This document shows, piece after piece, positions 1 through 64,000 of a stretch of 64,000 bases of DNA (the first letter of the stretch is position 1; every line of letters begins with the position of its first letter). This DNA is from Isosphaeraceae bacterium. GTDB taxonomy: Bacteria; Planctomycetota; Planctomycetia; Isosphaerales; Isosphaeraceae. Both the position numbers and the translations under genes were made by a program. The stretch is taken from assembly GCA_025356475.1 (NCBI GenBank), contig JANXSX010000088.1:1-64000 (forward strand), in the 5' to 3' direction. The notes under the pieces are model-generated. The model did no database searches, was not told the DNA's origin, and saw nothing but the letters and a program-made list of their open reading frames with translations.

Positions 1-594
1 TAAGCCGATCGAAGCAAGGGAGGTTCCCTCGATCTATGGGTGGATCAGCCAGAGGGTCATCGCCGAGGGGTTGGTACAAGCAATGTCTAATATAGTAGCG
101 ATAGGTGTCCGAGAGAAGTCCCGAGAATCTACGAGTCGAGCTCCAAATTCCCAGTGTTGTTGCCGTCAAATCCCTGGCAACCGGTATAAACCATTCCTCA
201 ATGTCTCCAATCTCTCAGACCGCTGAGAGGGTCAGCGTGGTGCAGGGACCTTCGTCAGCCGACCTTGTCGTCGAGGTTGGATCGGCAAATTAGTCAATGT
301 TATAAATAGATGTTCATATGTGTATTCCGGCGATTTACAACTTGAAACACGACGAGTTCTTGACCCATGGCCACTAGCGGTCGAACGTAAAAACGATGTT
401 CATCCATGATCAAAGCGAAGTTCGGCGACCATCTCCAGTCCAAGACCGATAAAACATTGGTGAACGAGACCTGATACAATATCCTATGCCACAAAATCTG
501 TTGGCTCGTACAGTCCATAGAGAAACGAATCTCAATCCAACGTTCTGGCAGAAAGCCTAGTCGTTAAGGGGGTGAACATATCGCAGTAAACATC
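1..594. other. Gene-poor left edge, no convincing gene
   Basis: This stretch holds only short open frames without clear ribosome binding sites. One minus-strand frame (300-518, 72 codons) reads like plausible protein in its middle (a WRWSPNFAL...FYVRPLVAMG type stretch), but I recognise no family and see no good start signal, so it may be a gene remnant or chance. A plus-strand frame open from base 2 to about 220 could be the tail of a gene that starts before the window. Base composition is visibly richer in A/T than the centre of the window. Confidence 0.4.
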
Positions 595-619
595 AAGAGC
601 CACCTCCAGGGTGGCTCTT
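595..619. terminator. Hairpin, possible terminator
   Basis: A perfect 10-bp stem (595-604 with 610-619) closes a 5-base loop. There is no run of T after it on either strand, so it is a weak intrinsic terminator at best. It lies about 200 bp beyond the 3' end of the minus-strand proteasome-fold gene and could end that transcript. Confidence 0.4.
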
Positions 620-822
620 GTCACAAAGTTATGTCGCTGAAAATGCTGCACTGTTTCTAGAAAGTCCGATTAAGCGTCGTGCCTTGCACGGCTACCGTCT
701 GATCTCCAAGCAATCGACCGAGATCAGTGGCTCGGTATGCACGAGTCTCTTGATAATCCTTCTGCATTCGGATTATCCAGTCAGGGATCGATACTTGTGA
801 AGATCTCGCGGAGTTCTCGCGA

Positions 823-1773
823 TTAAGACCGAAAATGTCCATTTGAACCCTCGAGTGACTCGTGGTCGCTGCGAATAATCGCTGCACCTAAGGATTTGTG
901 CCGAATCCATCGAAACGGACGATCTGATGATATCAGGGCGATATCAATCGGGCCACCGCAAACTGATGGGCGTGACGAGAATTTGTAAGCCTTAAGGGTA
1001 CTATAGATCATAGCATGGACCCAGTCAACGGCCTCACGCAAAGGAAGAAGCGTGTAAGGTTCAAGATCAATTGTCGTCAAAATTACATCCAATTCATCCG
1101 CCGTGCCGGCCCATTTCCCAGACGCTAAAATCTGATTTCTTACCGTGGTTTCAATTCCGAAGATGATACGTTGTACGATATCAGGGCATCCCCAGAAGCA
1201 CCAACCCATTGATAGATGAGTGATCGACACCGATCTGTCCTGAAATGGATTATAGGTGATTTGGTAGGCGCGAGGCTGACGGTCTGTCGAATCTCGGCCA
1301 CCGATACAAAATCCTCCGCCAAGGGAGTGTAATCCCTGAATTTCAATGCTCATAGCTTGGAATTCTGCGGTTTCTGCTGGCGTGAGTGATCCTGCAAGTT
1401 TTTTGGTTTCAATAATCTCGCCTCTAGACTTCAATTCTTTCGCTCTTACGATTTGGGCCGCGAAGGTTAGTTCGTACAAATCCCAGAACTTATCTCTCCA
1501 CCATTCGGCTGCCTGGGATACCGTGTATGAATCCTTACTAGTCATGGCATCGCCAAGTTCCGCAGAAAGCGTCCTGTAGCTCTTCTCTCCAATTGCCCCC
1601 AATCCCCAGCAAGCAAGCCCAAGAGTTCCGCGCTCGCCAATCTCGAAGATTTTTTGGGCATATTCAAGATGATGTATCGAAGTGTCATTTCCTAGTATAA
1701 ATGTTGAAGTTGAGGTGCTATCGGCACCAAGAATAACGCCTTCGGTTGATAAGTAGCATGCTGCAATCGTCAT
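823..1773 (-). CDS. Proteasome-fold (Ntn-hydrolase) protein
   Basis: The 316-residue product starts with Met-Thr followed by a strand and a GADSTST motif, which matches the start of proteasome beta-type subunits. If Met is removed, Thr2 becomes the N-terminal nucleophile, and the Asp of GADS falls at position 17 in the usual numbering. A QKIFEIG motif near residue 40 resembles the segment with the catalytic Lys33, followed by a short apolar stretch and GLGAIG, also as in beta subunits. Near the C-terminus CGGPIDIALIS matches the typical last strand. The middle (about residues 100-190) is longer than in a canonical subunit of about 210-240 residues. The ATG has a GGAG box about 9 bases upstream. 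It stands alone, with no ATPase or second subunit beside it. I infer an uncharacterised threonine-type Ntn hydrolase; activity is not proven. Confidence 0.65.
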   Translation of the reverse strand: MTIAACYLSTEGVILGADSTSTSTFILGNDTSIHHLEYAQKIFEIGERGTLGLACWGLGAIGEKSYRTLSAELGDAMTSKDSYTVSQAAEWWRDKFWDLYELTFAAQIVRAKELKSRGEIIETKKLAGSLTPAETAEFQAMSIEIQGLHSLGGGFCIGGRDSTDRQPRAYQITYNPFQDRSVSITHLSMGWCFWGCPDIVQRIIFGIETTVRNQILASGKWAGTADELDVILTTIDLEPYTLLPLREAVDWVHAMIYSTLKAYKFSSRPSVCGGPIDIALISSDRPFRWIRHKSLGAAIIRSDHESLEGSNGHFRS

Positions 1774-2253
1774 TATCGATCTCCGCTAAAGTACCTTGCA
1801 ATGATAGCATGCATTTGCGGAAAGTCAACTTCAAGAAACGGATGCTCAATAATTATTGCGTCGCAATTGTCGCTTGCAGTAATTTCTCTGAAGATGATCC
1901 ACAGAGTATATTATTCGCTTGCCGTGAGCAGGCGATTTTAGGCTTCCATCGATTCAGGACTGTCCCGGTCATTGTCGCAATCACTGCACATAATTCGCAG
2001 GGCCCAGCCAAGCGGGTAAAGCGGACGACTGAAGAGTTGCAAAGTCCTCATCCCTCCCTTCGCTCGAGGGGAGAAGGGACAGACTTGGTTCTCCGCTTGC
2101 GAACAAGTTCCCATGACCAGAGTCCCAGACTCCAAAACCTCCTGACCAAAATGTCTTCTCAAAACCGTCCAGAATCCCCAAAGTCTTCAGTCCCGCATGC
2201 CGATGGCAATCTCGTTACGTGCGACGTTGCACCCTCTTTGCGGGATTACGACG
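1774..2253. other. Intergenic region with repeat
   Basis: No gene is supported here. A long plus-strand frame (1746-2357) has no ribosome binding site and no protein-like composition. The stretch carries the first copy of a 14-bp repeat followed by a palindromic CT/GA-rich element, annotated separately. Confidence 0.5.
2033..2080. repeat. Intergenic palindromic repeat, copy 1
   Basis: The 14-mer at 2033-2046 (agagttgcaaagtc) is repeated exactly at 2660-2673. It is followed here by a pyrimidine-rich arm, a short spacer and a purine-rich arm (about 2050-2080) that can fold into an imperfect hairpin. The CTCCC...GGGAG pattern resembles extragenic palindromic repeats scattered in many bacterial genomes. 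It is untranslated as far as I can see. Confidence 0.55.
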
Positions 2254-2523
2254 ATGTCACTGTCAACGACTGCCACACTTGCGGGAGCGATTCCCGCCTC
2301 ACAGATCCCCAGGCGCACGATCCGCGAGGTCGATCACGCCATCAAATTGGAACGTGAACGGCTTGCAACCTTGCAAGACCGGGCCGATACCAAGAGAGCA
2401 TGGCTCATGCGCAGAGCGGACTTGGTCTGGGATGCCGACCATCGCGATAAGGTCGAAGCCCTGGCGTCAAGGATCAAAAGCCAACCAGGCCGTGTTGTCG
2501 CTCGGCTCTCGCCGCTCTTATAG
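2254..2523 (+). CDS. Hypothetical small protein, possibly a remnant
   Basis: This 89-codon frame has a plausible, charged helical C-terminal half (IREVDHAIKLERERLATL followed by further Arg/Lys/Asp-rich helix) that looks like real protein, but I recognise no family. I see no clear ribosome binding site before the ATG at 2254, and the N-terminal 20 residues look like translated spacer. It lies between the two copies of the 14-bp repeat. It may be a small gene, a decayed gene, or chance. Confidence 0.3.
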   Translation: MSLSTTATLAGAIPASQIPRRTIREVDHAIKLERERLATLQDRADTKRAWLMRRADLVWDADHRDKVEALASRIKSQPGRVVARLSPLL

Positions 2524-2659
2524 ATTTTGGCCGCAGGCTCTTTGACAATTCGGTTGATAGTGAGGTGGAGGCCAACCTTGTTGGCGATTCTACAGGCAGG
2601 CCAATCGCCCTGGTTTTCGATCGACGCGCGGCAAACTCCAAACATCCGTCGATATCAAG

Positions 2660-2708
2660 AGAGTTGCAAAGTCGTAGCTCTCCCTTCTCCGGGTGGGAAA
2701 AGGGTCGG
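2660..2708. repeat. Intergenic palindromic repeat, copy 2
   Basis: The second exact copy of the 14-mer lies at 2660-2673, followed like copy 1 by a CTCCCTTC arm and a GGGAAAAGGG-like arm. The two copies are 627 bp apart and enclose the possible small gene at 2254-2523. The region 2524-2820 contains no supported gene otherwise. Confidence 0.55.
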
Positions 2709-2762
2709 ACATTCCAATCCTCCTGGGCTGACTTTTGGTGACGAGCCCAGCCAGCTCGGTCG

Positions 2763-2771
2763 TGCTATAAT
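2763..2771 (+). promoter_or_regulatory. Extended -10 promoter
   Basis: TGCTATAAT is a perfect extended -10 element, 51 bp before the start codon of the CPBP protease gene. I see no -35 box at the usual distance, which is acceptable for an extended -10 promoter. Confidence 0.5.
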
Positions 2772-2822
2772 CCGATCTCTGAAAATATCGCTCGCACTCT
2801 CAAATCCGAGTCCGCTTTCATC

Positions 2823-3791
2823 ATGTCGTTTGCGAGTTCCCTGGCCAGGCTGATCGAATTGGTCCTGCTCTCGCTCGGATCCGGGATATTTCTGAGCTGG
2901 GCGTTGATGGCTTGGAGTCTGATCCAGGGTCGTGGCATCTTGCCGGAGGTCGAACCGCGACCAGCCCGGTGGTCTCTGGAGACGGTTGCTCGGATCGTCG
3001 GGCTCTATTTCGTGATCCGTCTACTCGTGGAGATCGGTTTTCACGAACTTGTTCGGCCTGTTGGTGGTGCTGAGCTTGCTCCAACCTCCTTAATCGGCCT
3101 GGTCACAGCGGTGAACTTCGCCTGCCTTGGAATGATCCCCCTAGGTTTGCTTAGGCAAGATCGCCAGCGATTATCCGGGATGATCCTTAATGGCGGCAGC
3201 CTCCGAACGCGGTTTTTCCAGGGTCTGTTGACGACCTTGCTAGCGGCCCCGGTTGCGTATGGTTGCCATTTTGGGGCGAGCCTAATCTGGAAGCCGACCG
3301 CGCACCCTTTGAGCGAGATGCTCGAAGAGAGCTTCGGTCCGGTGGCAGCATTTCTGGCCTTTATCTCGGCGGTTCTCCTCGCTCCTGCCTTAGAGGAACT
3401 CCTGTTCCGAGGTGTTTTGCTCCACTACCTCACCCCGAGTGGTCCTATCGAAGCCTCGTCCGTTGGTGAGATCTGTAAAAAACTTCCCACTGTTGATGAG
3501 ATTGGTTCTTCATACTCAGTACCCGCGACTCCGACCACCGCTCGGTGCTTCGTCCCGACACGAGGTTCGCTTGCGGCGAATATCTCGGTCTCGCTCGCCT
3601 TTGCAGGAATGCATGCCTCGCAGTGGCCCGCGCCCGTCCCGCTTTTTGTGCTCTCAATGGCTTTTGGTGTGCTATTTCAACGTACAGGGAGTCTTGCCGC
3701 TGTCGTGGTCGCCCATGCGGTGTTCAATTTGATCAGCACACTCGCGATGATCTATACGATGTTGCGCGGATTGCCGATGATTCCTAACTAG
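2823..3791 (+). CDS. CPBP family intramembrane metalloprotease
   Basis: This 322-residue membrane protein has about eight apolar segments. The diagnostic motifs of the CAAX/CPBP (ABI) family are present in order: EExxxR (LEELLFRGVLL, near residue 190), a FAGMHAS His motif near 263, and HAVFN near 297. These supply the presumed metal ligands within the membrane. An insertion of roughly 50 polar residues lies between the first and second motifs. Relatives process prenylated or membrane peptides or act in bacteriocin immunity; the substrate here is unknown. The ATG at 2823 follows an extended -10 promoter by about 50 bp. Neighbours give no functional hint. Confidence 0.85.
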   Translation: MSFASSLARLIELVLLSLGSGIFLSWALMAWSLIQGRGILPEVEPRPARWSLETVARIVGLYFVIRLLVEIGFHELVRPVGGAELAPTSLIGLVTAVNFACLGMIPLGLLRQDRQRLSGMILNGGSLRTRFFQGLLTTLLAAPVAYGCHFGASLIWKPTAHPLSEMLEESFGPVAAFLAFISAVLLAPALEELLFRGVLLHYLTPSGPIEASSVGEICKKLPTVDEIGSSYSVPATPTTARCFVPTRGSLAANISVSLAFAGMHASQWPAPVPLFVLSMAFGVLFQRTGSLAAVVVAHAVFNLISTLAMIYTMLRGLPMIPN

Positions 3792-3875
3792 CTCACCTCA
3801 AACAAGTTGTGTCTTAAAGCCCAACCTGAAATTTCTACCTTGGTGGCCGACGTTTCGCAGTGTCAACGGATCTGA

Positions 3876-3893
3876 AAAATCGTTAGCGATTTT
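3876..3893 (+). terminator. Hairpin ending in TTTT
   Basis: AAAATCG and CGATTTT form a 7-bp stem around a TTAG loop, 85 bp after the stop of the CPBP gene. The A-tract and T-tract make it usable as an intrinsic terminator on both strands, although the stem is A/T-rich and weak. Confidence 0.45.
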
Positions 3894-3982
3894 CCTAGAC
3901 GGACCTGAGTTCTCCGGTTAGATTCAACCTATTGACCTTTCCGTCGTTATGCAGCGATTTGATACTCCATTTAGGGGATAGA

Positions 3983-4017
3983 TCGCGAGCAGTTCGACCG
4001 AGAGGTTCTGCTCGCGA
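3983..4017. repeat. Perfect 10-bp inverted repeat
   Basis: TCGCGAGCAG at 3983-3992 pairs fully with CTGCTCGCGA at 4008-4017 around a 15-base spacer. A third partial copy (CAGTTCGCGAG) follows directly. It could be an RNA structure or a protein binding site. Confidence 0.5.
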
Positions 4018-4652
4018 CCAGTTCGCGAGTTGATTCAGAGCGAGGCCAACGGGTCGTGACATCACGTCCTGCGTTCGATCTGCCGATCAATAGAGAGGTC
4101 GTGACGATGTCGCGGGTTCGTCTGTTTTGGGCGGTTGAATCTGTTATGACCAATGGCCTCTTCGTCGTCGAGGGTTGTTCGCAGTTACCTTAAATCGCGA
4201 CCCAACCCAAGAATATGGCTTTTTCGGCAGAAATCGGTCGGAGCGGGAATCGTTCCAAGCCGTGGTGGTGTGTCACTACGGGGCACTCAATCGGTGCAAG
4301 ACAGTATGTCTGGCATCGCTTCGGGTGGTCGAGGGTTCCACAGCGAATCACGGATTTGAGGGGTCAGGCCGGTTGGTTGACTTGAACCAACGCCTGAATC
4401 AGCCTCCAGGAGTTTCGGACAAGATGAGCGTGTCGAATTCGAAGAAGCCCGCCCCTCTTCATTCCGGTTTCGAGTGGGCCGGCACTGTCGCGAGGATCAA
4501 CCGAGGTGGCCAGACATCTCGCGCCGGTCGTCGCTCGGCCTTACTGGGTGTGCTGAGCTCAGTCTATGCCAACGCCACCCGGACCCGGTCGTCGGAAGGT
4601 CGAGGCGGATCGGATCGCGGCTGACGCCGATCGGCTCATAGGTTTTGTCATC

Positions 4653-4678
4653 ACCCGCTGGGCCTGCTGCCGGCGGGT
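4653..4678 (+). terminator. Hairpin upstream of ceramidase gene
   Basis: A 9-bp stem (one G-U pair) encloses an 8-base loop and is followed by TTG rather than a long T-run. It sits 43 bp before the start codon of the ceramidase gene, so it could be a leader hairpin instead of a terminator. Confidence 0.35.
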
Positions 4679-4721
4679 TTGTCGTGCGCTTTGAGAACCA
4701 AAGGGACAGGAAGGATGCGCG

Positions 4722-6926
4722 ATGCACCAACGTCGACGTTGCCTTGGTAGCAAGATCGCAAGATATTTGCGGAATTCTTGGCGAAGCGAGCGCTGTAAGA
4801 TCGTCTTAGGGCTTCTCCTTCCCGGATTAACGGCTTTTGCATTCCTCGGGAGCCATTCCGTGGCCGAGGGAGCGGCGCTTGGTCTAAGAGCGGGTGCGGT
4901 CGCAGTCGATATCTCACCGACAAAGTTTCCGGTCGTTGTTAATGGGGGCTTCATTGCCGCCCGAGCCGACCATGTGAACGATCCACTCTTCGCCCGCGCA
5001 TTGGTCCTCAGCGACGGATTCAATCGGGTCGCAATTGTGATTGTTGATAGCTGCATGCTGCCACGTGACCTGATCGACGACGCCAAGATCCAGATCAACC
5101 GAGCCACTGGAATTCCGCTTGCGAGTATCTGTATCGCAGCGACTCACACGCATTCCGCCCCTTCCGCGATGGGGGCTTTAGGAACTCCGCCCGACTTCGA
5201 TTATGTGAAAAGTCTCGCGGCGAAGGTTGCGGAATCAGCGCTTCGTGCCTCGAAGCAGATGGTCCCCGCTCGGATCGGCTGGGCGACAGTTGACGACTTC
5301 GCCCATACCCATTGCCGGGTCTGGATCCGCCGACCCGACAAGATCGATCTCGACCCGTTCGGCGAAAAGACGGTTCGGGCCAACATGCATCCCGGTTATC
5401 TGAACCCCGACGTGCTCGCGCCTGCAGGACCGGTCGATCCCGCGCTGACGGTGATCTCGGTGCAGACGAAAGACGGCAAGACTCCGATCGCGACCCTGTC
5501 CAACTATTCCATGCACTATTACGGTGCCTCTCCCGTGTCTGCGGACTATTACGGTCGGTTTTCTCAAAAACTGACCAAATTGATCGGCGGGGGAGACGAA
5601 TTCGTTGCAATGATGTCGCAGGGAACAAGTGGCGATCAGATGTGGATGGACTATGGTAAGACCAAGACGGATCCAGGGCTTGATGCTTATGCAGACAGTG
5701 TTGCCGATGTTGCGTTCGAAGCCTATCAGTCGATCGGGAATTACACGACGGAGCCTCCGATCGCAGTGATGGAGAGCGATATCCTTCTCAAACGCCGGAC
5801 CTCGGACGCGACTCGACTTGCTTGGGCTCGCCTCAATGCCGGAAACGTCGGGAAGGAGGAGGCCAAAAATCAGAAGGAAGTCTACGCTCGGGAAGCGATT
5901 CTCTTCTCAGAACAAGACCCGGTCCGTTCCTTGAAAATCCAGGCAATTCGGATTGGCGAACTCGGCCTGGTCGCCATTCCGAACGAGGTCTATGCACTCA
6001 CAGGGTTAAGGATCAAGGCACAAAGCCCCCTTCCGACGACCTGTGTGATCGCGCTCGCAAATGGCTCGGAAGGGTACATTCCACCTCCTGAGCAGCACAC
6101 ACTTGGCGGTTACACCACCTGGTTAGCACGCACAGCGGGCCTGGAAGTTCAGGCGGAACCGAAGATTGCCACGGCCGCGCTTCGCCAGCTCGAACGAGCC
6201 GCTCGCAGATCGTCCAAAACGCTCACTGAGCATCATGGAGCCTATGCCGAGAGTGTGCTAGCCACCCAACCTTTAGCGTACTGGCGACTCGGTGAACTGA
6301 GCGGTCAAACGGCAAGTGACTCATCACCAAATAAACGCTCTGCCTTTATCCAACCTGGGTTTGCACTCGGACTTCCCGGTCCGGACTCGGCAAAATTTAG
6401 TGGTGAAGGAGTGATCAATCGTTGTGTTCATCTTGCGGGAGGGCGGATCAAGGCCGATCCTATACCGATCGCGGACTCCTACACCATCGAGTTCTGGTTC
6501 TGGAATGCGCTTCCTGCCGAGGTCCGGACGGTCGTCGGGGATCTTTTCTCCCTGGGTCGCGACGCCGACCCCAAGGAAGAACTTCGTCTTGTACCTGACG
6601 ACAACTCGATCCGACTTGAGTTCTTGGGAGGCCATGTCTCACGTCCGACGGTCCGAGGACGCTCCGACATTCCCTTGAAGACTTGGAACCACGTGGCGCT
6701 GGTTCGTAAGGAGAAGTCCGTTCTCCTCTACCTCAACGCCAAACCTGAGCCCGAGATCGAGGCACCCATGCCGACTCTAGGCAGAGAGGTCCAACGCGAC
6801 ATCTTCATCGGTGGGACACGTCAAGGGCTCGCCAATTTTGAGGGCAAGATCGACGAGGTCGCCGTCTATACACGGGTGCTCGACGCCAACGAGATCTCTG
6901 CCCACTACACTTCCGGTCGAAAGTGA
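4722..6926 (+). CDS. Neutral ceramidase-like protein with LamG domain
   Basis: The 734-residue product has a signal peptide (basic start, apolar segment at about 27-45). Residues 53-480 match the N-terminal domain of neutral/alkaline non-lysosomal ceramidases: the AVDISP start, the His-rich ATHTHSAPSA motif at 140-149 that supplies zinc ligands, and MSQGTSGDQ further on. Residues 506-730 form a LamG/concanavalin-like jelly-roll domain (AYWRLGE start, TIEFWF, WNHVALVR). Ceramidases cleave the amide of ceramides; in planctomycetes this family is large and its substrates are mostly untested. A GGAAGGA box lies 7 bases before the ATG. The gene converges with the phosphatidylcholine-synthase-like gene with only 6 bp between the two ends. 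The second conserved ceramidase domain is replaced by LamG, so substrate range may differ. Confidence 0.85.
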   Translation: MHQRRRCLGSKIARYLRNSWRSERCKIVLGLLLPGLTAFAFLGSHSVAEGAALGLRAGAVAVDISPTKFPVVVNGGFIAARADHVNDPLFARALVLSDGFNRVAIVIVDSCMLPRDLIDDAKIQINRATGIPLASICIAATHTHSAPSAMGALGTPPDFDYVKSLAAKVAESALRASKQMVPARIGWATVDDFAHTHCRVWIRRPDKIDLDPFGEKTVRANMHPGYLNPDVLAPAGPVDPALTVISVQTKDGKTPIATLSNYSMHYYGASPVSADYYGRFSQKLTKLIGGGDEFVAMMSQGTSGDQMWMDYGKTKTDPGLDAYADSVADVAFEAYQSIGNYTTEPPIAVMESDILLKRRTSDATRLAWARLNAGNVGKEEAKNQKEVYAREAILFSEQDPVRSLKIQAIRIGELGLVAIPNEVYALTGLRIKAQSPLPTTCVIALANGSEGYIPPPEQHTLGGYTTWLARTAGLEVQAEPKIATAALRQLERAARRSSKTLTEHHGAYAESVLATQPLAYWRLGELSGQTASDSSPNKRSAFIQPGFALGLPGPDSAKFSGEGVINRCVHLAGGRIKADPIPIADSYTIEFWFWNALPAEVRTVVGDLFSLGRDADPKEELRLVPDDNSIRLEFLGGHVSRPTVRGRSDIPLKTWNHVALVRKEKSVLLYLNAKPEPEIEAPMPTLGREVQRDIFIGGTRQGLANFEGKIDEVAVYTRVLDANEISAHYTSGRK

Positions 6927-6932
6927 TATTAA

Positions 6933-7730
6933 TTATGTGTCACGCTTGAGAACGTGTCGAATCGTAATGAGCCAGGAAGCTCCGAAATAGTAGACTGGGT
7001 ACGCGAGCGAGATCAACATAAGGGTAAATGTCGAACCCGAAGCCGCTCGCTCTAGCGGTGTGTGGCCCACGACTGGCATCTGCCAGAGTACGCAGGAGAT
7101 CAAGATGGCCCAGACGCCCCCGAGTACGTTGCTAACACGGTTCAAGAGCCCCGGTTGCGACGGGTAGAGATAACGGCTGGGCACGAAGGTCAAGAGCCCC
7201 AGAACAACCAACCAGACCACACACCAGCCGCCCGTGACTGGCAGAGCATAGAGATAGAACGCCACGATGTTCCAAAGCGACGGAAAGCCGAGAAAATAGC
7301 CGTCGACCGTCTTCACATTCACCTGACAAAATCCGTACGCACTTGCAAGTAGTGGAACTAACAACCAAGCCTCGTGCCCAACTGGGAGCAGGCCCGCCCG
7401 CCAAATCAGGAATAATGGCAAGAATGTGTAGGTCAAAAAGTCGGTAATGTCATCAAGACGACGACCGTCAAAGCCGGGTAAAACCCGTTTGACATTCACC
7501 TTGCGGGCGAGCGTGCCATCGGTCGCATCCACAAAAGTCGCCAATGCCATCAGTGCGAAGGCGGCTCGAAAGGAACCGGCGTCACCCTGGACGATAAGGA
7601 TCGCGATCCCCGCCGAGAGGACAAGGCCCATCGCGGTGTAAAGATGAACCCCCCAGGCCAGGAACCACCGGACAGTGAACCATTCGGAACGGTCTAAATC
7701 ACTAGTATTCGATTGTATCACTGCGGTCAT
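6933..7730 (-). CDS. Phosphatidylcholine synthase-like CDP-alcohol phosphotransferase
   Basis: The 265-residue membrane protein carries the CDP-alcohol phosphotransferase signature D68xxD71G72xxA75R76...G89xxxD93xxxD97. Other stretches fit bacterial phosphatidylcholine synthase (Pcs) better than other family members: VHLYTAMG near the start, VKRVLP between the motif halves, a GFPSLWN segment, and LTFVPSRYLYP near the C-terminal third. Pcs joins choline to CDP-diacylglycerol in the inner membrane. The start ATG at 7730 overlaps the stop of the upstream permease gene (ATGA), so the longer frame reaching 7931 is not used. The neighbours (permease, phosphoethanolamine methyltransferase, choline kinase) support a role in choline lipid synthesis. 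A phosphatidylglycerol- or inositol-type substrate cannot be excluded. Confidence 0.8.
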   Translation of the reverse strand: MTAVIQSNTSDLDRSEWFTVRWFLAWGVHLYTAMGLVLSAGIAILIVQGDAGSFRAAFALMALATFVDATDGTLARKVNVKRVLPGFDGRRLDDITDFLTYTFLPLFLIWRAGLLPVGHEAWLLVPLLASAYGFCQVNVKTVDGYFLGFPSLWNIVAFYLYALPVTGGWCVVWLVVLGLLTFVPSRYLYPSQPGLLNRVSNVLGGVWAILISCVLWQMPVVGHTPLERAASGSTFTLMLISLAYPVYYFGASWLITIRHVLKRDT

Positions 7731-9277
7731 GATTCGACACCTCTGCGCAATACAATTTGGGGACGGAAGGCATGGACCACTAGCCCGGAGACAATCAAAA
7801 TGAACGTCGAGACCATGGGAGCATATCGTACCGCCCAACCATCGCCATAGATCTCCGCCCGAGGCCATGCGACGTTCACGACGAGGCCGATCCCCCACAC
7901 CACGGCAATCAGGTTCAGAGGCAGCCCCCACCGTCCCAGCCGAAATTCCGACCCGGCCTCATTTTCCGCTGGCCAACCCTTGAATCGTTGCAGAAGGAGT
8001 GGAACAGTAACCATCAGATAAGCCAAGTTCGCCCAGACGATCGATACCGATGCAGCGAGTTCGATAATTTTCGGCTGACCGAGGTTCATGAGGAGCAGAG
8101 CGGCTGCGATCAGTCCGACGACTCCAGCAGCACGCGCAGGGATCTGGAGCGGACCATTGACGACCGACAAAAACCGAGAGCCGGGCAAGACATTGTCGCG
8201 TGCCATCGCAAAAATCAATCGAACTGCCCCCGTATGAACGGCGAGGGCACACACTGTGATGGCCAGGGCAATGACCGCAAGAAAGAGTCGGCCGACGGTC
8301 CCACCCAATCGATCCATGACGATCGATGTCAAGCCACCCGAGGGCGAGGTCAGTTCGATCCCGTCGAGGTTGTTTGCAGCCATTAGCCCTGCCAGGACCA
8401 GCAAGATTCCAAACGTTGCTGCGGAGCCTAACGCCCAGAGAATCGCCCTGGGAGCGGTCCGTCGCGGGTTGCGAGTCTCTTCCGCGAGAGTCCCCGCAGT
8501 GTCAAATCCATACATGACATAAGAGGCAGATAAGGACGCGGCGAGAAAAGCTCCGAACGGATGAACGGACTTCGAACCGATCAGCACGACCTCGGGTCCA
8601 CGTTTCGCCAGAAAGAAGAGGAGTCCGATCAGGATCGTTGCACCCAGCAGTTCCGTGAACACCCCAAAGTTGTTGAGACGAGCCATAAGCTTGACGCCAA
8701 GAGCATTGATCACTGTCGAGAATCCGACAAGTCCGAGGCCAAGCAAGACCGCGTTCTTCGCCGCATCCGCAGGAGTGTTCGAATCACCGACAACCTGGAG
8801 CGCGGGGATCAATTGCGGCAAAGTTGATTGCAGCGCAAGCGTGACCGCCACCAAACTGACGATCAGACAACCCAGGAAAATCCAACCAGCAAGCCACCCG
8901 AGTCGGCCGCCGGTCGTGTGTTTTGACCACTGATAAACACCGCCTGCCAGCGGGTAATGGGTCGCCAGTTCCGCGAAGCAGAGGGCCACGGTGAATTGAC
9001 CGAGAAAGACGAGCGGCCAGGTCCAGAAAAACGCCGGACCACCCAGACCATACCCAAGGAAGAACGTCTGGGTGGTGCCAGTCAGGATTGAGAGATAAGA
9101 GAAACCCGCTGCGAAGGAAGAGAACCGCCCGAGCGAGCGACCAAGCTCGGGCTGGTAACCAAAAGCCGCGAGATCCGCAATGTCCTGAGCCTCTGTATGG
9201 ACAGGCCGAGGGGCACGGGGGCGACGTTCGCGTTTGATTCGCGAGACCTTCGCCTTCCGTACCTTGAGTCGAATCAT
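7727..9277 (-). CDS. APC family amino acid/choline permease
   Basis: This 516-residue protein shows about 12 apolar helices after a basic, Arg/Lys-rich N-terminal tail of about 30 residues. It fits the APC superfamily, in particular the amino acid/choline transporter branch: SILTGTTQTFFLGYGLGGP in helix 1-2, FAELATHYPLAGGVYQWSK after helix 3, and GFDTAGTLAEETRNPRR after helix 6. It should import an amine or amino acid at the inner membrane. Its start overlaps the end of the methyltransferase gene and its end overlaps the Pcs-like start, each as ATGA, so the three are translationally coupled. This context makes choline or ethanolamine the likely cargo, but that is inference. Confidence 0.85.
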   Translation of the reverse strand: MIRLKVRKAKVSRIKRERRPRAPRPVHTEAQDIADLAAFGYQPELGRSLGRFSSFAAGFSYLSILTGTTQTFFLGYGLGGPAFFWTWPLVFLGQFTVALCFAELATHYPLAGGVYQWSKHTTGGRLGWLAGWIFLGCLIVSLVAVTLALQSTLPQLIPALQVVGDSNTPADAAKNAVLLGLGLVGFSTVINALGVKLMARLNNFGVFTELLGATILIGLLFFLAKRGPEVVLIGSKSVHPFGAFLAASLSASYVMYGFDTAGTLAEETRNPRRTAPRAILWALGSAATFGILLVLAGLMAANNLDGIELTSPSGGLTSIVMDRLGGTVGRLFLAVIALAITVCALAVHTGAVRLIFAMARDNVLPGSRFLSVVNGPLQIPARAAGVVGLIAAALLLMNLGQPKIIELAASVSIVWANLAYLMVTVPLLLQRFKGWPAENEAGSEFRLGRWGLPLNLIAVVWGIGLVVNVAWPRAEIYGDGWAVRYAPMVSTFILIVSGLVVHAFRPQIVLRRGVES

Positions 9278-10080
9278 CGCTTATCGGCCTTGTAGATGCC
9301 CCACTTCTGATCGCCTGCCTTGCAGAAGACATCCTTCATGGCCCAGCGTTCGATCAAGTAGCTTGCATCCTGTTCCGAAAACATCTGAACGAATTCGGCA
9401 CGAGTTGCCTTGAGCTGCTCGGCTTCGCGATGCATGATCGCGATGAACTGTTCGGTCGCGTCTTCGGCAACCACATCGACGAACCCGGCGTCTTCGAGCA
9501 GCTTGCCATAGCTCGCCGGATCGATGACGTGATAACCCGTCTTCTTGATATATGCCTGGAAGTCGGGTGAGCCGGCCCCGGTCCCGCGTGCATAATCGGT
9601 GACGACCAGCCGTCCGCCGGGCTTGAGCAGGTTGTACAGCCGCTTGAAAAGTGCGGGCTTGTCATGGATGTGCATCAGTGCATCGCGTGACCACACGATG
9701 TCGAAGGGCTGGTCGAAATCGGTCGTCATGATGTCGGCGATCTGGAACTCAACCGAGTCGCCGACATTGGCTTCTTGAGCGCGCTCGTGGGCGATCGCGA
9801 TCATCTCTGGAGCGAGATCAACCCCAACGACCTTGACGCCGAAGCGTTTGGCCAGGTCGAACGCAGCCCCACCGATGCCACTGCCAACGTCGATGACTCG
9901 GGCACCAGGCTTGAGGTGATCGCCCAGCCGAGCGACCAGTGCGTCGGTCGTCTCTTGGCCACCAGTTGAGATGTAGCCAGGCCCGAAAATCTTCTCGTAA
10001 CGAAGAATCCCGTTGCGGCTGTACTGACCGTTATTATCGTACTTGGCGGTGTCGTTGGCCGCACTCTGCGTCGTCGTCAT
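9274..10080 (-). CDS. Phosphoethanolamine N-methyltransferase
   Basis: The 268-residue protein is a class I SAM methyltransferase (VIDVGSGIGG at 62-71). Outside the SAM site it follows the single-domain phosphoethanolamine methyltransferases known from Plasmodium and plants: QYSRNG with Tyr20, YEKIFGPGYISTGG, SRDALMH with His137, and a WGIYKADK end. Tyr20 and His137 align by eye with the catalytic Tyr/His pair of the Plasmodium enzyme. The family methylates phosphoethanolamine three times to phosphocholine. Length is typical for the single-domain type. It is the first gene of a coupled trio with the permease and the Pcs-like enzyme, and a choline/ethanolamine kinase lies 305 bp upstream on the same strand. 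I am fairly sure of the family; the number of methyl steps is not visible. Confidence 0.87.
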   Translation of the reverse strand: MTTTQSAANDTAKYDNNGQYSRNGILRYEKIFGPGYISTGGQETTDALVARLGDHLKPGARVIDVGSGIGGAAFDLAKRFGVKVVGVDLAPEMIAIAHERAQEANVGDSVEFQIADIMTTDFDQPFDIVWSRDALMHIHDKPALFKRLYNLLKPGGRLVVTDYARGTGAGSPDFQAYIKKTGYHVIDPASYGKLLEDAGFVDVVAEDATEQFIAIMHREAEQLKATRAEFVQMFSEQDASYLIERWAMKDVFCKAGDQKWGIYKADKR

Positions 10081-10385
10081 GAACGCGAAACCCTTCGAAA
10101 GGCCGTGCTCGAAAGCAAAAACCGGTGATGTTGATCAAGGATGGCGGGGCGTCCGTGGTCGAATCACGAGCGGACGATGAACAGTCGGCGAAAAACCGAT
10201 GAAGGAAAGCCTACCAATTTCTCTTCGCTACGTCCAAGGTTGCAACTAAAAATCGGGGCATCTTCACAAAGCAATTTTCACAATTCTTGAAATCCATACG
10301 CATGGTTCGGCGTGGCGATTCCTGCCATTCCTTCTGCCACATCATGCAAAATCGATGTTGCGAATTGCATTTGAAACAAGAAAAG
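10081..10385. other. Intergenic region before methyltransferase gene
   Basis: No gene is seen in these 305 bp. They separate the kinase gene from the coupled trio on the same strand and should hold the promoter of the trio. The A/T-rich part near 10250-10300 is a candidate, but I could not settle on a convincing -35/-10 pair. Confidence 0.4.
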
Positions 10386-11255
10386 CTATATGTCAGCTCT
10401 TGCTATTTGATAGGCATTGAAATTCTTTGATGCATAGCCTTCATAATCGAATTCGATATCTGAGGCCACGGTTTGAATTACGGACCAAAGCGCCTCTCGA
10501 AGCAGAGAAACGGCCTTCAGAATCGCTAATTCCGACCGGTCCACCGCGTCAATTTGGCCTCGATAGGCTTCGAGCAAGGTTAGCTCTGCTTCGGTCGAGA
10601 AACCGCAATTTCCCGAGAGGCAGGCGAGATCGAAGAGGGGGTGGCCAATCCCGGCATACTCCCAGTCGACCAGCCAAATGCGTTCGTCGCTCGCCAGGAT
10701 ATTGGCTGCGAGCAGGTCGTTGTGGCAGAGCGTCGGCGTAAAGGGAGCGATCCGCATCGAGAGCCGACTGGAATCAGCCACCATCGCGTCAATGTCGCTT
10801 GGTAGTTTGGCCCCAAGTTCGCGGGCGGTTCTTGCATAGGTGCGGACCGTTTGAAATGGCGAAAAGTAGAGCATCTCGCCCGTCAGGTCCGTCCAGCCGC
10901 CGTGGAGCTGTTTCAAGACTTGGGCCATTCTAAGCAAAAACCCCGCCTCCCGCACTTGGTCGGCGTTCAAGGTGCGGGCACGGAGGCGGTCGCTGATCAT
11001 GACTCCGTTGGCATGGTGAACGACGCGTGGGGCGACTTCAAGTTCTGCCCCCGCTCGCTGGCAGATCATTTCATTACGTCGATCAATCCCAAGAAGCGTG
11101 CGATCAACACACACCCTTGCGACATACGTGCCTGAATTATCTTTCACAAGATAGTTATGATTGGTGATGCCACCCGGCAATACTTCAAGCGAGACCGGCC
11201 CCAACCAGAGGTCAAGCGCTCGAATCGTTCGGGCATCCACGTGGTCACTATTCAT
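10386..11255 (-). CDS. Choline/ethanolamine kinase family protein
   Basis: The 289-residue protein has an aminoglycoside-phosphotransferase-like kinase fold. PGGITNHNYLV near residue 27 is the nucleotide loop of choline kinases, CHNDLLAANIL (His178, Asp180, Asn185) is the catalytic loop, and WLVDWEYAG (Asp197) is the metal-binding motif. GHPLFDLACLSGN follows as in LicA/choline kinases. It should phosphorylate choline or ethanolamine in the cytoplasm. It starts 28 bp after the stop of the DUF1501 gene and precedes the phosphoethanolamine methyltransferase on the same strand, so ethanolamine is an attractive substrate: the product would feed the methyltransferase. Substrate preference cannot be read from sequence. 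Confidence 0.85.
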   Translation of the reverse strand: MNSDHVDARTIRALDLWLGPVSLEVLPGGITNHNYLVKDNSGTYVARVCVDRTLLGIDRRNEMICQRAGAELEVAPRVVHHANGVMISDRLRARTLNADQVREAGFLLRMAQVLKQLHGGWTDLTGEMLYFSPFQTVRTYARTARELGAKLPSDIDAMVADSSRLSMRIAPFTPTLCHNDLLAANILASDERIWLVDWEYAGIGHPLFDLACLSGNCGFSTEAELTLLEAYRGQIDAVDRSELAILKAVSLLREALWSVIQTVASDIEFDYEGYASKNFNAYQIARADI

Positions 11256-11283
11256 CCGCTGCTCGGCTCCGGAACTTGAGGGG

Positions 11284-12687
11284 TTAGACCAGGATCGAAC
11301 GAACCACTTCGCCCGAGACGTCGGTCAGACGATAGTCACGGCCACTCTGGCGATAGGTCAGTTTTGTATGGTCGATACCCATCAGGTGAAGGATTGTCGC
11401 GTGTAAGTCGTGGACATGTACCTTGTCGCGGATGGAGTGCCAGCCGAACTCGTCAGTCTCCCCGTAGGCCATACCTCCCTTGACCCCGCCACCTGCCATC
11501 CACATGGTAAATCCGAACGGGTGGTGCTCACGCCCATCGGTCCCTTCGGCGGTCGGAGTTCGACCGAATTCGCCACCCCAGACGACCAAGGTATCATCGA
11601 GCAGGCCGCGCGATTTCAGGTCAGTCAGAAGTCCCGCGATCGGCCCATCGGTCGCTGCACAGTTGTTGGGAAGCTCAGTCTTGAGCCCACCATGTTGATC
11701 CCAAAGTTGGCAACTCTTGCGCTTGGAGGTCTGGGTATGGTAGACCTGAATACATCGGACTCCACGCTCAGCCAGCCGACGGGCCATCAGGCACTGTGTT
11801 CCGAAGATCTCGGTGGCCGGATCATCGAGACCATAGAGTGACTTCGTCGCTCGGGACTCCGACTCGATATGAAATGCTTCAGGTGCTCGCATCTGCATCC
11901 GGTAGGCAAGTTCGAATGAGGCGATCCGCGCTGACAGGCGGCTATCGTCCTCCTTGCCTCGTCGATGCAATTCGTTGAGTTTTGAGAGTCCGTCCAGTTG
12001 GTCGCGCTGTTGATCCTTGCGAAAGATGGGATTGTCGAGATTCGCAATCGGTCGATTCAGGTCGGAGATCAAGGTTCCCTGGTGGGCTGCCGGCAGAAAG
12101 CTCGATGCCCAGAGCGGGGCACCTTGCGCCGGTTGGCTCGGGCTGATCACCACGAACCCTGGGAGGTCGCGGTTCTCACTTCCGAGTCCGTAAGTCAGCC
12201 AGCTTCCTAAGCTCGGCCGAGAGAACGTTTGTTCTCCCGTATTCATCTGCAAGCACGCCCCATTGTGATTGATGTTGTCGGCCACCATTGAGCGAATTAC
12301 GCAGAGATCATCCGCTCGTTTGGCAAGCTTTGGGAACAGTTCGCTGATATCGAGCCCCGCCTGGCCGTACTTGCCGAACTTGAATGGGGATTGGAGCAGG
12401 TTACCTGTTCGGGTCCGCTCCAGGTGCGGCATGGTGAAGGGCAGGGGCTTGCCGTTGTCTCGGATTAGCCGTGGCTTGGGATCGAAGGTATCGACATGCG
12501 ATGGTCCACCCGACATGAACAGGAAAATGACCCGTTTCGCCTTGGGCTCGAACATGGGTGGCCGAGGAGCCAGCGGATCTGACGATTCTTGGCTGCGTGC
12601 CTCGTCGGCGAGCACTCCCGCAAGGCCGAGGAGGCCAAATCCGCCCCCCAGTCTGCGAAGGGCCTCACGCCTTGATGGATCGAACAC
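11284..12687 (-). CDS. DUF1501 family exported protein
   Basis: The 467-residue protein starts with a Tat-type signal (SRREALRRLGGGFGLLGLAG). The body matches DUF1501, an abundant planctomycete family with an alkaline phosphatase/sulfatase-like fold: FLFMSGGPSHVDTFDPKP near residue 52, GAPLWASSFLPAAHQGT in the middle, and VVWGGEFGRTPTAEG, GREHHPFGFTMWMAGGG near the C-terminus. Function is unknown. The start codon is GTG at 12687 with AGAGGA about 9 bases upstream. DUF1501 genes usually follow a DUF1549/DUF1553 gene, but here the downstream partner is a choline kinase gene, 28 bp away. Confidence 0.9.
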   Translation of the reverse strand: MFDPSRREALRRLGGGFGLLGLAGVLADEARSQESSDPLAPRPPMFEPKAKRVIFLFMSGGPSHVDTFDPKPRLIRDNGKPLPFTMPHLERTRTGNLLQSPFKFGKYGQAGLDISELFPKLAKRADDLCVIRSMVADNINHNGACLQMNTGEQTFSRPSLGSWLTYGLGSENRDLPGFVVISPSQPAQGAPLWASSFLPAAHQGTLISDLNRPIANLDNPIFRKDQQRDQLDGLSKLNELHRRGKEDDSRLSARIASFELAYRMQMRAPEAFHIESESRATKSLYGLDDPATEIFGTQCLMARRLAERGVRCIQVYHTQTSKRKSCQLWDQHGGLKTELPNNCAATDGPIAGLLTDLKSRGLLDDTLVVWGGEFGRTPTAEGTDGREHHPFGFTMWMAGGGVKGGMAYGETDEFGWHSIRDKVHVHDLHATILHLMGIDHTKLTYRQSGRDYRLTDVSGEVVRSILV

Positions 12688-12999
12688 GGGAGTTTCCTCT
12701 CACCGATCGAGATTGTCCTAAGCACATCATTTCACGTCGAATTTTGATCAGTGCATGGCCAGGCGCAGTTCTTCTCGACTTGTTTACCAGTCTCTCACCC
12801 CGACCCTTGCGATACAAGCCTCCCATCAGCCTACGTCTGGCCACCAGTGCGCTCGGAACCTGCCTCCGAGGTGGCGGCGGTGTCCCAATATCCTTGTCAT
12901 CGCACATCAGCGATCCCAAGCAAGGGAATCGAGCAGCCCTTAACTGGCTTTCCGCAACCTGGCTTGACCTGGCTTAAGCGACATACTAAACTTTCGTCC
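12688..12999. other. Divergent intergenic region
   Basis: This 312-bp gap lies between the divergent DUF1501 and polymerase genes and should contain both promoters. The open frame reading into the polymerase from 12751 has no polymerase-like residues and no ribosome binding site. A short tandem direct repeat (ACCTGGCTTG/ACCTGGCTTA, about 12957-12976) sits 25 bp before the polymerase start and overlaps a TTGACC box. Confidence 0.4.
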
Positions 13000-14232
13000 A
13001 TGTGGACAAAAGTAAAGGCAATTGGTCATCTTGATGCGGACTGTTTTTACGTCTCGGCGGAGCGGGTGCGCGACTCGTTTCTGGTGGGGAAGCCTGTGGG
13101 GGTGCTTGGCAACCAGGGGGCGTGCGTCATAGCCAAGAGTTACGAGATGAAGGCAGCCGGGGTTGGTACAGGGATGCCGATCTGGGAGGCTCTCGACAAG
13201 TGTCCCGACGGCATCTATATCAAGCGTGACTTTCGCTGGTATGAAGTTCTGAGTCGGATGATGCTGGAGATCGTTCGCGAGATCTCGCCGACCGTGGAGT
13301 ATTACTCGATCGACGAGTTCTTCTTTGAGGCCCAGCCGATGCGCGGGATGACCTTGGCGGAGACGGCTCTGGCGATTCGCGACCAGATCTGGGAACGGGT
13401 GCGAATTCCCGTGACGGTCGGTATTGCTCGGACCCGCACACTGGCCAAGTTAATCTCGGACGCGGCCAAGCCGTTTGGTGCGCTCGCAGTGCTGGATCGT
13501 GAGGCCGAGGTCGAGTTGCTTTCAGGGCGTCCTGTGACCGAGATTACCGGGATCGCCGGCCGACGCGCGGCCAGGTTGCTGCCCTGGGGGATTCAGTCGT
13601 GTCTCGACCTGGCCCGTGCTGATCGCCGCCTGGTCCGGTCGTTGCTCACAGCCTCGGGGGAGTCGCTCTGGTGGGAACTCAATGGCGATCCTGTCCAGCC
13701 GATTCACGCAAGCCGGCCAATCCATAAAGCACTCTCGCGAGGAGGAAGTTTCGGCGAGGCGACGTCGAACCCACTCATTCTTTACGCGTGGCTGGTGAGG
13801 AACCTCGAACGCTTGATCGAGGAGTTGCACTATCACGAAGTCTGTCCAGGGCGACTGACAATTTATGTGATGTACAAAAATGGTCAAACGGGCATGGGCC
13901 AAGGAAACCTCTCAGTGCCAAGCGATCGTTTTGATGTGTTGCTCGACTTTGCTCGATTACTGTTGCGACGTGCCTGGGTGCCCCGGGTGCAGGCGACCCG
14001 AATGCATCTGATCGCCGAGAATCTGACCCGCCGCGTGGATACGCCACTTGACCTGTTCGACCCCCCCGGAGCCGACCGGGCCGCGACCATCGCCGCAGTC
14101 AAACGCGCAATTAATGACCGCCACGGTCGCTTCATGCTCCGGAGCGCAGCGACGTTACCACTCAAAAAAATCTATGCCGATCAAGCCAATGCGTATGATA
14201 TCTGCGACGTTCGTGGCAAGATCTGTTTTTGA
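13000..14232 (+). CDS. Y-family DNA polymerase (DinB/UmuC type)
   Basis: The 410-residue product is a translesion DNA polymerase. The two catalytic motifs are clear: HLDADCFYVSAE near residue 8 and YYSIDEFFFE near 102, each supplying metal-binding acids. Between them, GKPVGVLGNQGACVIAKSYEMKAAGV resembles UmuC. The thumb has TLAKLISDAAKPFG, and ITGIAGRRAARLL is the HhH segment. A little-finger domain fills residues 230-345; there is no visible C-terminal clamp-binding motif. I chose the ATG at 13000 because conserved residues begin there; the frame is open to 12751, but the extra 83 residues look like spacer. A possible promoter (TTGACC ... TACTAA) and a tandem repeat precede it. It is probably damage-regulated, though I found no known LexA box. 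Confidence 0.9.
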   Translation: MWTKVKAIGHLDADCFYVSAERVRDSFLVGKPVGVLGNQGACVIAKSYEMKAAGVGTGMPIWEALDKCPDGIYIKRDFRWYEVLSRMMLEIVREISPTVEYYSIDEFFFEAQPMRGMTLAETALAIRDQIWERVRIPVTVGIARTRTLAKLISDAAKPFGALAVLDREAEVELLSGRPVTEITGIAGRRAARLLPWGIQSCLDLARADRRLVRSLLTASGESLWWELNGDPVQPIHASRPIHKALSRGGSFGEATSNPLILYAWLVRNLERLIEELHYHEVCPGRLTIYVMYKNGQTGMGQGNLSVPSDRFDVLLDFARLLLRRAWVPRVQATRMHLIAENLTRRVDTPLDLFDPPGADRAATIAAVKRAINDRHGRFMLRSAATLPLKKIYADQANAYDICDVRGKICF

Positions 14233-14250
14233 CGAGATGAGAACATAATT

Positions 14251-14268
14251 TTTCGTGCAATTGCGAAA
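14251..14268. terminator. Weak hairpin between convergent genes
   Basis: TTTCG pairs with CGAAA around an 8-base loop in an A/T-rich setting, between the polymerase stop and the stop of the convergent hypothetical gene. It could serve both strands but the stem is short. Confidence 0.35.
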
Positions 14269-14269
14269 T

Positions 14270-15139
14270 TCAATCAGACCGCCATCTTTTGGGTGGCTCG
14301 GCATCGAACCGACCTGTAGGTGGAGTAAACTTGATGCCGACCTGCCAGAGCAACTCCGGTTGATGCTTGGCTAACAGATACTTCATCACCACTTCATCCG
14401 ATGGTGGCATTCCTGGGTCTTGGAAGACCACACAGAGACGGGCGTGAGGACGGCCACTGGGGCACTCCCAAACTTCGATCAAGCCATGGGGTCGGCGAGG
14501 AATCCGGTAGAACTTGTCGCCGTTCTTGACCGTAACGCGATCGAGCCGACAGAACTCGTCGAATTCCTTAGGCTCAACGACATCGCGAACGAGTTCGGCC
14601 GCGACGAGTTCGGGAACGCCGGACTGGTAGGCAGCCGCATCGAGCCGCATGGGCTCAATTTCCTGGGTAGGGCTGGGGGTACTTCGGCCTTCGATCACCC
14701 GGAATGTCTCCCACTCGACCAGCCGGGCGTAGCCCGCCCGCAAGGCGGCGCTGGAGATGACCAACTGCGGGAAACTCGAGGCGGCTCGAACGACTTCATG
14801 GGCGAAGGCATTCACCTCGCGCTGGAGCTTCGCCATCCAGAATCGAGGGGTCTGGGTTCGGTCCGACTCGCTATACCGGAACAGCTTGGGACCGACATTC
14901 GGGATCGTCACCGGAGTTTCCGCGCCTTCTTTCCGAAGGCTTCGGAGCACGGTGTCGTACGTCTCCTCTCCGTCGAGGAATTTCTCGGCGGCTTGCTGAT
15001 GGCCGTGATTCTTAACCAGAATCACACGATAGCTCGGTCGGGCGAGGAAGGTGACGTCGCGTGCCTGATGGTCGACGTCGCTCCGTTGGTCGTCGACCTC
15101 GATCTCCCATCGAAGGTAACCTGTGCGGATCATCGGCAT
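14270..15139 (-). CDS. Hypothetical protein
   Basis: I do not recognise this 289-residue soluble protein. It has no signal peptide or membrane segment. Visible features are a start rich in acidic residues (IEVDDQRSDVDHQARDVTF), a LARPSYRVILVKNHG segment, a helical centre with many Ala, and a C-terminal part with a PHARLCVVFQDPG motif and a basic end. The second Met (15133) has a better GGGG spacing than the first. It begins 15 bp after the stop of a small gene whose product ends in Gly-Gly, and the two are clearly one transcription unit. It converges on the polymerase gene. Confidence 0.6.
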   Translation of the reverse strand: MPMIRTGYLRWEIEVDDQRSDVDHQARDVTFLARPSYRVILVKNHGHQQAAEKFLDGEETYDTVLRSLRKEGAETPVTIPNVGPKLFRYSESDRTQTPRFWMAKLQREVNAFAHEVVRAASSFPQLVISSAALRAGYARLVEWETFRVIEGRSTPSPTQEIEPMRLDAAAYQSGVPELVAAELVRDVVEPKEFDEFCRLDRVTVKNGDKFYRIPRRPHGLIEVWECPSGRPHARLCVVFQDPGMPPSDEVVMKYLLAKHQPELLWQVGIKFTPPTGRFDAEPPKRWRSD

Positions 15140-15154
15140 CGGCCCCGGATCACG

Positions 15155-15382
15155 TCAACCACCTTGGATTGCGGGGACAATCAAGATTTCGGGGGCGGAG
15201 GCATCGAAGACTCGGATGGCTTGCGTCTGCCCAGGCCCATCAAGCCTGAAGGCAAGGCGACCAGCAGTGTAGTTCTCGCCAAACGCACGTTCGGCCTCGG
15301 CAATTGTTTCGGGCTGGGTTTTATCCCACTCCGCCAGGCAGAGATCACCGTGGCCGGTCTTGAGGAGTCTGAGCTTGGCCAT
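15155..15382 (-). CDS. Small conserved-looking protein ending in Gly-Gly
   Basis: The product has 75 residues if it starts at the ATG at 15382 (MAKLRLLKTG...); the frame is open to 15427 but the extra residues look like spacer. It is compact and has an alternating apolar pattern ending in APEILIVPAIQGG. The two terminal Gly residues and the size are reminiscent of ubiquitin-like or ThiS/MoaD-type sulfur carriers, but I see no clear beta-grasp match, and no E1-, E2- or JAB-like gene is nearby. The 289-residue hypothetical gene follows 15 bp downstream. The function is open. Confidence 0.6.
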   Translation of the reverse strand: MAKLRLLKTGHGDLCLAEWDKTQPETIAEAERAFGENYTAGRLAFRLDGPGQTQAIRVFDASAPEILIVPAIQGG

Positions 15383-15486
15383 GATCGAGTCGCTCCATCC
15401 GTCGCAGTCTTGAAGTCCTGGTCTCAATCTTAGAGGCGGGTCATCGTCGAATGTGAGGAATTCGAGGCGGACACGCTTTGACGATG

Positions 15487-16701
15487 TTATTGTATCGACT
15501 CGGCCAGGGGGTCAACAACCGGTGTCGCCCCATACGAGGTCCCTCGCCAGACGACCTTACCCGTCAAGCACATGGCCAGCGATTTGAGCAGGACCACATC
15601 CATCACCAAACTGGCGAGCGGATACCACAACGCTTCTCGAAGGCCCGGAGGCGAACAGAGGCCGTACATCAGGCGAAGGACTTCGACGCTGAGGATTTGT
15701 TGCAAGATCGTAAGGCCGAGAAGCCACCACCCAAACGCCTCATCGGGCCGAGTGATCACAAGCCAGAGGCCGATCGGCAAGAAGAGGCATCCAGGCTTGG
15801 TGAAGACGATCGGGTCGAGGATCTTGGCGACCAGCCTCCACCACTTGCGATCGAGTGCATCGTACAGTATCCGGCTCCAACCGCGAATGATTGCATCGAG
15901 TGACGTATACATTCGTGTCGAGCTAATTTCAGGACCAATCGCAGTTCTTGTGATATATCCAAGTGATTTCACTCGGCGGGCCAAGTGGATATCCTCGACA
16001 AATTTGTCGCGGACGGCAGCATGGCCGCCGGCAGCGTCATAAGCATCGCGGCGGATGAGCACATATTGGCCGTTCGCGAACGCGATCTTGAACTTGTCGT
16101 TGTTGATGAGAGGGGGTGGGTAGGACTGCATCAACACGACCGACGCGAGAGGTTGGACGATCCGCTCCCAAAAGCTCTCCGCTCGCATTCTGGGTAGCAG
16201 GCTCATGAGCGAAGCTTTTTTGTCCTGGGCGTATCCAAGCGCGATTGCCAGACTGTCGGGCTCGTGTTGAGTATCAGAGTCCACGAACCAGAGCCATGTC
16301 CCCTCGGCTTGTTTGGCAGCGAGGTGGAGGGCGTGCGTCTTGCCTGTCCAACCTGCGGGGAGGTTCGTCACCGTAAGGATCTGGACTCGGGGGTCTTCCT
16401 GGGCATGACGAGTGGCAATGGCGGCGGTGCCGTCTTTGCTACGGTCGTCCACCACAAGAATCGCAAGATTCGGATACGATTGCGCACGAACGGAGGTCAG
16501 ACATTCATTCAGAGCATCTTCTTCATCCTTGGCCGGAATGATCGCGGTGACCAAGGGTGGGTCGTCGGCACTGAAGCGACGCGATCGCAAAGTGAGTCGG
16601 TCGATACGTGGGAGGATAACGATTAGTGCAATGCGACGGATTGCCCACACGGCAACGGTAAAGCCATAGAGTTGAAGGATAAGTCGTTGGGTGGAGGTCA
16701 T
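15487..16701 (-). CDS. Membrane glycosyltransferase family 2, HpnB-like
   Basis: The 404-residue protein has an N-terminal membrane helix, a GT-A domain (VTAIIPAKDEED at about 50, VVDDRSKDGT at about 80, FVDSDTQHEPDSL with the DxD at about 140), an acceptor region (KFVEDIHLARRVKSLGY), and GWSRILYDAL as the QxxRW-like segment. Three or four C-terminal membrane helices follow. The arrangement matches the HpnB type, often linked with hopanoid genes, but no other hopanoid gene is present in this window, so the acceptor is unknown. Its start overlaps the stop of the upstream 150-residue membrane protein by 4 bp, which places it at the end of the larC operon. Confidence 0.83.
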   Translation of the reverse strand: MTSTQRLILQLYGFTVAVWAIRRIALIVILPRIDRLTLRSRRFSADDPPLVTAIIPAKDEEDALNECLTSVRAQSYPNLAILVVDDRSKDGTAAIATRHAQEDPRVQILTVTNLPAGWTGKTHALHLAAKQAEGTWLWFVDSDTQHEPDSLAIALGYAQDKKASLMSLLPRMRAESFWERIVQPLASVVLMQSYPPPLINNDKFKIAFANGQYVLIRRDAYDAAGGHAAVRDKFVEDIHLARRVKSLGYITRTAIGPEISSTRMYTSLDAIIRGWSRILYDALDRKWWRLVAKILDPIVFTKPGCLFLPIGLWLVITRPDEAFGWWLLGLTILQQILSVEVLRLMYGLCSPPGLREALWYPLASLVMDVVLLKSLAMCLTGKVVWRGTSYGATPVVDPLAESIQ

Positions 16702-17150
16702 GTGTCGGGACCATCAAGGCCGAGGGACTCGACCTGGTGGGATCGAGGAATCGCGAACAGAGAGAAACCGATCGCAACCGCCCAAAACGGGGCGACTGCC
16801 GCGAGGTCCGGCTCGACAGCCCAACTATAGGCCAGGCCGAGTGGGACTGCTAACGCTGCCGAGATCGCCGACGCGGTACGAATCGCGACGAACCGATTGG
16901 CCTTCGATGATGAGGATTCCTCGCCACGGATCGGGATACGGACCCGAAGCCAAACGCTCGTCATGGCCAGCACAAAAAGTAAGAGTTGTGCCAGTTGCCG
17001 CGTCCGACCCCTTGAGAATGCGAACGCGGGGTCGTCTCGAAACCTGAGAATGACCCCACTCACCGCGATGCCGACCGCGGCCGCGAGCATGACATTGATG
17101 ACTCGCTCTCGAGCTCGCCGAAGGCAATGCTCGGTATTTGGGCCGCTCAT
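16698..17150 (-). CDS. Hypothetical four-helix membrane protein
   Basis: The 150-residue product has four predicted membrane helices (about 18-35, 50-66, 92-110 and 116-132) with basic loops between them, including RVRIPIRGEESSSSK. I recognise no family. It is joined to both neighbours by 4-bp overlaps (17147-17150 upstream, 16698-16701 downstream), so it is probably made in fixed ratio with the preceding 155-residue protein and the glycosyltransferase. Confidence 0.7.
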   Translation of the reverse strand: MSGPNTEHCLRRARERVINVMLAAAVGIAVSGVILRFRDDPAFAFSRGRTRQLAQLLLFVLAMTSVWLRVRIPIRGEESSSSKANRFVAIRTASAISAALAVPLGLAYSWAVEPDLAAVAPFWAVAIGFSLFAIPRSHQVESLGLDGPDT

Positions 17151-17614
17151 GACGGCACCTTCATGTCGGTTGCTGATTTGCGGAGATTGAGGATCAACTC
17201 GATGTGGCCGATCGGATATCCCAGGTCTTGAGCGATCCGGGCTGCCGATTCGCCAGCCTCAGCACGCGCCCAGAGTTCTCGATAACGACGGCCCAGCCCT
17301 TCACGATGCGACTCGGAATGATCGGGCATCCGGACCAAGTTTGGAACCGCAATCAAAGTTGGGCTCTGGTTCAGAGGAGCTTCTTGGCGTCGATTCGTCC
17401 TCATTGGACCACTAGGAATCGAAGGGCTGGGGGGATCAATCCGCAATATGGCCGGACTCTCGATCGCTTCGACTCGCGAGTGGAGCCGAGACAGTTCTCT
17501 TCGCGAGTGCGTGAGGTCCCGGACGCGGCGCGAAAGCACTGTGAGTGCAAGAGCCTCCACTAAGGCCACCACACTCAGCACAACGATGATCGACCACTGT
17601 AACACCGCCGCCAT
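17147..17614 (-). CDS. Hypothetical membrane-anchored protein with helical C-terminal domain
   Basis: The 155-residue protein has one N-terminal membrane helix (about 6-26), a short coiled-coil-like segment (RRVRDLTHSRRELSRLHSRV), a Pro-rich linker, and a C-terminal helical domain: RYRELWARAEAGESAARIA then QDLGYPIGHIELIL. The pattern ARIAQDLGYPIGHIELIL looks like a helix-turn-helix as seen in small DUF proteins of this kind, but no function is known. A strong AGGGAGGG box precedes the ATG. It lies 43 bp after larC and overlaps the next gene by 4 bp. Confidence 0.7.
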   Translation of the reverse strand: MAAVLQWSIIVVLSVVALVEALALTVLSRRVRDLTHSRRELSRLHSRVEAIESPAILRIDPPSPSIPSGPMRTNRRQEAPLNQSPTLIAVPNLVRMPDHSESHREGLGRRYRELWARAEAGESAARIAQDLGYPIGHIELILNLRKSATDMKVPS

Positions 17615-17657
17615 GCCTGTCCCTCCCTGACCTCAAGATCGATCCATCGATTTCGCA

Positions 17658-18932
17658 TCAATGATGATGTGGGTGATCGTGAGCATGGGTATGACCATGA
17701 TCTCCGTGATCGTGCTCATGTTTGGGTTCCGCGATCGTGGCAGGTATCGGAACCGGAACCGGAACCGGTACAGTTTGCGAGTAGCCATGGTGCGCTGCGG
17801 CATAGACCTCGCGGAGTGCGATGCCGCTCTCGCTGGCGACCCGTACGCAATCATCGTACTCAGGGCTGAAGGTCGGTGGGCGACCGTCAAGCCAACCGAG
17901 TTTCCCCTTGATCTCGCCATAGGGAGTCTCCACCGTCGCCGCCTTCCGATTCAGCTTGTGGCGGCTGACAGGGTAGCGGCGAATCCCAAGAGTACTCGTC
18001 TCACGGAACAGGATATCGACCATCGCGGGGATCTTGGCTTCATCGCAAAGGACCGTGATCATCACGCCTGGCCGGTTCTTCTTCATTTGGATCGGGGTCA
18101 CAAACGCATCGAGTGCCCCGGCAGCCATGAGCTGGGTGGTGGCATAGCCCACGACTTCTCCGGGCAGATCATCAAGATTGGTCTCAAGAACCCAGACTCG
18201 ATCACCACCCGCAGGGACGACCGAGTTGCCGATGAACAGACGCAACGTGTTCGCTTGACCAGGAAGGTCCTTGGAACCGGCACCAAGGCCGATCGTATCC
18301 ACAATCATTGCTGGGAGAGGCCCAAAACTTTCCGCCACAGTCGCCAGAATTGCGGCCCCTGTTGGGGTCGTCAGCTCCATCTCGATCTCGGACTCCGCCA
18401 GCGGGATCCCCTTGAGGAGAGTCGCGGTCGCAGGAGCGGGCAAAGGCATTTTGCCGTGCGCGGCCTTAACCCAGCCACGTCCCGTGGGGACTGGACTCGC
18501 CTCAATCCTGTCGAACCCCAGGAGGTCGATTCCTACTGCCGAACAGACAATATCCACGATCGAGTCGACCGCACCAACCTCGTGAAAGTGGACCTTCTTG
18601 AGTTCGATCCCGTGCGACAAGGCCTCAGCCTCTCCCAACTTCAGAAAGATGCGCTTAGCCAACTCGTTCTGACGTGGGGTAATGTTGCTCTTGTCGATGA
18701 TCGCTTCGATATGATGGAGGTGGCGATGGATGTGCTCTGGAGCGGCCACGACCTTGGCATAATTTGCCCGAAACCCACAACGCCGAACGGTTTCGAAGGT
18801 CAGCTCACAAGGAAGTCCCAGGCTGGCAACGACCGATTGTAATGCCTTGGCCTCGACCCCGGCATCGACCAACGCTCCGAGGGTCATGTCGCCAGAGATT
18901 CCACTGAAGCACTCGAAATAGCCAATGCGCAC
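17658..18932 (-). CDS. larC: LarC-type nickel pincer cofactor enzyme
   Basis: The 424-residue protein matches LarC (formerly DUF111), the nickel insertase that completes the nickel-pincer nucleotide cofactor of lactate racemase-type enzymes. Motifs: YFECFSGISGDMTLGALVDAG at the start, KKVHFHEVGAVDSIVDIV near 110, GRGWVKAAHGKMPLPAPAT near 150, TPTGAAIL, and VLETNLDDLPGE near 250. The C-terminal tail has about a dozen His residues mixed with Asp and Gly (residues 405-424), a likely metal-binding tail. Start is GTG at 18932 with a GGGGGAT box. No larB, larE or larA gene is in this window. It heads a likely operon with two small proteins and a glycosyltransferase. Confidence 0.92.
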   Translation of the reverse strand: MRIGYFECFSGISGDMTLGALVDAGVEAKALQSVVASLGLPCELTFETVRRCGFRANYAKVVAAPEHIHRHLHHIEAIIDKSNITPRQNELAKRIFLKLGEAEALSHGIELKKVHFHEVGAVDSIVDIVCSAVGIDLLGFDRIEASPVPTGRGWVKAAHGKMPLPAPATATLLKGIPLAESEIEMELTTPTGAAILATVAESFGPLPAMIVDTIGLGAGSKDLPGQANTLRLFIGNSVVPAGGDRVWVLETNLDDLPGEVVGYATTQLMAAGALDAFVTPIQMKKNRPGVMITVLCDEAKIPAMVDILFRETSTLGIRRYPVSRHKLNRKAATVETPYGEIKGKLGWLDGRPPTFSPEYDDCVRVASESGIALREVYAAAHHGYSQTVPVPVPVPIPATIAEPKHEHDHGDHGHTHAHDHPHHH

Positions 18933-19214
18933 GCCGATCCCCCATCATTGACCGTACCCCAACGGCTCAGACTCGCCCCATTCTATCCGAGCCCTCATAG
19001 GCCGCAAGACCGACCGCATCTTGAAGCAGCGGCGTTCCCTTCCCGTCTCGCCTTGGAATTGGTTCTGGGCACCAGGTGGACACGCCGAATGTCTGCTCCC
19101 GATTTCAAGACAAGCGGGGCGAATCAGGTCGGATAGGCACCATGGGAGTATGCCTTGACCCTGTCCCCGATTCTGAACCCGGTGTGGGAGTGACCGACCC
19201 CGGGCCAGAGGCCA

Positions 19215-19835
19215 TCACGCTTCGATCCCTTGATCTTTGAGATAAGCGCGAAGCTGGTCAAGCCCTGTAAATTGAACCGCATTGAGCCCTAGAGCCAACG
19301 CAGGCTCGACGTTGAGTGACCGGTCGTCGATAAAGAGGGCGCAACTGTGATCGCGACATCCGGCGATCCCCAACGCGTTGATATAAACGCTTTCGTCGGG
19401 CTTCACTTGGCCTAGGTAACACGACGTAAGGAAGCCCCGAAAGATGTCACGAAGACCGAACTCGCGGACCCGGTGCTCGTGTAACTCGCGACTCTCGTTG
19501 TTTAGGGTGTACAAGCTGTACTTCCCAGTCTTGGCCAGGGCGCGAACGAATTCGAGGGTCTCTCCGAGTAGTTGCGAGGAGTTCAGCATCACCTGACGGA
19601 TGTCGGCGACGGAGAATGCTCTTGGCTTGTAGAAAATCGTCTTCTTGATATAGCCATCAAGGTCGAGCCGACCGGTTTCAAATGAGGTCTTGAGCATCTC
19701 ATGGCGGGTCTGAAACTCAGGGTAGTCGAGCCCGAAGGTCTCGGCGGTCTGCTTCCTCGCGGCGGTATCCCAACCGTTGGTCAGCATCACACCGCCAATA
19801 TCGAAAAACAACGTCGGAGCTTCGGTCCCGCGCAT
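19215..19835 (-). CDS. HAD-superfamily hydrolase-like protein
   Basis: The 206-residue protein has the HAD-IA layout: motif I FFDIGGVML near residue 10, a four-helix cap (about 18-85), motif II LNNES with a Thr/Asn at the switch, motif III Lys in GQVKPDESVY, and motif IV FIDDRSLNVEPA. In motif I the second catalytic Asp (DxD) is replaced by Gly (DIGG), a change seen in several HAD-IA phosphatases such as glucose-1-phosphate phosphatase relatives. The substrate is unknown. It lies 64 bp after the upstream gene of the same strand. Confidence 0.85.
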   Translation of the reverse strand: MRGTEAPTLFFDIGGVMLTNGWDTAARKQTAETFGLDYPEFQTRHEMLKTSFETGRLDLDGYIKKTIFYKPRAFSVADIRQVMLNSSQLLGETLEFVRALAKTGKYSLYTLNNESRELHEHRVREFGLRDIFRGFLTSCYLGQVKPDESVYINALGIAGCRDHSCALFIDDRSLNVEPALALGLNAVQFTGLDQLRAYLKDQGIEA

Positions 19836-19899
19836 CGTCAGTTCATCCTATGAGGAGTGGGAGATCTCCATTGTATTGGACTCCGCCAGTCGCGTCGTG

Positions 19900-20913
19900 T
19901 CAGCCCCCTTGCGGACGAAATAGGTCATCCACCCTCTGAATCCTGCCCAATCTTGACTGGGCAAGGAAACGAGCGAGAGGACGAACGATCGTGGTTGAGC
20001 TATCGCCTGCCAGTCGTTCCGGGTGGTCGATTTCGCGAGTACTTGTGCGAACGATGATCGCGTCGGGATGTGATGGGAGCTGGTGCAGACTCTCCGCATA
20101 GGCTGCCAACCGACCAGCACGAATCAGGAAGTACTCGACATCGGAGATATAAATGGTCCCAACCTTGAGGGAATGATCTCGCAGCCAAGCCCCAAGCCTG
20201 GGAAATCCACCCGGTCCCCCCCAATCACCGACGATCGGGATGATTCGATCCGCGCGTTGGAGATCACGCACTCGTTGATAGATCGCCTCCACGGAGAGCA
20301 GATGACCCGGCATCGACATCAATTTCGAGAGCGTCGGGTACATCCGAAGGGCAAGGAATCGGTAGTTGACCCCAGGACCGGCGAGTCTTGCCTGGATCGT
20401 AGCGATCGTTTCCAAATCCTCGACCGTCAGAAACTGGAACGAGCGAAGGTAGGTCGCGACTTCGGCGATCGAAGTGTCCAACTTGCCCCGATCCATCGGA
20501 ACCGCCGCAAACTGTAGTGCCAGATCGGACGTTTTCCCCTCAATTGATCGAGCAGTGAGCCGGGAAAGATAGTCGCGACGATCGTTTGATAGCGCAAAGA
20601 GTGCTTTATGTAAGAGATGGAGAAGTTGATTTCGGCGACGATAATCAATGATGAGCGCCAAAGTCGGTTGGGCGTGGGCGATCAAGCTAAAATTCTGATC
20701 AGGGCCGACACCCAGGTAGAGGGAATTCTTCGGGGCACGGTGCTCGATCTCTGCAGAAACACGAGTGAACGAGTCCTCGTTCGTCATCAGATTATCGGCA
20801 GCCGGGCCACTCTCGGGCTTGGAGAGATGCTGGACGATCTTTGAAAAGTTCGCGTCACGATCGGGGAAGAGAAACTCTGGCAAGGGCTTGACCACTACTA
20901 CGGGATCGTCCAT
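19900..20913 (-). CDS. Conserved hypothetical protein, LIC_10091-like
   Basis: The product has 337 residues from the ATG at 20913 (GAAGG 8 bases upstream). The frame is open to a TTG at 21030, so the start is uncertain. NSLYLGVGPDQNFSLIA, IIDYRRRNQLLHLLHKALF, and VGDWGGPGGFPRLGAWL are recognisable marks of an uncharacterised bacterial family that I associate with Leptospira LIC_10091. The order of a glycine-rich loop, then an Asp-Tyr-Arg-Arg strand end, then another GDWGG loop recalls a SAM-type Rossmann fold, but this is inference. No signal peptide is seen. A HAD gene follows 64 bp downstream. Confidence 0.65.
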   Translation of the reverse strand: MDDPVVVVKPLPEFLFPDRDANFSKIVQHLSKPESGPAADNLMTNEDSFTRVSAEIEHRAPKNSLYLGVGPDQNFSLIAHAQPTLALIIDYRRRNQLLHLLHKALFALSNDRRDYLSRLTARSIEGKTSDLALQFAAVPMDRGKLDTSIAEVATYLRSFQFLTVEDLETIATIQARLAGPGVNYRFLALRMYPTLSKLMSMPGHLLSVEAIYQRVRDLQRADRIIPIVGDWGGPGGFPRLGAWLRDHSLKVGTIYISDVEYFLIRAGRLAAYAESLHQLPSHPDAIIVRTSTREIDHPERLAGDSSTTIVRPLARFLAQSRLGRIQRVDDLFRPQGG

Positions 20914-21169
20914 CGCCGGGCCTTCACGATTGGGGTCGGTTGGTGTCGGCTCGGCGGCGAAGCCCATTCGGGCCAGCGGTGAGCTCAACGCGTATGGTCC
21001 ATCTTGGAGCAAGCGGCGCTCGGCAATCAAGAGGGTCTGAATCTGGTCCGCCCTCCGGTTGAGGGCGTGCGCCAGGTCAGCGAAATTCGTCTAGCTCTGT
21101 AAAGGTCCGAGTGGCGACCCTCCGTCGTGGTTCCCTCCCCAACACAACGAATTCCGCCCTGTTTCCAGA

Positions 21170-21685
21170 TCAGGCGAAGTAACGATGCTCGTCGTCTTCA
21201 ACGGTGTACGCCAGGCAATCGCGAATGTCGGATTCGGTAAGCTCTGGATAGACCGATAAGATTTCTGGCCAACTCCAGCCGTCAACGATGTGGCTAACCA
21301 CTCTTCCCGCACTGATCAGCGTTCCCTTGATCAAGGGAGTTCCATCTCCGAGGGTAGGCTGAAGTTTTACGCGAAAATCCGTTGTTGGATCGTCATTGTG
21401 GCCTGCCGGCGGCTTTGACTTGGCGAGACGGTCGGCTTTGAACGCCGTAAAGCGATTGAGGGCCTGGCGAAACTCGTCCTCGATCTGCCGCGCTGTTCGG
21501 GAACGGGCAATTGCTCGTGCAGGTCTCGAATAGCGCTCGCGATCAGAAGCGACTTTCAACCGGCAGGCGACGAGGGCGACCCGATCCGCGAGCAAGCTCT
21601 CCAATGCGCCGACCGGTGCGAGGTCGCTCCGAATCAGGTGCAGATAGGCTCGGTCGAGGGGTGGACGGTTCTGGGTGCGAGTCAT
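21170..21685 (-). CDS. DUF433-domain protein with N-terminal extension
   Basis: The product has 171 residues from the ATG at 21685 (GGGAG about 8 bases upstream; a TTG at 21700 is less likely). The C-terminal 60 residues match DUF433, a small helix-turn-helix-like domain often found in antitoxins: GTPLIKGTLISAGRVVSHI, then DGWSWPEILSVYPELTESDI. The N-terminal 110 residues are helical and basic (SDLAPVGALESLLADRVAL, RLKVASDRERYSRP) and resemble a short domain that recurs in planctomycete proteins of unknown role. No toxin gene lies next to it. A DNA-binding role is plausible only. Confidence 0.65.
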   Translation of the reverse strand: MTRTQNRPPLDRAYLHLIRSDLAPVGALESLLADRVALVACRLKVASDRERYSRPARAIARSRTARQIEDEFRQALNRFTAFKADRLAKSKPPAGHNDDPTTDFRVKLQPTLGDGTPLIKGTLISAGRVVSHIVDGWSWPEILSVYPELTESDIRDCLAYTVEDDEHRYFA

Positions 21686-21819
21686 GGCGGCAACTCCCAA
21701 GGTCCGTTCCAGGTCGAAACGTATCGGCGACCGCGCCGAAACCTCCGACCCGTACCTTAATAAGATCTGGAGTTTGCCCGATTTTGTCCTGTCAATTTGG
21801 CGAATCTAGGAAGTTTGGG

Positions 21820-23382
21820 CTAAGATCCCCTCCGGAGTGCTCGTCCCGGGGTTGCTCCTGTGGGCTCACCGTTGAGTAGCGCGGCGATTCCGTTGACAAA
21901 GACGTGTTTCACTCCGTGGGCGAGGCTTCGGCCTGACGCATAGGTAGAGGTGTCAATGACTTCGGTCGGGTCAAAGATCGCGAGATCGGCGGTGAATCCC
22001 GGTCGGACAAGCCCCCGGTCGGTCAGTCGATAGCGTCTGGCGGCGTGTGTCGCCAGATGGGTGACAGCCTCGGCCCATGAGTAATCGCCGAGTTCCCGAG
22101 TATGGTGCCCCAGATAACGCGCGAACGCACCCCAACCGCGCGGGTGGGGAAAACCGCCTCGGAAGATTCCATCCGAACCTGCCATGTGCGCTGGGTGGCG
22201 AAGGATGGCCCGGACATCGGCATCGGTCCGGTCACCAGGCCGGAATCCCACAATCCCGACCGCCATCCCCGAGGCAATCAGGATCTCGACCACGAACCGA
22301 CCGGGGGTGAGGCCCGCCTTCCCCGCCGCATCAACCAGAAGTTGACCCTCCGCCCATTTCCAGTCTTCACTTGCCACAAATGCGAGCGAGATTCGATCGA
22401 GTGGATAGGGGGTCGACCGAGAGAACCATTCGCTATCCAGACGAGCCCGCACTTGTGGGTTGCCAAGGCGGGTCAGGGTTGCATCGATCCCTCCTTCTTG
22501 CACCCAGGAGGGTAGGGCAACCATACCAAGGATCGTACTCCCCTGGGTGTATGGGTAGGTATCGAAGGTGAGGTCGTGGCCCATGGCGAGTCCCCGGTCG
22601 ATCAGCGGCAGCATGATCTCGGCGCTGCCGTTGTAGTGAGAGACGTGCCCTGAGACGCCGGATCGTCGGCAGATCTCGAAGACTTCGTCCATCCCCGCAG
22701 GGGCGCTGGGCCCATAGCCCCGCATGTGGGTGACGTAGATTCCGTTCCGAGGTTCGATGACCTCGCAGAGCGCTGCGATTTCACGGGCGTCGGCGTAGCA
22801 ACTCGGAATGTAATCAAGACCGGTGGAGAGACCAACCGCTCCTTGATCCATGCCTTCGCGTACAAGTCGTTGCATTGCCTGGAGTTCCGCGTCGCTCGCC
22901 GGTCTGGGATCGAGCCCCATGACCTCGATCCGCACGTTTCCGTTGGGGATCAGGTAAGCAACGTTGACCGCGACTTTGCGATCGAACTGGCTCAGATACG
23001 AGTCGACGGAATTCCAGGCGTAACTGAGGCCATCGGGATTTCCATTGAATCCCGCCGTGTACCGCCGCATGAAGTCCATCGTCGGAGGCGAGGCAGGGGC
23101 GAAACTACTCCCATCCTGGCCGATAATGTAGGTTGTCACCCCTTGCTTGAGAGCAGGAAGGTGGACTGGATCGGCCAGAAGCATCAGGTCGCCATGGACA
23201 TGGGCATCGACAAAGCCGGGCGTGATGAACAGCCCTGTGACGTCGATAATGGTCTCGGCTGTGGCACCGTCGAGACGGCCTAGATCGGCGATCATCGAGT
23301 CGAGCAGCGCCACATCGGCAGGGAACGGCGGACCTCCCGAGCCATCAATGACTTTGCCGCCCTTCAAAAGCACATCAAACAT
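21820..23382 (-). CDS. N-acyl-D-amino-acid deacylase family amidohydrolase
   Basis: The 520-residue protein follows the D-aminoacylase branch of the amidohydrolases: GGKVIDGSGGPPFPADVAL at the start, FVDAHVHGDLML with the metal-binding HxH near residue 60, GLSTGLDYIPSCYAD in the middle, THMRGYG and SGHVSHYNGS with further His ligands, and GSDGIFRGGFPHPRG near the C-terminus. It should release fatty acid or acetate from N-acyl-D-amino acids with one or two metals. The ATG is 17 bp after the stop of the AlkA-like gene on the same strand, so the two form an operon, although they share no obvious pathway. Confidence 0.88.
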   Translation of the reverse strand: MFDVLLKGGKVIDGSGGPPFPADVALLDSMIADLGRLDGATAETIIDVTGLFITPGFVDAHVHGDLMLLADPVHLPALKQGVTTYIIGQDGSSFAPASPPTMDFMRRYTAGFNGNPDGLSYAWNSVDSYLSQFDRKVAVNVAYLIPNGNVRIEVMGLDPRPASDAELQAMQRLVREGMDQGAVGLSTGLDYIPSCYADAREIAALCEVIEPRNGIYVTHMRGYGPSAPAGMDEVFEICRRSGVSGHVSHYNGSAEIMLPLIDRGLAMGHDLTFDTYPYTQGSTILGMVALPSWVQEGGIDATLTRLGNPQVRARLDSEWFSRSTPYPLDRISLAFVASEDWKWAEGQLLVDAAGKAGLTPGRFVVEILIASGMAVGIVGFRPGDRTDADVRAILRHPAHMAGSDGIFRGGFPHPRGWGAFARYLGHHTRELGDYSWAEAVTHLATHAARRYRLTDRGLVRPGFTADLAIFDPTEVIDTSTYASGRSLAHGVKHVFVNGIAALLNGEPTGATPGRALRRGS

Positions 23383-23399
23383 GGTGGGCGGGTCCTCGG

Positions 23400-24047
23400 T
23401 CAGTCTCGGCGGGGATTATCGATCTCTTCCCAGAGATACCACATTGCTACGGATCGATAGGGGCGCAGAGGCTCCATGAGAACCCTGCACTCCAGCGGCT
23501 TGGGAAGGTCCGGGAGTTCATGATGGACCCGGAGCGCGGCCCGAATCCCCAGGTCACCCACCGAGAGCACATCGGGTCGACCAAGTGCGAAGATCAGGAA
23601 CATCTCCGCCGTCCAGGGACCGATTCCCTTGATCTCAGTTAAATTGTCAACAATGGCTTGATCTTCCCAGGTGTCGTAAACGTGAAGCGGCGCACGGCTG
23701 GATTGCACAGCCTCAGCGAGATTCAAAACATAGCGAGCCTTGACACCAGAGAGTCCGCAGGACCGGAGTGCGTCCTCCCCAAGCTGGAGGATCGACTCCG
23801 GGTTGTGGGGTTCGCCACTCAGCGCCCGGACCCTGGCATCGATCGAGGTGGCGGCCTTCGCCGAAATCTGCTGACCGATGATTGCCCTGACGAGGGTTCC
23901 AAATCGGTCTTCGCGCACCTTAAGCTTGCAGGGGCCGACCCGCTCAACCCGGTCGGACCAAGTCTTACTGACTGAGCGGATGTGGGAAACCGCATCTCCC
24001 CAGGGATCCGAGGGGGCAGCCGGCTTGGCTCGTCGCGTTTTGGCCAT
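23400..24047 (-). CDS. DNA-3-methyladenine glycosylase, AlkA-like (HhH-GPD)
   Basis: The product has 215 residues from the ATG at 24047; a GTG at 24128 would add 27 residues without conserved motifs. The HhH-GPD fold is clear: TLVRAIIGQQISAKAA near residue 51, the helix-hairpin-helix LTEIKGIGPWTAEMFL at 136-151, and the catalytic Asp165 in VLSVGDLGIRAAL. Such enzymes excise alkylated purines from DNA. Compared with E. coli AlkA it lacks the N-terminal TBP-like domain and corresponds to the short bacterial form. The D-aminoacylase gene follows after 17 bp. Confidence 0.9.
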   Translation of the reverse strand: MAKTRRAKPAAPSDPWGDAVSHIRSVSKTWSDRVERVGPCKLKVREDRFGTLVRAIIGQQISAKAATSIDARVRALSGEPHNPESILQLGEDALRSCGLSGVKARYVLNLAEAVQSSRAPLHVYDTWEDQAIVDNLTEIKGIGPWTAEMFLIFALGRPDVLSVGDLGIRAALRVHHELPDLPKPLECRVLMEPLRPYRSVAMWYLWEEIDNPRRD

Positions 24048-24221
24048 AAGTGCGGTGATCTTAGATTCGGAAGGGGCGGAGTTTATCAACAAAGGTTCAG
24101 CATAGCCACGGAGACCACTTCTCGTCACGGGAGTTGTTCCGGAGCGTAGTCGGTCGTAAAATGCGTGGACTTCGCTGAAACATCCGCCTACTGATTACAT
24201 GCCACGGAGTTGGCCTCGGAC

Positions 24222-25004
24222 ATGGTCGAACGTCACTACATTTTCCCTGGCATCATCGAGATGAATGTCCAGGCCCGCCGCCACATCGGCATCAACATCT
24301 ACCTGATTGATGGCGGCTCTGAATATGCGCTCATTGATGTTGGTTTTCTCGATGAGCTTGGCCAAGTCCTCGAGATGATCCGGCAGATGAATTTTAGTTT
24401 GTCAGCCTGCAAGTATATCTTGGCAACTCACGCGGATGCGGACCACTCACAGGGTTTGGCCCGGGCGCGGGAAGTCCTCAAGTGCAAAGTTCTCGCCCAT
24501 CCCAAGAGTGTCGCGCCGCTCCAAGATGGAGACGAAATCCTGACCTATGCACGGATCGATGCCCAGAACATTCATATCCCCATGCCCAAGTGTAAGGTCG
24601 ATCAGACCATTGACGAGGGGGATAAGCTGACGATCGGCGACAAGATTCTTGAAGTGTGGAGTACCCCCGGCCACACCGCAGGCCAACTTTCGTTCCGAAT
24701 GGGTGAGCTGTTGTTCTCGGGCGACAATATTTTCAAGGATGGTTGTGTCGGCGTCATTGATGCCCACCATGGCTCGAACCTGGTCGAATTCATTGCGAGC
24801 CTCAAGCGAATCCGGGCGTGTGACGCGACCTACTTGCTCCCTTCCCATGGTCCGATCTTCAAGAAAGATGACGCCTTGCTCGACGCCACGATCACGCGGC
24901 TTGAGGGCTACACCCACATGGCCGACTTCGGCACGTGTGCCATTGATTGGCCGTTGCTCGATAGCTGGGAAGACGAACTGGCGCGTGGGACTGTCAAGTT
25001 CTGA
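24222..25004 (+). CDS. MBL-fold metallo-hydrolase
   Basis: The product has 260 residues from the ATG at 24222; GGAG lies 12 bases upstream, slightly far, and a TTG at 24210 is too close to it. Metallo-beta-lactamase marks: LIDVGF near 38, the metal motif THADADH at 69-75, STPGHTAGQLSF near 147, LLFSGDNIF near 165 and LPSHGP near 208. In the metal motif the second His of HxHxDH is replaced by Asp72, so the first metal site would be unusual. It resembles glyoxalase II-like hydrolases, but the substrate is unknown. It runs divergently from the glycosylase gene, and a strong hairpin follows it. Confidence 0.85.
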   Translation: MVERHYIFPGIIEMNVQARRHIGINIYLIDGGSEYALIDVGFLDELGQVLEMIRQMNFSLSACKYILATHADADHSQGLARAREVLKCKVLAHPKSVAPLQDGDEILTYARIDAQNIHIPMPKCKVDQTIDEGDKLTIGDKILEVWSTPGHTAGQLSFRMGELLFSGDNIFKDGCVGVIDAHHGSNLVEFIASLKRIRACDATYLLPSHGPIFKKDDALLDATITRLEGYTHMADFGTCAIDWPLLDSWEDELARGTVKF

Positions 25005-25028
25005 GCCAACAAGATCTGTTCGAAACGG

Positions 25029-25068
25029 GAACTCCCGGATTCTTCCGATGGGAAGAATCCGGGAGTTC
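25029..25068. terminator. Bidirectional terminator hairpin
   Basis: A perfect 18-bp stem (25029-25046 with 25051-25068) around a GATG loop lies between the MBL gene (plus) and the polysaccharide export gene (minus), which converge. There is no long T-run, but the stem is very stable. Confidence 0.8.
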
Positions 25069-25098
25069 TGTTGATGGGCCAGTTTGAGGCTCCAGCGA

Positions 25099-26022
25099 TT
25101 ATCGAGCCCCAGGCAAGATGGTCGTGACCCGACCTCGATTCCCGGTAGTAGCAGCGCCTCCGCCACCGAACTGCGAGGCAACGGGCACCTTCAAGAATTC
25201 AACCTGACGCTTTGTGATCGCGAAGTTGAGGATGTTGTTGTTCACAGTCTGGAATGGAGCGGCCAATCGATCGAGGAAAATCGTGGTCCTGACGATCGGG
25301 TCTCGGTAGACCACAACACGGTCGCCGGGCATCAGTTGATAGTTGGTGGTTGAGTCGCCGCCGTTGATAATCGCCGCCAGATTGACCGGCAAGAGTTGCT
25401 CGCAACACGCTCCTGGAGGAGCGGGTCGAACCAAGCGAATGTTTTGGTTGGCAGCCGTGGGAATCAGCCCACCTGCGTAGATGATCGCGTCGAGAACCGT
25501 CTCGTTGCCGGTGATCGGCAATCGTCCTGGTGAACCGACATCACCTGACACGTAATAGGCCTTACTATTATAGGCAGCGATATCGACGAACACGCGATCG
25601 GACTCAACCGGTTCAATATCCTTGGGATCACCCGTCTCCTCGTCGAAACCAACGAGTCCAAGAACCTCATCGTTGAGGTACTTGCGTAGGTGGAGAATGA
25701 TCTTCTCTTTGACCTCGGGCAATGGGAGACCCGCCACGAAGACCTCACCATAGAAGCCTAGCGTGATCTTCCCGTCCGGTCGAACGAGACGCTCGCCTTG
25801 GATCGGGCGACCTGGCAACGCCTCTAGAACTTCCACAACGATAAGGTCGGGGGGTTCTACGACATATTCCGGCATCGACACCTTGTTAAACTCGCGAGGA
25901 ATATTGCTCTTTGCAATCTTATCCTCGGGGGTACGCACCGTCTGACAGCCACTTATCAACAACACCGCCCACATGGCGAGTGACCCGACGAAGCGAAGAT
26001 GTTTGACCCGCGTGCGATCCAT
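25099..26022 (-). CDS. Polysaccharide biosynthesis/export lipoprotein (Wza-like)
   Basis: The product has 307 residues from the ATG at 26022, which has a textbook AGGAG 7 bases upstream; the open frame to 26166 adds no signal-like residues. A lipoprotein signal (LRFVGSLAMWAVLLISGC, Cys near residue 27) is followed by the polysaccharide export domain (PPDLIVVEVLEALPG... and DGKITLGFYGEVFVAGLPLPEVKEKI) and an SLBB-like segment (KAYYVSGDVGSPGRLPITG...VLDAIIYAGG). A GDRVVVYRDP segment near 240 closes the second SLBB-like unit. It should form or join an outer-membrane pore for exopolysaccharide. No Wzc or Wzx/Wzy gene is beside it. Confidence 0.87.
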   Translation of the reverse strand: MDRTRVKHLRFVGSLAMWAVLLISGCQTVRTPEDKIAKSNIPREFNKVSMPEYVVEPPDLIVVEVLEALPGRPIQGERLVRPDGKITLGFYGEVFVAGLPLPEVKEKIILHLRKYLNDEVLGLVGFDEETGDPKDIEPVESDRVFVDIAAYNSKAYYVSGDVGSPGRLPITGNETVLDAIIYAGGLIPTAANQNIRLVRPAPPGACCEQLLPVNLAAIINGGDSTTNYQLMPGDRVVVYRDPIVRTTIFLDRLAAPFQTVNNNILNFAITKRQVEFLKVPVASQFGGGGAATTGNRGRVTTILPGAR

Positions 26023-26257
26023 GCGACACTCCTGCCCGGCACGCCGGGACCGACCGAGGCGGGACGGACTTACCGTATCCCCAAAACCTCGACCCGAGGG
26101 AACCTTCCCTGGATGAACCGAGCACTCCAAGAGTGATCGCCGCCCACCGTTTCCGCTTGATACCAATATCCATCTGAACCGAAGTGAAGGTTGAGGAACC
26201 CCACATGCTTAGTTATTCGGCAAATTCACGGGAGCACTGAAGCAGATCTTTCCGAAC

Positions 26258-26716
26258 CTACGGTGTCTGGCGGTTGGAAGAAAAGTGCCGATTGTGACGA
26301 CCGTAGTAGCGATCTGCCCCTTGAGTGGGTCCGTAGACCCCCTGAAAGTAGTGCGACGCACTCGCGCCAGGCGCTGAGTAACCCGAGGGGACATCACGTT
26401 TGGCCGGACGAACCGCAGGTGAAACCCGCCCTCTGGCCCCGCTCAACTGTCCCGACCCGATCCCTGTGAGGTTGGAAGCCACCGAGGCAGCGTAGAGCCC
26501 ACCCATCCCGGCCCCAGGAGGAATCGGCATGATATAGGGGTTGGCATAGGGATTGATGTATGGGTTGGCATACGGGTTGAGATAGGGGTTGGCCATCGGA
26601 CTGAGGCCGATCCCTGGAGCCATCGGAGACCCACTATACGTTCCGCCAACCTGGCCATAGCTCGGGCTCGAAGCCATCAACAAGAATCCGACCAGACCCA
26701 ACATCGTTCGAGCCAT
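26258..26716 (-). CDS. Secreted hypothetical protein with NPY repeats
   Basis: The 152-residue product has a signal peptide (MARTMLGLVGFLLMASSPSYG, cleavage after about 21). Residues 43-62 hold five tandem units of the form NPY(L/A/I) that alternate in register, followed by Pro/Gly-rich sequence and a basic, Tyr-rich end. I know no function. AAGGAG stands 8 bases before the ATG. Its position next to the export lipoprotein and another secreted protein suggests an envelope or matrix role. Confidence 0.7.
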   Translation of the reverse strand: MARTMLGLVGFLLMASSPSYGQVGGTYSGSPMAPGIGLSPMANPYLNPYANPYINPYANPYIMPIPPGAGMGGLYAASVASNLTGIGSGQLSGARGRVSPAVRPAKRDVPSGYSAPGASASHYFQGVYGPTQGADRYYGRHNRHFSSNRQTP

Positions 26717-27063
26717 CGGTGTCGCTCCTTCGCCACCTCAATCCGCTGCGACTTCCAAGAGAGAAGTTCAGCCTCTGTAGTTGGATCGTCCGGACAACCC
26801 AGTTCAATCCAGCGAATCCCAGCCGATCGATCCCACTCGACTCGGGCATTCGACAAAATCCTTAACACCCATCTTGCTCAAACTGTCCACAACCCCGACT
26901 TTCACCGAATTGCCGAGTTTCACTGGATCGCCTGGCTCACGCGGTCGATCATCGAACATGATGTTATGAGGGTTAGGTCGCCGGGAGTTGTGTCGGAGAC
27001 CATGCCGGCCCTGACGAACTGTCTGACCTGCACGTTCGCTACTCGCGACGCGAGGGAACAAGG
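26717..27063. other. Divergent promoter region without gene
   Basis: This 347-bp gap separates the divergent genes for the NPY-repeat protein and the Cys-containing secreted protein. I see no gene; two promoters are expected, but no strong -35/-10 pair stood out. Confidence 0.4.
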
Positions 27064-27900
27064 ATGAAGACGATGACTCAGAAACGGCGACCGAGATTGG
27101 CCGTACTGACCTTCATGGCGATGTTGGGGGCATTCCCCACACTCTCCTGGGGACAACTTTTACCGAACTACTCGCTTCGCAACCACACCAGGACCCCATG
27201 TCCTGAAGAATCGCCGGCGATCAAGATGTATCGCACGGAATACTTCGGATATCACCCCACCTGCTGGCGGAAATTCCCCTCGGGTTGGGGTTGCCCGAAC
27301 CCGGAAGCTCCCAATTCGGCGGCATCGTTTGCTGATCGCAAGCGTGACCGACCCAACCCCACTTCCGATGGGTCGGGAGACCTGCCCGCCGATAATGGTG
27401 ATCTTCCCGAAATGCCAATCGATCAGCCAGGCTCGCGAATGCAGGAGCGGAACACTCCGACACTCCCGCCAATTCCTGGTGGTGGTGGACGTTCCCCATT
27501 CGACCTGGACACGAATCCGACCACGCCTCGAGGCCCAGCAGGGAATTCGCCGCGAGGGACCGGACGTCCCGGCTTGGACGGTGGACCTGCCGGTGGCCCA
27601 CTCGACCCGCCCAATCAGCCCTCGCCGGGCGCATCGACGCGGACCGCTCGTCGCCGGCAACCAACTCTGGCGTCGAACACACCAATGCTCAACGTGCCGA
27701 GTCTGCCTGATCCCACTCCTCCACTGGCGACCGGCGCTTCGATCGATCCGCTTCCAGGCTCGATCGCGATGCCGCCTGCCCTGGGCGATAATCTCGACAC
27801 CGACGATGGCTTGGCGAACAGCTCTTCGAAGGCAACGGTCGCCAAACGGCCAGGTTTACTGACCAGCTTGTTCGGGAACCCGAGTACGCGCCGGCGTTAA
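27064..27900 (+). CDS. Secreted Pro/Gly-rich hypothetical protein
   Basis: The 278-residue product has a signal peptide (apolar residues about 12-30). A short Cys-containing block, YFGYHPTCWRKFPSGWGCP near residue 57, recurs at the N-terminus of other planctomycete exported proteins. The rest is a low-complexity region rich in Pro, Gly, Asp and Ser (about 80-260) and a basic end. The role is unknown; the composition suggests a surface or matrix protein. It precedes the first GTPase gene by about 130 bp. Confidence 0.7.
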   Translation: MKTMTQKRRPRLAVLTFMAMLGAFPTLSWGQLLPNYSLRNHTRTPCPEESPAIKMYRTEYFGYHPTCWRKFPSGWGCPNPEAPNSAASFADRKRDRPNPTSDGSGDLPADNGDLPEMPIDQPGSRMQERNTPTLPPIPGGGGRSPFDLDTNPTTPRGPAGNSPRGTGRPGLDGGPAGGPLDPPNQPSPGASTRTARRRQPTLASNTPMLNVPSLPDPTPPLATGASIDPLPGSIAMPPALGDNLDTDDGLANSSSKATVAKRPGLLTSLFGNPSTRRR

Positions 27901-28030
27901 TCGCGACCAAGAAGTGCATTAGAACGCTCGAAATGCGACAATGGAGCGGCGCTCCCGACGAATCCGTACTAGGCGGAGCTCGTGGGCGTCGCTTCGTTCG
28001 TCCATCCTTCGGTTGGGAAGAAGCCCTTCG

Positions 28031-29566
28031 ATGCGTTCAACTTCGACTCTTATCGTACTCGGCCTGATCACGGTAGGGCTTGGTTCGGCCGCATGGCTGG
28101 TCGCTTCTCAACGTGATCTTCATGATCGACTCGCCGTCACCTCGCCGGCGCTGGCGACTGGTTTCGTGGTCGTCACTTCCTGTGCCGCCATTGGTCTGAC
28201 ATCGATCGGGATCTGGCAGTTTGTTCGGTTTAGCAGGCCTCCGAAACCTCCCGTCAAGGCTCCGTCCGACATCATCGAAGCCGCCGAAGCCCAAGCGACG
28301 CGTGCAGAGCTCAATGTCGAGAAAATCAGCGATGAAGCGACCCAACAATCGCTTCGTAACGAGATTGCCACCATTCGGACTGATGCGCAACACCGGCGGT
28401 TCCACGTCGTCATTTTCGGGACCGGGTCGGCTGGTAAGACATCGCTCATCAACGCCCTGCTGGGTCGAGAAGTCGGCAAGACCGAGGCGACCATCGGCAC
28501 GACCGCCCACGGTGAAAACCACGCGTATGGGCTTGATGATGTCGATGGAAGCGTGATCCTCACCGATACGCCGGGGCTCTCCGATATCGGAAGCGGTGGT
28601 GTCGAGCGGGAGCGTGAAGCCCGCAACCTGGCCGCGCGAGCGGACCTGCTCTTGTTCATTCTCGATCACGACTTAATCCGCTCTGAACAAGAGCCGATGA
28701 TCGCGCTGATCAAGCAAGGTAAACGATCGATAGTGATCCTGAACAAGATTGACCGACTCATCGAGTCCGACAGGCAGGCGATCCTCACCAAGCTTCGGGA
28801 ACGATTACGAGGCTTGGTAAAACCCGAGGATATCGTCGCCGTGGCCGCCTCGCCCCGCCCTTTACCTGTCAGAGTCATGGGCGAGAACGGTCAGGTAACA
28901 ACCATATACGAACCTGAGACGGTCGACCTTGATGCCCTCCATGTTCGCCTTGCCGCCATTTTGGCGAGTGAAGGCGATGCGCTTCGTGCCGGCAACCTTT
29001 TGCTCCGGGCTCACCTTGTGAGCAAGGCCGCGAGGGACCAAATTAGTCGTGAGCGTGATGCCCGTGCCAAGAAGGTGGTCGAGAAGTTTCAGTGGGTCAC
29101 GGCCAGTACCGTCTTCTTGAACCCGATCCCGGCCCTTGACCTCATGGCGACCGGTGCGGTTCAGTTCCAGATGATCAATGAACTTGCAGGAGTCTATAGT
29201 GTTGAGGTCTCCTCCTCGCACCTCAAGACGATCGCCGGCCAGATGGTTCAAACGCTCCTGAAGCTTGGCATCGTGGAAGCAGCGAGTTCGCTGATTGCAG
29301 GGATATTCAAGTCATCAATCGTTGGCTATGCCGCGGGAGGCGGGATCCAGGGTGCCACAATGGCGTATCTCACCCATATCTCGGGTCTCACGTTCATTGA
29401 GTATTTCCAGCGAGGCCAGACTTGGGGCGACGGTGGTCTCGAAGCGGCCCTAAACCGACAATTTCACCTACACAGTCGGGCAGACTTCCTCAAAGAATTC
29501 GCTCATCAGACGGTCGATCGGCTCAAGCACAAACTCTTCGACGAAACCAAGCAGAACGCGGGGTAA
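28031..29566 (+). CDS. Membrane-associated GTPase with DUF697-like domain
   Basis: The product has 511 residues from the ATG at 28031 (GGGAAG 10 bases upstream); an upstream ATG at 27941 lacks a ribosome binding site. Two membrane helices lie at about 8-28 and 42-64. The Era-like G domain has G1 GTGSAGKTS near 130, G3 DTPG near 178 and G4 NKID near 237. The C-terminal third has apolar helices (LNPIPALDLMATGAVQF, then IVEAASSLIAGIFKSSIVGYAAGGG) typical of DUF697/YcjF-type proteins. It likely binds GTP at the inner membrane. It is followed after 7 bp by an amidase and then a second GTPase of the same type. Confidence 0.82.
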   Translation: MRSTSTLIVLGLITVGLGSAAWLVASQRDLHDRLAVTSPALATGFVVVTSCAAIGLTSIGIWQFVRFSRPPKPPVKAPSDIIEAAEAQATRAELNVEKISDEATQQSLRNEIATIRTDAQHRRFHVVIFGTGSAGKTSLINALLGREVGKTEATIGTTAHGENHAYGLDDVDGSVILTDTPGLSDIGSGGVEREREARNLAARADLLLFILDHDLIRSEQEPMIALIKQGKRSIVILNKIDRLIESDRQAILTKLRERLRGLVKPEDIVAVAASPRPLPVRVMGENGQVTTIYEPETVDLDALHVRLAAILASEGDALRAGNLLLRAHLVSKAARDQISRERDARAKKVVEKFQWVTASTVFLNPIPALDLMATGAVQFQMINELAGVYSVEVSSSHLKTIAGQMVQTLLKLGIVEAASSLIAGIFKSSIVGYAAGGGIQGATMAYLTHISGLTFIEYFQRGQTWGDGGLEAALNRQFHLHSRADFLKEFAHQTVDRLKHKLFDETKQNAG

Positions 29567-29573
29567 AGCAACG

Positions 29574-30965
29574 ATGCGGCTCTACCCTACCGAAGAAGAG
29601 ACCATCGTGGGGACCGCGCGAGATCTTCGCGCAAGAAGTCTCTCATGTGTCGATGTTGTGCAACGATGCCTTGCGAAGATCGATGAACGCGAACACGAGG
29701 TCAAGGCCTGGGTGAGCGTTGATCGCCAGCAAGCGTTGAAGCACGCGCGAGTGCTCGATCGCGAACTCGCGAATGGTGAGGATCGTGGGCCGCTGCACGG
29801 TATCCCCTTCGGGATCAAGGATATTATTGACGTAGCGGGTTGGCCCACTGGCGCTGGCTTTGCGGCTTGGTCGGACCGGATCGCCTCGCAGGATGCACCA
29901 CTCGTTGCAGCCTTGCGCTCGTCGGGAGCGATTATCCTCGGCAAGACCGTGACCACGGCCTTCGCTTGGATTGACCCATCGATCACCCGAAATCCCTGGA
30001 ACGTCAATCATACTCCTGGTGGCTCCTCAAGTGGATCGGCAGCGGCCGTTGCCTCTGGCATGTGTCTGGGTGCCCTTGGTACTCAGACCGGCGGTTCCGT
30101 GATTCGGCCAGCTTCGTTCTGCGGTGTCGTCGCATTCAAACCCAGGCGGCAAAGCTTACCGACCGGCGGGATCGTACCGTTCGCCCGTTCCCTCGACACT
30201 CCAGGTCTCTTTGTTCGCTCCGTCGAGGATCTGCGAGTCACCTACTCACAGCTTCTGGCCAAGGCGGACGACCTCGGCAAAGAAATCAATTCATCTCATT
30301 CCCAAGATCCAACGACCTGGTCAATTCCCGCTCGACAACCCGTGCGTGTGGGACGTCCTGTCGGAGTGATTTTCGATCGTGCGGATGCCTCAATGAAGTC
30401 TGCGATTGAGTCCGCATATACCGCAATACTCAATCGTGGAACTGCTGTCGTCGATTGTCATCTGCCAGTCGGTTTTGACGAGATCCATCCCATTCATCGC
30501 ATCATTATGGCGGTCGAAGCAGCCGAGGCTCATGAACCGGTCCTGAAGCTCGATCGCGAGCAACTTCCTCCCAAGATTCGCGCGATCTGGGAAGAGGGTC
30601 TCGCAGCCACTGGTGTAAAGTACTTACGTGCGGTGAATCAAAGGGCGATGATGGAGTTGGCGTTCAACCTCAAGGGCCTCGGAAGCGTGAATCCCGTTGA
30701 ATTCCTTGTCATGCCTGCCGCGATTGGGGCTGCTCCGGACCTCGCCACAACCGGGGACCCCTGGATGAACTCGCCTTGGACAATGCTCGGACACCCCGTG
30801 ATTACAATTCCCGCAGGCTTGGATTCCCGAGGTCTACCCCTCGGGATTCAACTCGTCGCTCCGTGGAAGGCGAACGGCAACGGGGAGTCTCCCGAGTTCG
30901 TTCTGCAACTCTTCGCCGAAGCTCAGTGGATCGAACAAACCATCCGACAGTCGCTGGGTTATTGA
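29574..30965 (+). CDS. Amidase signature family protein
   Basis: The 463-residue enzyme has all three catalytic elements of the amidase signature family: Lys in GIPFGIKDI near residue 80, the cis-Ser in TPGGSSSGSAAAVA near 150, and the nucleophile Ser in GTQTGGSVIRPA near 173. Such enzymes hydrolyse amides, and GatA is the best-known member; this one lacks the usual GatB/GatC neighbours and is more likely a free amidase. It starts 7 bp after the first GTPase and ends 13 bp before the second, which argues for a linked function. Confidence 0.88.
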   Translation: MRLYPTEEETIVGTARDLRARSLSCVDVVQRCLAKIDEREHEVKAWVSVDRQQALKHARVLDRELANGEDRGPLHGIPFGIKDIIDVAGWPTGAGFAAWSDRIASQDAPLVAALRSSGAIILGKTVTTAFAWIDPSITRNPWNVNHTPGGSSSGSAAAVASGMCLGALGTQTGGSVIRPASFCGVVAFKPRRQSLPTGGIVPFARSLDTPGLFVRSVEDLRVTYSQLLAKADDLGKEINSSHSQDPTTWSIPARQPVRVGRPVGVIFDRADASMKSAIESAYTAILNRGTAVVDCHLPVGFDEIHPIHRIIMAVEAAEAHEPVLKLDREQLPPKIRAIWEEGLAATGVKYLRAVNQRAMMELAFNLKGLGSVNPVEFLVMPAAIGAAPDLATTGDPWMNSPWTMLGHPVITIPAGLDSRGLPLGIQLVAPWKANGNGESPEFVLQLFAEAQWIEQTIRQSLGY

Positions 30966-30978
30966 ATCGAGAATCAGG

Positions 30979-32436
30979 ATGTCGACCATGACCCCCGATC
31001 ATCAGACTGACACCCCAACGACGCCCGAGCCCACGCTCGACGAAGTCCTCGAACGTCTCGACGAGTCGCCCGCTGCCGGTGACGATCTCTACACGCGAGC
31101 ACGCGAGTCTCTCGAAACAACTCTCGCCGACTTGAAGTTGACCCCTCAGGAAGAGCGAGCCCTCCAAGGAGAGCTCGGCGAACTTCGCGAGATCGCTCGC
31201 AAGCTCGACGATCACACCGTAGAGATTGCCGCATTCGGCATGGTCAGCCGAGGCAAGTCCTCCGTCCTGAACGCCCTGCTCGGTCGAGACGTGTTCCGGA
31301 CCGGCCCAATCCACGGGACGACCTTCAAGAAAGAAGCTGAGGTCTGGGAAGGAGTCGCTCCATCCGCCGATTCCTATGGCAACGCACGTCTCGTACTTAT
31401 CGATACTCCTGGAATCGATGAGGTAGAAGGCGAAGTCCGTGAGCGGCTTGCTCGCGATGTCGCACATCGAGCGGATGTGATCCTCTTCATTGTCTCCGGC
31501 GACATGCAGCGCAGGGAATTCGAAGCCCTCGCCGAGCTCCGTGAAGCCCAAAAGCCGATCCTTCTCGTCTTCAACCAGATCGATCGTTATCCCGACGCCG
31601 ATCGGCAGGCGATCTACGACAAGATCACCAACGAACGCGTGCGCGACCTGGTCCGTCCTTGTGATGTTGTCATGACTGCCGCTCGGCCCGACCCCATCAG
31701 GGTCAAGGTTCGACATCTTGATGGGACCACGACAACAGCTTGGGAGCAACCCGAACCGATCATCGAACCGCTCAAGACCCGCATTCTTGAGGTTCTGGAG
31801 CTGGAAGGCAAGGCTCTCGTCGCGTTGAACGCACTCCTGCAAGCTAAGGATATTCATGAATCGATAGTTGAACACAAATTGATGATTCGTGACGACGACG
31901 CCAATGCATTGATCTACAAATTTTCGATCGCCAAGGGAACGGCCGTTGGTCTCAATCCGATCCCGTTTGCCGACATTGCGGGGGGGCTCGCGGTCGACAT
32001 CGGCATGATTGTCGCCTTATCCAAAGCATATGGAGTCCCGTTGACGCGAAAGACGGCGACGGGATTGGTCAAGGACATGCTCCGAGCGCTCGGAACCCTT
32101 GGCGTGGTCGAGCTTGCGACCCGCCAGATCGCCGGGTGGGTCAAGGCCTCACTTGCAGGAGTCACCCTCGCGACGGGTTGGCTCGCGTTACCACTGACCG
32201 CCCTCGGTTATGCCGCGATCGGGCTCACCCAGGGCACGACGGCTGCATTGACCTCCTACGTCCTTGGTCAAGCCGCAAAGATCTATCTTAAGCAGGGATG
32301 CCAGTGGGGACCGAAAGGAATTAAGACCACGATTCAGCAGATTTTGCTCGAAGCCAAGGCCGACTCCGTCGTCGAACGTCTCCGAGACGACCTCAAGCGC
32401 AAAATCGATCCCCGAGAGCGAAATCGCACCCCCTGA
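30979..32436 (+). CDS. Second membrane-associated GTPase, DUF697-like
   Basis: This 485-residue paralogue of the upstream GTPase has a helical acidic N-terminal 80 residues, then G1 GMVSRGKSS near 90, G3 DTPG near 142 and G4 NQID near 198. The C-terminal half has LNPIPFADIAGGLAVDIGMIV and further apolar helices (LAGVTLATGWLALPLTALGYAAIGL), as in the first GTPase; both also share a QWGPKG/TWGDGG-like element near the end. No membrane helix precedes the G domain here, so the two copies differ in topology. It ends the three-gene unit before an intrinsic terminator and tRNA-Leu. Confidence 0.83.
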   Translation: MSTMTPDHQTDTPTTPEPTLDEVLERLDESPAAGDDLYTRARESLETTLADLKLTPQEERALQGELGELREIARKLDDHTVEIAAFGMVSRGKSSVLNALLGRDVFRTGPIHGTTFKKEAEVWEGVAPSADSYGNARLVLIDTPGIDEVEGEVRERLARDVAHRADVILFIVSGDMQRREFEALAELREAQKPILLVFNQIDRYPDADRQAIYDKITNERVRDLVRPCDVVMTAARPDPIRVKVRHLDGTTTTAWEQPEPIIEPLKTRILEVLELEGKALVALNALLQAKDIHESIVEHKLMIRDDDANALIYKFSIAKGTAVGLNPIPFADIAGGLAVDIGMIVALSKAYGVPLTRKTATGLVKDMLRALGTLGVVELATRQIAGWVKASLAGVTLATGWLALPLTALGYAAIGLTQGTTAALTSYVLGQAAKIYLKQGCQWGPKGIKTTIQQILLEAKADSVVERLRDDLKRKIDPRERNRTP

Positions 32437-32479
32437 CATAAGGGACTCCCGCGATTTCCACTCTGTTCTCTTCCTCCAG

Positions 32480-32512
32480 AGACCTCCCCATTTCTTGGAG
32501 GGAGGTCTTTTA
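32480..32512 (+). terminator. Intrinsic terminator after GTPase operon
   Basis: A 9-bp stem (32480-32488 with 32500-32508) with an 11-base loop is followed by a T-rich tract (TTTTA). It lies 44 bp beyond the second GTPase stop. Confidence 0.7.
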
Positions 32513-32604
32513 GGGTTCAGGAGTGGGGTCCGTCCCGCACGGTGACACTTCTCCCCAGTCTCTTGACGACTCGAAATGGGTGTGAGATATTGAGTAGGTT
32601 CAAT

Positions 32605-32690
<86 letters not shown>

Positions 32691-32712
32691 AGGACTTACG
32701 GCGAATCGTCGG

Positions 32713-32751
32713 GCCCGTTACCATGACGTTGGTAACATTTTGGTAACGGGC
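32713..32751. repeat. TGGTAAC repeat cluster / inverted repeat next to att
   Basis: GCCCGTTACCA (32713-32723) is a perfect inverted match of TGGTAACGGGC (32741-32751). Inside lies another direct TGGTAAC (32730-32736), so three heptamers occur within 39 bp, two of them spaced by 11 bp. A similar pair with the same spacing occurs at 46489-46506 near the right end. This looks like arm-type binding sites of an integrase or excisionase. Confidence 0.6.
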
Positions 32752-32785
32752 TCCTCGTGACGTTGCCCTCTGAAAAAGGGCACAG

Positions 32786-32926
32786 ATGGCCGCACTCCAA
32801 CTGCGAGATGGCAGCTACCGCCTGCTTTTTCGCTATCACTGCAAACAGTATTCGTTCCCCATTGGTAAGGTCTCGAAGGAAGAGGCTGAGGCCGATGGAT
32901 TGCGCGTCAATCATCCGAGCCGTTGA
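32786..32926 (+). pseudogene. Truncated integrase, N-terminal fragment
   Basis: A 46-codon frame starts at the ATG at 32786. It reads AALQLRDGSYRLLFRYH followed by a KQYSFPIGKVSKEEAEA stretch. This resembles the N-terminal arm-binding domain of planctomycete phage-type integrases (a strand pattern of DGSYRxxFRYxGKQ, then KVSKEEAEA). It then loses the similarity and stops at 32924-32926; the catalytic domain is missing. It sits about 100 bp from the tRNA-Leu att site, where an integrase gene is expected. I infer a relic of the enzyme that inserted the island. Confidence 0.6.
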
Positions 32927-32928
32927 CG

Positions 32929-32988
32929 CCCGATTTCTGGATCGACAACGAGCCATAGCCAGCCGCTGACCTGCTCCCCGATTTCTGG
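32929..32988. repeat. Short direct repeat CCCGATTTCTGG
   Basis: The 12-mer occurs at 32929-32940 and again at 32977-32988, right after the integrase remnant. It may mark the deletion or insertion scar that cut the integrase gene. The rest up to 33176 holds no gene. Confidence 0.4.
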
Positions 32989-33176
32989 TCCACCCCAAAT
33001 GGAAGGCCCATCAACGTTTGTCCGTATGCGGTTTTGCAATCTTCGAAGGAAACCCCAGAAAGTATCGCGGAGAACACAGGTCAAAACATGCTTTGCGTTG
33101 AACTGTGTCTACCGCATAACGAGTTACGCGAGGGTTCACATGGAAACCGAATTTGCACTTCAGCTCTAATAACGAG

Positions 33177-33764
33177 CTAGTGTTTCTTGAAATTGCCACT
33201 GTACAGAAACTGGGCCCCGTTCAATGTCGAAGCCCGGGCAGCTTCGATGGCGTTTGTGGCTGTCAATGTGTAGAGAGTGGCCGAAGCGTTATTAAGAGGA
33301 ATGGCCTTGGGGATCGCGTCACTATTGTTACTTGTGAGAATTGATTGCAGGCTGGACGACGTGCTGCCGTTGATTCGTCGAGACAAGAACGCCTGGAGCG
33401 TCACCGTGCTCGGTCCGAAGTGTCCTGCTTGAAGTTGGGATAGGCTTCCTGGCAAGCGGGTCATCACGTGAATGAGTTCTTGAGTCAAGAGGCTAACTCT
33501 TTGCTTAGTGAACGCGACCATGCTGTTCCGATTCGCGGAAGTCCCGGAAGCAAAGTACGCCGACTGCGCTTGCAGATAATCGGTTGTAAAACGATCGAAA
33601 GTAGTGTTGATCTGGTCGACGACTGTCTGCCTCGCCGGCAAGATCGCAGCGCCGCGATTGTGTCCGCCGACAAACACGGTTGAAGGGGTGCCTAGCGAAG
33701 CGAGCAATGCTCGTGATTCCAGAACGCTTAAGCTCTCTGGGCGAAATCTCCGCTTGTCATCCAT
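33177..33764 (-). CDS. Hypothetical exported planctomycete protein
   Basis: The product has 195 residues from the ATG at 33764, which has AGGAG 8 bases upstream. The N-terminus RRFRPESLSVLESRALLAS is the LExRxLLA motif shared by many planctomycete surface proteins, where it precedes the mature part and probably directs export. The remainder is Ser/Thr/Ala-rich and mostly helical (QTVVDQINTTFDRFTTDYL, LTQELIHVMTRLPGSLSQL). No enzyme motif is visible. It is the only minus-strand gene of the island, and its start region faces the Ig-repeat gene. Confidence 0.7.
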   Translation of the reverse strand: MDDKRRFRPESLSVLESRALLASLGTPSTVFVGGHNRGAAILPARQTVVDQINTTFDRFTTDYLQAQSAYFASGTSANRNSMVAFTKQRVSLLTQELIHVMTRLPGSLSQLQAGHFGPSTVTLQAFLSRRINGSTSSSLQSILTSNNSDAIPKAIPLNNASATLYTLTATNAIEAARASTLNGAQFLYSGNFKKH

Positions 33765-33949
33765 GACCCAATCTCCTGTAAGACGCAACAGCTTCGTGCC
33801 GCTCAATCCTATCACGCAGGTCCTCTGTCGGCACCCAGCCGTCGCGAGAGACCTCCGCGTCTAGATGGAGATATCGGAAATGGGAGTGAGCGACTTCATC
33901 GACTCTTGCTCAATTTAATTCGTCACAAACGCGAAACGCGCACATGTGG

Positions 33950-33955
33950 TATAGT
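33950..33955 (+). promoter_or_regulatory. Possible -10 box before Ig-repeat gene
   Basis: TATAGT stands about 127 bp before the chosen start at 34082 in an A/T-rich gap. I found no convincing -35 box at 16-18 bp, so this is weak. Confidence 0.3.
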
Positions 33956-34081
33956 TGCTAGGTTTCAATTCGGTGCAAGTTCCATTTGCGGTCATGGACT
34001 GAGGAAACTGCGACGTTCGTTTCGTGGCCATCAGGAACAAATTACGTCCGCATAATCCTCAGAATAGGAATAGACAGTCCG

Positions 34082-35827
34082 ATGATCATCCCAAAGCCCA
34101 GATCGAGTTCGTCTGCACGTGGCGCACAGAAGCAAAAGCAGCGAACTCTGCTCAGTTTCGACCGACTCGAATGCCGCGAGTTGCTCGCTCTAACGATTCC
34201 AACGGTATCGGCAACTGCGGGGTACGCGTATAGCGCCACGATCGCAACTCTCCCCATTTCTGATGTTCAAGGAGTGAGCCTCGCCAACTTAAGCGCCACG
34301 ATCACTTGGGGCGACAACACTACGAACGACGTTCCTCTCACCGCACTTGGCGCAAACTCCTACGCGATAGTCGGTTCCCACGTCTACACCACAGCCAACA
34401 ATTACACTCTTGGCGTTAATGTGAAGGTCTTAGGATCGGGGGTCGTGAGTGGAACAAACGTTTCAAACGTTGTTGCTCCGTTGGCACCGGCATTGGTCGC
34501 CACACCCACCATCTTCGCGGCTCAGGTCGGTGTCAATGCACCAAACGTGTTCGCTGCCAGCTTTAGCGATGCGTCGACCCCGGCTCTGGCGGCGGGTTCC
34601 TTCAACGCTGTCATCAATTGGGGAGACAACCAGACTTCGATCGGTACGATTACAGGGCCGACCAGCGGTGTCTTCCAGGTTGCTGGCACACACACCTATG
34701 CAACGACCGGGACAAACGGGCAATTCACGGTCATCACCACGATCACAAGGCTGACCGACAGCAAAGCTGTGACAGTCTCCGCAACGGCCGTGGTGAGCCT
34801 TCCCGCACCGACAATCGCCGGAGCTCCAGGCACGTTCACAGCCGTCGCGGGGCTACTGGCGAGCAAGGTTCTGGTTGCAACCTTTACCGATCCCGGGACG
34901 TCCGCCCTTACTTCGGCTTCTTACCGGGCGTTTATCTCGTGGGGCGATGGCCAAACTTCGATCGGTGAAATCAGCGGGCCAACGAACGGCGTTTTTGAGG
35001 TCACTCATGATCACACCTACGTGGCAACCGGGGCGGCACCGGGGCAGAACGGAACTTACACGGTTTCGACTGTTGTCACCCGAGTCACGGACTCGCAGTC
35101 CAATACGGCCACAGCAACCGCGACCGTCATTCCACAGGTGAGTGGTTCGATCTTCGGCCTTAACGCAGGTGCGATCTCGAACAACCGGCCGCTAATTCAA
35201 GGAACCGCAACTCCCTATGCGTTTGTCAGGCTCACGGCGATTGGGCCCGGAGTCCTGGGAACGTTGATTTTGGGCCAGACCGTGGCCGATCCAATCGGGA
35301 ATTGGAACCTCCAGACTGGGCCCCTGGCGGATGGTCTCTATACCATCACCGCCACCGCCAACAGTCCGGCAGGCTTTCCAGAACAGTCTGCTTTGATCGG
35401 TCCTGGGGGTCAACTGATCGTTGACACGATTGGGCCACAAGTTGTAAGCGTCGGATATGATCGACTGCTCAACCAACTCGTGATTGTTACCCGCGATGTC
35501 GGAGTCGGAATGTCCTTGCCCGGCTCGGGCTTGAGCAACCCCGCCAACTTCGCGATCACGGGGCCGAGTCGGAGAGTGAACATGGGGCTCGTCATCTACC
35601 CGTCGTCAGTCACGGCCCAAAATGTCGCGACAAACGATCCGACGCTGGTGCGGACAGTGATTTCCTTGTCGTCCCGCCTCGGTCTCGGCCACTATAACCT
35701 TCGAATTGCAGCCTGGTCGATCACCGATCGAGTTGGCAACGCCCTGCGTGCGCCGAATGTCATCGCATTCACTGTGGCCAACTCGCACAAGTTCCCCAGG
35801 TCTTCAAAACCTAGAGTGACCCGCTGA
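34082..35827 (+). CDS. Surface protein with PKD/Ig-like repeats
   Basis: The product has 581 residues from the ATG at 34082 (AGGAATAG upstream); the frame is open to 33986, but the extra part is not signal-like. After a Ser/Lys-rich start comes RLECRELLALTIP, the planctomycete export motif. Three similar beta domains follow, each with WGDxxTS and GVFxVxxxHTY marks (starting near DNA positions 34308, 34618 and 34939, spaced about 310-320 bp), then a bacterial Ig-like domain (about residues 365-450, IFGLNAGAISNNRPLIQGTA), and an SbsA-like C-terminal part (NQLVIVTRDVGVGM...). No catalytic motif is seen. A cell-surface adhesive or structural role is likely. Confidence 0.8.
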   Translation: MIIPKPRSSSSARGAQKQKQRTLLSFDRLECRELLALTIPTVSATAGYAYSATIATLPISDVQGVSLANLSATITWGDNTTNDVPLTALGANSYAIVGSHVYTTANNYTLGVNVKVLGSGVVSGTNVSNVVAPLAPALVATPTIFAAQVGVNAPNVFAASFSDASTPALAAGSFNAVINWGDNQTSIGTITGPTSGVFQVAGTHTYATTGTNGQFTVITTITRLTDSKAVTVSATAVVSLPAPTIAGAPGTFTAVAGLLASKVLVATFTDPGTSALTSASYRAFISWGDGQTSIGEISGPTNGVFEVTHDHTYVATGAAPGQNGTYTVSTVVTRVTDSQSNTATATATVIPQVSGSIFGLNAGAISNNRPLIQGTATPYAFVRLTAIGPGVLGTLILGQTVADPIGNWNLQTGPLADGLYTITATANSPAGFPEQSALIGPGGQLIVDTIGPQVVSVGYDRLLNQLVIVTRDVGVGMSLPGSGLSNPANFAITGPSRRVNMGLVIYPSSVTAQNVATNDPTLVRTVISLSSRLGLGHYNLRIAAWSITDRVGNALRAPNVIAFTVANSHKFPRSSKPRVTR

Positions 35828-35921
35828 TCTCTCGTTCTCGTGCATAATGCGTTTCTTTGAGGTTGGCGGTCCAGGGTCGGGTCCGCCACTTCTTATGACA
35901 CTGGCCCTGTGGAGTATGTCG

Positions 35922-37874
35922 ATGAGTATCAGACATTTTTTCTCGATAATCGGCGTCTTACTGACGCTGGCGACGAATTCTCTCGCAGAGCCGTCAGATC
36001 CACCAAAGCCACCAACAGGACTACGGGCCGCGATTATTGGCGAATCTTCCTGGGTCCGGCTAACGTGGGTTGCCACAGCCCCCATGCCAGATTCGAAACT
36101 TGGCCCAGTTTACGAGATCGAACGGCTTCTACTTGACGAACAGAACACACAGCCCAAGCTGATCACACGAACCTCCGCCATCCAGAATACGCTCGTGTAT
36201 GTGGACCGAACAGGTCTGCCCGCAGGGACCAAGATTCAATATAAAGTTAGGATAATTGTTCAAGGGATTGCCTCAAGTTACAGCCAGCCAGCGCAGGTCA
36301 AGCTTCCAGCGAGTCTAAGCACAATGTACAGAGCGGAGGACTTCGACAATGGACGACTCGATCCGGACTGGCAGTCGTTGCCTCCTCCAGCTAAGAATGC
36401 TGATCCCGGCCTTTCGTGGTTCCTTGATAACGGGGTTCTCACCTGGCCTTCTTTTGGTGAGACCGATAAATCTGTCCCATCATTGAGGCTACTTCTTAAG
36501 AATAAAACCATGACGCCAACCGCCATGCAAATCACCGCTCGAATCGCGGTCGAATCCGGCTCCCAGACCAGTACTGATATGAAATTGGGTGTCGGCCTCT
36601 TTGCACTGGAGGGCGATGGACGTGGTTTTAACCTCGTTCTTCGGCAGGATGAGACTGGCAACGTCGTGCAGTTTCTGCGTGAGAAGGGGCTTCCTCAAGG
36701 AGAGGAAGAAGTCGGCGACAGTCTCACGTACAGTAAAAAACCAGCAGAATGGTTCGTTTCACCTGGGCCTACTGGGCCTAGTGCTCCGCGAACATGGTAT
36801 TGGCTGCGACTTCGCGTCGACGCCAACTCGATCAAGGGGACGTTCTGGCCAGACATAGACCTTCACGGAGAGAAAGGAGCTCTAGGAGGGAAAATGGACC
36901 GTCCGGCAAACGCTCCTCTCACAGGGTTTCCTGTGCTCCTTGGTGCCGGGTTTGGCGCCCGAGCCGCTTTCGGCGAAGTTTATATTGAGGATCTCTCGAG
37001 TGTAGTCACGGTCACGAATGGCACTGACAATACTCCTCCAACTGCGAGCCCAGATGATTATTCGCCGCGAACAATCCTCGCAGACACTGCAACGAGGAAC
37101 GAAAGCGAGCTTCTACGTAAGGAGGCTCACACCAATCGCAATCGTGGGTTGCCAGAGCCCGCTTTCACTAACGTGCCGACGGTCAGTCGACTCGTGGTGC
37201 GAGGCGACCTTCGACCAGAGGACGAACCGATCTCGGGGGACGTTGCCGAGTCGACTTATCTGGAAGACCTTCGACTAGATACGTTTCCCTTCGATTTCGC
37301 AAACGCTGCCCACTTCCCTTTGACGAGGTTCGGTACGTGCGGTGAGGAATTCGATAGCGAAGGAGCCGTCATTCACGAGGGAATGCGTTTCGTCGCGTCA
37401 CCGAATGGCTATTACGAAGTCCGGTTCGTGACTTCAACACCTGCCTCTCCTGTGACAATCCGGCTCCAGTTCAAGCTCAGATATGGGAGCGGAGAAACGC
37501 GGACAGTCAGCCTTCCGGCTGTTCCGATCGAACCATACACTGACAACCTCGGGAATTTGAAGGCCGCGACTTGGCAGGTTCGCCACATTGGGTACTCATC
37601 TGCCCTCGTTAGACCTGACTTAACCATCTATAACCCTGAGAATTTGGGTATCTACAATCCGGTCCCAACGCGACGCGATCCTCGAACCACCAAGAACGCC
37701 TGCAAAGATATCAGAGATTACCTCACTCACGGTTGGAACCCTGTATTAATAGTCGCCGACAAGATCCTCCCGAAAGAGGAACCTCGGCCTTTTTTCATAT
37801 CAATTGAGCGATCGGGGGTTGCTCGCTTCGGTTCTTACCCGAGTTCCCAGAGTAGCCCACGATACTCGAACTGA
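35922..37874 (+). CDS. Secreted protein with FnIII-like N-terminal domain
   Basis: The product has 650 residues if it starts at the ATG at 35922, which has GGAG exactly 7 bases upstream; earlier ATGs at 35895 and 35916 lack that spacing. Signal peptide MSIRHFFSIIGVLLTLATNS, cleaved near residue 23. Residues about 28-125 look like a fibronectin III domain (PPKPPTGLRAAIIGESSWV then YEIERLLL and YKVRIIV). Residues 135-340 look like a jelly-roll (FDNGRLDPDWQSLP, TWYWLRLRVDANSIKGTFW). The C-terminal 300 residues are unknown. It is exported, with no enzyme motif seen. It lies 94 bp after the Ig-repeat gene and before a strong terminator. Confidence 0.72.
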   Translation: MSIRHFFSIIGVLLTLATNSLAEPSDPPKPPTGLRAAIIGESSWVRLTWVATAPMPDSKLGPVYEIERLLLDEQNTQPKLITRTSAIQNTLVYVDRTGLPAGTKIQYKVRIIVQGIASSYSQPAQVKLPASLSTMYRAEDFDNGRLDPDWQSLPPPAKNADPGLSWFLDNGVLTWPSFGETDKSVPSLRLLLKNKTMTPTAMQITARIAVESGSQTSTDMKLGVGLFALEGDGRGFNLVLRQDETGNVVQFLREKGLPQGEEEVGDSLTYSKKPAEWFVSPGPTGPSAPRTWYWLRLRVDANSIKGTFWPDIDLHGEKGALGGKMDRPANAPLTGFPVLLGAGFGARAAFGEVYIEDLSSVVTVTNGTDNTPPTASPDDYSPRTILADTATRNESELLRKEAHTNRNRGLPEPAFTNVPTVSRLVVRGDLRPEDEPISGDVAESTYLEDLRLDTFPFDFANAAHFPLTRFGTCGEEFDSEGAVIHEGMRFVASPNGYYEVRFVTSTPASPVTIRLQFKLRYGSGETRTVSLPAVPIEPYTDNLGNLKAATWQVRHIGYSSALVRPDLTIYNPENLGIYNPVPTRRDPRTTKNACKDIRDYLTHGWNPVLIVADKILPKEEPRPFFISIERSGVARFGSYPSSQSSPRYSN

Positions 37875-37902
37875 CCGACTCTCAAGCTGCAAGTTCGTCA
37901 CG

Positions 37903-37932
37903 GGGCAGCCCTGGTCTTAACCAGGGCTGCCC
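37903..37932 (+). terminator. Intrinsic terminator
   Basis: A perfect 12-bp GC-rich stem (37903-37914 with 37921-37932) with a short loop lies 28 bp beyond the stop of the FnIII-like gene and is followed by a T-rich tract. It separates that gene from the giant lipoprotein gene. Confidence 0.85.
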
Positions 37933-38096
37933 TTATGTATTTCATTCGTTCGGTGACTCAAATCTAGACTTGCCGCCAGAATCGGAATAATCGGCAATAT
38001 CTGTTAAGGTCGCATGTCTAGGACGTCGATGTGAGTGGAGTGGCGATCAATCGAAAATGGCGAATCTCAGAATCCGGCGGAGCCGGGGGGACGACG

Positions 38097-41000
38097 ATGC
38101 AAGAGCCGACTTCGAGAGGCTGGGCGACTTCCCAAGCATTCATGCCGTTCTTAATTTGCTGCCTAGCCACGGGTTGTGGCCATTCGACCAACTCACTTCC
38201 CGAGAAATCCGTAGCGCTTCCACCCAATTCCACGCAGTCTGAGCCCGAGGCAAAAATTGACTCAGGCGTTATCCGTACTGGTGGCGTTCCGCCAAGCATC
38301 GTTGGGCTGTCGGCAATCTCTCAAGCACCGAACTTCAGTCTGGCGTTCTCCAACCCTCTCAATATCCCTAGTAATTCAGATGCACAAAAGCTCGAGACGA
38401 TTGCCGACGGTCCTGTGTCGGTAACGCTGACCATGACGTCTGCACCTGTCACGACGAATGATCCTACCCTGGTGCAGATCAAGCGGAACTCCGACGGGTT
38501 TCTGCTTCCCGTTCCCACCGCTGTGACTTCGGCCACAGACTCTAAAGTCTTCACGATTAACTTTACGTCAAGAGGAGGCTATGAGGTAAGCCTCCGTGGC
38601 CAGCCCGGCAAGATGTTGGTCGTTCTGAACAACGTTCCGAACAACGATCCGAACACTAAACATCTGCTTACACTCAGCGAAATTGTTGAAACGCTTAACA
38701 ACACGACTTATACGACGAACCTCCGATCAAATTCTGTGACGAGTCCCATTCGGCTTAATCCCAATGCGGTCTTGACATCCGTACATGTGACGAACGCTGG
38801 TTCTCGGCCTGTCGTTGTGGTGGACAACAACGGGACGCTATTCGGAACGGGAGTCGATACTTCAGCAGCAGCGACAGTCTTGAACATCGCAATCAAGCCG
38901 AATCCCGATTCCGCTCAACGGGTCTTGCAAGCTCTCGATCAGTGGTCTCTTGAATCAAACGGAGCGTTGAGCGAGGTTCAGTTAATCGCTAGTAAGAGCA
39001 ACAATCCGGCCCAGCCCAAGGTTTTGAACGTTTCCAACACCCAAGGGATTCCTCCCTCGACTATCGCTGACATCAGCAAGCCGATCCCGGTCTTCGACAA
39101 CTACATCCGTCTGGTCGGCCTCAACGCGCCAAAGACACGCGCTGTACGGTTCGAGGTCTTTGAAACGGACTCAGGCGGGAATTTCAATCGGGCTTTGAAG
39201 CCAGCCAGCACTGCGATTCTATCTTCCACGGGCAGTGCCCAGTGGGACGCCGAGCTCGGATTCGCGGACACCTCGAAAGACCTGAATGTCTTCGTCGTTG
39301 CCGATGATAACGAAGGTCAGAACTACTCGTTGCCGTTAACGCTCACCGCCAGGCCGATCGCTTTCCTTCCCACGGATAAGCCGACCATTAAGAATATCAC
39401 CGAAGCGAACGTGTTGGTCCCGGCGACGACCCCGCCCACGTATGCCACAAAGAGCAATAACGTCACTGTTAGGGTAGGGGGTGTCGCAAGCGGCACAAAT
39501 CTGGTGTTCACCCTCAATGATCAAGGAATCATTCCCACTTCAGTCACTGCAATACCCGGTAGCACGGACCTAATCGCAACCCTCTCCAATCTCATCGACG
39601 ATTCGTACACGCTGATAGCCCGGTTCTTGAGCGGGACATCGCCTAGCGCCCCCTCCGACCCCGTGAACCTCCGGGTCAGTGGCAAGGGACCAGTGGTCTC
39701 AGACATTCTCCCGTCGGATTTCGGGATCTCTGCGGGTCCACAGACCCTGACGATTCACTTCACGGGGAACAAACTCCAAAAGGCCCCCGCGGAGACCGTG
39801 ACTAACTACACTGTGACTCCCTCCACTGGGAATACGTTTACGGTCGATCCCAATACTGCGCCCAAGTTCGCCGCGACTTACGATGACGCGACAAACTCAG
39901 TCACGCTTAAATTCGACAACCTGCCGGTGAGCAATTATCGTGTCACGCTTGCTGATAATAATCTCGTCGATATTTTTGGCAATAAACTAGCTGCAATCCA
40001 AGGTGTCGACAAGAACGTCTTCTCACGGGAATTCGTTCGCACCGTCGGGAACTCGGGGATCGCGGGATTGGAATCTGCGGTCATCCCGCCCGGGAGGTCA
40101 GCTCCTTTCATCCCTTACCCGGAGTTCAACCCTCCTCGGGAGCCAACCAATGGGTTTAACCCTGAGGACAATGTTCAAACGCGCATCGTCCGGCTTTATT
40201 TCTACCGTGATGCTCACCGAGTAGCGCAGATCGTCAACCGTCACGTCGATTCGTACAACCGAGTTGCCGTGGATACCAGACGACGACTGGCCAATGAGAC
40301 ACGACGACAAGCGGATGTCTTCACCGATACTCGCCGCCTTCAGGAGCTGACTGCGGTCCGCGCTGCTCAGGACACTCGAGCTGCTCAGAAAGCATTTGAT
40401 CAGGCCACTCAGAACGCTGCGAACGTGAAGCAGAATTTGACGGCTGCCCAGACTTCGATCAATCCGCTACAGACACAACTCAAAGATGCAAATGATGCCC
40501 TGGCTGCGGCGAAAGCTCCCGATCCAACCACGGGACTTCCGGCTAACTCCGCCGACATCCCAAATCTCCAAGCCACAGCCAACAATCTAAACGCGCAACT
40601 GCAGCAGGCTACCACGACGACCGGCTCCGCACCGAAGGACTTGTCCTCAGCGCAGGATGCGGTCAATCGAACCCAACAGGACTTGCTCGAGAAACGAACC
40701 GTCGAAGCGAATGCCAGCGACAAGCTCGCGGGGCAAGGATTCCAGGAAGACCGTGCGCGGGAGTCGCAGTTCCGTCTTGAAGTCGGGGGCGCTCACGAAG
40801 ATCCCGACACCTTCGCGCCCGGTGTGCCCAACTCGATTGACCCCGTCGAGCAAGTCTCCGTGGCCGTGATCGGCGAAGGTGTCATCCAACTTCGTGGACC
40901 GATCAAGGGGATCAACATCGTCCGAAAGATGATCAACGAGATCGATTCACCAGCCGGCCAGGTGCGAATCGCGATTCACACGGTCCAGATCAATGGCGAG

Positions 41001-44000
41001 CACGGCGATCGGATGGAGAAGGTCAAGTCGAAGATCAAGGACTCGATCGATCACGCTCGATTTGTCACGATGCAATCGGGTCAAATGCTCCGCAACGCTG
41101 TGGTGAAAGTTGCCTCTCGCCGTGCTGTCGAAGCGGCCGCGCTTTGTCCAGACGGAACGACCCAGGCCGCCCGAGAAGCCAAGTATGTAGACGCGTTTTT
41201 TGGTGCAGACTTTCTCCGCGAACTCCAGGCGATCGATAGTGAGTTTCTCCGAAGCGGCAACAAGGTGATCTCACTCCATTCGATGGATACCACAAGTCTA
41301 GCAGCCGCACTGATGCTCATGTCTCTTGCAAAGAACGAGACACGTCGCGAGATTCTCGACGAATTTCACGCAAGTATGGCTGGTGAGCTTCCGGCTGCCG
41401 AACTCAATTACTTTGAGGCAGGAGGAGTTCGAGACCAGAAGCACAAGCATCTCCAGCATCTTCATCACAAAGACCAGTTTGTGCTCCTTGCCGGAAACGC
41501 ACGATTCCAGTCTCTCACTGGCTTCTTTAATAACGAGGTCGAAGGGAACGATACCCTGACCCCCATCCAGCGCGAGTTCATTCGCCTCGCTCAGATCTTC
41601 AAGAGCCGCCTCGTGACCGAGATGCAGCTCAACGAACGGATCAAGGAACGTGGTCTCATCGAGGACCGGATCGGCAATCGGCTCGAAGAGCTAAAAAAGG
41701 ACAAGGAGAGGGAAGACCTTGCGACCCAAGCGTTCGCAAACCGGCGTGCGGAATTGCAAAGACAGCGGACAATTATTTTGCAGTCGATCGACGTTCTAGG
41801 GAGTGAGATACGTCGTGTCCAGTTAGAAACTGTTAAGAGCCAACCTCGCATTGAGAGAATTTCTTCTCTACTCACTGATAGCTTTCTGTCTATTTATCCC
41901 GATATCCAGAAGGATCTACCTCGCGTTGGGATACTAGCGAGTATTCAAAGAGCATCAGATCGGTGGGATGAGAAGGTGCGAAACGATGGAAAGGAACCCG
42001 AACCTCTTACATTTACTCTGTTGTTAAATAATCGAAGGGTGAATTTCATCTTCAGAACCTCCAAGGAAGATACTCTCACCATGTATTATCTGGAATCCAC
42101 AGCGAAGGATCCACAAGCCCAAAAAGATGATCTTAAGCTGGCGACTGACCAATTTCGGACATGGATCGCGGAGTTGTCAGCCGTGCGTCAATTCTTCGAT
42201 AATTTCGCCATGTCGGAAACGGGCTCGCGTGCAATAAACAGCGCAGAGCCTTATTTGGCCAGGCTACGGCTTCGAAATTTCGACCGACCACATGTTCTGA
42301 AAACTGATGACGACAATGGACCTTTGGATTGGTGGGACTTTCGGTATCTAATTAAAGTCGCTGTTCCCTATGGAGGATTGCTTGATTCGATCAATCGCGA
42401 AGCCCAGGTTTTCGCGAACGAATTCAACCGGCTCGTCAATGATCTTGATCGGCTCAATGTCCCCGCACGTGATCTCAGTCGCCGTCTGGAAGTATTGAGA
42501 CAACGAGCGAGCGTTAGTCTCAAGGGTGACCTGCTGATCAAATCCGATGTGGTCTTTGGCAACATCAGCACATCACTCGAAACATTGCTCCAAGCCGATC
42601 TCAACCTCACATTCGCCAGACAAAATCTTGCAGAGTCCCGCCGTCCCCTGGACTCAAAGAAGTTGCTCGATTCACTCATCAGCGAGAAGGAAGACAAGTA
42701 CATCGAACTGCTTGAAGGGACTCGTGCCCACACCGCAGTTGTCGATGGGTATCTCAAGGCACTAGCAACAGCTCTTGACGACGACTTTAATACACAGTTC
42801 TACGATCCCGCCTTTCGGCAGGTTCGAGCTGCAAGCCGGCTCTGGGATGTTCAACTCGCACAGATCGAGAAAACCAGCGTCCTTACCAATAATCGGATGT
42901 TCGCCAAGGTCTCCCCTACGGCCACCATGGAGTTTGATCTCCCCAAGCGAAAGATTCTGATTACTGAGGGCATGAACTCAGCAAAGGCACTCATGGATGA
43001 GTATGGTGCACTCTTGAACGACCCCACCTTCCTGTCGCTCACGAAACTGACCAGCGGTCAGCCTACGAGTTCCCTAGCACAAGGGACGCAGGGAGGAGGA
43101 GCCAGTTCGGTCCGGAGTGTACTGCCCGAGCTGTCGCGGAGTAACGACGAACAGGTTCTTCGACAAGCCGGCCCCGGTCGTCGTGAGTTCGGCTCGGCTC
43201 TCGAAGCCCTCATCCCCGACCCGGCGATTTACAAGTTTGAGACCGGGACAGGCTACGAGATCCGACCTGTGATTCAGCCCGACGGTCAGGCCGTGACATT
43301 CGACTTCAATTACATGTACACGACCAATGTGCGTGAGCCGGTCCGTGCGGATGAGAAGCATCTCGGCAGGGTCAAGCGTCACTTCTACAACGGTCCAGTC
43401 CAACTCAGCAATTACGAGCTCCGCGAGGTCACGGATTACCAGGTCGCGCTCAAGGCGTCTCGGACAAGTCGAGGAGTTCCTTTGCTTGAAGACGTTCCCG
43501 CCTTGGGCATTCTCTTCCGCCCCCTCCCGAGTGCCGAGTCTTCGCTTCAGCAAAACGTGATTCTGGCCCAGAGTACGATCTTCCCTACGCTGTTTGATCT
43601 GATGGGCCTCCGCTGGGCTCCAGCCGTCGCCGATCTCGACACGCTGGAACTCAAGAATGCCGACTTCATCGTGAGAGGCAGAGCTCGCGACTTGTCCAAC
43701 CGTGTCTATGACGAAACATCATCGACAGTCGATAACTTCATGAGAGTCGCACCCTCCGAGCGTCGTCCCGATCTCTATCGAGCTCAGGACACGATTCCTG
43801 ATGTCCATCCCAACGGATATCGCGGGCCAGGGTTGAACTTGAAAGACAGTAAACTCAAAGAGGGATACAGTCCCGAAGCCGTGTTTCCTCCCTCAAACGC
43901 GATTCCGGAATCATCGAGCAGTATGGGGGGCGACTTCGGAATCCCCGCAGTAAGAGGAATGGTACCCAACACTGGAATACCGGTTGAATCGGAGTACCGC

Positions 44001-44321
44001 CGGATAGAGGTCCCGGTTCATTCCGAGGAGAGTCTTCCTGAAAGGAACGACGGGAGGGGTGCGACTCGCGTACGCCCAAAGGCACAAGTGGCCCGGGCCG
44101 CTCCTGTAACACCTGCGAAGGTCGCGACACGACCGGCGGTGACCACCCCAGCGCCAGCTCTAACCGCAACGCGACCCATGTCAATCGACCGTTCGGTTGT
44201 TCAGACCAAGGCACCGCTGCCCCCTCTTCCGAATTCAGGAAAGACAACGAACCCGGCACCCAAACCGGAACCCCGTGGATTCTTCCTTCGCAAACCGAAG
44301 AAAGAGGCTGAGCCCAAGTAG
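38097..44321 (+). CDS. Giant secretin-like lipoprotein
   Basis: The product has 2,074 residues from the ATG at 38097; a GTG at 38031 would add 22. The lipobox LATGC follows an apolar segment (FMPFLICC), Cys near residue 27. Residues 50-660 are Ig/SbsA-like beta domains. Residues 720-880 are a coiled coil rich in Arg, Gln and Ala (DTRRLQELTAVRAAQDTRAA). Near 923-967, VAVIGEGVIQLRGPIKGIN followed by IDSPAGQVRIAIHTVQING matches the N-domain of secretins. A second coiled coil spans about 1150-1260. Near 1716-1835, IRPVIQPDGQ, SRGVPLLEDVPALGILFRP and NVILAQSTIF match the C-terminal secretin core. The end is Pro/Lys-rich. Secretins are 450-800 residues, so this is far larger, with a 700-residue insertion between the halves. 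I infer an outer-membrane channel or structure; whether it forms a ring is unknown. Two further exported proteins follow. Confidence 0.75.
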   Translation: MQEPTSRGWATSQAFMPFLICCLATGCGHSTNSLPEKSVALPPNSTQSEPEAKIDSGVIRTGGVPPSIVGLSAISQAPNFSLAFSNPLNIPSNSDAQKLETIADGPVSVTLTMTSAPVTTNDPTLVQIKRNSDGFLLPVPTAVTSATDSKVFTINFTSRGGYEVSLRGQPGKMLVVLNNVPNNDPNTKHLLTLSEIVETLNNTTYTTNLRSNSVTSPIRLNPNAVLTSVHVTNAGSRPVVVVDNNGTLFGTGVDTSAAATVLNIAIKPNPDSAQRVLQALDQWSLESNGALSEVQLIASKSNNPAQPKVLNVSNTQGIPPSTIADISKPIPVFDNYIRLVGLNAPKTRAVRFEVFETDSGGNFNRALKPASTAILSSTGSAQWDAELGFADTSKDLNVFVVADDNEGQNYSLPLTLTARPIAFLPTDKPTIKNITEANVLVPATTPPTYATKSNNVTVRVGGVASGTNLVFTLNDQGIIPTSVTAIPGSTDLIATLSNLIDDSYTLIARFLSGTSPSAPSDPVNLRVSGKGPVVSDILPSDFGISAGPQTLTIHFTGNKLQKAPAETVTNYTVTPSTGNTFTVDPNTAPKFAATYDDATNSVTLKFDNLPVSNYRVTLADNNLVDIFGNKLAAIQGVDKNVFSREFVRTVGNSGIAGLESAVIPPGRSAPFIPYPEFNPPREPTNGFNPEDNVQTRIVRLYFYRDAHRVAQIVNRHVDSYNRVAVDTRRRLANETRRQADVFTDTRRLQELTAVRAAQDTRAAQKAFDQATQNAANVKQNLTAAQTSINPLQTQLKDANDALAAAKAPDPTTGLPANSADIPNLQATANNLNAQLQQATTTTGSAPKDLSSAQDAVNRTQQDLLEKRTVEANASDKLAGQGFQEDRARESQFRLEVGGAHEDPDTFAPGVPNSIDPVEQVSVAVIGEGVIQLRGPIKGINIVRKMINEIDSPAGQVRIAIHTVQINGEHGDRMEKVKSKIKDSIDHARFVTMQSGQMLRNAVVKVASRRAVEAAALCPDGTTQAAREAKYVDAFFGADFLRELQAIDSEFLRSGNKVISLHSMDTTSLAAALMLMSLAKNETRREILDEFHASMAGELPAAELNYFEAGGVRDQKHKHLQHLHHKDQFVLLAGNARFQSLTGFFNNEVEGNDTLTPIQREFIRLAQIFKSRLVTEMQLNERIKERGLIEDRIGNRLEELKKDKEREDLATQAFANRRAELQRQRTIILQSIDVLGSEIRRVQLETVKSQPRIERISSLLTDSFLSIYPDIQKDLPRVGILASIQRASDRWDEKVRNDGKEPEPLTFTLLLNNRRVNFIFRTSKEDTLTMYYLESTAKDPQAQKDDLKLATDQFRTWIAELSAVRQFFDNFAMSETGSRAINSAEPYLARLRLRNFDRPHVLKTDDDNGPLDWWDFRYLIKVAVPYGGLLDSINREAQVFANEFNRLVNDLDRLNVPARDLSRRLEVLRQRASVSLKGDLLIKSDVVFGNISTSLETLLQADLNLTFARQNLAESRRPLDSKKLLDSLISEKEDKYIELLEGTRAHTAVVDGYLKALATALDDDFNTQFYDPAFRQVRAASRLWDVQLAQIEKTSVLTNNRMFAKVSPTATMEFDLPKRKILITEGMNSAKALMDEYGALLNDPTFLSLTKLTSGQPTSSLAQGTQGGGASSVRSVLPELSRSNDEQVLRQAGPGRREFGSALEALIPDPAIYKFETGTGYEIRPVIQPDGQAVTFDFNYMYTTNVREPVRADEKHLGRVKRHFYNGPVQLSNYELREVTDYQVALKASRTSRGVPLLEDVPALGILFRPLPSAESSLQQNVILAQSTIFPTLFDLMGLRWAPAVADLDTLELKNADFIVRGRARDLSNRVYDETSSTVDNFMRVAPSERRPDLYRAQDTIPDVHPNGYRGPGLNLKDSKLKEGYSPEAVFPPSNAIPESSSSMGGDFGIPAVRGMVPNTGIPVESEYRRIEVPVHSEESLPERNDGRGATRVRPKAQVARAAPVTPAKVATRPAVTTPAPALTATRPMSIDRSVVQTKAPLPPLPNSGKTTNPAPKPEPRGFFLRKPKKEAEPK

Positions 44322-44556
44322 GACCCAATCTCTCTATGTTTTCCCAACTCCAGGGTAGGGATTGAGAGTCGCGATCCGACATCACCCCCACACGATCAGG
44401 ACGATCGACACGATTGTTCCTGATCGCAAAGGTCTACAGATTTCGGCATCCAGTCGCGATCGACAGCGACCCGATCAAAGAAACGTGTCTCCAGACCCGT
44501 CGCGGACGCGGTGAGACGCCATGGGGTTGGGATACGGTGCGAAAGGGGCGGAGTCC

Positions 44557-45366
44557 ATGGATGGGAATCGGATCGGATTTGTCATACTGTCTGCCACGAT
44601 GGTGGTCGTTGGCGCGGGGTCGGATCATTACAAGGTCAAACCTCGGATTGCGTGCGGGATCGCTGCACGGGACTATCAATTCCGGCAATTCTCGATTCCT
44701 GTGGTGGCACGAAGTCAAACCTCGACGCCACTTAACCCCAGCATTCCTCAAGCCGTTATCGCAAGCGCAACCATAGTTGCCACAGCACCCAATTCTCCGA
44801 CGGCGGTAAGGACGCAGTCGACGGTGGTCCAAGACCCAGTTCTGGCCGGTGGATTTGTTTCGGCTGCCAGCCTGTATCCTCCGGTCCAGGGCAAGATCTT
44901 TCAGTTCTTCCAGCCATCCCTTTTGTCGAGTGATCAGTGCGTCCTTTCGGAAATGGCCGCGACAATCGATTCACACGGACATTGGGTGATCAGCTTCCGG
45001 GCTGACCAGAGCCGTCCAGCACTGATAAAATCTGGACCTATGCTCATCAACGTTCCTGTCCCCAACCCGATTCGCCCGTCGATAAAGCAGACTAGCCATA
45101 TTCTGCGGGATCTGTTCGTCCTGAAGGTTCGCTTTCTTGCCTCCCAACCCGGATCCGTTCGGGATTCGCTAGTTCGTAATGATGATCCGGTCGTATTCTC
45201 CGTAGATCTGGAACCGTTCTGGGTTGAGCGGGGGATGTCACGGAAGCTGCAGTTCAACGGAATCATACCAGCCGAACTGGCCACCCGAAGCTTTGACCGA
45301 GCCGAGCGGGTTGAAATCGAGTTTTCTTACCAGCTACAAACCGGCCTGTCAGGGCAGACTTTTTGA
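44557..45366 (+). CDS. Exported hypothetical protein of the secretin locus
   Basis: The product has 269 residues from the ATG at 44557 (AGGGG about 9 bases upstream). The N-terminus RIGFVILSATMVVVGAGS is a weak signal peptide. The rest is beta-rich, with no Cys motif or enzyme motif: IFQFFQPSLLSSDQCVLSEM, IDSHGHWVISFRADQSRPA and a C-terminal block of alternating apolar strands (VEIEFSYQLQTG). It starts 236 bp after the giant lipoprotein gene and ends 36 bp before the next start, so it is probably part of the same system. Confidence 0.65.
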   Translation: MDGNRIGFVILSATMVVVGAGSDHYKVKPRIACGIAARDYQFRQFSIPVVARSQTSTPLNPSIPQAVIASATIVATAPNSPTAVRTQSTVVQDPVLAGGFVSAASLYPPVQGKIFQFFQPSLLSSDQCVLSEMAATIDSHGHWVISFRADQSRPALIKSGPMLINVPVPNPIRPSIKQTSHILRDLFVLKVRFLASQPGSVRDSLVRNDDPVVFSVDLEPFWVERGMSRKLQFNGIIPAELATRSFDRAERVEIEFSYQLQTGLSGQTF

Positions 45367-45402
45367 TCTAACGTGAACCCGACCAAGGAGGGAAGGGACG
45401 CC

Positions 45403-46167
45403 ATGCTCCGATCTACGTTCACGAAGACTCTGGCTACGGGCTCATTCTTGATGGCGATGGTCACCCTAGCACTTGGTGGCGATCACCATAAGGCGGTCCC
45501 GGTACCTCCGGCGCTTGAAATCGAAGTCCTCGATCCCGCTGCCGATCCGGTCGGAAATCCCGCTGTTGAGACGAGGCTCGGACCAGATGGTCGAATGACA
45601 ATCGAGATTCCCAAACTCGTCCTGGTTCATCGATACTACTACACTGGTGATCGATCCTTTCAGTTTCGGTTGATTCCAGGCGGGCCCGTCGTCCTTGTCG
45701 TCGACCATCCTCGCACAGGGGAACGCCTCTACGTTGAAACGACATTGCCGCCGGGGGCGCCTCGGGTCAATTATACAAGTGAGTCAATTCAGTATGATTA
45801 TGGTAATCAAAGCGTGACGCTGTTGTTCCCAAAACACGGATCACCGAAGGTTGCCTTTCGACACAGTAGTGAAAAGTCTTCGGTCGAGCGTCGCGTCGAT
45901 CGCGAACTCAAACTTGCAACAACAAATGCAGAGCCGAAGCGCAAGTTCGGCGAGTCCCTGCGCAAAGCTGCGACCTCAACTTCCAAGGGTGTGCATTCTC
46001 TGAGCACAGTTGTGACGAAACCCATTGCCGCAGCCATCAAGGCGACCCCGTTAGGAAACCTTCGGAGTACTCCTGAACGAGATGCAACTAAGGCACGGAA
46101 CACTCTTGCTGATAAAGCTGCGAAGGAGGCCTCCACAGTCAACGCAACCATCCCGAGCGAGCTTTGA
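45403..46167 (+). CDS. Exported hypothetical protein with basic C-terminus
   Basis: The product has 254 residues from the ATG at 45403, preceded by AAGGAGG about 11 bases upstream. Signal peptide MLRSTFTKTLATGSFLMAMV, cleaved near residue 24. Residues 30-140 form a beta domain (MTIEIPKLVLVHRYYYTGDR, FQFRLIPGGPVVLVV). From about 150 the chain is basic and Ala/Thr/Lys-rich (ERRVDRELKLATTNAE, KAATSTSKGVHSLS), possibly disordered. I know no family. It is the last cargo gene of the island. Confidence 0.65.
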   Translation: MLRSTFTKTLATGSFLMAMVTLALGGDHHKAVPVPPALEIEVLDPAADPVGNPAVETRLGPDGRMTIEIPKLVLVHRYYYTGDRSFQFRLIPGGPVVLVVDHPRTGERLYVETTLPPGAPRVNYTSESIQYDYGNQSVTLLFPKHGSPKVAFRHSSEKSSVERRVDRELKLATTNAEPKRKFGESLRKAATSTSKGVHSLSTVVTKPIAAAIKATPLGNLRSTPERDATKARNTLADKAAKEASTVNATIPSEL

Positions 46168-46210
46168 CCTGAGGCGCGACGACGGCCATTTGCACGAACC
46201 CGTGGCATAA

Positions 46211-46352
46211 TCAGGTCAGATCGACCATCGATCTTACTATTGCCGCGATGCCTGCTTGGAGATCTCGCGTCAACATAGGCAAAGCTTTGACAATCATTGA
46301 CAAGTTGGGATCATCGATGGATTGCCCGAGAATCAGGGCACCATGCACAAAA
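46211..46352 (-). pseudogene. Possible integrase C-terminal tail fragment
   Basis: On the minus strand the last 45 or so codons before the stop at 46211 read NFVHGALILGQSIDDPNLSM, then IVKALPMLTRDLQAGIAAIV. This resembles the tail often attached to planctomycete integrases (a DPxLxxVVxAWPxLPxxxxAGIVAMV pattern). The frame continues through the tRNA-Ser fragment only as antisense. It could be a relic of a second integrase next to the tRNA-Ser att site. The match is short and made by eye. Confidence 0.4.
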
Positions 46353-46401
46353 TTAGATTCCGCAAGTGCTTTGCTAATAAGGGCTTGCGAATTTTGTGCG
46401 T

Positions 46402-46461
46402 CGGTCTTGAAAACCGGCGAACCGGTCTCCTCTTCCGTGGGTTTGAATCCCACCTCTTTCG
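46402..46461 (+). pseudogene. tRNA-Ser (UGA) 3' fragment
   Basis: The anticodon arm (TCGGT-CTTGAAA-ACCGG, anticodon TGA), a variable region, a perfect T arm (GTGGG at 46437-46441, CCCAC at 46449-46453) and the acceptor 3' strand CTCTTTC with the Ser discriminator G (46461) are present. No matching 5' acceptor strand or D arm precedes it. This is the 3' half of a tRNA-Ser, the part typically carried or duplicated by an integrating element. Confidence 0.75.
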
Positions 46462-46488
46462 CGAGTTTGTCATGACTAGTCAATGGAC

Positions 46489-46506
46489 TGGTAACACTTT
46501 GGTAAC
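46489..46506 (+). repeat. TGGTAAC direct repeat near right end
   Basis: Two TGGTAAC heptamers (46489-46495 and 46500-46506) stand 11 bp apart, 28 bp after the tRNA-Ser fragment. The pair has the same spacing and nearly the same intervening bases as the pair after tRNA-Leu (32730-32747). They are likely arm-type sites of related integrases. Confidence 0.55.
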
Positions 46507-46623
46507 AGCGTTGGCCTTTCCACTCCAATTTGAGTCCAATGTGAGTTCAGATGGTCTCGGACGTAACCCCAGTAACAACAAGTATCTGCAACGTATTGCC
46601 AACGTGAGCGAGATGCCAAGTCT

Positions 46624-46694
<71 letters not shown>

Positions 46695-46699
46695 TGAAA

Positions 46700-46725
46700 C
46701 CCGGCGAGCAATCGTCGGGCTTTTT
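46700..46725 (+). terminator. Intrinsic terminator, probably the original tRNA-Leu terminator
   Basis: CCCGGCGA and TCGTCGGG form an 8-bp stem with one G-U pair and a GCAA loop, followed by CTTTTT. A similar but incomplete sequence (CGGCGAATCGTCGGGC) follows the left tRNA-Leu. Confidence 0.85.
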
Positions 46726-46771
46726 CTTTGGGTCGGTCCCCCAGGATTCGTGAAGTGTCGCTCGGCTAGCC

Positions 46772-46801
46772 TTGCTCATGACCCTCGTTCTGCCCTAGAA
46801 T
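46772..46801 (+). promoter_or_regulatory. Possible sigma-70 promoter of tyrS
   Basis: TTGCTC (46772-46777) and TAGAAT (46796-46801) are 18 bp apart and end 56 bp before the tyrS start. Confidence 0.45.
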
Positions 46802-46857
46802 CTTGATCTCGTGAAGGTCTCTCAAATTCGTTCAGAGCGATCGCGGTCGGAGGTCGG

Positions 46858-48075
46858 ATGCGGAGCGTTGCCGAGCAGTTGGAAATCCTCCGCCGAGGGG
46901 TCGAGGCGATTGTCCCCGAGGGGGAATTCCTCAAGAAGCTGGGAAAATCGGTCTCAACCGGTATCCCGTTACGGGTGAAATACGGGATCGACCCGACCGG
47001 GATCGATGTCCATCTGGGACATACGGTCCCGCTCCGTAAGCTCAGGCAGTTTCAGGAGCTCGGGCATACGGCGGTCATCATCATTGGCAACTATACCGCC
47101 CTTGTCGGTGACCCCTCGGGTCGAGATGAGACCCGGGCTAAGTTGACCGAGGCTCAAGTCGAGATCAACGCCAAGGATTACTTGACTCAGGTGGGCCGGA
47201 TTATCGATCTCGACCGTGCTGAGGTCCACAAAAACGGTGATTGGTTCGGGAAGTGGTCGTTTCTCGACGTTCTCGACCTCACCCGGCGGATGACTCTGGG
47301 CCAGATCTCAGCCCGAGACGACTTCGCCAAGCGGATCGCCGCTGAGAAGCCCGTGTACCTGCACGAATGCCTTTATCCCTTGATGCAAGGGTGGGATTCG
47401 GTCGAGATCAAGGCCGATGTCGAACTCGGTGGCACGGAGCAACTCTTCAGCCTGATGGTGGCCCGGAACCTTCAGGTCGAGCAGGGACAAGCCCCTCAAA
47501 TTCCCATGACGATGCCCATCCTGGTCGGCACCGACGGTACGCGACGGATGGGCAAGAGCCTGGGCAACTACATTGGGGTGGCCGAACCCCCGGAATCGCA
47601 GTTCGGCAAGATCATGAGCCTCCCCGACGAGCCGATGCGCCAGTTCTTTACCTTGCTCACGGACATCCCACTCGCGGAGGTCGATCGGTTACTTGCGCCC
47701 GGGGTGAACCCGCGCGATGCCAAGGAAGTGCTCGGCAGAGAGATTGTGCGGCAATACTCCGGCTTGGACGCTGCCGAGGCTGCGGCGCAGGCGTTTCGTA
47801 AACGATCTTCGGGCGAAGACCCCGACGTTATTCCCGAGGTCATCCTCTCCAGGGATCAACTCGACGAGAATGGCCAGATCCTGATCCCTCGCCTGATCGT
47901 GGCCCTCGGACTTGAGTCCAGCACGTCGAACGCCCGTCGTGTGATTGAAGGGGGTGGCTTCAATCATGGCGAGGATCGGTCGATTCTCATCAATCCCAAG
48001 GTGTCCATTGTGGTCACGGATGGGTTGCTCGTCCGGGTCGGCAAGCGCAAGATCGTTCGCGTTCGCCTGGGTTAA
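46858..48075 (+). CDS. tyrS: Tyrosyl-tRNA synthetase
   Basis: The 405-residue enzyme charges tRNA-Tyr. It shows the class I motifs: KYGIDPTGIDVHLGHTVPLR, where HLGH (52-55) is the HIGH motif, and RRMGKSLGNYI near residue 230 as the KMSKS variant. VELGGTEQLFSLMVAR lies between them in the tyrosine pocket. Residues about 340-405 form an S4 RNA-binding domain (SSTSNARRVIEGGGF...VRVGKRKIVRV). The pattern fits the TyrS2/TyrZ branch more than E. coli TyrS. It starts with ATG, and the gene is the first beyond the island. Confidence 0.95.
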   Translation: MRSVAEQLEILRRGVEAIVPEGEFLKKLGKSVSTGIPLRVKYGIDPTGIDVHLGHTVPLRKLRQFQELGHTAVIIIGNYTALVGDPSGRDETRAKLTEAQVEINAKDYLTQVGRIIDLDRAEVHKNGDWFGKWSFLDVLDLTRRMTLGQISARDDFAKRIAAEKPVYLHECLYPLMQGWDSVEIKADVELGGTEQLFSLMVARNLQVEQGQAPQIPMTMPILVGTDGTRRMGKSLGNYIGVAEPPESQFGKIMSLPDEPMRQFFTLLTDIPLAEVDRLLAPGVNPRDAKEVLGREIVRQYSGLDAAEAAAQAFRKRSSGEDPDVIPEVILSRDQLDENGQILIPRLIVALGLESSTSNARRVIEGGGFNHGEDRSILINPKVSIVVTDGLLVRVGKRKIVRVRLG

Positions 48076-48197
48076 ACCGAGCTGAGGGTTCTCATCCGCT
48101 GGGAGATCGTGATCGTTACGACGGTGATGAGTGTCTCGCCTTGGTCGATCTTTGAAGAGTACCCGGTCGCTCCCACTTCTCTCTTCGCGAGTCCATC

Positions 48198-49265
48198 ATG
48201 TCCACACATGGTTTTGGCATCATCGGCTGTGGCATGATCGCTGAATTTCACACCAAGGCGATTCACGAAATTGAGGGGGCCAGGGTTGTGGCCGCCTTCA
48301 GTCGTTCAGAGGTCAACGGTGCCAAGATTGCTCAGCTCGCGGGGGGCGATTGCAAAGTCTACGACGATCTTGATGCGATGCTCGCCCATCCGGGTGTTGA
48401 TGTCGTCTGTGTTTGCACTCCAAGTGGTGCTCATCTTGAACCCGCCGTTAAGGCGGCCCGAGCAGGAAAGCACGTTGTTGTCGAGAAGCCGCTGGAGATC
48501 ACACTGGCCCGTTGTGATGCGATCATTGATGCCTGCGATCAGGCCGGAGTTCGACTCTGCACGATCTTCCCTTCGCGATTCTCAGCGGCGAACTTGAGCC
48601 TCAAGCACGCGATCGATTCGGGACGGTTTGGCCGGCTCAGCTTGGGCGATACGCATGTGAAGTGGTGGCGGACACAGGAGTATTATGACTCGGGCGGATG
48701 GCGAGGGACATGGGCTCTCGACGGTGGCGGTGCCTTGATGAATCAAGCGATCCATAACGTCGACCTTCTGCAATGGTTGATGGGAGACGTTGCCAGCGTC
48801 CAGGCGATGACCGCGACTCTGGTCCATGAACGAATCGAGGTTGAGGATACAGCCGTCGCCGCCATCCGTTTCAAGAACGGGGCTCTCGGAGTGATCGAGG
48901 CAGCCACCTCGGCCTTTCCGGGGCTCCTCAAGCGGACCGAGATCCATGGCGAGCACGGATCGGCACGGGTTGAACAGGACGATATCACCCTCTGGCAATT
49001 CGCGACCGATCTCGCCGCTGACGACGCGATCCAAGCTACCATCGCGGCGTCGAAGGGAGGCTCCTCCGGTGCGAGCGACCCGCGCGGGATCAACCACGCC
49101 GGACACCGCGACCAACTCTCCGACTTCCTCCACGCGATTGATTCGGGAGGCAAAGCCCTGGTCGATGGTCGCGAAGGGCGTAAGTCGGTTGAGATCATTC
49201 GGGCGATCTATCACTCCGCGAAGACGGGAATGGCGGTGGCTCTCCCTCTCGAGGACGGGCAATAG
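48198..49265 (+). CDS. Gfo/Idh/MocA family oxidoreductase
   Basis: The 355-residue protein has an N-terminal Rossmann fold (GFGIIGCGMIAEFHTKAI at 5-22), VCVCTPSGAHLEPAVKAARAGKHVVVEKPL with the family EKP motif near residue 98, and a C-terminal alpha/beta domain with GGGALMNQAIHNVDLLQWLMGDV, where the His is the usual catalytic residue. It should oxidise or reduce a sugar or related polyol with NAD(P). No sugar operon is next to it, so the substrate is unknown. Confidence 0.9.
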   Translation: MSTHGFGIIGCGMIAEFHTKAIHEIEGARVVAAFSRSEVNGAKIAQLAGGDCKVYDDLDAMLAHPGVDVVCVCTPSGAHLEPAVKAARAGKHVVVEKPLEITLARCDAIIDACDQAGVRLCTIFPSRFSAANLSLKHAIDSGRFGRLSLGDTHVKWWRTQEYYDSGGWRGTWALDGGGALMNQAIHNVDLLQWLMGDVASVQAMTATLVHERIEVEDTAVAAIRFKNGALGVIEAATSAFPGLLKRTEIHGEHGSARVEQDDITLWQFATDLAADDAIQATIAASKGGSSGASDPRGINHAGHRDQLSDFLHAIDSGGKALVDGREGRKSVEIIRAIYHSAKTGMAVALPLEDGQ

Positions 49266-49396
49266 TCCCAACACGAAGTGAACACCGGTGGTATAGCCTG
49301 CTTGGTTCTCGTGAGTTTGAGCCGATCTTGGTCAATCGGGGGGAATCGGGTAAGATTCGGAACACTCAGTCTGTTGGTCAACGGAGTGACCCATCC

Positions 49397-50365
49397 ATGA
49401 AACGCCGAAACGCTGCCCTCGATTACCTTGCCTACCTCGCAGTTCGAATCGTCGTCGGCATCGCCCAGGCGATGAGTATCGACCAGTCTTATGCGTTTGC
49501 CCGAAACCTGGCGTTGCTTCTTTATAAGGTGAATAAGCGACACCGCAAGGTTGGGATGGAGAATCTCAAAGCTGCGTTCGGCGATCATTATACGGAAGCC
49601 CAGCGCGACGATATCGTCCGAGGCGTCTACCGGCACTTCTGCATGATGCTGATGGAGATGCTTCATATCCCCAGGAAGCTTCATCGCGAGAACTGGCGAG
49701 AGAAGATCACGCTGGTGGGCCAGGACGTCGTCGTCAACCAGTTGCTCAAGGGGGGCCCCATCATCATGTTGACCGGCCACTTTGGCAACTGGGAGATGGC
49801 CGGCTATCTGTTCGGTGTGTTTGGGTTCCCACCCAATTCGGTAGCTCGGCCGCTCGATAATCCGTACCTTGAGGCGTTTTTGAAGAAGTTCCGGGAGCGG
49901 ACCGGCCAGAAGATGATCGCCAAGAAAGGGGGATATGACGATATGCTTTCCGTTCTGAGGTCGGGGGGATTGCTCTCGTTTCTGGCCGACCAGGATGCCG
50001 GTGAGCGTGGAATGTTCGTCGATTTCTTCGGTCGGCCTGCGTCAACTCATAAGGCCATCGCGCTCCTGGCGATTGAACATCAGGCTCCTGTGATGGTCGG
50101 TGGGGCTCGGAGGGTCGGCCCAGGGTTCCGCTATGAGGTAGCGATTGAGGATCTCATCCTACCCAGCGAGTGGTCGGGAACACCGGATGACGCCCTCCTG
50201 CTGACCCAACGATACACCTCGGCCTTGGAACGAATCATCCGCCGCGACCCCGATCAATACCTCTGGCTCCACCGTCGTTGGAAGCATCAGCCCAAAGCGA
50301 AGAAGGTCAGGGCACCGCACGTTACGACGCTCCCGGCGGTCGAGGCGACCGCGCCGGTCGGTTGA
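49397..50365 (+). CDS. Lysophospholipid/lipid A-type acyltransferase (LpxL/HtrB family)
   Basis: The product has 322 residues from the ATG at 49397 (GGAG 10 bases upstream); a GTG at 49328 would add 23 residues without resemblance. One membrane helix lies near 15-35. The catalytic motif GHFGNWEMAGY near residue 128 is the HxxxxE site of LpxL/HtrB acyltransferases, followed by NPYLEAFLKKFRERTGQKMIAKKGG and LADQDAGERGMFVDFFG. These enzymes add a secondary acyl chain to lipid A at the inner membrane. The end (WLHRRWKHQP) is typical. Confidence 0.9.
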   Translation: MKRRNAALDYLAYLAVRIVVGIAQAMSIDQSYAFARNLALLLYKVNKRHRKVGMENLKAAFGDHYTEAQRDDIVRGVYRHFCMMLMEMLHIPRKLHRENWREKITLVGQDVVVNQLLKGGPIIMLTGHFGNWEMAGYLFGVFGFPPNSVARPLDNPYLEAFLKKFRERTGQKMIAKKGGYDDMLSVLRSGGLLSFLADQDAGERGMFVDFFGRPASTHKAIALLAIEHQAPVMVGGARRVGPGFRYEVAIEDLILPSEWSGTPDDALLLTQRYTSALERIIRRDPDQYLWLHRRWKHQPKAKKVRAPHVTTLPAVEATAPVG

Positions 50366-50434
50366 CGTCTCTGCGGCTGACGATTAGTCTCGGCATTGTG
50401 TTCGAGGAGACCTGATACGTGACCGGGGTCGAGA

Positions 50435-52135
50435 ATGGCAACCGAGGCCTCCTTGCTCGTGATCCAAGGGGCCGACCAAGGCAAGCGGTTCGGCTTGAAT
50501 CGCAGGCCAATGGCCCTCGGGCGAGACAATTCGAACCCGATTCGACTCCACGACCATGAGGTCTCCCGGCGCCATGCCGAGATCCGCCCGCAAGACGATG
50601 GGCTCTACGCGCTCGCCGACCTTGGTAGCGCCAACGGGACTTATGTCAACGGTGAGCTCGTCGACCAGGTTGTCCTAAAACTCGGCGACCAGGTGCAGAT
50701 TGGCCAATCGATTCTGGTGTATGAGATCAAGTCCGATCTCCCTCACCGCGACCAATCCGCTCGCGTCGAGCTGAGCGAGACGGACCGCTCGGCCATCCTC
50801 AAGAGCATCCCAGCCGATGAAAGCTCGCGGATCCTGCATGCGCCGGGAAGTGCAGGGGACTGGCTGCGATCAAAGCTTTCCAGCTTCACGGCGATGTACC
50901 AGGCGAGCCAGGCGATCCGGCTGACGACCGATGTCGAGACCCTTCTCCCCGAGATTCTCGATCTGGTCTTCGAGTCGATTGGAGCCGATCGAGGGGCGAT
51001 CTTGCTGGTCACTGAAGAGACCAATGAACTCGTCGCGAAGGCGGTCAAGTGGCGAGACGGCGACCCGCCCGACCTCAACGAAAGCCTGCCGATTCCGCGA
51101 TCGATTGTCGATCACGTACTTCAAAAAGGTGAAGGGGTGATCACGTCCGACGCACCTGCCGATAAGCGGTTTGCGTCGGGGGGTTCGATCGCCGCCCGGA
51201 ACATCCGCGAGGCGATCTGCGTCCCGCTACGTGGTCGCCAGGCCCCGCTCGGCGTTCTTTATGCGGATATCCGTTCGGCCCCCGACCTTGATGCGGGAGC
51301 CTACGTTCGAGGCAAGTTTACGAACGATCATTTAATGCTTATGGCTGCGATTGGTCATCAGGCTGGTTTGGCGATCGAGAATACCCGTCTCTATGAAGCC
51401 AAGCTTCAGTCGGAGCGGCTCGCGGCAGTGGGACAGACGATCGCTACCCTCTCACATCATATCAAGAATATCTTGCAAGGGATTCGTGGTGGTTCCTACC
51501 TCATTGACATGGGCTTGAACGAGAAGGACGACGTCATCGTGAGACGAGGTTGGGGGATTGTTGAAAAGAATCAAAATAAGATCTACCACCTTGTCATGGA
51601 TATGTTGAGCTTTAGCAAAGACCGCGAGCCAGCCTTGGAGTGGTCGGATCTGAATGCGACGACTGAAGAGGTCATCGAGCTGATGCAGTCGCGGGCCACG
51701 GAACTGGGTGTCGCATTGACATGGACCCCCGCGACGGGTTTGCCCCCAGTCCTGTTCGATCCCGATGGTTTGCACAGGGCAATTTTGAACATTGTGACCA
51801 ATGCGATCGACGCCGCCGAGGAGATCCAAGGGGCGAAGGTCATGGTCTCAACCTCGTGGGACGCCAGCGACAATGTCGCTCGGGTGCTGATCTCTGACAA
51901 TGGGGTGGGCATCGCCGAGGACGATCTGGCGGGGATCTTCGGCCTATTTGCTTCGACCAAGGGGACCCGAGGGACCGGCCTGGGCCTACCGGTCTCGCAA
52001 AAGATCGTCCGCGAGCATGGCGGCAAGATCGTCGTGACCTCGCGGATCGGCGAGGGCTCGACCTTCACGATTGAGCTCCCGCTCACCTCGTCGTCGACCC
52101 TCGATACCGGCGAGATGACTTTGCTTGAGGATTGA
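50435..52135 (+). CDS. FHA-GAF sensor histidine kinase
   Basis: The 566-residue protein has three parts. Residues 5-95 are an FHA domain that binds phosphothreonine (MALGRDNSNPIRLHDHEVSR, then GSANGTYVNG). Residues about 160-310 are a GAF domain (DRGAILLV, CVPLRGRQAPLGVLYAD). The kinase has the H box VGQTIATLSHHIKNILQG near residue 338 and the ATPase domain with N box NIVTNAIDAAEE, G1 ISDNGVGIAEDD and G2 GTGLGLPVSQKI. No membrane helix is seen, so it is cytoplasmic. No response regulator is adjacent. FHA in front of a histidine kinase suggests crosstalk with Ser/Thr kinases, common in planctomycetes. Confidence 0.92.
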   Translation: MATEASLLVIQGADQGKRFGLNRRPMALGRDNSNPIRLHDHEVSRRHAEIRPQDDGLYALADLGSANGTYVNGELVDQVVLKLGDQVQIGQSILVYEIKSDLPHRDQSARVELSETDRSAILKSIPADESSRILHAPGSAGDWLRSKLSSFTAMYQASQAIRLTTDVETLLPEILDLVFESIGADRGAILLVTEETNELVAKAVKWRDGDPPDLNESLPIPRSIVDHVLQKGEGVITSDAPADKRFASGGSIAARNIREAICVPLRGRQAPLGVLYADIRSAPDLDAGAYVRGKFTNDHLMLMAAIGHQAGLAIENTRLYEAKLQSERLAAVGQTIATLSHHIKNILQGIRGGSYLIDMGLNEKDDVIVRRGWGIVEKNQNKIYHLVMDMLSFSKDREPALEWSDLNATTEEVIELMQSRATELGVALTWTPATGLPPVLFDPDGLHRAILNIVTNAIDAAEEIQGAKVMVSTSWDASDNVARVLISDNGVGIAEDDLAGIFGLFASTKGTRGTGLGLPVSQKIVREHGGKIVVTSRIGEGSTFTIELPLTSSSTLDTGEMTLLED

Positions 52136-52159
52136 GGCTGCGGACCGACCCTATCAACG

Positions 52160-52199
52160 ACATCAGGGCAGAAACTCATATGAGCTTCTGCCCTGATGT
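52160..52199. terminator. Bidirectional terminator hairpin
   Basis: A perfect 14-bp stem (52160-52173 with 52186-52199) lies between the convergent histidine kinase and groEL genes, and the 12-base loop is itself nearly palindromic. It probably ends both transcripts. Confidence 0.8.
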
Positions 52200-52234
52200 G
52201 GATAGATCAATCGAGCTTAGCGGTCAGCCCGCTC

Positions 52235-53893
<1,659 letters not shown>

Positions 53894-53990
53894 TCAGAGT
53901 TGAATACAAAACCGGAGTTACCAGCGACCGTTACGTTGGCCTGTTCCGGGTGTTTTGGGTAAGGGCGATCGAGCTGGAAACTCGCTCAGC

Positions 53991-54287
53991 TCAGGCTTCG
54001 ACGACGGCGAGGATGTCGTCCTCACGCATGAGGAGAACCTTTTCGCCGTCGACTTTGAACTCGTCGCCGGCATAGGAGGTGAAGAGGACGCTGTCGCCGA
54101 CCTTGACCTGCAACTCGCGGCGCTTGCCGTCCTTGGTTACTCGGCCATCACCAACGGCCATGACTGTGCCCTTCTGCGGCTTATCCTTGGCCGTATCCGG
54201 CAGGACGATCCCGCCTGCGGTCGTTTTCTTGGCCTCTTCACGCTCGACGACCACTCGATCACCCAACGGCTTCAACTTCAACTTCAT
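53991..54287 (-). CDS. groES: Co-chaperonin GroES
   Basis: The product has 98 residues from the ATG at 54287 (GGGAG about 9 bases upstream); the open frame to 54383 is not used. It matches GroES throughout: LKPLGDRVVVEREEAKKTTAGG with the mobile loop, GTVMAVGDG, VGDSVLFTSYAGDEF, and LLMREDDILAVV at the end. It caps the GroEL ring. It is the first gene of the groES-groEL operon. Confidence 0.96.
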   Translation of the reverse strand: MKLKLKPLGDRVVVEREEAKKTTAGGIVLPDTAKDKPQKGTVMAVGDGRVTKDGKRRELQVKVGDSVLFTSYAGDEFKVDGEKVLLMREDDILAVVEA

Positions 54288-54331
54288 CGGACAGGTCTCC
54301 CGGCAACCACGTGGACCACGAGAACGGAATC

Positions 54332-54363
54332 CCCCACGCCCTTGGTAATGACAAGACGTGGGG
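54332..54363 (-). promoter_or_regulatory. Leader hairpin before groES
   Basis: CCCCACG (54332-54338) pairs with CGTGGGG (54357-54363) around 18 bases in the 5' leader of groES, 45 bp before its start. I searched for a CIRCE element (TTAGCACTC-N9-GAGTGCTAA) and did not find one, so heat control, if any, uses another signal. The role of the hairpin is open. Confidence 0.35.
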
Positions 54364-54437
54364 TTCATGGCGGGCTCCTTCATGCAAGGAACGTGCCTAG
54401 GGTCTACGAGAATCCTAACATCATGTAAGATCAGCTT

Positions 54438-55766
54438 TTACGAGACAGCCGCGATTCCCTTCACGGCTCGTTCCGGTCTGCCGATCGTGGCGATGTACGA
54501 ACTCCGACTGCCTGAATGGCAGTTGAATCCGACCTCGTCCAATTCTCTCGAAGTCCGCAGCGTGACTTCAGCCGAGGGCTTGTGACTTGACTCACTCTTG
54601 CTCTGCGGAAGGAAGAAAAAGGCCAGGGCAAGGATCGCATAGATCAGCAACAGCATCGCCCCTTCAAGCCAGTTCGACTCGCCGTCTTCCGCGACCATCC
54701 GGGCGATCAAGACCGAGAGGATGACCGCAGCGATCTCCATCGTCGAGAATAACAAATCCATGGGTTCGGATCGCAAGTAGCTGGCAAAGACCAGTACAGG
54801 GGCCACAAACAGAGCAATCTGCAGCGCCGAGCCGACCGCGATCCCAACTGCGAGATCCATCTGGTTTTTCATCGCCATCAGGATCGCTGAGGAATGCTCG
54901 GCGGCGTTGCCAACGATTGCTACCAAGATCACGCCCATGAAGACGCCCGAGAGTCCCAGGACTTCGCCCGTGGCCTCGACCGCTCCCACCAGGATTTCAC
55001 TCATCCAGGCGACAAAGAGCGTGGCTGTGATCAGAGTGGCTGTGGACTGCTTGAGGCTAACATTGGTCTCGACGAAGGTGTGGCTCGCCTCCGTCTCTCC
55101 GACCCCGCTGAAGAGATCTTTGTGGGTCCCAAGGCTGAAAACCAAGCTCAAGAGATAAGCCAACACCAGCACGACGGAGACCGAGACGCTCAGCCGATGC
55201 TCGATCCCGACCGCTCCTGGACCGACCAGCCAGTGGAAAATCGCAGGGACAAGCAGCCCCATGGCCGCGACGACCATCAAGGTGGAACCGACACCGGCCG
55301 CAGTTCGGTTGAACCGTTGGACTCGGAATTTCAAACCCCCCGCCAGCAGGCTCGCCCCCAGCACCAGGAGGAGGTTGCCGATGATACTGCCGGTGATCGA
55401 GGCTTTGACGACCTCGTCGAGACCGCGAGACAGGGCGAAGAGGGCCAAGATCAGCTCGGCGGCGTTGCCGAAGGTGGCGTTCAACAGACCACCGATCCCA
55501 GCTCCCAGCCGATGTGCAATCTGTTCAGTGGCATGCCCCATCAGGCCCGCGAGCGGAATAATTGCCAGGCCCGACGCCAGAAATCGCACCGGGGCTGGAG
55601 CTTGAAACCAGGAGAGGAGGATCGCGATCGGTACAAAACCAAGAAGCAAGTTGAGCCAACCGGCTTTCCGAGGATCGATCACGTCCCGCCAGGGCGATTG
55701 AGGCGAATTGGCATCGTTGAATGGAGTAGTCGCCTGGTTGGGCTGGTTGACTCGTGTAGGGGCCAC
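54438..55766 (-). CDS. Calcium/proton exchanger (CaCA/Cax family)
   Basis: The 442-residue membrane protein has about 11 helices. The two alpha repeats of cation/proton exchangers are visible: [21 protein letters not shown] near residue 95 and [20 protein letters not shown] near 290, both carrying the GNAAE ion-binding motif. It should move Ca2+ out of the cytoplasm against H+. The start codon is GTG at 55766 (GAGG about 9-12 bases upstream); the first 35 residues are polar. The C-terminal tail after the last helix is about 45 residues, longer than usual. It is divergent from trxA. Confidence 0.9.
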
Positions 55767-55774
55767 CTTATAAT
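55747..55774 (+). promoter_or_regulatory. Sigma-70 promoter of trxA-trpF
   Basis: TTGACT (55747-55752) and TATAAT (55769-55774) are separated by 16 bp, close to consensus. The transcript would have a leader of about 80 bases before the trxA start. The promoter overlaps the start of the divergent antiporter gene. Confidence 0.7.
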
Positions 55775-55862
55775 GTCCTCTTGTAACAGCCGCCCCAGAT
55801 GCGGCGATTGGTTCGTTTCAACTGTCTGTGGCTGCCCCTCGGCGGCCTTGCGAGGCGATATC

Positions 55863-56213
55863 ATGGCCGGGAACGTGATGGAGTTTACCGACAGCAATTG
55901 GCAGTCGGAAGTTATCGCTTCCGAAGTTCCCGTCATTGTGGACTTCTGGGCTCCCTGGTGCGGACCCTGTCGGATGCTTGCCCCCACCATCGACAAACTC
56001 GCGACCGAATACCTGGGCAAGGTCAAGGTCGGCAAGCTTAACACCGACGAAAACACCAACGTTCCGGGCGAACTCGGTATCTCCGCCATCCCGACCGTCC
56101 TGGTCTTCCAGGGTGGGAAGCTCGTCGACCGCCTGGTCGGAGTGAACTCCGAGAACAAGTTCAAGGATAGCCTGGCAAAGCTGGGGGTCCAATCCGAATC
56201 CCGTCAGGCGTAG
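55863..56213 (+). CDS. trxA: Thioredoxin
   Basis: The product has 116 residues from the ATG at 55863 (GAGG 8 bases upstream). The open frame reaches far upstream, but that part is the antisense of the antiporter gene. The active site VIVDFWAPWCGPCRMLAP (WCGPC near residue 33) and the cis-Pro segment ISAIPTVLVFQGG are canonical. It reduces disulfides in the cytoplasm. It has its own strong promoter, and trpF follows after 48 bp. Confidence 0.95.
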   Translation: MAGNVMEFTDSNWQSEVIASEVPVIVDFWAPWCGPCRMLAPTIDKLATEYLGKVKVGKLNTDENTNVPGELGISAIPTVLVFQGGKLVDRLVGVNSENKFKDSLAKLGVQSESRQA

Positions 56214-56261
56214 CTCGCAGATAGCGAGCACGCCTGCGGTTCATTTTGAGGGGCTCAAGCC

Positions 56262-56918
56262 ATTCTCATCAAGGTCTGTGGTCTGACTCGTGCCGACGAA
56301 GCACTTGCCTGTCTTCAAGCCGGCGTTGACTGGCTCGGCCTAAACTTTTACCCACCTTCGTCGCGCTTCATCACACCCGGGATCGCATGCTCGATCCTCG
56401 CGAGCTTGCCATCCCGTCGGGTTGCCGTTGGCTTGTTCGTAGACCGGCCAACCATCGAAGTGGCCGATCTCGCCCATGACTTGGGCCTTTCGACCGTCCA
56501 GCTTCACGGATCCGAGCCTCCTAATGCGGTGGTCGAACTCGGTCGAAACTTCCGGGTGATCCGGGCCTTTCGACTAGGCGATCTGGCAGCCGTCGAAGCG
56601 ATGAAGGCCTATCTCTCAAGGTGCGCGAACCTGGGTCGTCTGCCCGACTTTGCCCTAATTGACGCCTTCGTGCCCGGCCAACCAGGTGGAACAGGCCAGG
56701 TTGTCGAGGAAGCTGTACTCTCTGCGCTAAAGGGGTTTGACCAACTCCCTTTGATTCTCGCGGGGGGTTTGAGTCCCGAAAATGTCGCCGAACGGCTTGG
56801 CCACCTGCACCCCGTCGTGGTCGATGTCGCGGGTGGAGTCGAGTCCGTCCCCGGTCGCAAAGACCCGGCCAAGGTCACTGCGTTTGTTCGCGCTGTTCGC
56901 GGGAAATTCTCCAGTTGA
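56262..56918 (+). CDS. trpF: Phosphoribosylanthranilate isomerase, apparent ATT start
   Basis: The 218-residue product is the TrpF (beta/alpha)8 barrel of tryptophan synthesis. The start LIKVCGLTRADEAL and the barrel end LAGGLSPENVAERLG, then VDVAGGVESVPGRKD, are canonical; Cys6 and the Asp of LIDAF are the expected acid/base pair. The reading frame has a stop at 56247-56249 and then no ATG, GTG or TTG before the conserved core. The only sensible start is ATT at 56262, giving M-LIKVCGLT, with GAGGGG 8 bases upstream. The first TTG in frame (56406) would delete the catalytic Cys. It lies 48 bp after trxA. Confidence 0.88.
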   Translation: MLIKVCGLTRADEALACLQAGVDWLGLNFYPPSSRFITPGIACSILASLPSRRVAVGLFVDRPTIEVADLAHDLGLSTVQLHGSEPPNAVVELGRNFRVIRAFRLGDLAAVEAMKAYLSRCANLGRLPDFALIDAFVPGQPGGTGQVVEEAVLSALKGFDQLPLILAGGLSPENVAERLGHLHPVVVDVAGGVESVPGRKDPAKVTAFVRAVRGKFSS

Positions 56919-56944
56919 CACACGCGTACGCACGTGTCTACAAT
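56915..56944 (+). promoter_or_regulatory. Sigma-70 promoter
   Basis: TTGACA (56915-56920) and TACAAT (56939-56944) are 18 bp apart, almost consensus. The promoter overlaps the trpF stop and precedes the small gene at 56995 and ahcY. Confidence 0.75.
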
Positions 56945-56994
56945 TCGTTTGTCGAGTCGTTCGTCCTTCTCGACCTAGGCGTTGGAGATGGGAT

Positions 56995-57291
56995 ATGGAC
57001 GCGGACAGTCTGGGTCGACGTCGGCAGCCGGGTCAGCAGAGCGGGCTTCGGTCGATGCATCCGGTCTTGCCGGATGCCTGGCTGAGTCGGGCGTTGCGGG
57101 TGGCGATGTCGTCTGAAGATTGGTCGAAGTTCGAGGCCTTGGCCTCGGTACTCGGCAGTGATGAGCCATCCGCTGCGCGAGCCTACGGTCAGACGATCGC
57201 TCATCTGATTGCTCGCGAGGTCCGGCCCGCTCCCGAATGGATGGACTGGGAGCGGCAGAAGACGTTGAGGCTGTTGAAGATGGTGTCGTAA
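56995..57291 (+). CDS. Hypothetical small protein
   Basis: The product has 98 residues from the ATG at 56995 (GGAG 7 bases upstream), directly behind a strong promoter. It is soluble and helical, with PDAWLSRALRVAMSSEDWSKF and a C-terminal EWMDWERQKTLRLLKMVS. I recognise no family. It lies 88 bp before the ahcY start and is probably co-transcribed with it. Confidence 0.65.
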   Translation: MDADSLGRRRQPGQQSGLRSMHPVLPDAWLSRALRVAMSSEDWSKFEALASVLGSDEPSAARAYGQTIAHLIAREVRPAPEWMDWERQKTLRLLKMVS

Positions 57292-57298
57292 GGGTTGA

Positions 57299-58720
<1,422 letters not shown>

Positions 58721-58760
58721 TCGAAGCGGCCTAGAAACCCTTCGGCATGAATTCAATACC

Positions 58761-58800
58761 GGTCCGGTCCCTTCCTAGTCATTAACGAGGGGGCCGGACC
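58761..58800 (+). terminator. Terminator after ahcY
   Basis: GGTCCGGTCCC (58761-58771) pairs with GGGGCCGGACC (58790-58800), one G-U pair in 11 bp, 40 bp beyond the ahcY stop. The following bases are only mildly T-rich. Confidence 0.7.
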
Positions 58801-59000
58801 GTTCCACGTTGTTCCGGTCCTGACCGAACTTTACGAGGTCTTCGCGGCAGGAAAGACTGCGGAAACCACCAAGGTGATCGAGCGAGCAGGTCACCGGCAA
58901 GCCTGCGCGACGGTTCGCCGACTTCGCAGGGGCGTTCTCCTGACAAGCAAGTGCGGACCTCCCTTGCGACTTGCAAGATGGTGATGTTTAATCGAATGGT

Positions 59001-59690
59001 ATGAAAAGACCCACCTGGATCATTCGTATCGTCATACCGGTCGCAGCCTTCGCGACCCTCTCCCAGCGTGTTGCGGAGGCAGAAATGCCATCGATCACGA
59101 TAACCGAGTTGGCTAGCTTCCGGCTCGAGGCAATCTCCTTCTTTCTGGTCTGTTACTTGGCCTGTTCCTGGGTCATTCGGGCGATCTGGAACGGGCTCCG
59201 GAGTGATTTCCCGCGCCTGCCGCAGCTTTCCATGAAGCGGGCGATGGGAGTGGTCGGTCTCTGGGGACTGCTGTTCCTACTGATTCTGACCATGATCTCA
59301 GGCGCTCGCGAACTGATGACGCCGGGTGCCTGGGAGAAGGAAGGTTACACCTACAAACTCGCTCCAAAGCATGCCGATAAGGCTACGAGGCATGAGGCCC
59401 TCGACCGGTTGCGGGTTCTCCTCTGGCACTATGCCAAGAGCCACGACGGTAAGTTCCCGCCCAATGCTTTGGTTCCCGAGATCCCCGACGATTCGTGGCG
59501 AATCCCCGACCCCTCGGACATGCATTATCGCTATGAGGGAGGGCTTTCAGAGGATGTCGCGGCCAGGCCGCTGGCCTTTGAACCCAACATCTTCGGCAAT
59601 GGGCAACTCGTGCTCTTGACCGACGGTCGAATTGTCTCCATGGATCCAGCCGAGCTGACTCGAAGCCTCAAGCGGGAGGATTCCCGATGA
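59001..59690 (+). CDS. Hypothetical membrane protein with exported C-terminal domain
   Basis: The 229-residue product has three apolar segments (about 7-24, 46-66 and 82-102) and a soluble C-terminal part. That part (HEALDRLRVLLWHYAKSHDGK...PNALVPEIPDDSWRIPDPSD... LVLLTDGRIVSMD) resembles the globular domain of planctomycete pseudopilin-like proteins. The role is unknown. Its stop overlaps the start of the DUF1559 gene by 4 bp, so the two are coupled. The 280-bp gap before it holds only the ahcY terminator. Confidence 0.72.
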   Translation: MKRPTWIIRIVIPVAAFATLSQRVAEAEMPSITITELASFRLEAISFFLVCYLACSWVIRAIWNGLRSDFPRLPQLSMKRAMGVVGLWGLLFLLILTMISGARELMTPGAWEKEGYTYKLAPKHADKATRHEALDRLRVLLWHYAKSHDGKFPPNALVPEIPDDSWRIPDPSDMHYRYEGGLSEDVAARPLAFEPNIFGNGQLVLLTDGRIVSMDPAELTRSLKREDSR

Positions 59691-60709
59691 GCATCCGAGG
59701 CTTCATATGGATCATCATCTCGATCATCTTGTTTGTAGTGCTTACCAGCCCGGGGCTATTGTTTCTGTTACAGATGCTCTTCTACCTGCTAGTAGGCTGG
59801 GTGTTCTACCTCAAGCGGGTTTTGCCAGAGGTCCAAATCGGTTGGAGCGGGGTGGGGATGGGAGCGACCTGCTTGGTCTTGCTGGCGTTCGGTCTCCATG
59901 GGTTTATGCGTTGGATGGCGCGTGAGGTCAATCCGGGACAGGTTTGGAAGCGGAAGTGGACTGGGGCCATGATCCTCGGGGTGATCGCCCTATTCGTGTC
60001 GGGGATGTCGGTGGCCGGCGTGACCCACCAGGTCGGTTGGCTCCTGACATCGAAGGAACCCCTCCTCATGGGGGGTGACAGGATCGTGTTACAACGGATG
60101 CAGTCGATCAATAACCTGAAGCAAATTGGCTTTTCTGTGTGGAATTACGAGACGGAACACAGCAGTTTTCCCCCAGGAACGATTGTGACTGACTCGGGCC
60201 AACCCTTGCATGGGTGGCCGACACTCCTCCTTCCTTACATGGAATTAACCAAGCTATCGAATAAGATTGACCTGAGTCTCCCCTGGAATGACCCTACCAA
60301 CGCGGCTGCCTTTCAAACCCACGTTTATCCTTATATGAATCCGCGACTCGGTTCCACCGCAAATCCCGGAGAGTACGCGCGGATTCACTACGCATCCAAC
60401 GCACGAGTTCTTGGCGGTGATCGGAGGCTGACAGCACGCGACTTCACCGACGGCACGAGTTCAACCATCATAGGAGGAGAGGTCGCAGGCCAATTCAAGC
60501 CGTGGGGGCACCCGGTCCAGTGGCGAGATCTCGGACTTGGGATCAACCAATCGCCCGATGGGTTCGGTAGTCCCTTCCCAGGAGGAGCCCAGTTCATGAT
60601 GGCGGACGGGTCGGTCAAATTCCTCAAGAACTCGATCTCTCCCACAGTCCTCAAGGCTCTGGCCACCCCCAATGGTGGCGAAGTCGTTCTCGAGGATTCC
60701 TATGAGTAG
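59687..60709 (+). CDS. DUF1559 family protein without pilin-type N-terminus
   Basis: The 340-residue protein has three N-terminal membrane helices (about 5-30, 50-72 and 92-115). From residue 135 it matches DUF1559: RMQSINNLKQIGFSVWNYE, SFPPGTIV, GWPTLLLPYME, FTDGTSSTIIGGEVAG, and the closing FMMADGSVKFL, which stands for the H-x9-DG motif. Most DUF1559 proteins begin with a type IV pilin-like helix; here three membrane helices replace it. The function of the family is unknown and its domain probably faces the periplasm. It is translationally coupled to the preceding gene. Confidence 0.85.
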   Translation: MSIRGFIWIIISIILFVVLTSPGLLFLLQMLFYLLVGWVFYLKRVLPEVQIGWSGVGMGATCLVLLAFGLHGFMRWMAREVNPGQVWKRKWTGAMILGVIALFVSGMSVAGVTHQVGWLLTSKEPLLMGGDRIVLQRMQSINNLKQIGFSVWNYETEHSSFPPGTIVTDSGQPLHGWPTLLLPYMELTKLSNKIDLSLPWNDPTNAAAFQTHVYPYMNPRLGSTANPGEYARIHYASNARVLGGDRRLTARDFTDGTSSTIIGGEVAGQFKPWGHPVQWRDLGLGINQSPDGFGSPFPGGAQFMMADGSVKFLKNSISPTVLKALATPNGGEVVLEDSYE

Positions 60710-60835
60710 TGAGGCCCCGCCGCCGGACTTGCGTGTTCAAATTGGGGGTGATCCTGTTAAGATTAGAGGATGGAAGAACCCCCGCCTGCCGAATTGATGG
60801 TCCCACCATCCCCCTCGATCACGCACGGTGACCTC

Positions 60836-63763
60836 ATGCCGCGATCTCTCCTCCCGGCTCTCCTGCTTGTAATCCTCTCGTTGTCGCACGTCCTGGCAGA
60901 GGAGAAGGCTCCCACCCCGGAACAGACGCGATTCTTCGAGTCCAAGGTTCGGCCTGTGCTGGTCGAGCAGTGCATCAAGTGCCACGGGCCCGATAAGCAG
61001 AAGGCCGGTTTGCGGCTCGACTCGCGTGAAGCGGTCGAGACGGGAGGCGATAGCGGACCGATCGTCGTGGCGGGTAAGCCCGACGAGAGTCTGCTCATCC
61101 AGGCCCTTCGTTACGAGGAGGATGGGCCCAAGATGCCCCCCTCGAAGAGGCTGCCGGCCGAGCAAGTGGAAGTCCTTACCCAATGGGTCCAGCAAGGGGC
61201 ACACTGGCCGGTTGAGACCGCCAGCGCACCCGCAAGTACCATCCGTCGCGGGCCGATGGTGATCACCGACAATGATCGAGCCCACTGGGCCTTCCAACCG
61301 ATCCAGCGCGGCCAACTTCCTCACGTGAACAACCCCGCATGGGCCACCAATCCGGTCGATGCGTTCGTGCTCGCCAAGCTCGATGCCAAAGGGCTGACCG
61401 CAAACCCGCCTGCCTCAAAAGTTGCGCTGATCCGTCGCGCCACATATGACCTGACGGGCCTTCCCCCCACTCCCCAGGAGGTTGATGCCTTCGTGGCCGA
61501 CACCTCCCCCAAAGCCTATGAGGCCTTGATCGATCGCCTGCTCGCCTCGCCGCGCTACGGGGAGAAGTGGGCCCGGCACTGGCTCGACCTGGTTCGCTAT
61601 GCAGAGACCAACAGCTACGAACGTGATAATCCCAAGCCAAGTGCCTGGCGCTATCGCGACTATGTCATTCGCGCATTCAACGATGATAAGCCTTATGATC
61701 GGTTCATCCGTGAGCAGCTTGCCGGTGATGAACTCCCCGATAAGACGAACGACTCGGTGATCGCCACAGGCTACTATCGGCTGGGGATCTGGGACGATGA
61801 GCCGACTGATCGTGACCAGGCTCGGTTCGATGGGCTCGACGACCTCGTCGCGACCACCGGCCAGGTCTTCCTTGGCCTAACGATCGACTGCGCCCGCTGC
61901 CACGACCACAAGATCGACCCGATCCCCCAGAAGGATTATTACAAGCTCGTCTCCTTCTTCAACAATACCAACTCGTTCCGCAACGGCGGCCCGACCGACG
62001 AGGTTCCGTATGTCGAGCCGGGTCGGGAGCTTGCCTATCAGGAACGAGTCCGTGAGCTTGAGCTCCAGAAGAACGAGGTTCGCGAGGCGATCGCCGAGAT
62101 CGAAGACGAGTTCCGCAAGGGTTATCAGGCGGGTGAGAAACTTCCCAAGGGTGATATCGAAGAGCTTCGATACCGCTTCTATCGCGACACCTGGACCACC
62201 TTGCCCGAGTTCGACGCCCTCAAGCCCGAGGATTCGGGCGAACTTCCTCAAGGCCTGTTCGACCTCAAGCCGAGGACACGTGATATCTCGTTTGGCTTCG
62301 TCTTCGAGGGGACCCTGGTCGTTCCGGAAGAGGGTCAATACACCTTCACGCTCGACTCTGATGATGGAAGCAGGCTCACACTCGGCGGTAACATCATTGC
62401 AACCGATGATGGGATTCATGGGCTCGGCGACCCCAAGTCGGCTAAGGTCACACTCCAGCGAGGGCGGGTCCCCATCCGGCTCGACTACTTCCAGAAGGCC
62501 AGCGGGCTTGGCCTGGCCGTGACTTGGTCGGGGCCGAGTTTTCCAGCAAAGTTCCTGTCGGCGATTGAGCCAACCAAGACGAAATCCAAGGCGCTGGCCG
62601 ATCTCGCCTCGGTGATTCGAACCGACGGTGCCAAGGTCCTAGGCGTCGAACGGTTTGAACGCTACCGGAGTTTGGTGAAGAAAGCCCAGGTCCTTAGAGA
62701 GCAAGAGGCAGCGTCGGAATCGATCCTCTGCATCACCGAGCAGGGCCGGGTCGCCCCTGATACCCATCTCATGCTTCGTGGCAACGCACATGTCCCTGGT
62801 GATAAGGTCGAGCCTGGCTTCCTTGCCGTACTCGGTGACGAGAAAGCGATCATCCCCGAACCTCCCGCCGATGCGAAGACCACCGGTCGCCGTCGGGCCC
62901 TGGCGGATTGGATCACATCGCCGACCAACCCGCTCACCGCTCGAGTGATCGCCAATCGGCTCTTCCAGCACCACTTCGGGCGCGGGATCGTTCGATCTCC
63001 CAACAACTATGGGGTCCAAGGGGACAAGCCAACCCACCCCGAACTGCTGGACTGGCTGGCGACCGAGCTGATCGCCCAGGGCTGGCACTTGAAGCCGCTA
63101 CATCGTTTGATCATGACCTCTCAGACCTATCAGATGTCGTCGAATGCGAACCCGGAGGCCTCAGCCAAAGATCCGATGAACGACAGCCTTTGGCGGATGG
63201 ACATGCGTCGTCTGACTGCCGAAGAGATTCGGGACTCGATCTTGGCCGTCAGTGGCCAGTTGAACCTGACGATGTCCGGCCCCGGCGTCTTCCCAGAGAT
63301 TCCTGCCGAGGTAATGGCCGGTCAGTCGATCCCAGGTCGTGGCTGGGGTAAATCCTCTGCGGAAAATCAAGCCCGACGAAGCATCTATGTCCATGCCAAG
63401 CGATCGCTGATCATGCCGATCCTCGAAGGCTTTGACCAAGCTGAGACCGACCGATCCTCACCGGTCCGGTTCAGTACGACTCAGCCGACTCAGGCACTAG
63501 GCATGATCAACGGTACATTCTTGCACAAGCAAGCCGCGACACTTGCCGATCGGCTCAAGCGTGAAGCGGGTGACGACCTGAACGGCCAGGTCCGGCTGGC
63601 CTTGAGGCTGACGACCGGTCGCCAACCTGCGGAACCCGAAATTCAGCGGGGTGTCCGCTTGATTCAATCGTTAGAGACACAAGACGGGTTGAGCCGTGAT
63701 GAGGCGCGACGCATCTATGCGTTGCTCGCTCTGAACTTGAACGAGTTCCTGTTCCTGGATTGA
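60836..63763 (+). CDS. PSCyt1-DUF1549-PA14-DUF1553 exported protein
   Basis: The product has 975 residues from the ATG at 60836, which places a signal peptide at the very start (LLPALLLVILSLSHVLA). The planctomycete cytochrome-type domain has one haem motif CIKCH (46-50). DUF1549 follows at about 160-390 (TYDLTGLPPTPQEVDAF, ARHWLDLVRYAETNSYERDN, CARCHDHKIDPI, a second CxxCH). Near 475-570 lies a PA14-like domain (QYTFTLDSDDGSRL), and DUF1553 fills the end (LADWITSPTNPLTARVIANR, DMRRLTAEEIRDSIL). This multidomain family is typical of planctomycetes, is exported, and its function is not known. A DUF1501 gene follows, the usual partner. Confidence 0.93.
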   Translation: MPRSLLPALLLVILSLSHVLAEEKAPTPEQTRFFESKVRPVLVEQCIKCHGPDKQKAGLRLDSREAVETGGDSGPIVVAGKPDESLLIQALRYEEDGPKMPPSKRLPAEQVEVLTQWVQQGAHWPVETASAPASTIRRGPMVITDNDRAHWAFQPIQRGQLPHVNNPAWATNPVDAFVLAKLDAKGLTANPPASKVALIRRATYDLTGLPPTPQEVDAFVADTSPKAYEALIDRLLASPRYGEKWARHWLDLVRYAETNSYERDNPKPSAWRYRDYVIRAFNDDKPYDRFIREQLAGDELPDKTNDSVIATGYYRLGIWDDEPTDRDQARFDGLDDLVATTGQVFLGLTIDCARCHDHKIDPIPQKDYYKLVSFFNNTNSFRNGGPTDEVPYVEPGRELAYQERVRELELQKNEVREAIAEIEDEFRKGYQAGEKLPKGDIEELRYRFYRDTWTTLPEFDALKPEDSGELPQGLFDLKPRTRDISFGFVFEGTLVVPEEGQYTFTLDSDDGSRLTLGGNIIATDDGIHGLGDPKSAKVTLQRGRVPIRLDYFQKASGLGLAVTWSGPSFPAKFLSAIEPTKTKSKALADLASVIRTDGAKVLGVERFERYRSLVKKAQVLREQEAASESILCITEQGRVAPDTHLMLRGNAHVPGDKVEPGFLAVLGDEKAIIPEPPADAKTTGRRRALADWITSPTNPLTARVIANRLFQHHFGRGIVRSPNNYGVQGDKPTHPELLDWLATELIAQGWHLKPLHRLIMTSQTYQMSSNANPEASAKDPMNDSLWRMDMRRLTAEEIRDSILAVSGQLNLTMSGPGVFPEIPAEVMAGQSIPGRGWGKSSAENQARRSIYVHAKRSLIMPILEGFDQAETDRSSPVRFSTTQPTQALGMINGTFLHKQAATLADRLKREAGDDLNGQVRLALRLTTGRQPAEPEIQRGVRLIQSLETQDGLSRDEARRIYALLALNLNEFLFLD

Positions 63764-63840
63764 ACGGGCGTTGGCCCTGAGTCGTCTCCTGGTCCGACAC
63801 TGCCGATTCCAGTCGTATCCCAAGCTCCGAGGCGAATCCG

Positions 63841-64000
63841 ATGACCGACGCGAACAGAACCCCCGGCGAATTCTGCGGACGGACCCGCCGCGAATTTCTC
63901 TGGGAGGCGGGGGCGGGCTTCACCTCGCTGGGACTGATCGATATGCTTTCACGCGACGGTGTCTTCACCGGTCGGGCGAGCGGAGCTGAGGTCAATCGGT
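63841..64000 (+). CDS. DUF1501 family protein, cut by window end
   Basis: Only the first 53 codons are inside the window. They read a Tat-type signal (CGRTRREFLWEAGAGFTSLG) typical of DUF1501 proteins. GAGG stands about 8 bases before the ATG. It follows the DUF1553 gene by 77 bp, and such pairs are a common planctomycete arrangement. Confidence 0.85.
   Translation, partial: MTDANRTPGEFCGRTRREFLWEAGAGFTSLGLIDMLSRDGVFTGRASGAEVNR

Follow-up and report, generated by a model that had tools for sequence, protein, structure and literature searches.

Four neighbouring genes of an Isosphaeraceae bacterium probably encode a route to phosphatidylcholine (PC) which would lead from ethanolamine via phosphoethanolamine, phosphocholine and choline to PC and would bypass phosphatidylethanolamine (PE), the enzymatic activities being predicted from sequence. 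The genes are located in the window, i.e. the 64,000-nucleotide stretch of DNA analysed here (contig JANXSX010000088.1), and code for a choline/ethanolamine kinase family protein (KIN), a single-domain phosphoethanolamine N-methyltransferase homologue (PMT), an APC-superfamily permease of the amino acid/choline type (PERM), and a CDP-alcohol phosphotransferase of the phosphatidylcholine synthase (Pcs) type (PCS). The proposal is based on homology, intact catalytic sites, a conserved gene order, nested co-occurrence of the genes, and the lack of a recognised alternative via PE or CDP-choline. Among bacteria, PC is an unusual lipid; the routes to it that are well described there proceed by methylation of PE or by the use of choline from outside. 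In the literature, no published description of a combined pathway of PMT and Pcs was found.

The locus and its four products

The initial annotation had described a cluster for choline lipid synthesis, and all four open reading frames are indeed present side by side on the minus strand: KIN (10386-11255, 289 aa), PMT (9274-10080, 268 aa), PERM (7727-9277, 516 aa), and PCS (6933-7730, 265 aa). PCS starts with the ATG at 7730, in place of which the mechanical open reading frame had an upstream GTG (7931). The ATGA overlaps claimed for the last three genes can be read in the minus strand at 9274-9277 (PMT stop, PERM start) and 7727-7730 (PERM stop, PCS start). A gap of 305 bp lies between KIN and PMT, and therefore only PMT, PERM, and PCS look translationally coupled. 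No riboswitch was detected upstream of PMT, the sole Rfam match in the window being one tRNA.

PMT is a true homologue of the phosphoethanolamine methyltransferases, with the corresponding activity predicted. In phmmer comparisons, it matched AtPMT2 (2.6e-84; 48% identity, with homology over the full length), CePMT-2 (7e-48), and PfPMT (6e-43), and the best 11 matches among PDB sequences were all PMTs (3e-84 to 2e-41), followed by the next match at 7e-23. The protein thus groups with the phosphoethanolamine methyltransferases and not with unrelated SAM enzymes. A comparison of the predicted structure with the Plasmodium enzyme, as suggested by the initial annotation, led to the same family: the nearest folds to the AlphaFold model (pLDDT 92) are AtPMT2, AtPMT1, PvPMT, and PfPMT, and ranks 1-21 are all occupied by PMTs. 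The previously noted Tyr20/His137 pair aligns with Tyr19 and His132 of PfPMT and is invariant in an alignment of 30 bacterial and four eukaryotic sequences.

The phosphobase site of PfPMT presumably includes Y160, R179, Y181, and K247, of which we take R179 to be a phosphate-site residue. Residues Q18, Y19, Y27, D128, H132, Y160, Y175, Y181, and K247 of PfPMT are kept in the window's protein, R179 and G243 are replaced by T181 and R245, respectively, and the other catalytic and substrate residues are conserved. Threonine or serine occupies the position of R179 in 28 of the 30 bacterial sequences, and exactly the same 28 carry the new arginine R245, which is located four residues, or one helix turn, ahead of the conserved site lysine. 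This coupling of loss and gain suggests a relocated phosphate ligand. The possibility that PMT is OlsG (Sinac_1600), the lipid N-methyltransferase known from planctomycetes, was rejected: the PMT gene of Singulisphaera acidiphila lies at 8.87 Mb of the 9.63-Mb chromosome, far from the place presumably held by tag 1600 according to tag order.

The assignment of KIN to the choline/ethanolamine kinases was confirmed at the family level by Pfam (Choline_kinase, PF01633; 7.2e-21, 75.2 bits versus a gathering cut-off of 29) and by solved relatives, namely 3dxq of the choline/ethanolamine kinase family (7.6e-25) and the choline kinase 4r77 (2.5e-18). Its best NCBIfam model is that of the guanitoxin kinase GntI, with a score of 185 bits that does not reach the equivalog cut-off of 357 bits. 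We propose that KIN is an ethanolamine kinase feeding PMT, a substrate preference derived from its genomic linkage to PMT. For PERM, the initial annotation is retained with respect to the APC superfamily (Pfam AA_permease_2, 4.7e-45), but the choline/amino acid branch fits only loosely (TIGR03428, 478 bits versus a cut-off of 740; TIGR00907, 158 bits and likewise under cut-off), so that no particular substrate follows from the sequence.

PCS was said to resemble phosphatidylcholine synthases, and in sequence and model comparisons it is closer to Pcs than to PssA, PgsA, or phosphatidylinositol synthases; it therefore groups with Pcs and not with the PG, PI, or PS synthases. It scores 99-148 bits on five NCBIfam Pcs models and 35 bits on PssA, the Pcs scores staying below the equivalog cut-offs of 300-440 bits (148 vs. 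440 and 124 vs. 300 bits). As judged from its sequence, PCS is a divergent branch of Pcs and no ortholog of the curated models. Its motif DGx2ARx12Gx3Dx3D (DGTLAR-x12-GRRLDDITD) is that of the Pcs proteins of S. meliloti, Legionella, and Pseudomonas, and the spacer comprises 12 residues in PCS and these three references versus 8 residues in PgsA and two other family members of the genome. When PCS was used as query against S. meliloti and Legionella plasmid records, the match was the gene annotated as phosphatidylcholine synthase. A sequence search of solved structures with PCS gave nothing useful; in the fold comparison, the nearest structure was a CDP-diacylglycerol-dependent PS synthase, with CEPT1 and CHPT1 scoring far lower.

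Distribution of the genes and other routes to phosphatidylcholine

In a survey of 45 genomes of the order, PMT was found in 25, all of which also possess PCS, and 15 of the 20 genomes without PMT have no full PCS (Fisher 4e-8 for the association of PMT and PCS, relatedness being ignored). Of the 12 genomes that carry KIN, 11 also have PMT (p 0.005), and 14 PMT-bearing genomes have no close KIN. Conservation of the gene order, for which the initial annotation had proposed such a survey, was observed: 16 of the 25 genomes with PMT have the arrangement PMT-PERM-PCS, which argues against a chance neighbourhood, and PMT neighbours PERM-PCS in 18. PERM adjoins PCS at 26 of the 30 loci with a full PCS match, including loci without PMT; the occurrence of PERM-PCS alone in such genomes is as expected of choline salvage. 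Adjacency of KIN and PMT was seen in four relatives as well as in three genomes from outside the phylum; in some genomes, that of Singulisphaera included, KIN-PMT and PERM-PCS form modules apart from each other. Clustering of neighbour genes in relatives revealed no conserved fifth gene around PMT, KIN, and PCS. The proteins designated C3 (transporter-like, its gene converging on PCS) and C5 recur near the cluster and look like ordinary neighbours.

Beyond the Planctomycetota, sulfate reducers and another proteobacterium have KIN immediately upstream of PMT; next to this pair, the sulfate reducers carry genes for an ABC permease, for a corrinoid protein, and for a methyltransferase of the MtmB family. 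Pcs was detected in nine of 11 PMT-bearing non-planctomycete genomes and not found in the other two; for comparison, it was detected in three of about 287 other planctomycetes sampled, using a less sensitive query.

The window's genome is 99.98% complete, and a search for PS decarboxylase (PF02666) gave no match in it, not even a candidate. PssA is likewise missing among its PF01066 members, which besides PCS are PgsA and the two other proteins with 8-residue spacers, both unassigned. The initial annotation had noticed that a cytidylyltransferase gene is lacking at the locus, and genome-wide no phosphocholine cytidylyltransferase was recognised either: the CTP_transf (PF01467) members are CoaD, NadD, and HldE, and the NTP_transf_3 (PF12804) members, three weak matches being left out, were classed as MocA, GlmU, GMP/PMI, RmlA types, MurU/GMP-like, and IspD. 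This favours the first of the options offered earlier, a phosphatase acting between PMT and Pcs. The four-gene cluster contains no phosphatase gene, nor does the genome have a member of PF06888, the family of plant/animal-type phosphocholine phosphatases (PHOSPHO1/PECP1 type). With respect to the source of ethanolamine, no group II decarboxylase (PF00282, the family of plant serine decarboxylase and S1P lyase) was found in the genome.

The lipids of Singulisphaera bear on these predictions. In S. acidiphila and S. rosea, PC and PG are present and mono- and dimethyl-PE are absent (PMC4334474), and S. acidiphila has TMO, PC, PG, and PA as its major lipid classes (PMC12493201). The genome of the latter species carries KIN, PMT, PERM, and PCS; it also contains a PS decarboxylase gene, and PE formation is therefore possible there. 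A gene-deletion method is available for S. acidiphila (PMC12493201).

The proposed pathway and competing explanations

In the proposed pathway, KIN would phosphorylate ethanolamine, PMT would convert phosphoethanolamine to phosphocholine by three SAM-dependent methylations, choline would be released by a phosphatase from another locus of the genome, and PCS would form PC and CMP from choline and CDP-diacylglycerol, while PERM may import choline and/or ethanolamine. Two modes can be envisaged, salvage by PERM and PCS and de novo synthesis by KIN, PMT, and PCS. The best lead for the phosphatase is of the HAD type. A candidate for the dephosphorylation step is the HAD phosphatase whose gene is divergent from that of Pcs in Myxococcota, at 4635-5330 of locus L188 and 1380-2195 of locus L189. 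The HAD protein of the window (19215-19835) was rejected for this role; it has no similarity to the myxococcotal one and lies outside the conserved set.

A Kennedy-type pathway, in which phosphocholine is first activated as CDP-choline, from which the Pcs-like enzyme passes the headgroup on to diacylglycerol, would use the product of PMT directly and make a phosphatase unnecessary, and cholinephosphotransferases do belong to the CDP-alcohol phosphotransferases, CEPT1 appearing at rank 9 (E 0.13) in the PCS fold comparison. We regard it as quite improbable in view of the cytidylyltransferase survey, the distance of PCS from CEPT1 and CHPT1 in that comparison, and the existence of PERM-PCS without PMT or KIN, which fits free choline. 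KIN by itself could act in the reverse sense as a choline kinase providing phosphocholine for storage or export, which would be compatible with the remaining pathway; the family phosphorylates choline and ethanolamine alike and the sequence is not decisive, but the linkage of KIN to PMT and not to PCS or PERM, seen in the shared genomes and in the adjacency in other phyla, makes this doubtful.

The modular separation in Singulisphaera and other genomes and the surroundings of KIN-PMT in sulfate reducers would also fit two independent functions, with PERM-PCS forming PC from imported choline and KIN-PMT serving mainly glycine betaine osmolyte formation, methylamine metabolism, or phosphocholine decoration. 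Such a division appears rather unlikely, as every PMT-bearing genome of the order surveyed also has PCS, the PMT gene of the window overlaps PERM-PCS, and most PMT-bearing genomes outside the phylum encode Pcs as well. If the loss of R179 reflects a change of substrate, the bacterial methyltransferases might act on unphosphorylated (mono- or dimethyl-)ethanolamine and deliver choline directly to PCS, again without a phosphatase; the retained tyrosines and lysine of the site, the concomitant R245, and the link to a kinase gene leave little probability for this. The four-gene route remains the preferred explanation: gene order and the groupings of PMT and Pcs agree with the initial interpretation, and the activities are predictions. 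Points that weigh against it are the lack of a phosphatase gene in the cluster and of a PF06888 member, the missing source of ethanolamine, the loss of R179, the low Pcs scores of PCS, the 14 PMT-bearing genomes without a close KIN, the PS decarboxylase gene of S. acidiphila, and the two PMT-bearing genomes outside the phylum in which no Pcs was found.

Significance and comparison with known systems

The combination of one half-pathway of 'eukaryotic' type with a bacterial one, probably used for PC synthesis that bypasses PE, recurs in relatives and in other bacterial phyla. A broader reading, quite possible if tentative, is that a PE-independent de novo pathway of eukaryote-type PMT and Pcs operates in Isosphaerales and, differently ordered, in Myxococcota, sulfate reducers, and Poribacteria, with the phosphate-binding arginine moved to the C-terminal helix and the HAD phosphatase adjoining pcs responsible for dephosphorylation. 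If true, soluble choline synthesis followed by a bacterial synthase would be another way to self-sufficiency for PC and would explain PC as a major lipid of Singulisphaera and relatives without intermediates of PE methylation. A methyltransferase type regarded as a hallmark of plants, worms, and malaria parasites is here found in bacteria, and the history of this antiparasitic drug target now includes bacterial homologues.

Compared with the plant, nematode, and Plasmodium enzymes (second domain of AtPMT1/2, CePMT-2, PfPMT), the window's PMT agrees in fold, in the catalytic Tyr/His, and in almost every substrate residue, but it is bacterial and single-domain, carries the R179 to Thr and G243 to Arg exchanges, and is coupled to Pcs instead of the CDP-choline pathway. 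The PmtA pathway, a threefold methylation of PE, also provides PC de novo with SAM, but PmtA acts on the lipid, and the window's genome lacks PS decarboxylase and PssA. KIN belongs to the same kinase family as the choline kinase LicA of Lic-1, but is linked to PMT and closest to the GntI model, and a LicB/C/D context was not seen. The Pcs proteins of Sinorhizobium, Legionella, Pseudomonas, and Borrelia have the DGx2ARx12Gx3Dx3D motif and an F-x-GFP-x2-WN block in common with PCS, which is 26-36% identical to known Pcs and under the curated cut-offs. Known Pcs needs a supply of choline from outside (PMC10434233), whereas PCS of the window is genomically tied to a methyltransferase predicted to lead to choline.

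Cluster organization and distribution in the Isosphaerales

The initial annotation had noticed four neighbouring genes at 6933-11255 and proposed choline lipid synthesis through phosphoethanolamine methylation; both the observation and the main idea stand. All four lie on the minus strand in the order KIN (10386-11255, 289 aa), a member of the choline/ethanolamine-kinase family, PMT (9274-10080, 268 aa), a homologue of phosphoethanolamine methyltransferases, PERM (7727-9277, 516 aa), an APC permease, and PCS (6933-7730, 265 aa), a CDP-alcohol phosphotransferase of the phosphatidylcholine synthase (Pcs) type. The PMT/PERM and PERM/PCS junctions are ATGA overlaps, and KIN is separated from PMT by 305 bp. 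The best NCBIfam model for KIN, GntI, scores far under its cut-off, and sequence fixes the substrate of neither KIN nor PERM. KIN begins 28 bp after the end of a DUF1501 gene (11284-12687, minus strand; PF07394, 504 bits) with the same orientation and may therefore share a transcript with it rather than with PMT. The DUF1501 gene is divergent from one for a Y-family DNA polymerase (12751-14232, plus strand; IMS, PF00817), and on the other side a gene with neutral/alkaline ceramidase-like and LamG domains (4722-6926, plus strand; PF04734, 34.5 bits; PF13385) is convergent with PCS. The host genome (5.9 Mb, 232 contigs, completeness 99.98%, contamination 1.6%) belongs to the family that also includes Singulisphaera, Paludisphaera, and Aquisphaera.

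Among 45 Isosphaerales genomes, PMT (counted at >50% identity) is present in 25, PCS in 30 plus one partial match, and KIN (>47% identity) in 12. All 25 PMT genomes contain PCS (Fisher 4e-8) and 11 of the 12 KIN genomes contain PMT (Fisher 0.005), both values being uncorrected for relatedness; such a nested distribution, with KIN inside PMT and PMT inside PCS, would be expected of a pathway that ends in PCS. Sixteen genomes have the arrangement PMT-PERM-PCS, two further ones have PMT-PCS with PERM missing, and five, including the present one, have the KIN-PMT pair, while solitary PERM-PCS pairs are found where PMT sits elsewhere or is missing. No close PMT relatives were found among the other planctomycetes sampled, and just three distant PCS relatives among approximately 287 genomes.

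The methyltransferase and its active site

The best 11 solved relatives of PMT in a sequence search are all phosphoethanolamine methyltransferases, led by AtPMT2 (2.6e-84, 48% identity) and followed by AtPMT1, CePMT-2, and the Plasmodium and Haemonchus enzymes; the first match beyond them has an E-value of 7e-23. Likewise, the 21 top PDB folds for the AlphaFold model (pLDDT 92) are such enzymes, and the Plasmodium enzyme (PfPMT) with bound phosphoethanolamine matches at TM 0.88. In the alignment, PfPMT residues Q18, Y19, Y27, S37, D128, H132, Y160, Y175, Y181, and K247 are all retained in the window enzyme. R179, an arginine in every eukaryotic enzyme examined, is not: the position is threonine in 20 Isosphaerales sequences and serine in eight from Myxococcota and sulfate reducers, and in exactly these 28 the PfPMT G243 position is arginine (R245 in the window enzyme), two Poribacteria sequences retaining the eukaryotic Arg/Gly pair. 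Since R245 lies four residues ahead of the conserved lysine on the same helix, the arginine lost from one side of the site may be replaced from the other. The swap sits on one tree branch (support 99/96) and thus counts as one event; at the bacteria/eukaryote junction long branches meet, and the direction of transfer is not readable from the tree.

The probable final step and its link to phosphocholine

PCS is matched by all five NCBIfam Pcs models with 99-148 bits (PssA model, 35 bits), which is below all of their cut-offs (300-440 bits) and therefore indicates a divergent branch. The 12-residue spacer in its signature DGx2ARx12Gx3Dx3D is shared with the S. meliloti, Legionella, and Pseudomonas Pcs proteins, the spacer being 8 residues in the three other family members of this genome (PgsA and two unassigned proteins); F146, GFP148-150, W153, and N154 are also invariant. 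Searched against S. meliloti and Legionella plasmid records, PCS retrieves the gene annotated as phosphatidylcholine synthase. Because the closest fold to the PCS model (pLDDT 83) is a CDP-DAG-dependent phosphatidylserine (PS) synthase, far above CEPT1 and CHPT1, CDP-DAG is the likelier donor than CDP-choline. The two unassigned CDP-alcohol phosphotransferases, weakly inositol-phosphate-synthase-like, are encoded at C12:19512-19847 (L002), this one with an extra N-terminal region, and C28:4249-4539 (L003).

Phosphatidylcholine (PC) could also arise by methylation of phosphatidylethanolamine (PE), yet a search of the genome for a PS decarboxylase gave not even a loose candidate, and the genome's CDP-alcohol transferases include no PssA, which leaves that route without an obvious substrate. 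A CDP-choline route would need a phosphocholine cytidylyltransferase, and none was recognised among the CTP_transf proteins (CoaD, NadD, HldE) or the examined NTP_transf_3 proteins (all but three weak matches), which belong to other pathways; a divergent LicC-like enzyme could conceivably be encoded. This makes free choline the probable intermediate between PMT and PCS, and a phosphatase would then be needed. The plant/animal-type phosphocholine phosphatase and plant-type serine decarboxylase families were not found in the genome, and import is the simplest guess for the source of ethanolamine. No PS decarboxylase was seen in 32 of the 45 Isosphaerales genomes, 15 of them among the 25 that carry PMT; many members of the order may thus not make PE through PS decarboxylation.

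In published tables, PC and phosphatidylglycerol (PG) are given for Singulisphaera acidiphila, S. rosea, and Aquisphaera giovannonii, and mono- and dimethyl-PE are not (PMC4334474); the major lipid classes of S. acidiphila are trimethylornithine lipid, PC, PG, and PA (PMC12493201). In S. acidiphila DSM 18658 the four genes form two separate pairs, KIN-PMT and PERM-PCS, and a PS decarboxylase gene is present in the species, so that the absence of PE from its major lipids is not due to gene loss.

Other phyla and the proposed pathway

A motif-based scan, hence a lower bound, across 84,980 species genomes located PMT in Isosphaerales, Myxococcota/Deltaproteobacteria, sulfate reducers, Poribacteria, and one other proteobacterium. 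In that other proteobacterium and in two sulfate reducers, KIN immediately precedes PMT. In the sulfate reducers (L146, 3-6780; L147, 715-6756) the pair lies downstream of genes for a corrinoid-binding protein and an MtmB-family (PF05369) methyltransferase, in L146 also of an ABC permease, which suggests quaternary-amine or methylamine metabolism. MtmB usually carries an in-frame amber codon for pyrrolysine; this 460-aa ORF is uninterrupted, and no such codon was seen. A Pcs relative occurs in nine of 11 PMT-bearing non-planctomycete genomes tested. In three PMT-bearing myxococcotal/deltaproteobacterial genomes of two lineages (L188, 4635-5330, minus strand; L189, 1380-2195, plus; L190, 7404-8204, plus) a gene for a HAD-IA phosphatase is divergently oriented to pcs, with 41% identity across the two lineages. 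Its product is the best candidate phosphocholine phosphatase, but it belongs to a broad family and sugar phosphatases are its closest models.

In the likely pathway, KIN would convert ethanolamine to phosphoethanolamine, PMT would methylate this to phosphocholine, a putative phosphatase would release choline, and PCS would form PC, with PERM probably serving salvage. In the literature searched, which most subscription papers lie outside, no description was found of this enzyme combination, its Pcs link across phyla, or the arginine swap. Taken singly, the enzymes all belong to known kinds, and Pcs has been described as dependent on outside choline (PMC10434233).

What the first reader, a model, noticed from the sequence alone, without database searches (positions are those of the whole stretch)
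38097..44321. Lipoprotein of about 2,070 residues with secretin N- and C-terminal signatures
The protein joins a lipobox, several Ig-like domains, two long coiled coils, a secretin-type N-domain near residue 940 and a secretin-core-like end near 1,720-1,835 (VPLLEDVPALGILF). Known secretins are three to four times smaller, and a long coiled-coil and helical block splits the two signatures. Planctomycetes show crater-like pits on their envelopes whose main proteins are not settled; a giant secretin would be a candidate. This link is my inference.
Basis: partly seen in the sequence, partly recalled or inferred. Interest (0 to 1): 0.8.

Follow-up and report, generated by a model that had tools for sequence, protein, structure and literature searches.

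The report
Giant split secretin of some Planctomycetes
This 2,074-residue protein belongs to a previously unnamed branch of the secretins (ring-shaped outer-membrane gates), interrupted by two long helical insertions and travelling with a fixed partner gene, so it is a real new variant of a known gate, but not a shown component of the pits on planctomycete cells.

Summary
Window 38097-44321 encodes an intact 2,074-aa exported protein with secretin signatures. Alone it is below every curated cut-off, but its family is not: of 35 homologues, 26 match Pfam Secretin (best E 7e-8), and three relatives (two of 2,050 and 2,240 aa) pass the curated cut-off. AlphaFold2 models of residues 690-1889 and of an 820-aa compact relative were searched against the PDB: every match with E<=0.001 (33 and 32) was a secretin. 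One secretin N-domain is split by a coiled-coil hairpin, and the secretin domain is split after its first strand by a 296-667-residue helical block. The N-domain half (71 aa) and barrel half (128-130 aa) hardly vary in length; everything between does. There is about one copy in 44 of 398 class genomes. The long form is locked to a small exported protein coded beside it (36 of 39 versus 1 of 359 genomes, p=2e-46), with no pilus or secretion ATPase nearby. Best reading: outer-membrane ring of an uncharacterised envelope complex. The crater link is not supported by the patchy distribution. Secretins in frames of about 4,750-5,070 aa with at least 27 tandem N-domains also exist in the phylum, so size alone is not unique.

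The parts
38097..44321 (+). giant secretin-superfamily protein, 2,074 aa (upstream GTG at 38031 possible)
   Evidence: 35 homologues in A5; AF2 and Foldseek
38097..38177 (+). export signal ending in lipobox-like LATGC (Cys27)
   Evidence: sequence; clear lipobox only in window and L031 of 35
38178..40166 (+). N-terminal extension, probably Ig-like beta domains; about 30 to 1,000 aa in relatives
   Evidence: lengths; weak Ig-like Pfam hits in relatives
40173..40235 (+). first half of a secretin-type N-domain (strand, helix; RLYFYRDAHRVAQIV)
   Evidence: AF2 elements E4-10 and H17-24
40260..40796 (+). antiparallel coiled-coil hairpin inserted in the N-domain, arms of about 85 and 80 residues
   Evidence: AF2 H33-117 and H132-211; length 68-346 aa in family
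40857..40997 (+). second half of the N-domain plus first strand of the secretin domain
   Evidence: AF2 E232-237, E240-246, H247-260, E266-278; hhalign to canonical N3-strand junction prob 46%, E 2e-4, control 0.1%
41004..42845 (+). helical block splitting the secretin domain, about 610 aa here, 296-667 in the family
   Evidence: AF2; lengths
42852..42944 (+). strand pair SVLTNNRMFAKVSP...EFDL, in the place of canonical 'P.vlT.dn..A.i.vG...P'
   Evidence: AF2 E897-909 and E920-927; equivalence by eye against sequences
42945..43220 (+). segment at the place of the canonical central gate, partly low-confidence and G/S/Q-rich
   Evidence: pLDDT below 50 at model 957-1009
43221..43583 (+). secretin barrel half: long strands plus VPLLEDVPALGILF at 43476-43517
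   Evidence: AF2; hhalign 92.8%; PF00263 over cut-off in relatives
43584..44318 (+). C-terminal tail: conserved DLYRxQ/HPNGY stretch, then Pro/Ala-rich end
   Evidence: alignment
35847..37874 (+). upstream partner, 675 aa, exported, weak fn3, conserved C-terminal region (A8); conserved beside about half of the long homologues
44521..45366 (+). downstream partner 1, 281 aa, exported, unknown fold (A6)
45373..46167 (+). downstream partner 2, 264 aa, exported, unknown fold (A7), genome-wide co-occurrence with the long form

Best explanation
The protein is an outer-membrane secretin-type ring subunit of a family specific, as far as sampled, to class Planctomycetia. Shown by computation: its C-terminal part is homologous to the barrel half of secretins; it has one secretin-type N-domain; both domains are interrupted by long helical insertions; it is coded beside small exported proteins that follow it between genomes. 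Inferred: like other secretins, 12-16 copies assemble through the N-domain and barrel strands into a ring in the outer membrane. The inserted helical block takes the place of the first hairpin of the secretin domain and acts as a gate or plug, or as a bulky collar. The coiled-coil hairpins (about 12 nm arms) and the Ig-like chain reach into the wide planctomycete periplasm. The neighbouring exported proteins (A6, A7, A8) are accessory subunits or substrates. Since no pilus, type II or type III ATPase is coded nearby, the most likely role is a self-contained conduit or anchor for exported surface material rather than the secretin of a classical machine.
For: Pfam Secretin in 26/35 members, best 7.2e-8; three relatives over curated cut-off, profile positions 52-165 of 169. 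PilQ, SctC, MshL, GspD and HofQ models all recur. hhalign 92.8%, E 3.9e-7 over 99 columns against 21 canonical secretins, controls 0.2-0.3%. hmmsearch of PDB with the C-core profile finds 10 secretins at the same motif. Foldseek: 33/33 and 32/32 matches with E<=0.001 are secretins. Module lengths: N-domain half 71 aa and barrel half 128-130 aa in all 35, insertions vary several-fold. Partner A7 in 36/39 genomes with the long form and 1/359 others, p=1.6e-46. Ordinary secretins are coded elsewhere in the same genomes; T2SSE ATPases of this genome are on other contigs.
Against: The window protein by itself stays below the Pfam and NCBIfam cut-offs. TM-scores are low (0.06-0.13 by query length) and rmsd large because only about 280 columns of 1,200 align and domains are placed arbitrarily in a monomer model. 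Model confidence is moderate (pLDDT 75 and 68). The first third of the Pfam profile is not found. Ring formation, membrane location and cargo are untested. Searches are taken to have drawn the same 398 genomes (same group, same number).
Confidence: 0.72

Rival explanations
1. It is a decayed or repurposed secretin: the fold is kept as a ring-shaped scaffold of the envelope (a rivet between outer membrane and wall), but it no longer forms an open channel because the gate region is rewritten.
For: The canonical gate motif is not recognisable and that segment is low-confidence G/S/Q-rich; first third of the secretin profile absent; no secretion ATPase nearby.
Against: Barrel-half length and motifs are strictly kept over a deep tree, which suggests that the barrel still works.
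Confidence: 0.2
2. It is the outer-membrane ring of the organism's own type IV pilus or type II secretion machine, with its helical insertions as an unusual docking site, the ATPase and pilins being coded elsewhere.
For: The genome has six T2SSE ATPase matches on other contigs; planctomycete pilus genes are often scattered (own knowledge).
Against: All 16 carrier genomes tested have other secretins with an over-cut-off PF00263 match; the gene is in 11% of class genomes while such machines are common; its fixed neighbours are not pilus genes.
Confidence: 0.12
3. It is the main protein of the crateriform structures of planctomycetes.
For: A ring of 12-16 copies of 2,074 residues would be about 2.6-3.5 MDa with helical arms about 12 nm long; craters are outer-membrane complexes in contact with the inner membrane, about 104 per cell (PMC5394234).
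Against: Found in only 44 of 398 Planctomycetia genomes and patchy within genera; crateriform structures are described as a characteristic signature of planctomycete surfaces (PMC5287468).
Confidence: 0.05

Closest known systems
Secretin superfamily, barrel domain PF00263 (GspD, PilQ, SctC/InvG, pIV, RcpA)
   Same: Barrel-half strands, 'P.I..DG' strand turn, VPLLxDIPxLGxLF motif, hydrophobic last strand; best Foldseek matches InvG for the window model and ExeD/GspD for the compact relative
   Different: First part of the domain is replaced by a 296-667-aa helical block; gate segment rewritten; not linked to a type II, III or pilus operon
Secretin N-domain PF03958
   Same: Predicted beta-alpha-beta-beta-alpha fold directly before the first secretin strand, 'iDsPaGQV' junction in register with 'LDxxPxQV'
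   Different: A single domain, interrupted after its first helix by a coiled-coil hairpin; no Pfam hit by sequence
Liposecretins (self-piloting lipoprotein secretins such as HxcQ; from own knowledge)
   Same: Window protein and L031 carry a lipobox-like N-terminus
   Different: No clear lipobox in nearly all other homologues
Multi-N-domain giant secretins of other Planctomycetota
   Same: Secretin domain at the end of a very long protein in the same phylum
   Different: They reach frames of 4,754-5,073 aa by at least 27 tandem Secretin_N domains and keep a full PF00263 domain (E 2.6e-45)

Membership tests
Secretin superfamily | Match to PF00263 over the curated cut-off | tested here: met
   Met by three family members, 872, 2,050 and 2,240 aa (34.4, 30.1, 28.7 vs 27.5 bits); not by the window protein itself (15.7 bits)
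Secretin superfamily | Secretin fold in the C-terminal domain | tested here: met
   All PDB matches with E<=0.001 are secretins for two separate models
Secretin superfamily | Complete, contiguous secretin domain with canonical gate | tested here: not met
   Domain split by a helical block; profile positions 1-51 not matched; gate segment rewritten. So: superfamily by descent, but a divergent variant, not a canonical secretin
Secretin superfamily | At least one periplasmic N-domain before the secretin domain | tested here: met
   Predicted fold and hhalign in register at the N3/first-strand junction, prob 46% vs control 0.1%; no PF03958 hit
Secretin superfamily | Export signal | tested here: met
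   N-terminal signal and lipobox-like sequence read directly
Secretin superfamily | 12-16-mer ring in the outer membrane | not testable with these tools
   No multimer prediction available
Type II / type IV pilus / type III secretion system secretin | Gene linked to ATPase, inner-membrane and pilin or needle genes | tested here: not met
   Neighbours are A8, A6, A7 and housekeeping genes; T2SSE genes lie on other contigs
Crateriform-structure protein | Present in crater-bearing planctomycetes generally | tested here: inconclusive
   In 44 of 398 class genomes, which speaks against it; the named model strains could not be singled out

The most novel reading that the evidence does not exclude
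A new kind of secretin-based envelope machine: a megadalton outer-membrane ring whose gate has been exchanged for a helical domain and whose coiled-coil hairpins span an enlarged periplasm, working with a dedicated set of small exported proteins (A6, A7, A8) and without any known secretion ATPase, as a route for macromolecules across the outer membrane.
Probability: 0.3. Interest if true: 0.85.

Novelty: new variant of a known kind. Interest (0 to 1): 0.62.

Why it matters
Secretins are the shared outer-membrane gate of type II and III secretion, type IV pili and filamentous phage export, with a stereotyped domain. A lineage that splits both the N-domain and the gate half with large helical modules, and is locked to new partner genes, extends what the scaffold can hold. 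It also gives a concrete, deletable gene set for asking how planctomycetes move macromolecules across their unusual envelope.

Tried and rejected
Single-protein Pfam and NCBIfam scans leave the window protein unassigned; the family had to be used. The G004 match was a protein kinase with a chance similarity and was dropped. PDB hits to designed 'Cake' repeat proteins come from one short repeated PVI.DG-like turn summed over repeats and were rejected. Coiled-coil hits (SMC, IFT57, Beclin and others) reflect composition. A first regex for canonical N-domains caught one sequence only and was redone. hhalign in global mode did not align the region before the barrel half reliably, so the equivalence of SVLTNNRMFAKVSP rests on the structure model and on eye. 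Neighbours of compact members (cytochrome c / DUF1501, DUF1207, peptidase S15) are not conserved partners. A7 and A8 have no Pfam or PDB relatives. Literature searches found no description of a giant secretin in planctomycetes in the open library.

Full report
Observation. The window carries one intact frame at 38031/38097-44321 (+). From the ATG it encodes 2,074 residues starting with an export signal and a lipobox-like LATGC. Neither Pfam nor NCBIfam assigns it; the best single-sequence hints are PilQ (E 0.0012, residues 1788-1808) and HofQ (E 0.0067, residues 937-969). In its own genome PF00263 scores it 15.7 bits, below cut-off, while a separate 1,479-aa frame on contig C114 holds an ordinary secretin domain.

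Family. Searches of related genomes and of GTDB contigs gave homologues of 1,758-2,369 aa, intermediate ones of 1,232-1,627 aa and compact ones of 861-891 aa. Some of the shorter ones may be cut by contig ends. In 398 Planctomycetia genomes, 44 have a match, essentially one copy each, spread over five families and patchy within genera. A maximum-likelihood tree of the conserved modules separates the four compact members from the long ones with full support and groups long members mostly by host family, so the form is old with some losses or transfers.

Is it a secretin? Across 35 members, 26 match PF00263 (best 7.2e-8), 18 PilQ and 15 SctC; no other annotated family recurs in that number. Three relatives pass Pfam's curated cut-off with profile positions 52-165 of 169. 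Profile-profile comparison of the C-terminal core with 21 ordinary planctomycete secretins gives 92.8% probability and E 3.9e-7 over 99 columns, against 0.2-0.3% for two unrelated control alignments. A search of all PDB sequences with the core profile returns, apart from designed repeat proteins and weak troponin chimeras, secretins only, all at the VPLLxDIP segment. The N-domain/first-strand junction aligns in register with canonical secretins (46%, E 2e-4; control 0.1%).

Structure. AlphaFold2 on residues 690-1889 with 35 homologues (pLDDT 75, pTM 0.51) predicts strand-helix, a coiled-coil hairpin with arms of about 85 and 80 residues, then two strands, a helix and a long strand (a split N-domain running into the first secretin strand). 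About 610 mostly helical residues follow, and then the remaining secretin strands. All 33 PDB matches with E<=0.001 are secretins, InvG first; the next matches are mostly coiled coils. The compact 820-aa relative gives the same topology (pLDDT 68, pTM 0.60) and again only secretins among 32 matches with E<=0.001. The TM-scores are low because only some 280 columns align and the domains are placed freely in a monomer; the specificity of the hit list carries the argument.

Architecture. In all 35 members the N-domain half measures 71 residues and the barrel half 128-130, whereas the coiled coil varies from 68 to 346, the helical block from 296 to 667, the N-terminal extension up to about 1,000 and the tail from 76 to 348. 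The insertions are thus add-ons at two fixed places. The segment at the place of the canonical gate is partly low-confidence and rich in G, S and Q. A clear lipobox is found only in the window protein and its close relative L031.

Surroundings. Beside the long members lie conserved exported proteins: A8 upstream, A6 and A7 downstream (in some lineages upstream). None of those scanned has a Pfam family; A7 and A8 have no PDB relative. A7 with E<1e-20 occurs in 36 of the 39 genomes with the long form and in 1 of the other 359 (Fisher p=1.6e-46; this takes the two draws of 398 genomes to be the same). Compact members lack these neighbours. A perfect 13-bp inverted repeat at 37903-37932 lies between the A8 gene and the giant gene, so the two may be separate transcripts. 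The genome's T2SSE ATPases are on other contigs.

Mechanism. Shown: homology, fold, module layout, linkage. Inferred: assembly into a 12-16-fold outer-membrane ring; helical block as gate, plug or collar; hairpins and Ig-like chain as periplasmic spacers; A6, A7, A8 as accessory proteins or cargo; no classical secretion motor. I hold the secretin-ring part at about 0.9, the conduit role at about 0.6, and combined about 0.7.

Comparison. By origin it is a member of the secretin superfamily, but it fails one usual defining feature (a contiguous domain with a recognisable gate) and is not linked to a type II, III or pilus operon. It is best filed as a new variant. The crater hypothesis is weakened by the patchy distribution: crateriform structures are described as a signature of planctomycete surfaces (PMC5287468) and as outer-membrane complexes in contact with the inner membrane (PMC5394234). 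It could not be tested in the named model strains. Size alone is not the novelty: another Planctomycetota lineage has secretins in frames of 4,754-5,073 aa with at least 27 tandem Secretin_N domains.

Noticed in passing
L158 2808-18026 (+), L159 1337-15598 (+): Secretins in frames of 5,073 and 4,754 aa from another Planctomycetota family. In L158 a 3,508-aa part (read as L122) has 27 Secretin_N stretches (991 bits) plus a full PF00263 domain (E 2.6e-45). If each N-domain forms a ring, this would be an exceptionally long periplasmic tube; further long frames in G149, G299 and G410.
   Followed up: partly
37903-37932: Perfect 13-bp inverted repeat with a 4-base loop (GGGCAGCCCTGGT-CTTA-ACCAGGGCTGCCC) between the 675-aa gene and the giant gene; terminator or attenuator candidate.
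   Followed up: no
27941-32436: Two DUF697/slr1306-type membrane GTPase genes flank an amidase gene, an odd trio.
   Followed up: no
33986-35827: 613-aa protein with a weak Big_13 Ig-like hit directly upstream; homologues near three other giant genes, sometimes on the other strand.
   Followed up: partly
25099-26166 (-): Polysaccharide export protein with SLBB domains (Wza-like), another outer-membrane export gene in the same window.
   Followed up: no
50435-52135: FHA-GAF-histidine kinase protein whose FHA part also matches the YscD cytoplasmic domain model.
   Followed up: no
L123 9012-11744 (-): 911-aa-frame secretin resembling a type III secretion SctC, the non-family locus closest to the giant's core profile (E 8.4e-8); the SctC branch may be the nearest relative.
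   Followed up: no
G044, G048 and others: Short proteins weakly matching the middle of the A7 profile in genomes without the long secretin: a possible ancestral A7 domain.
   Followed up: no
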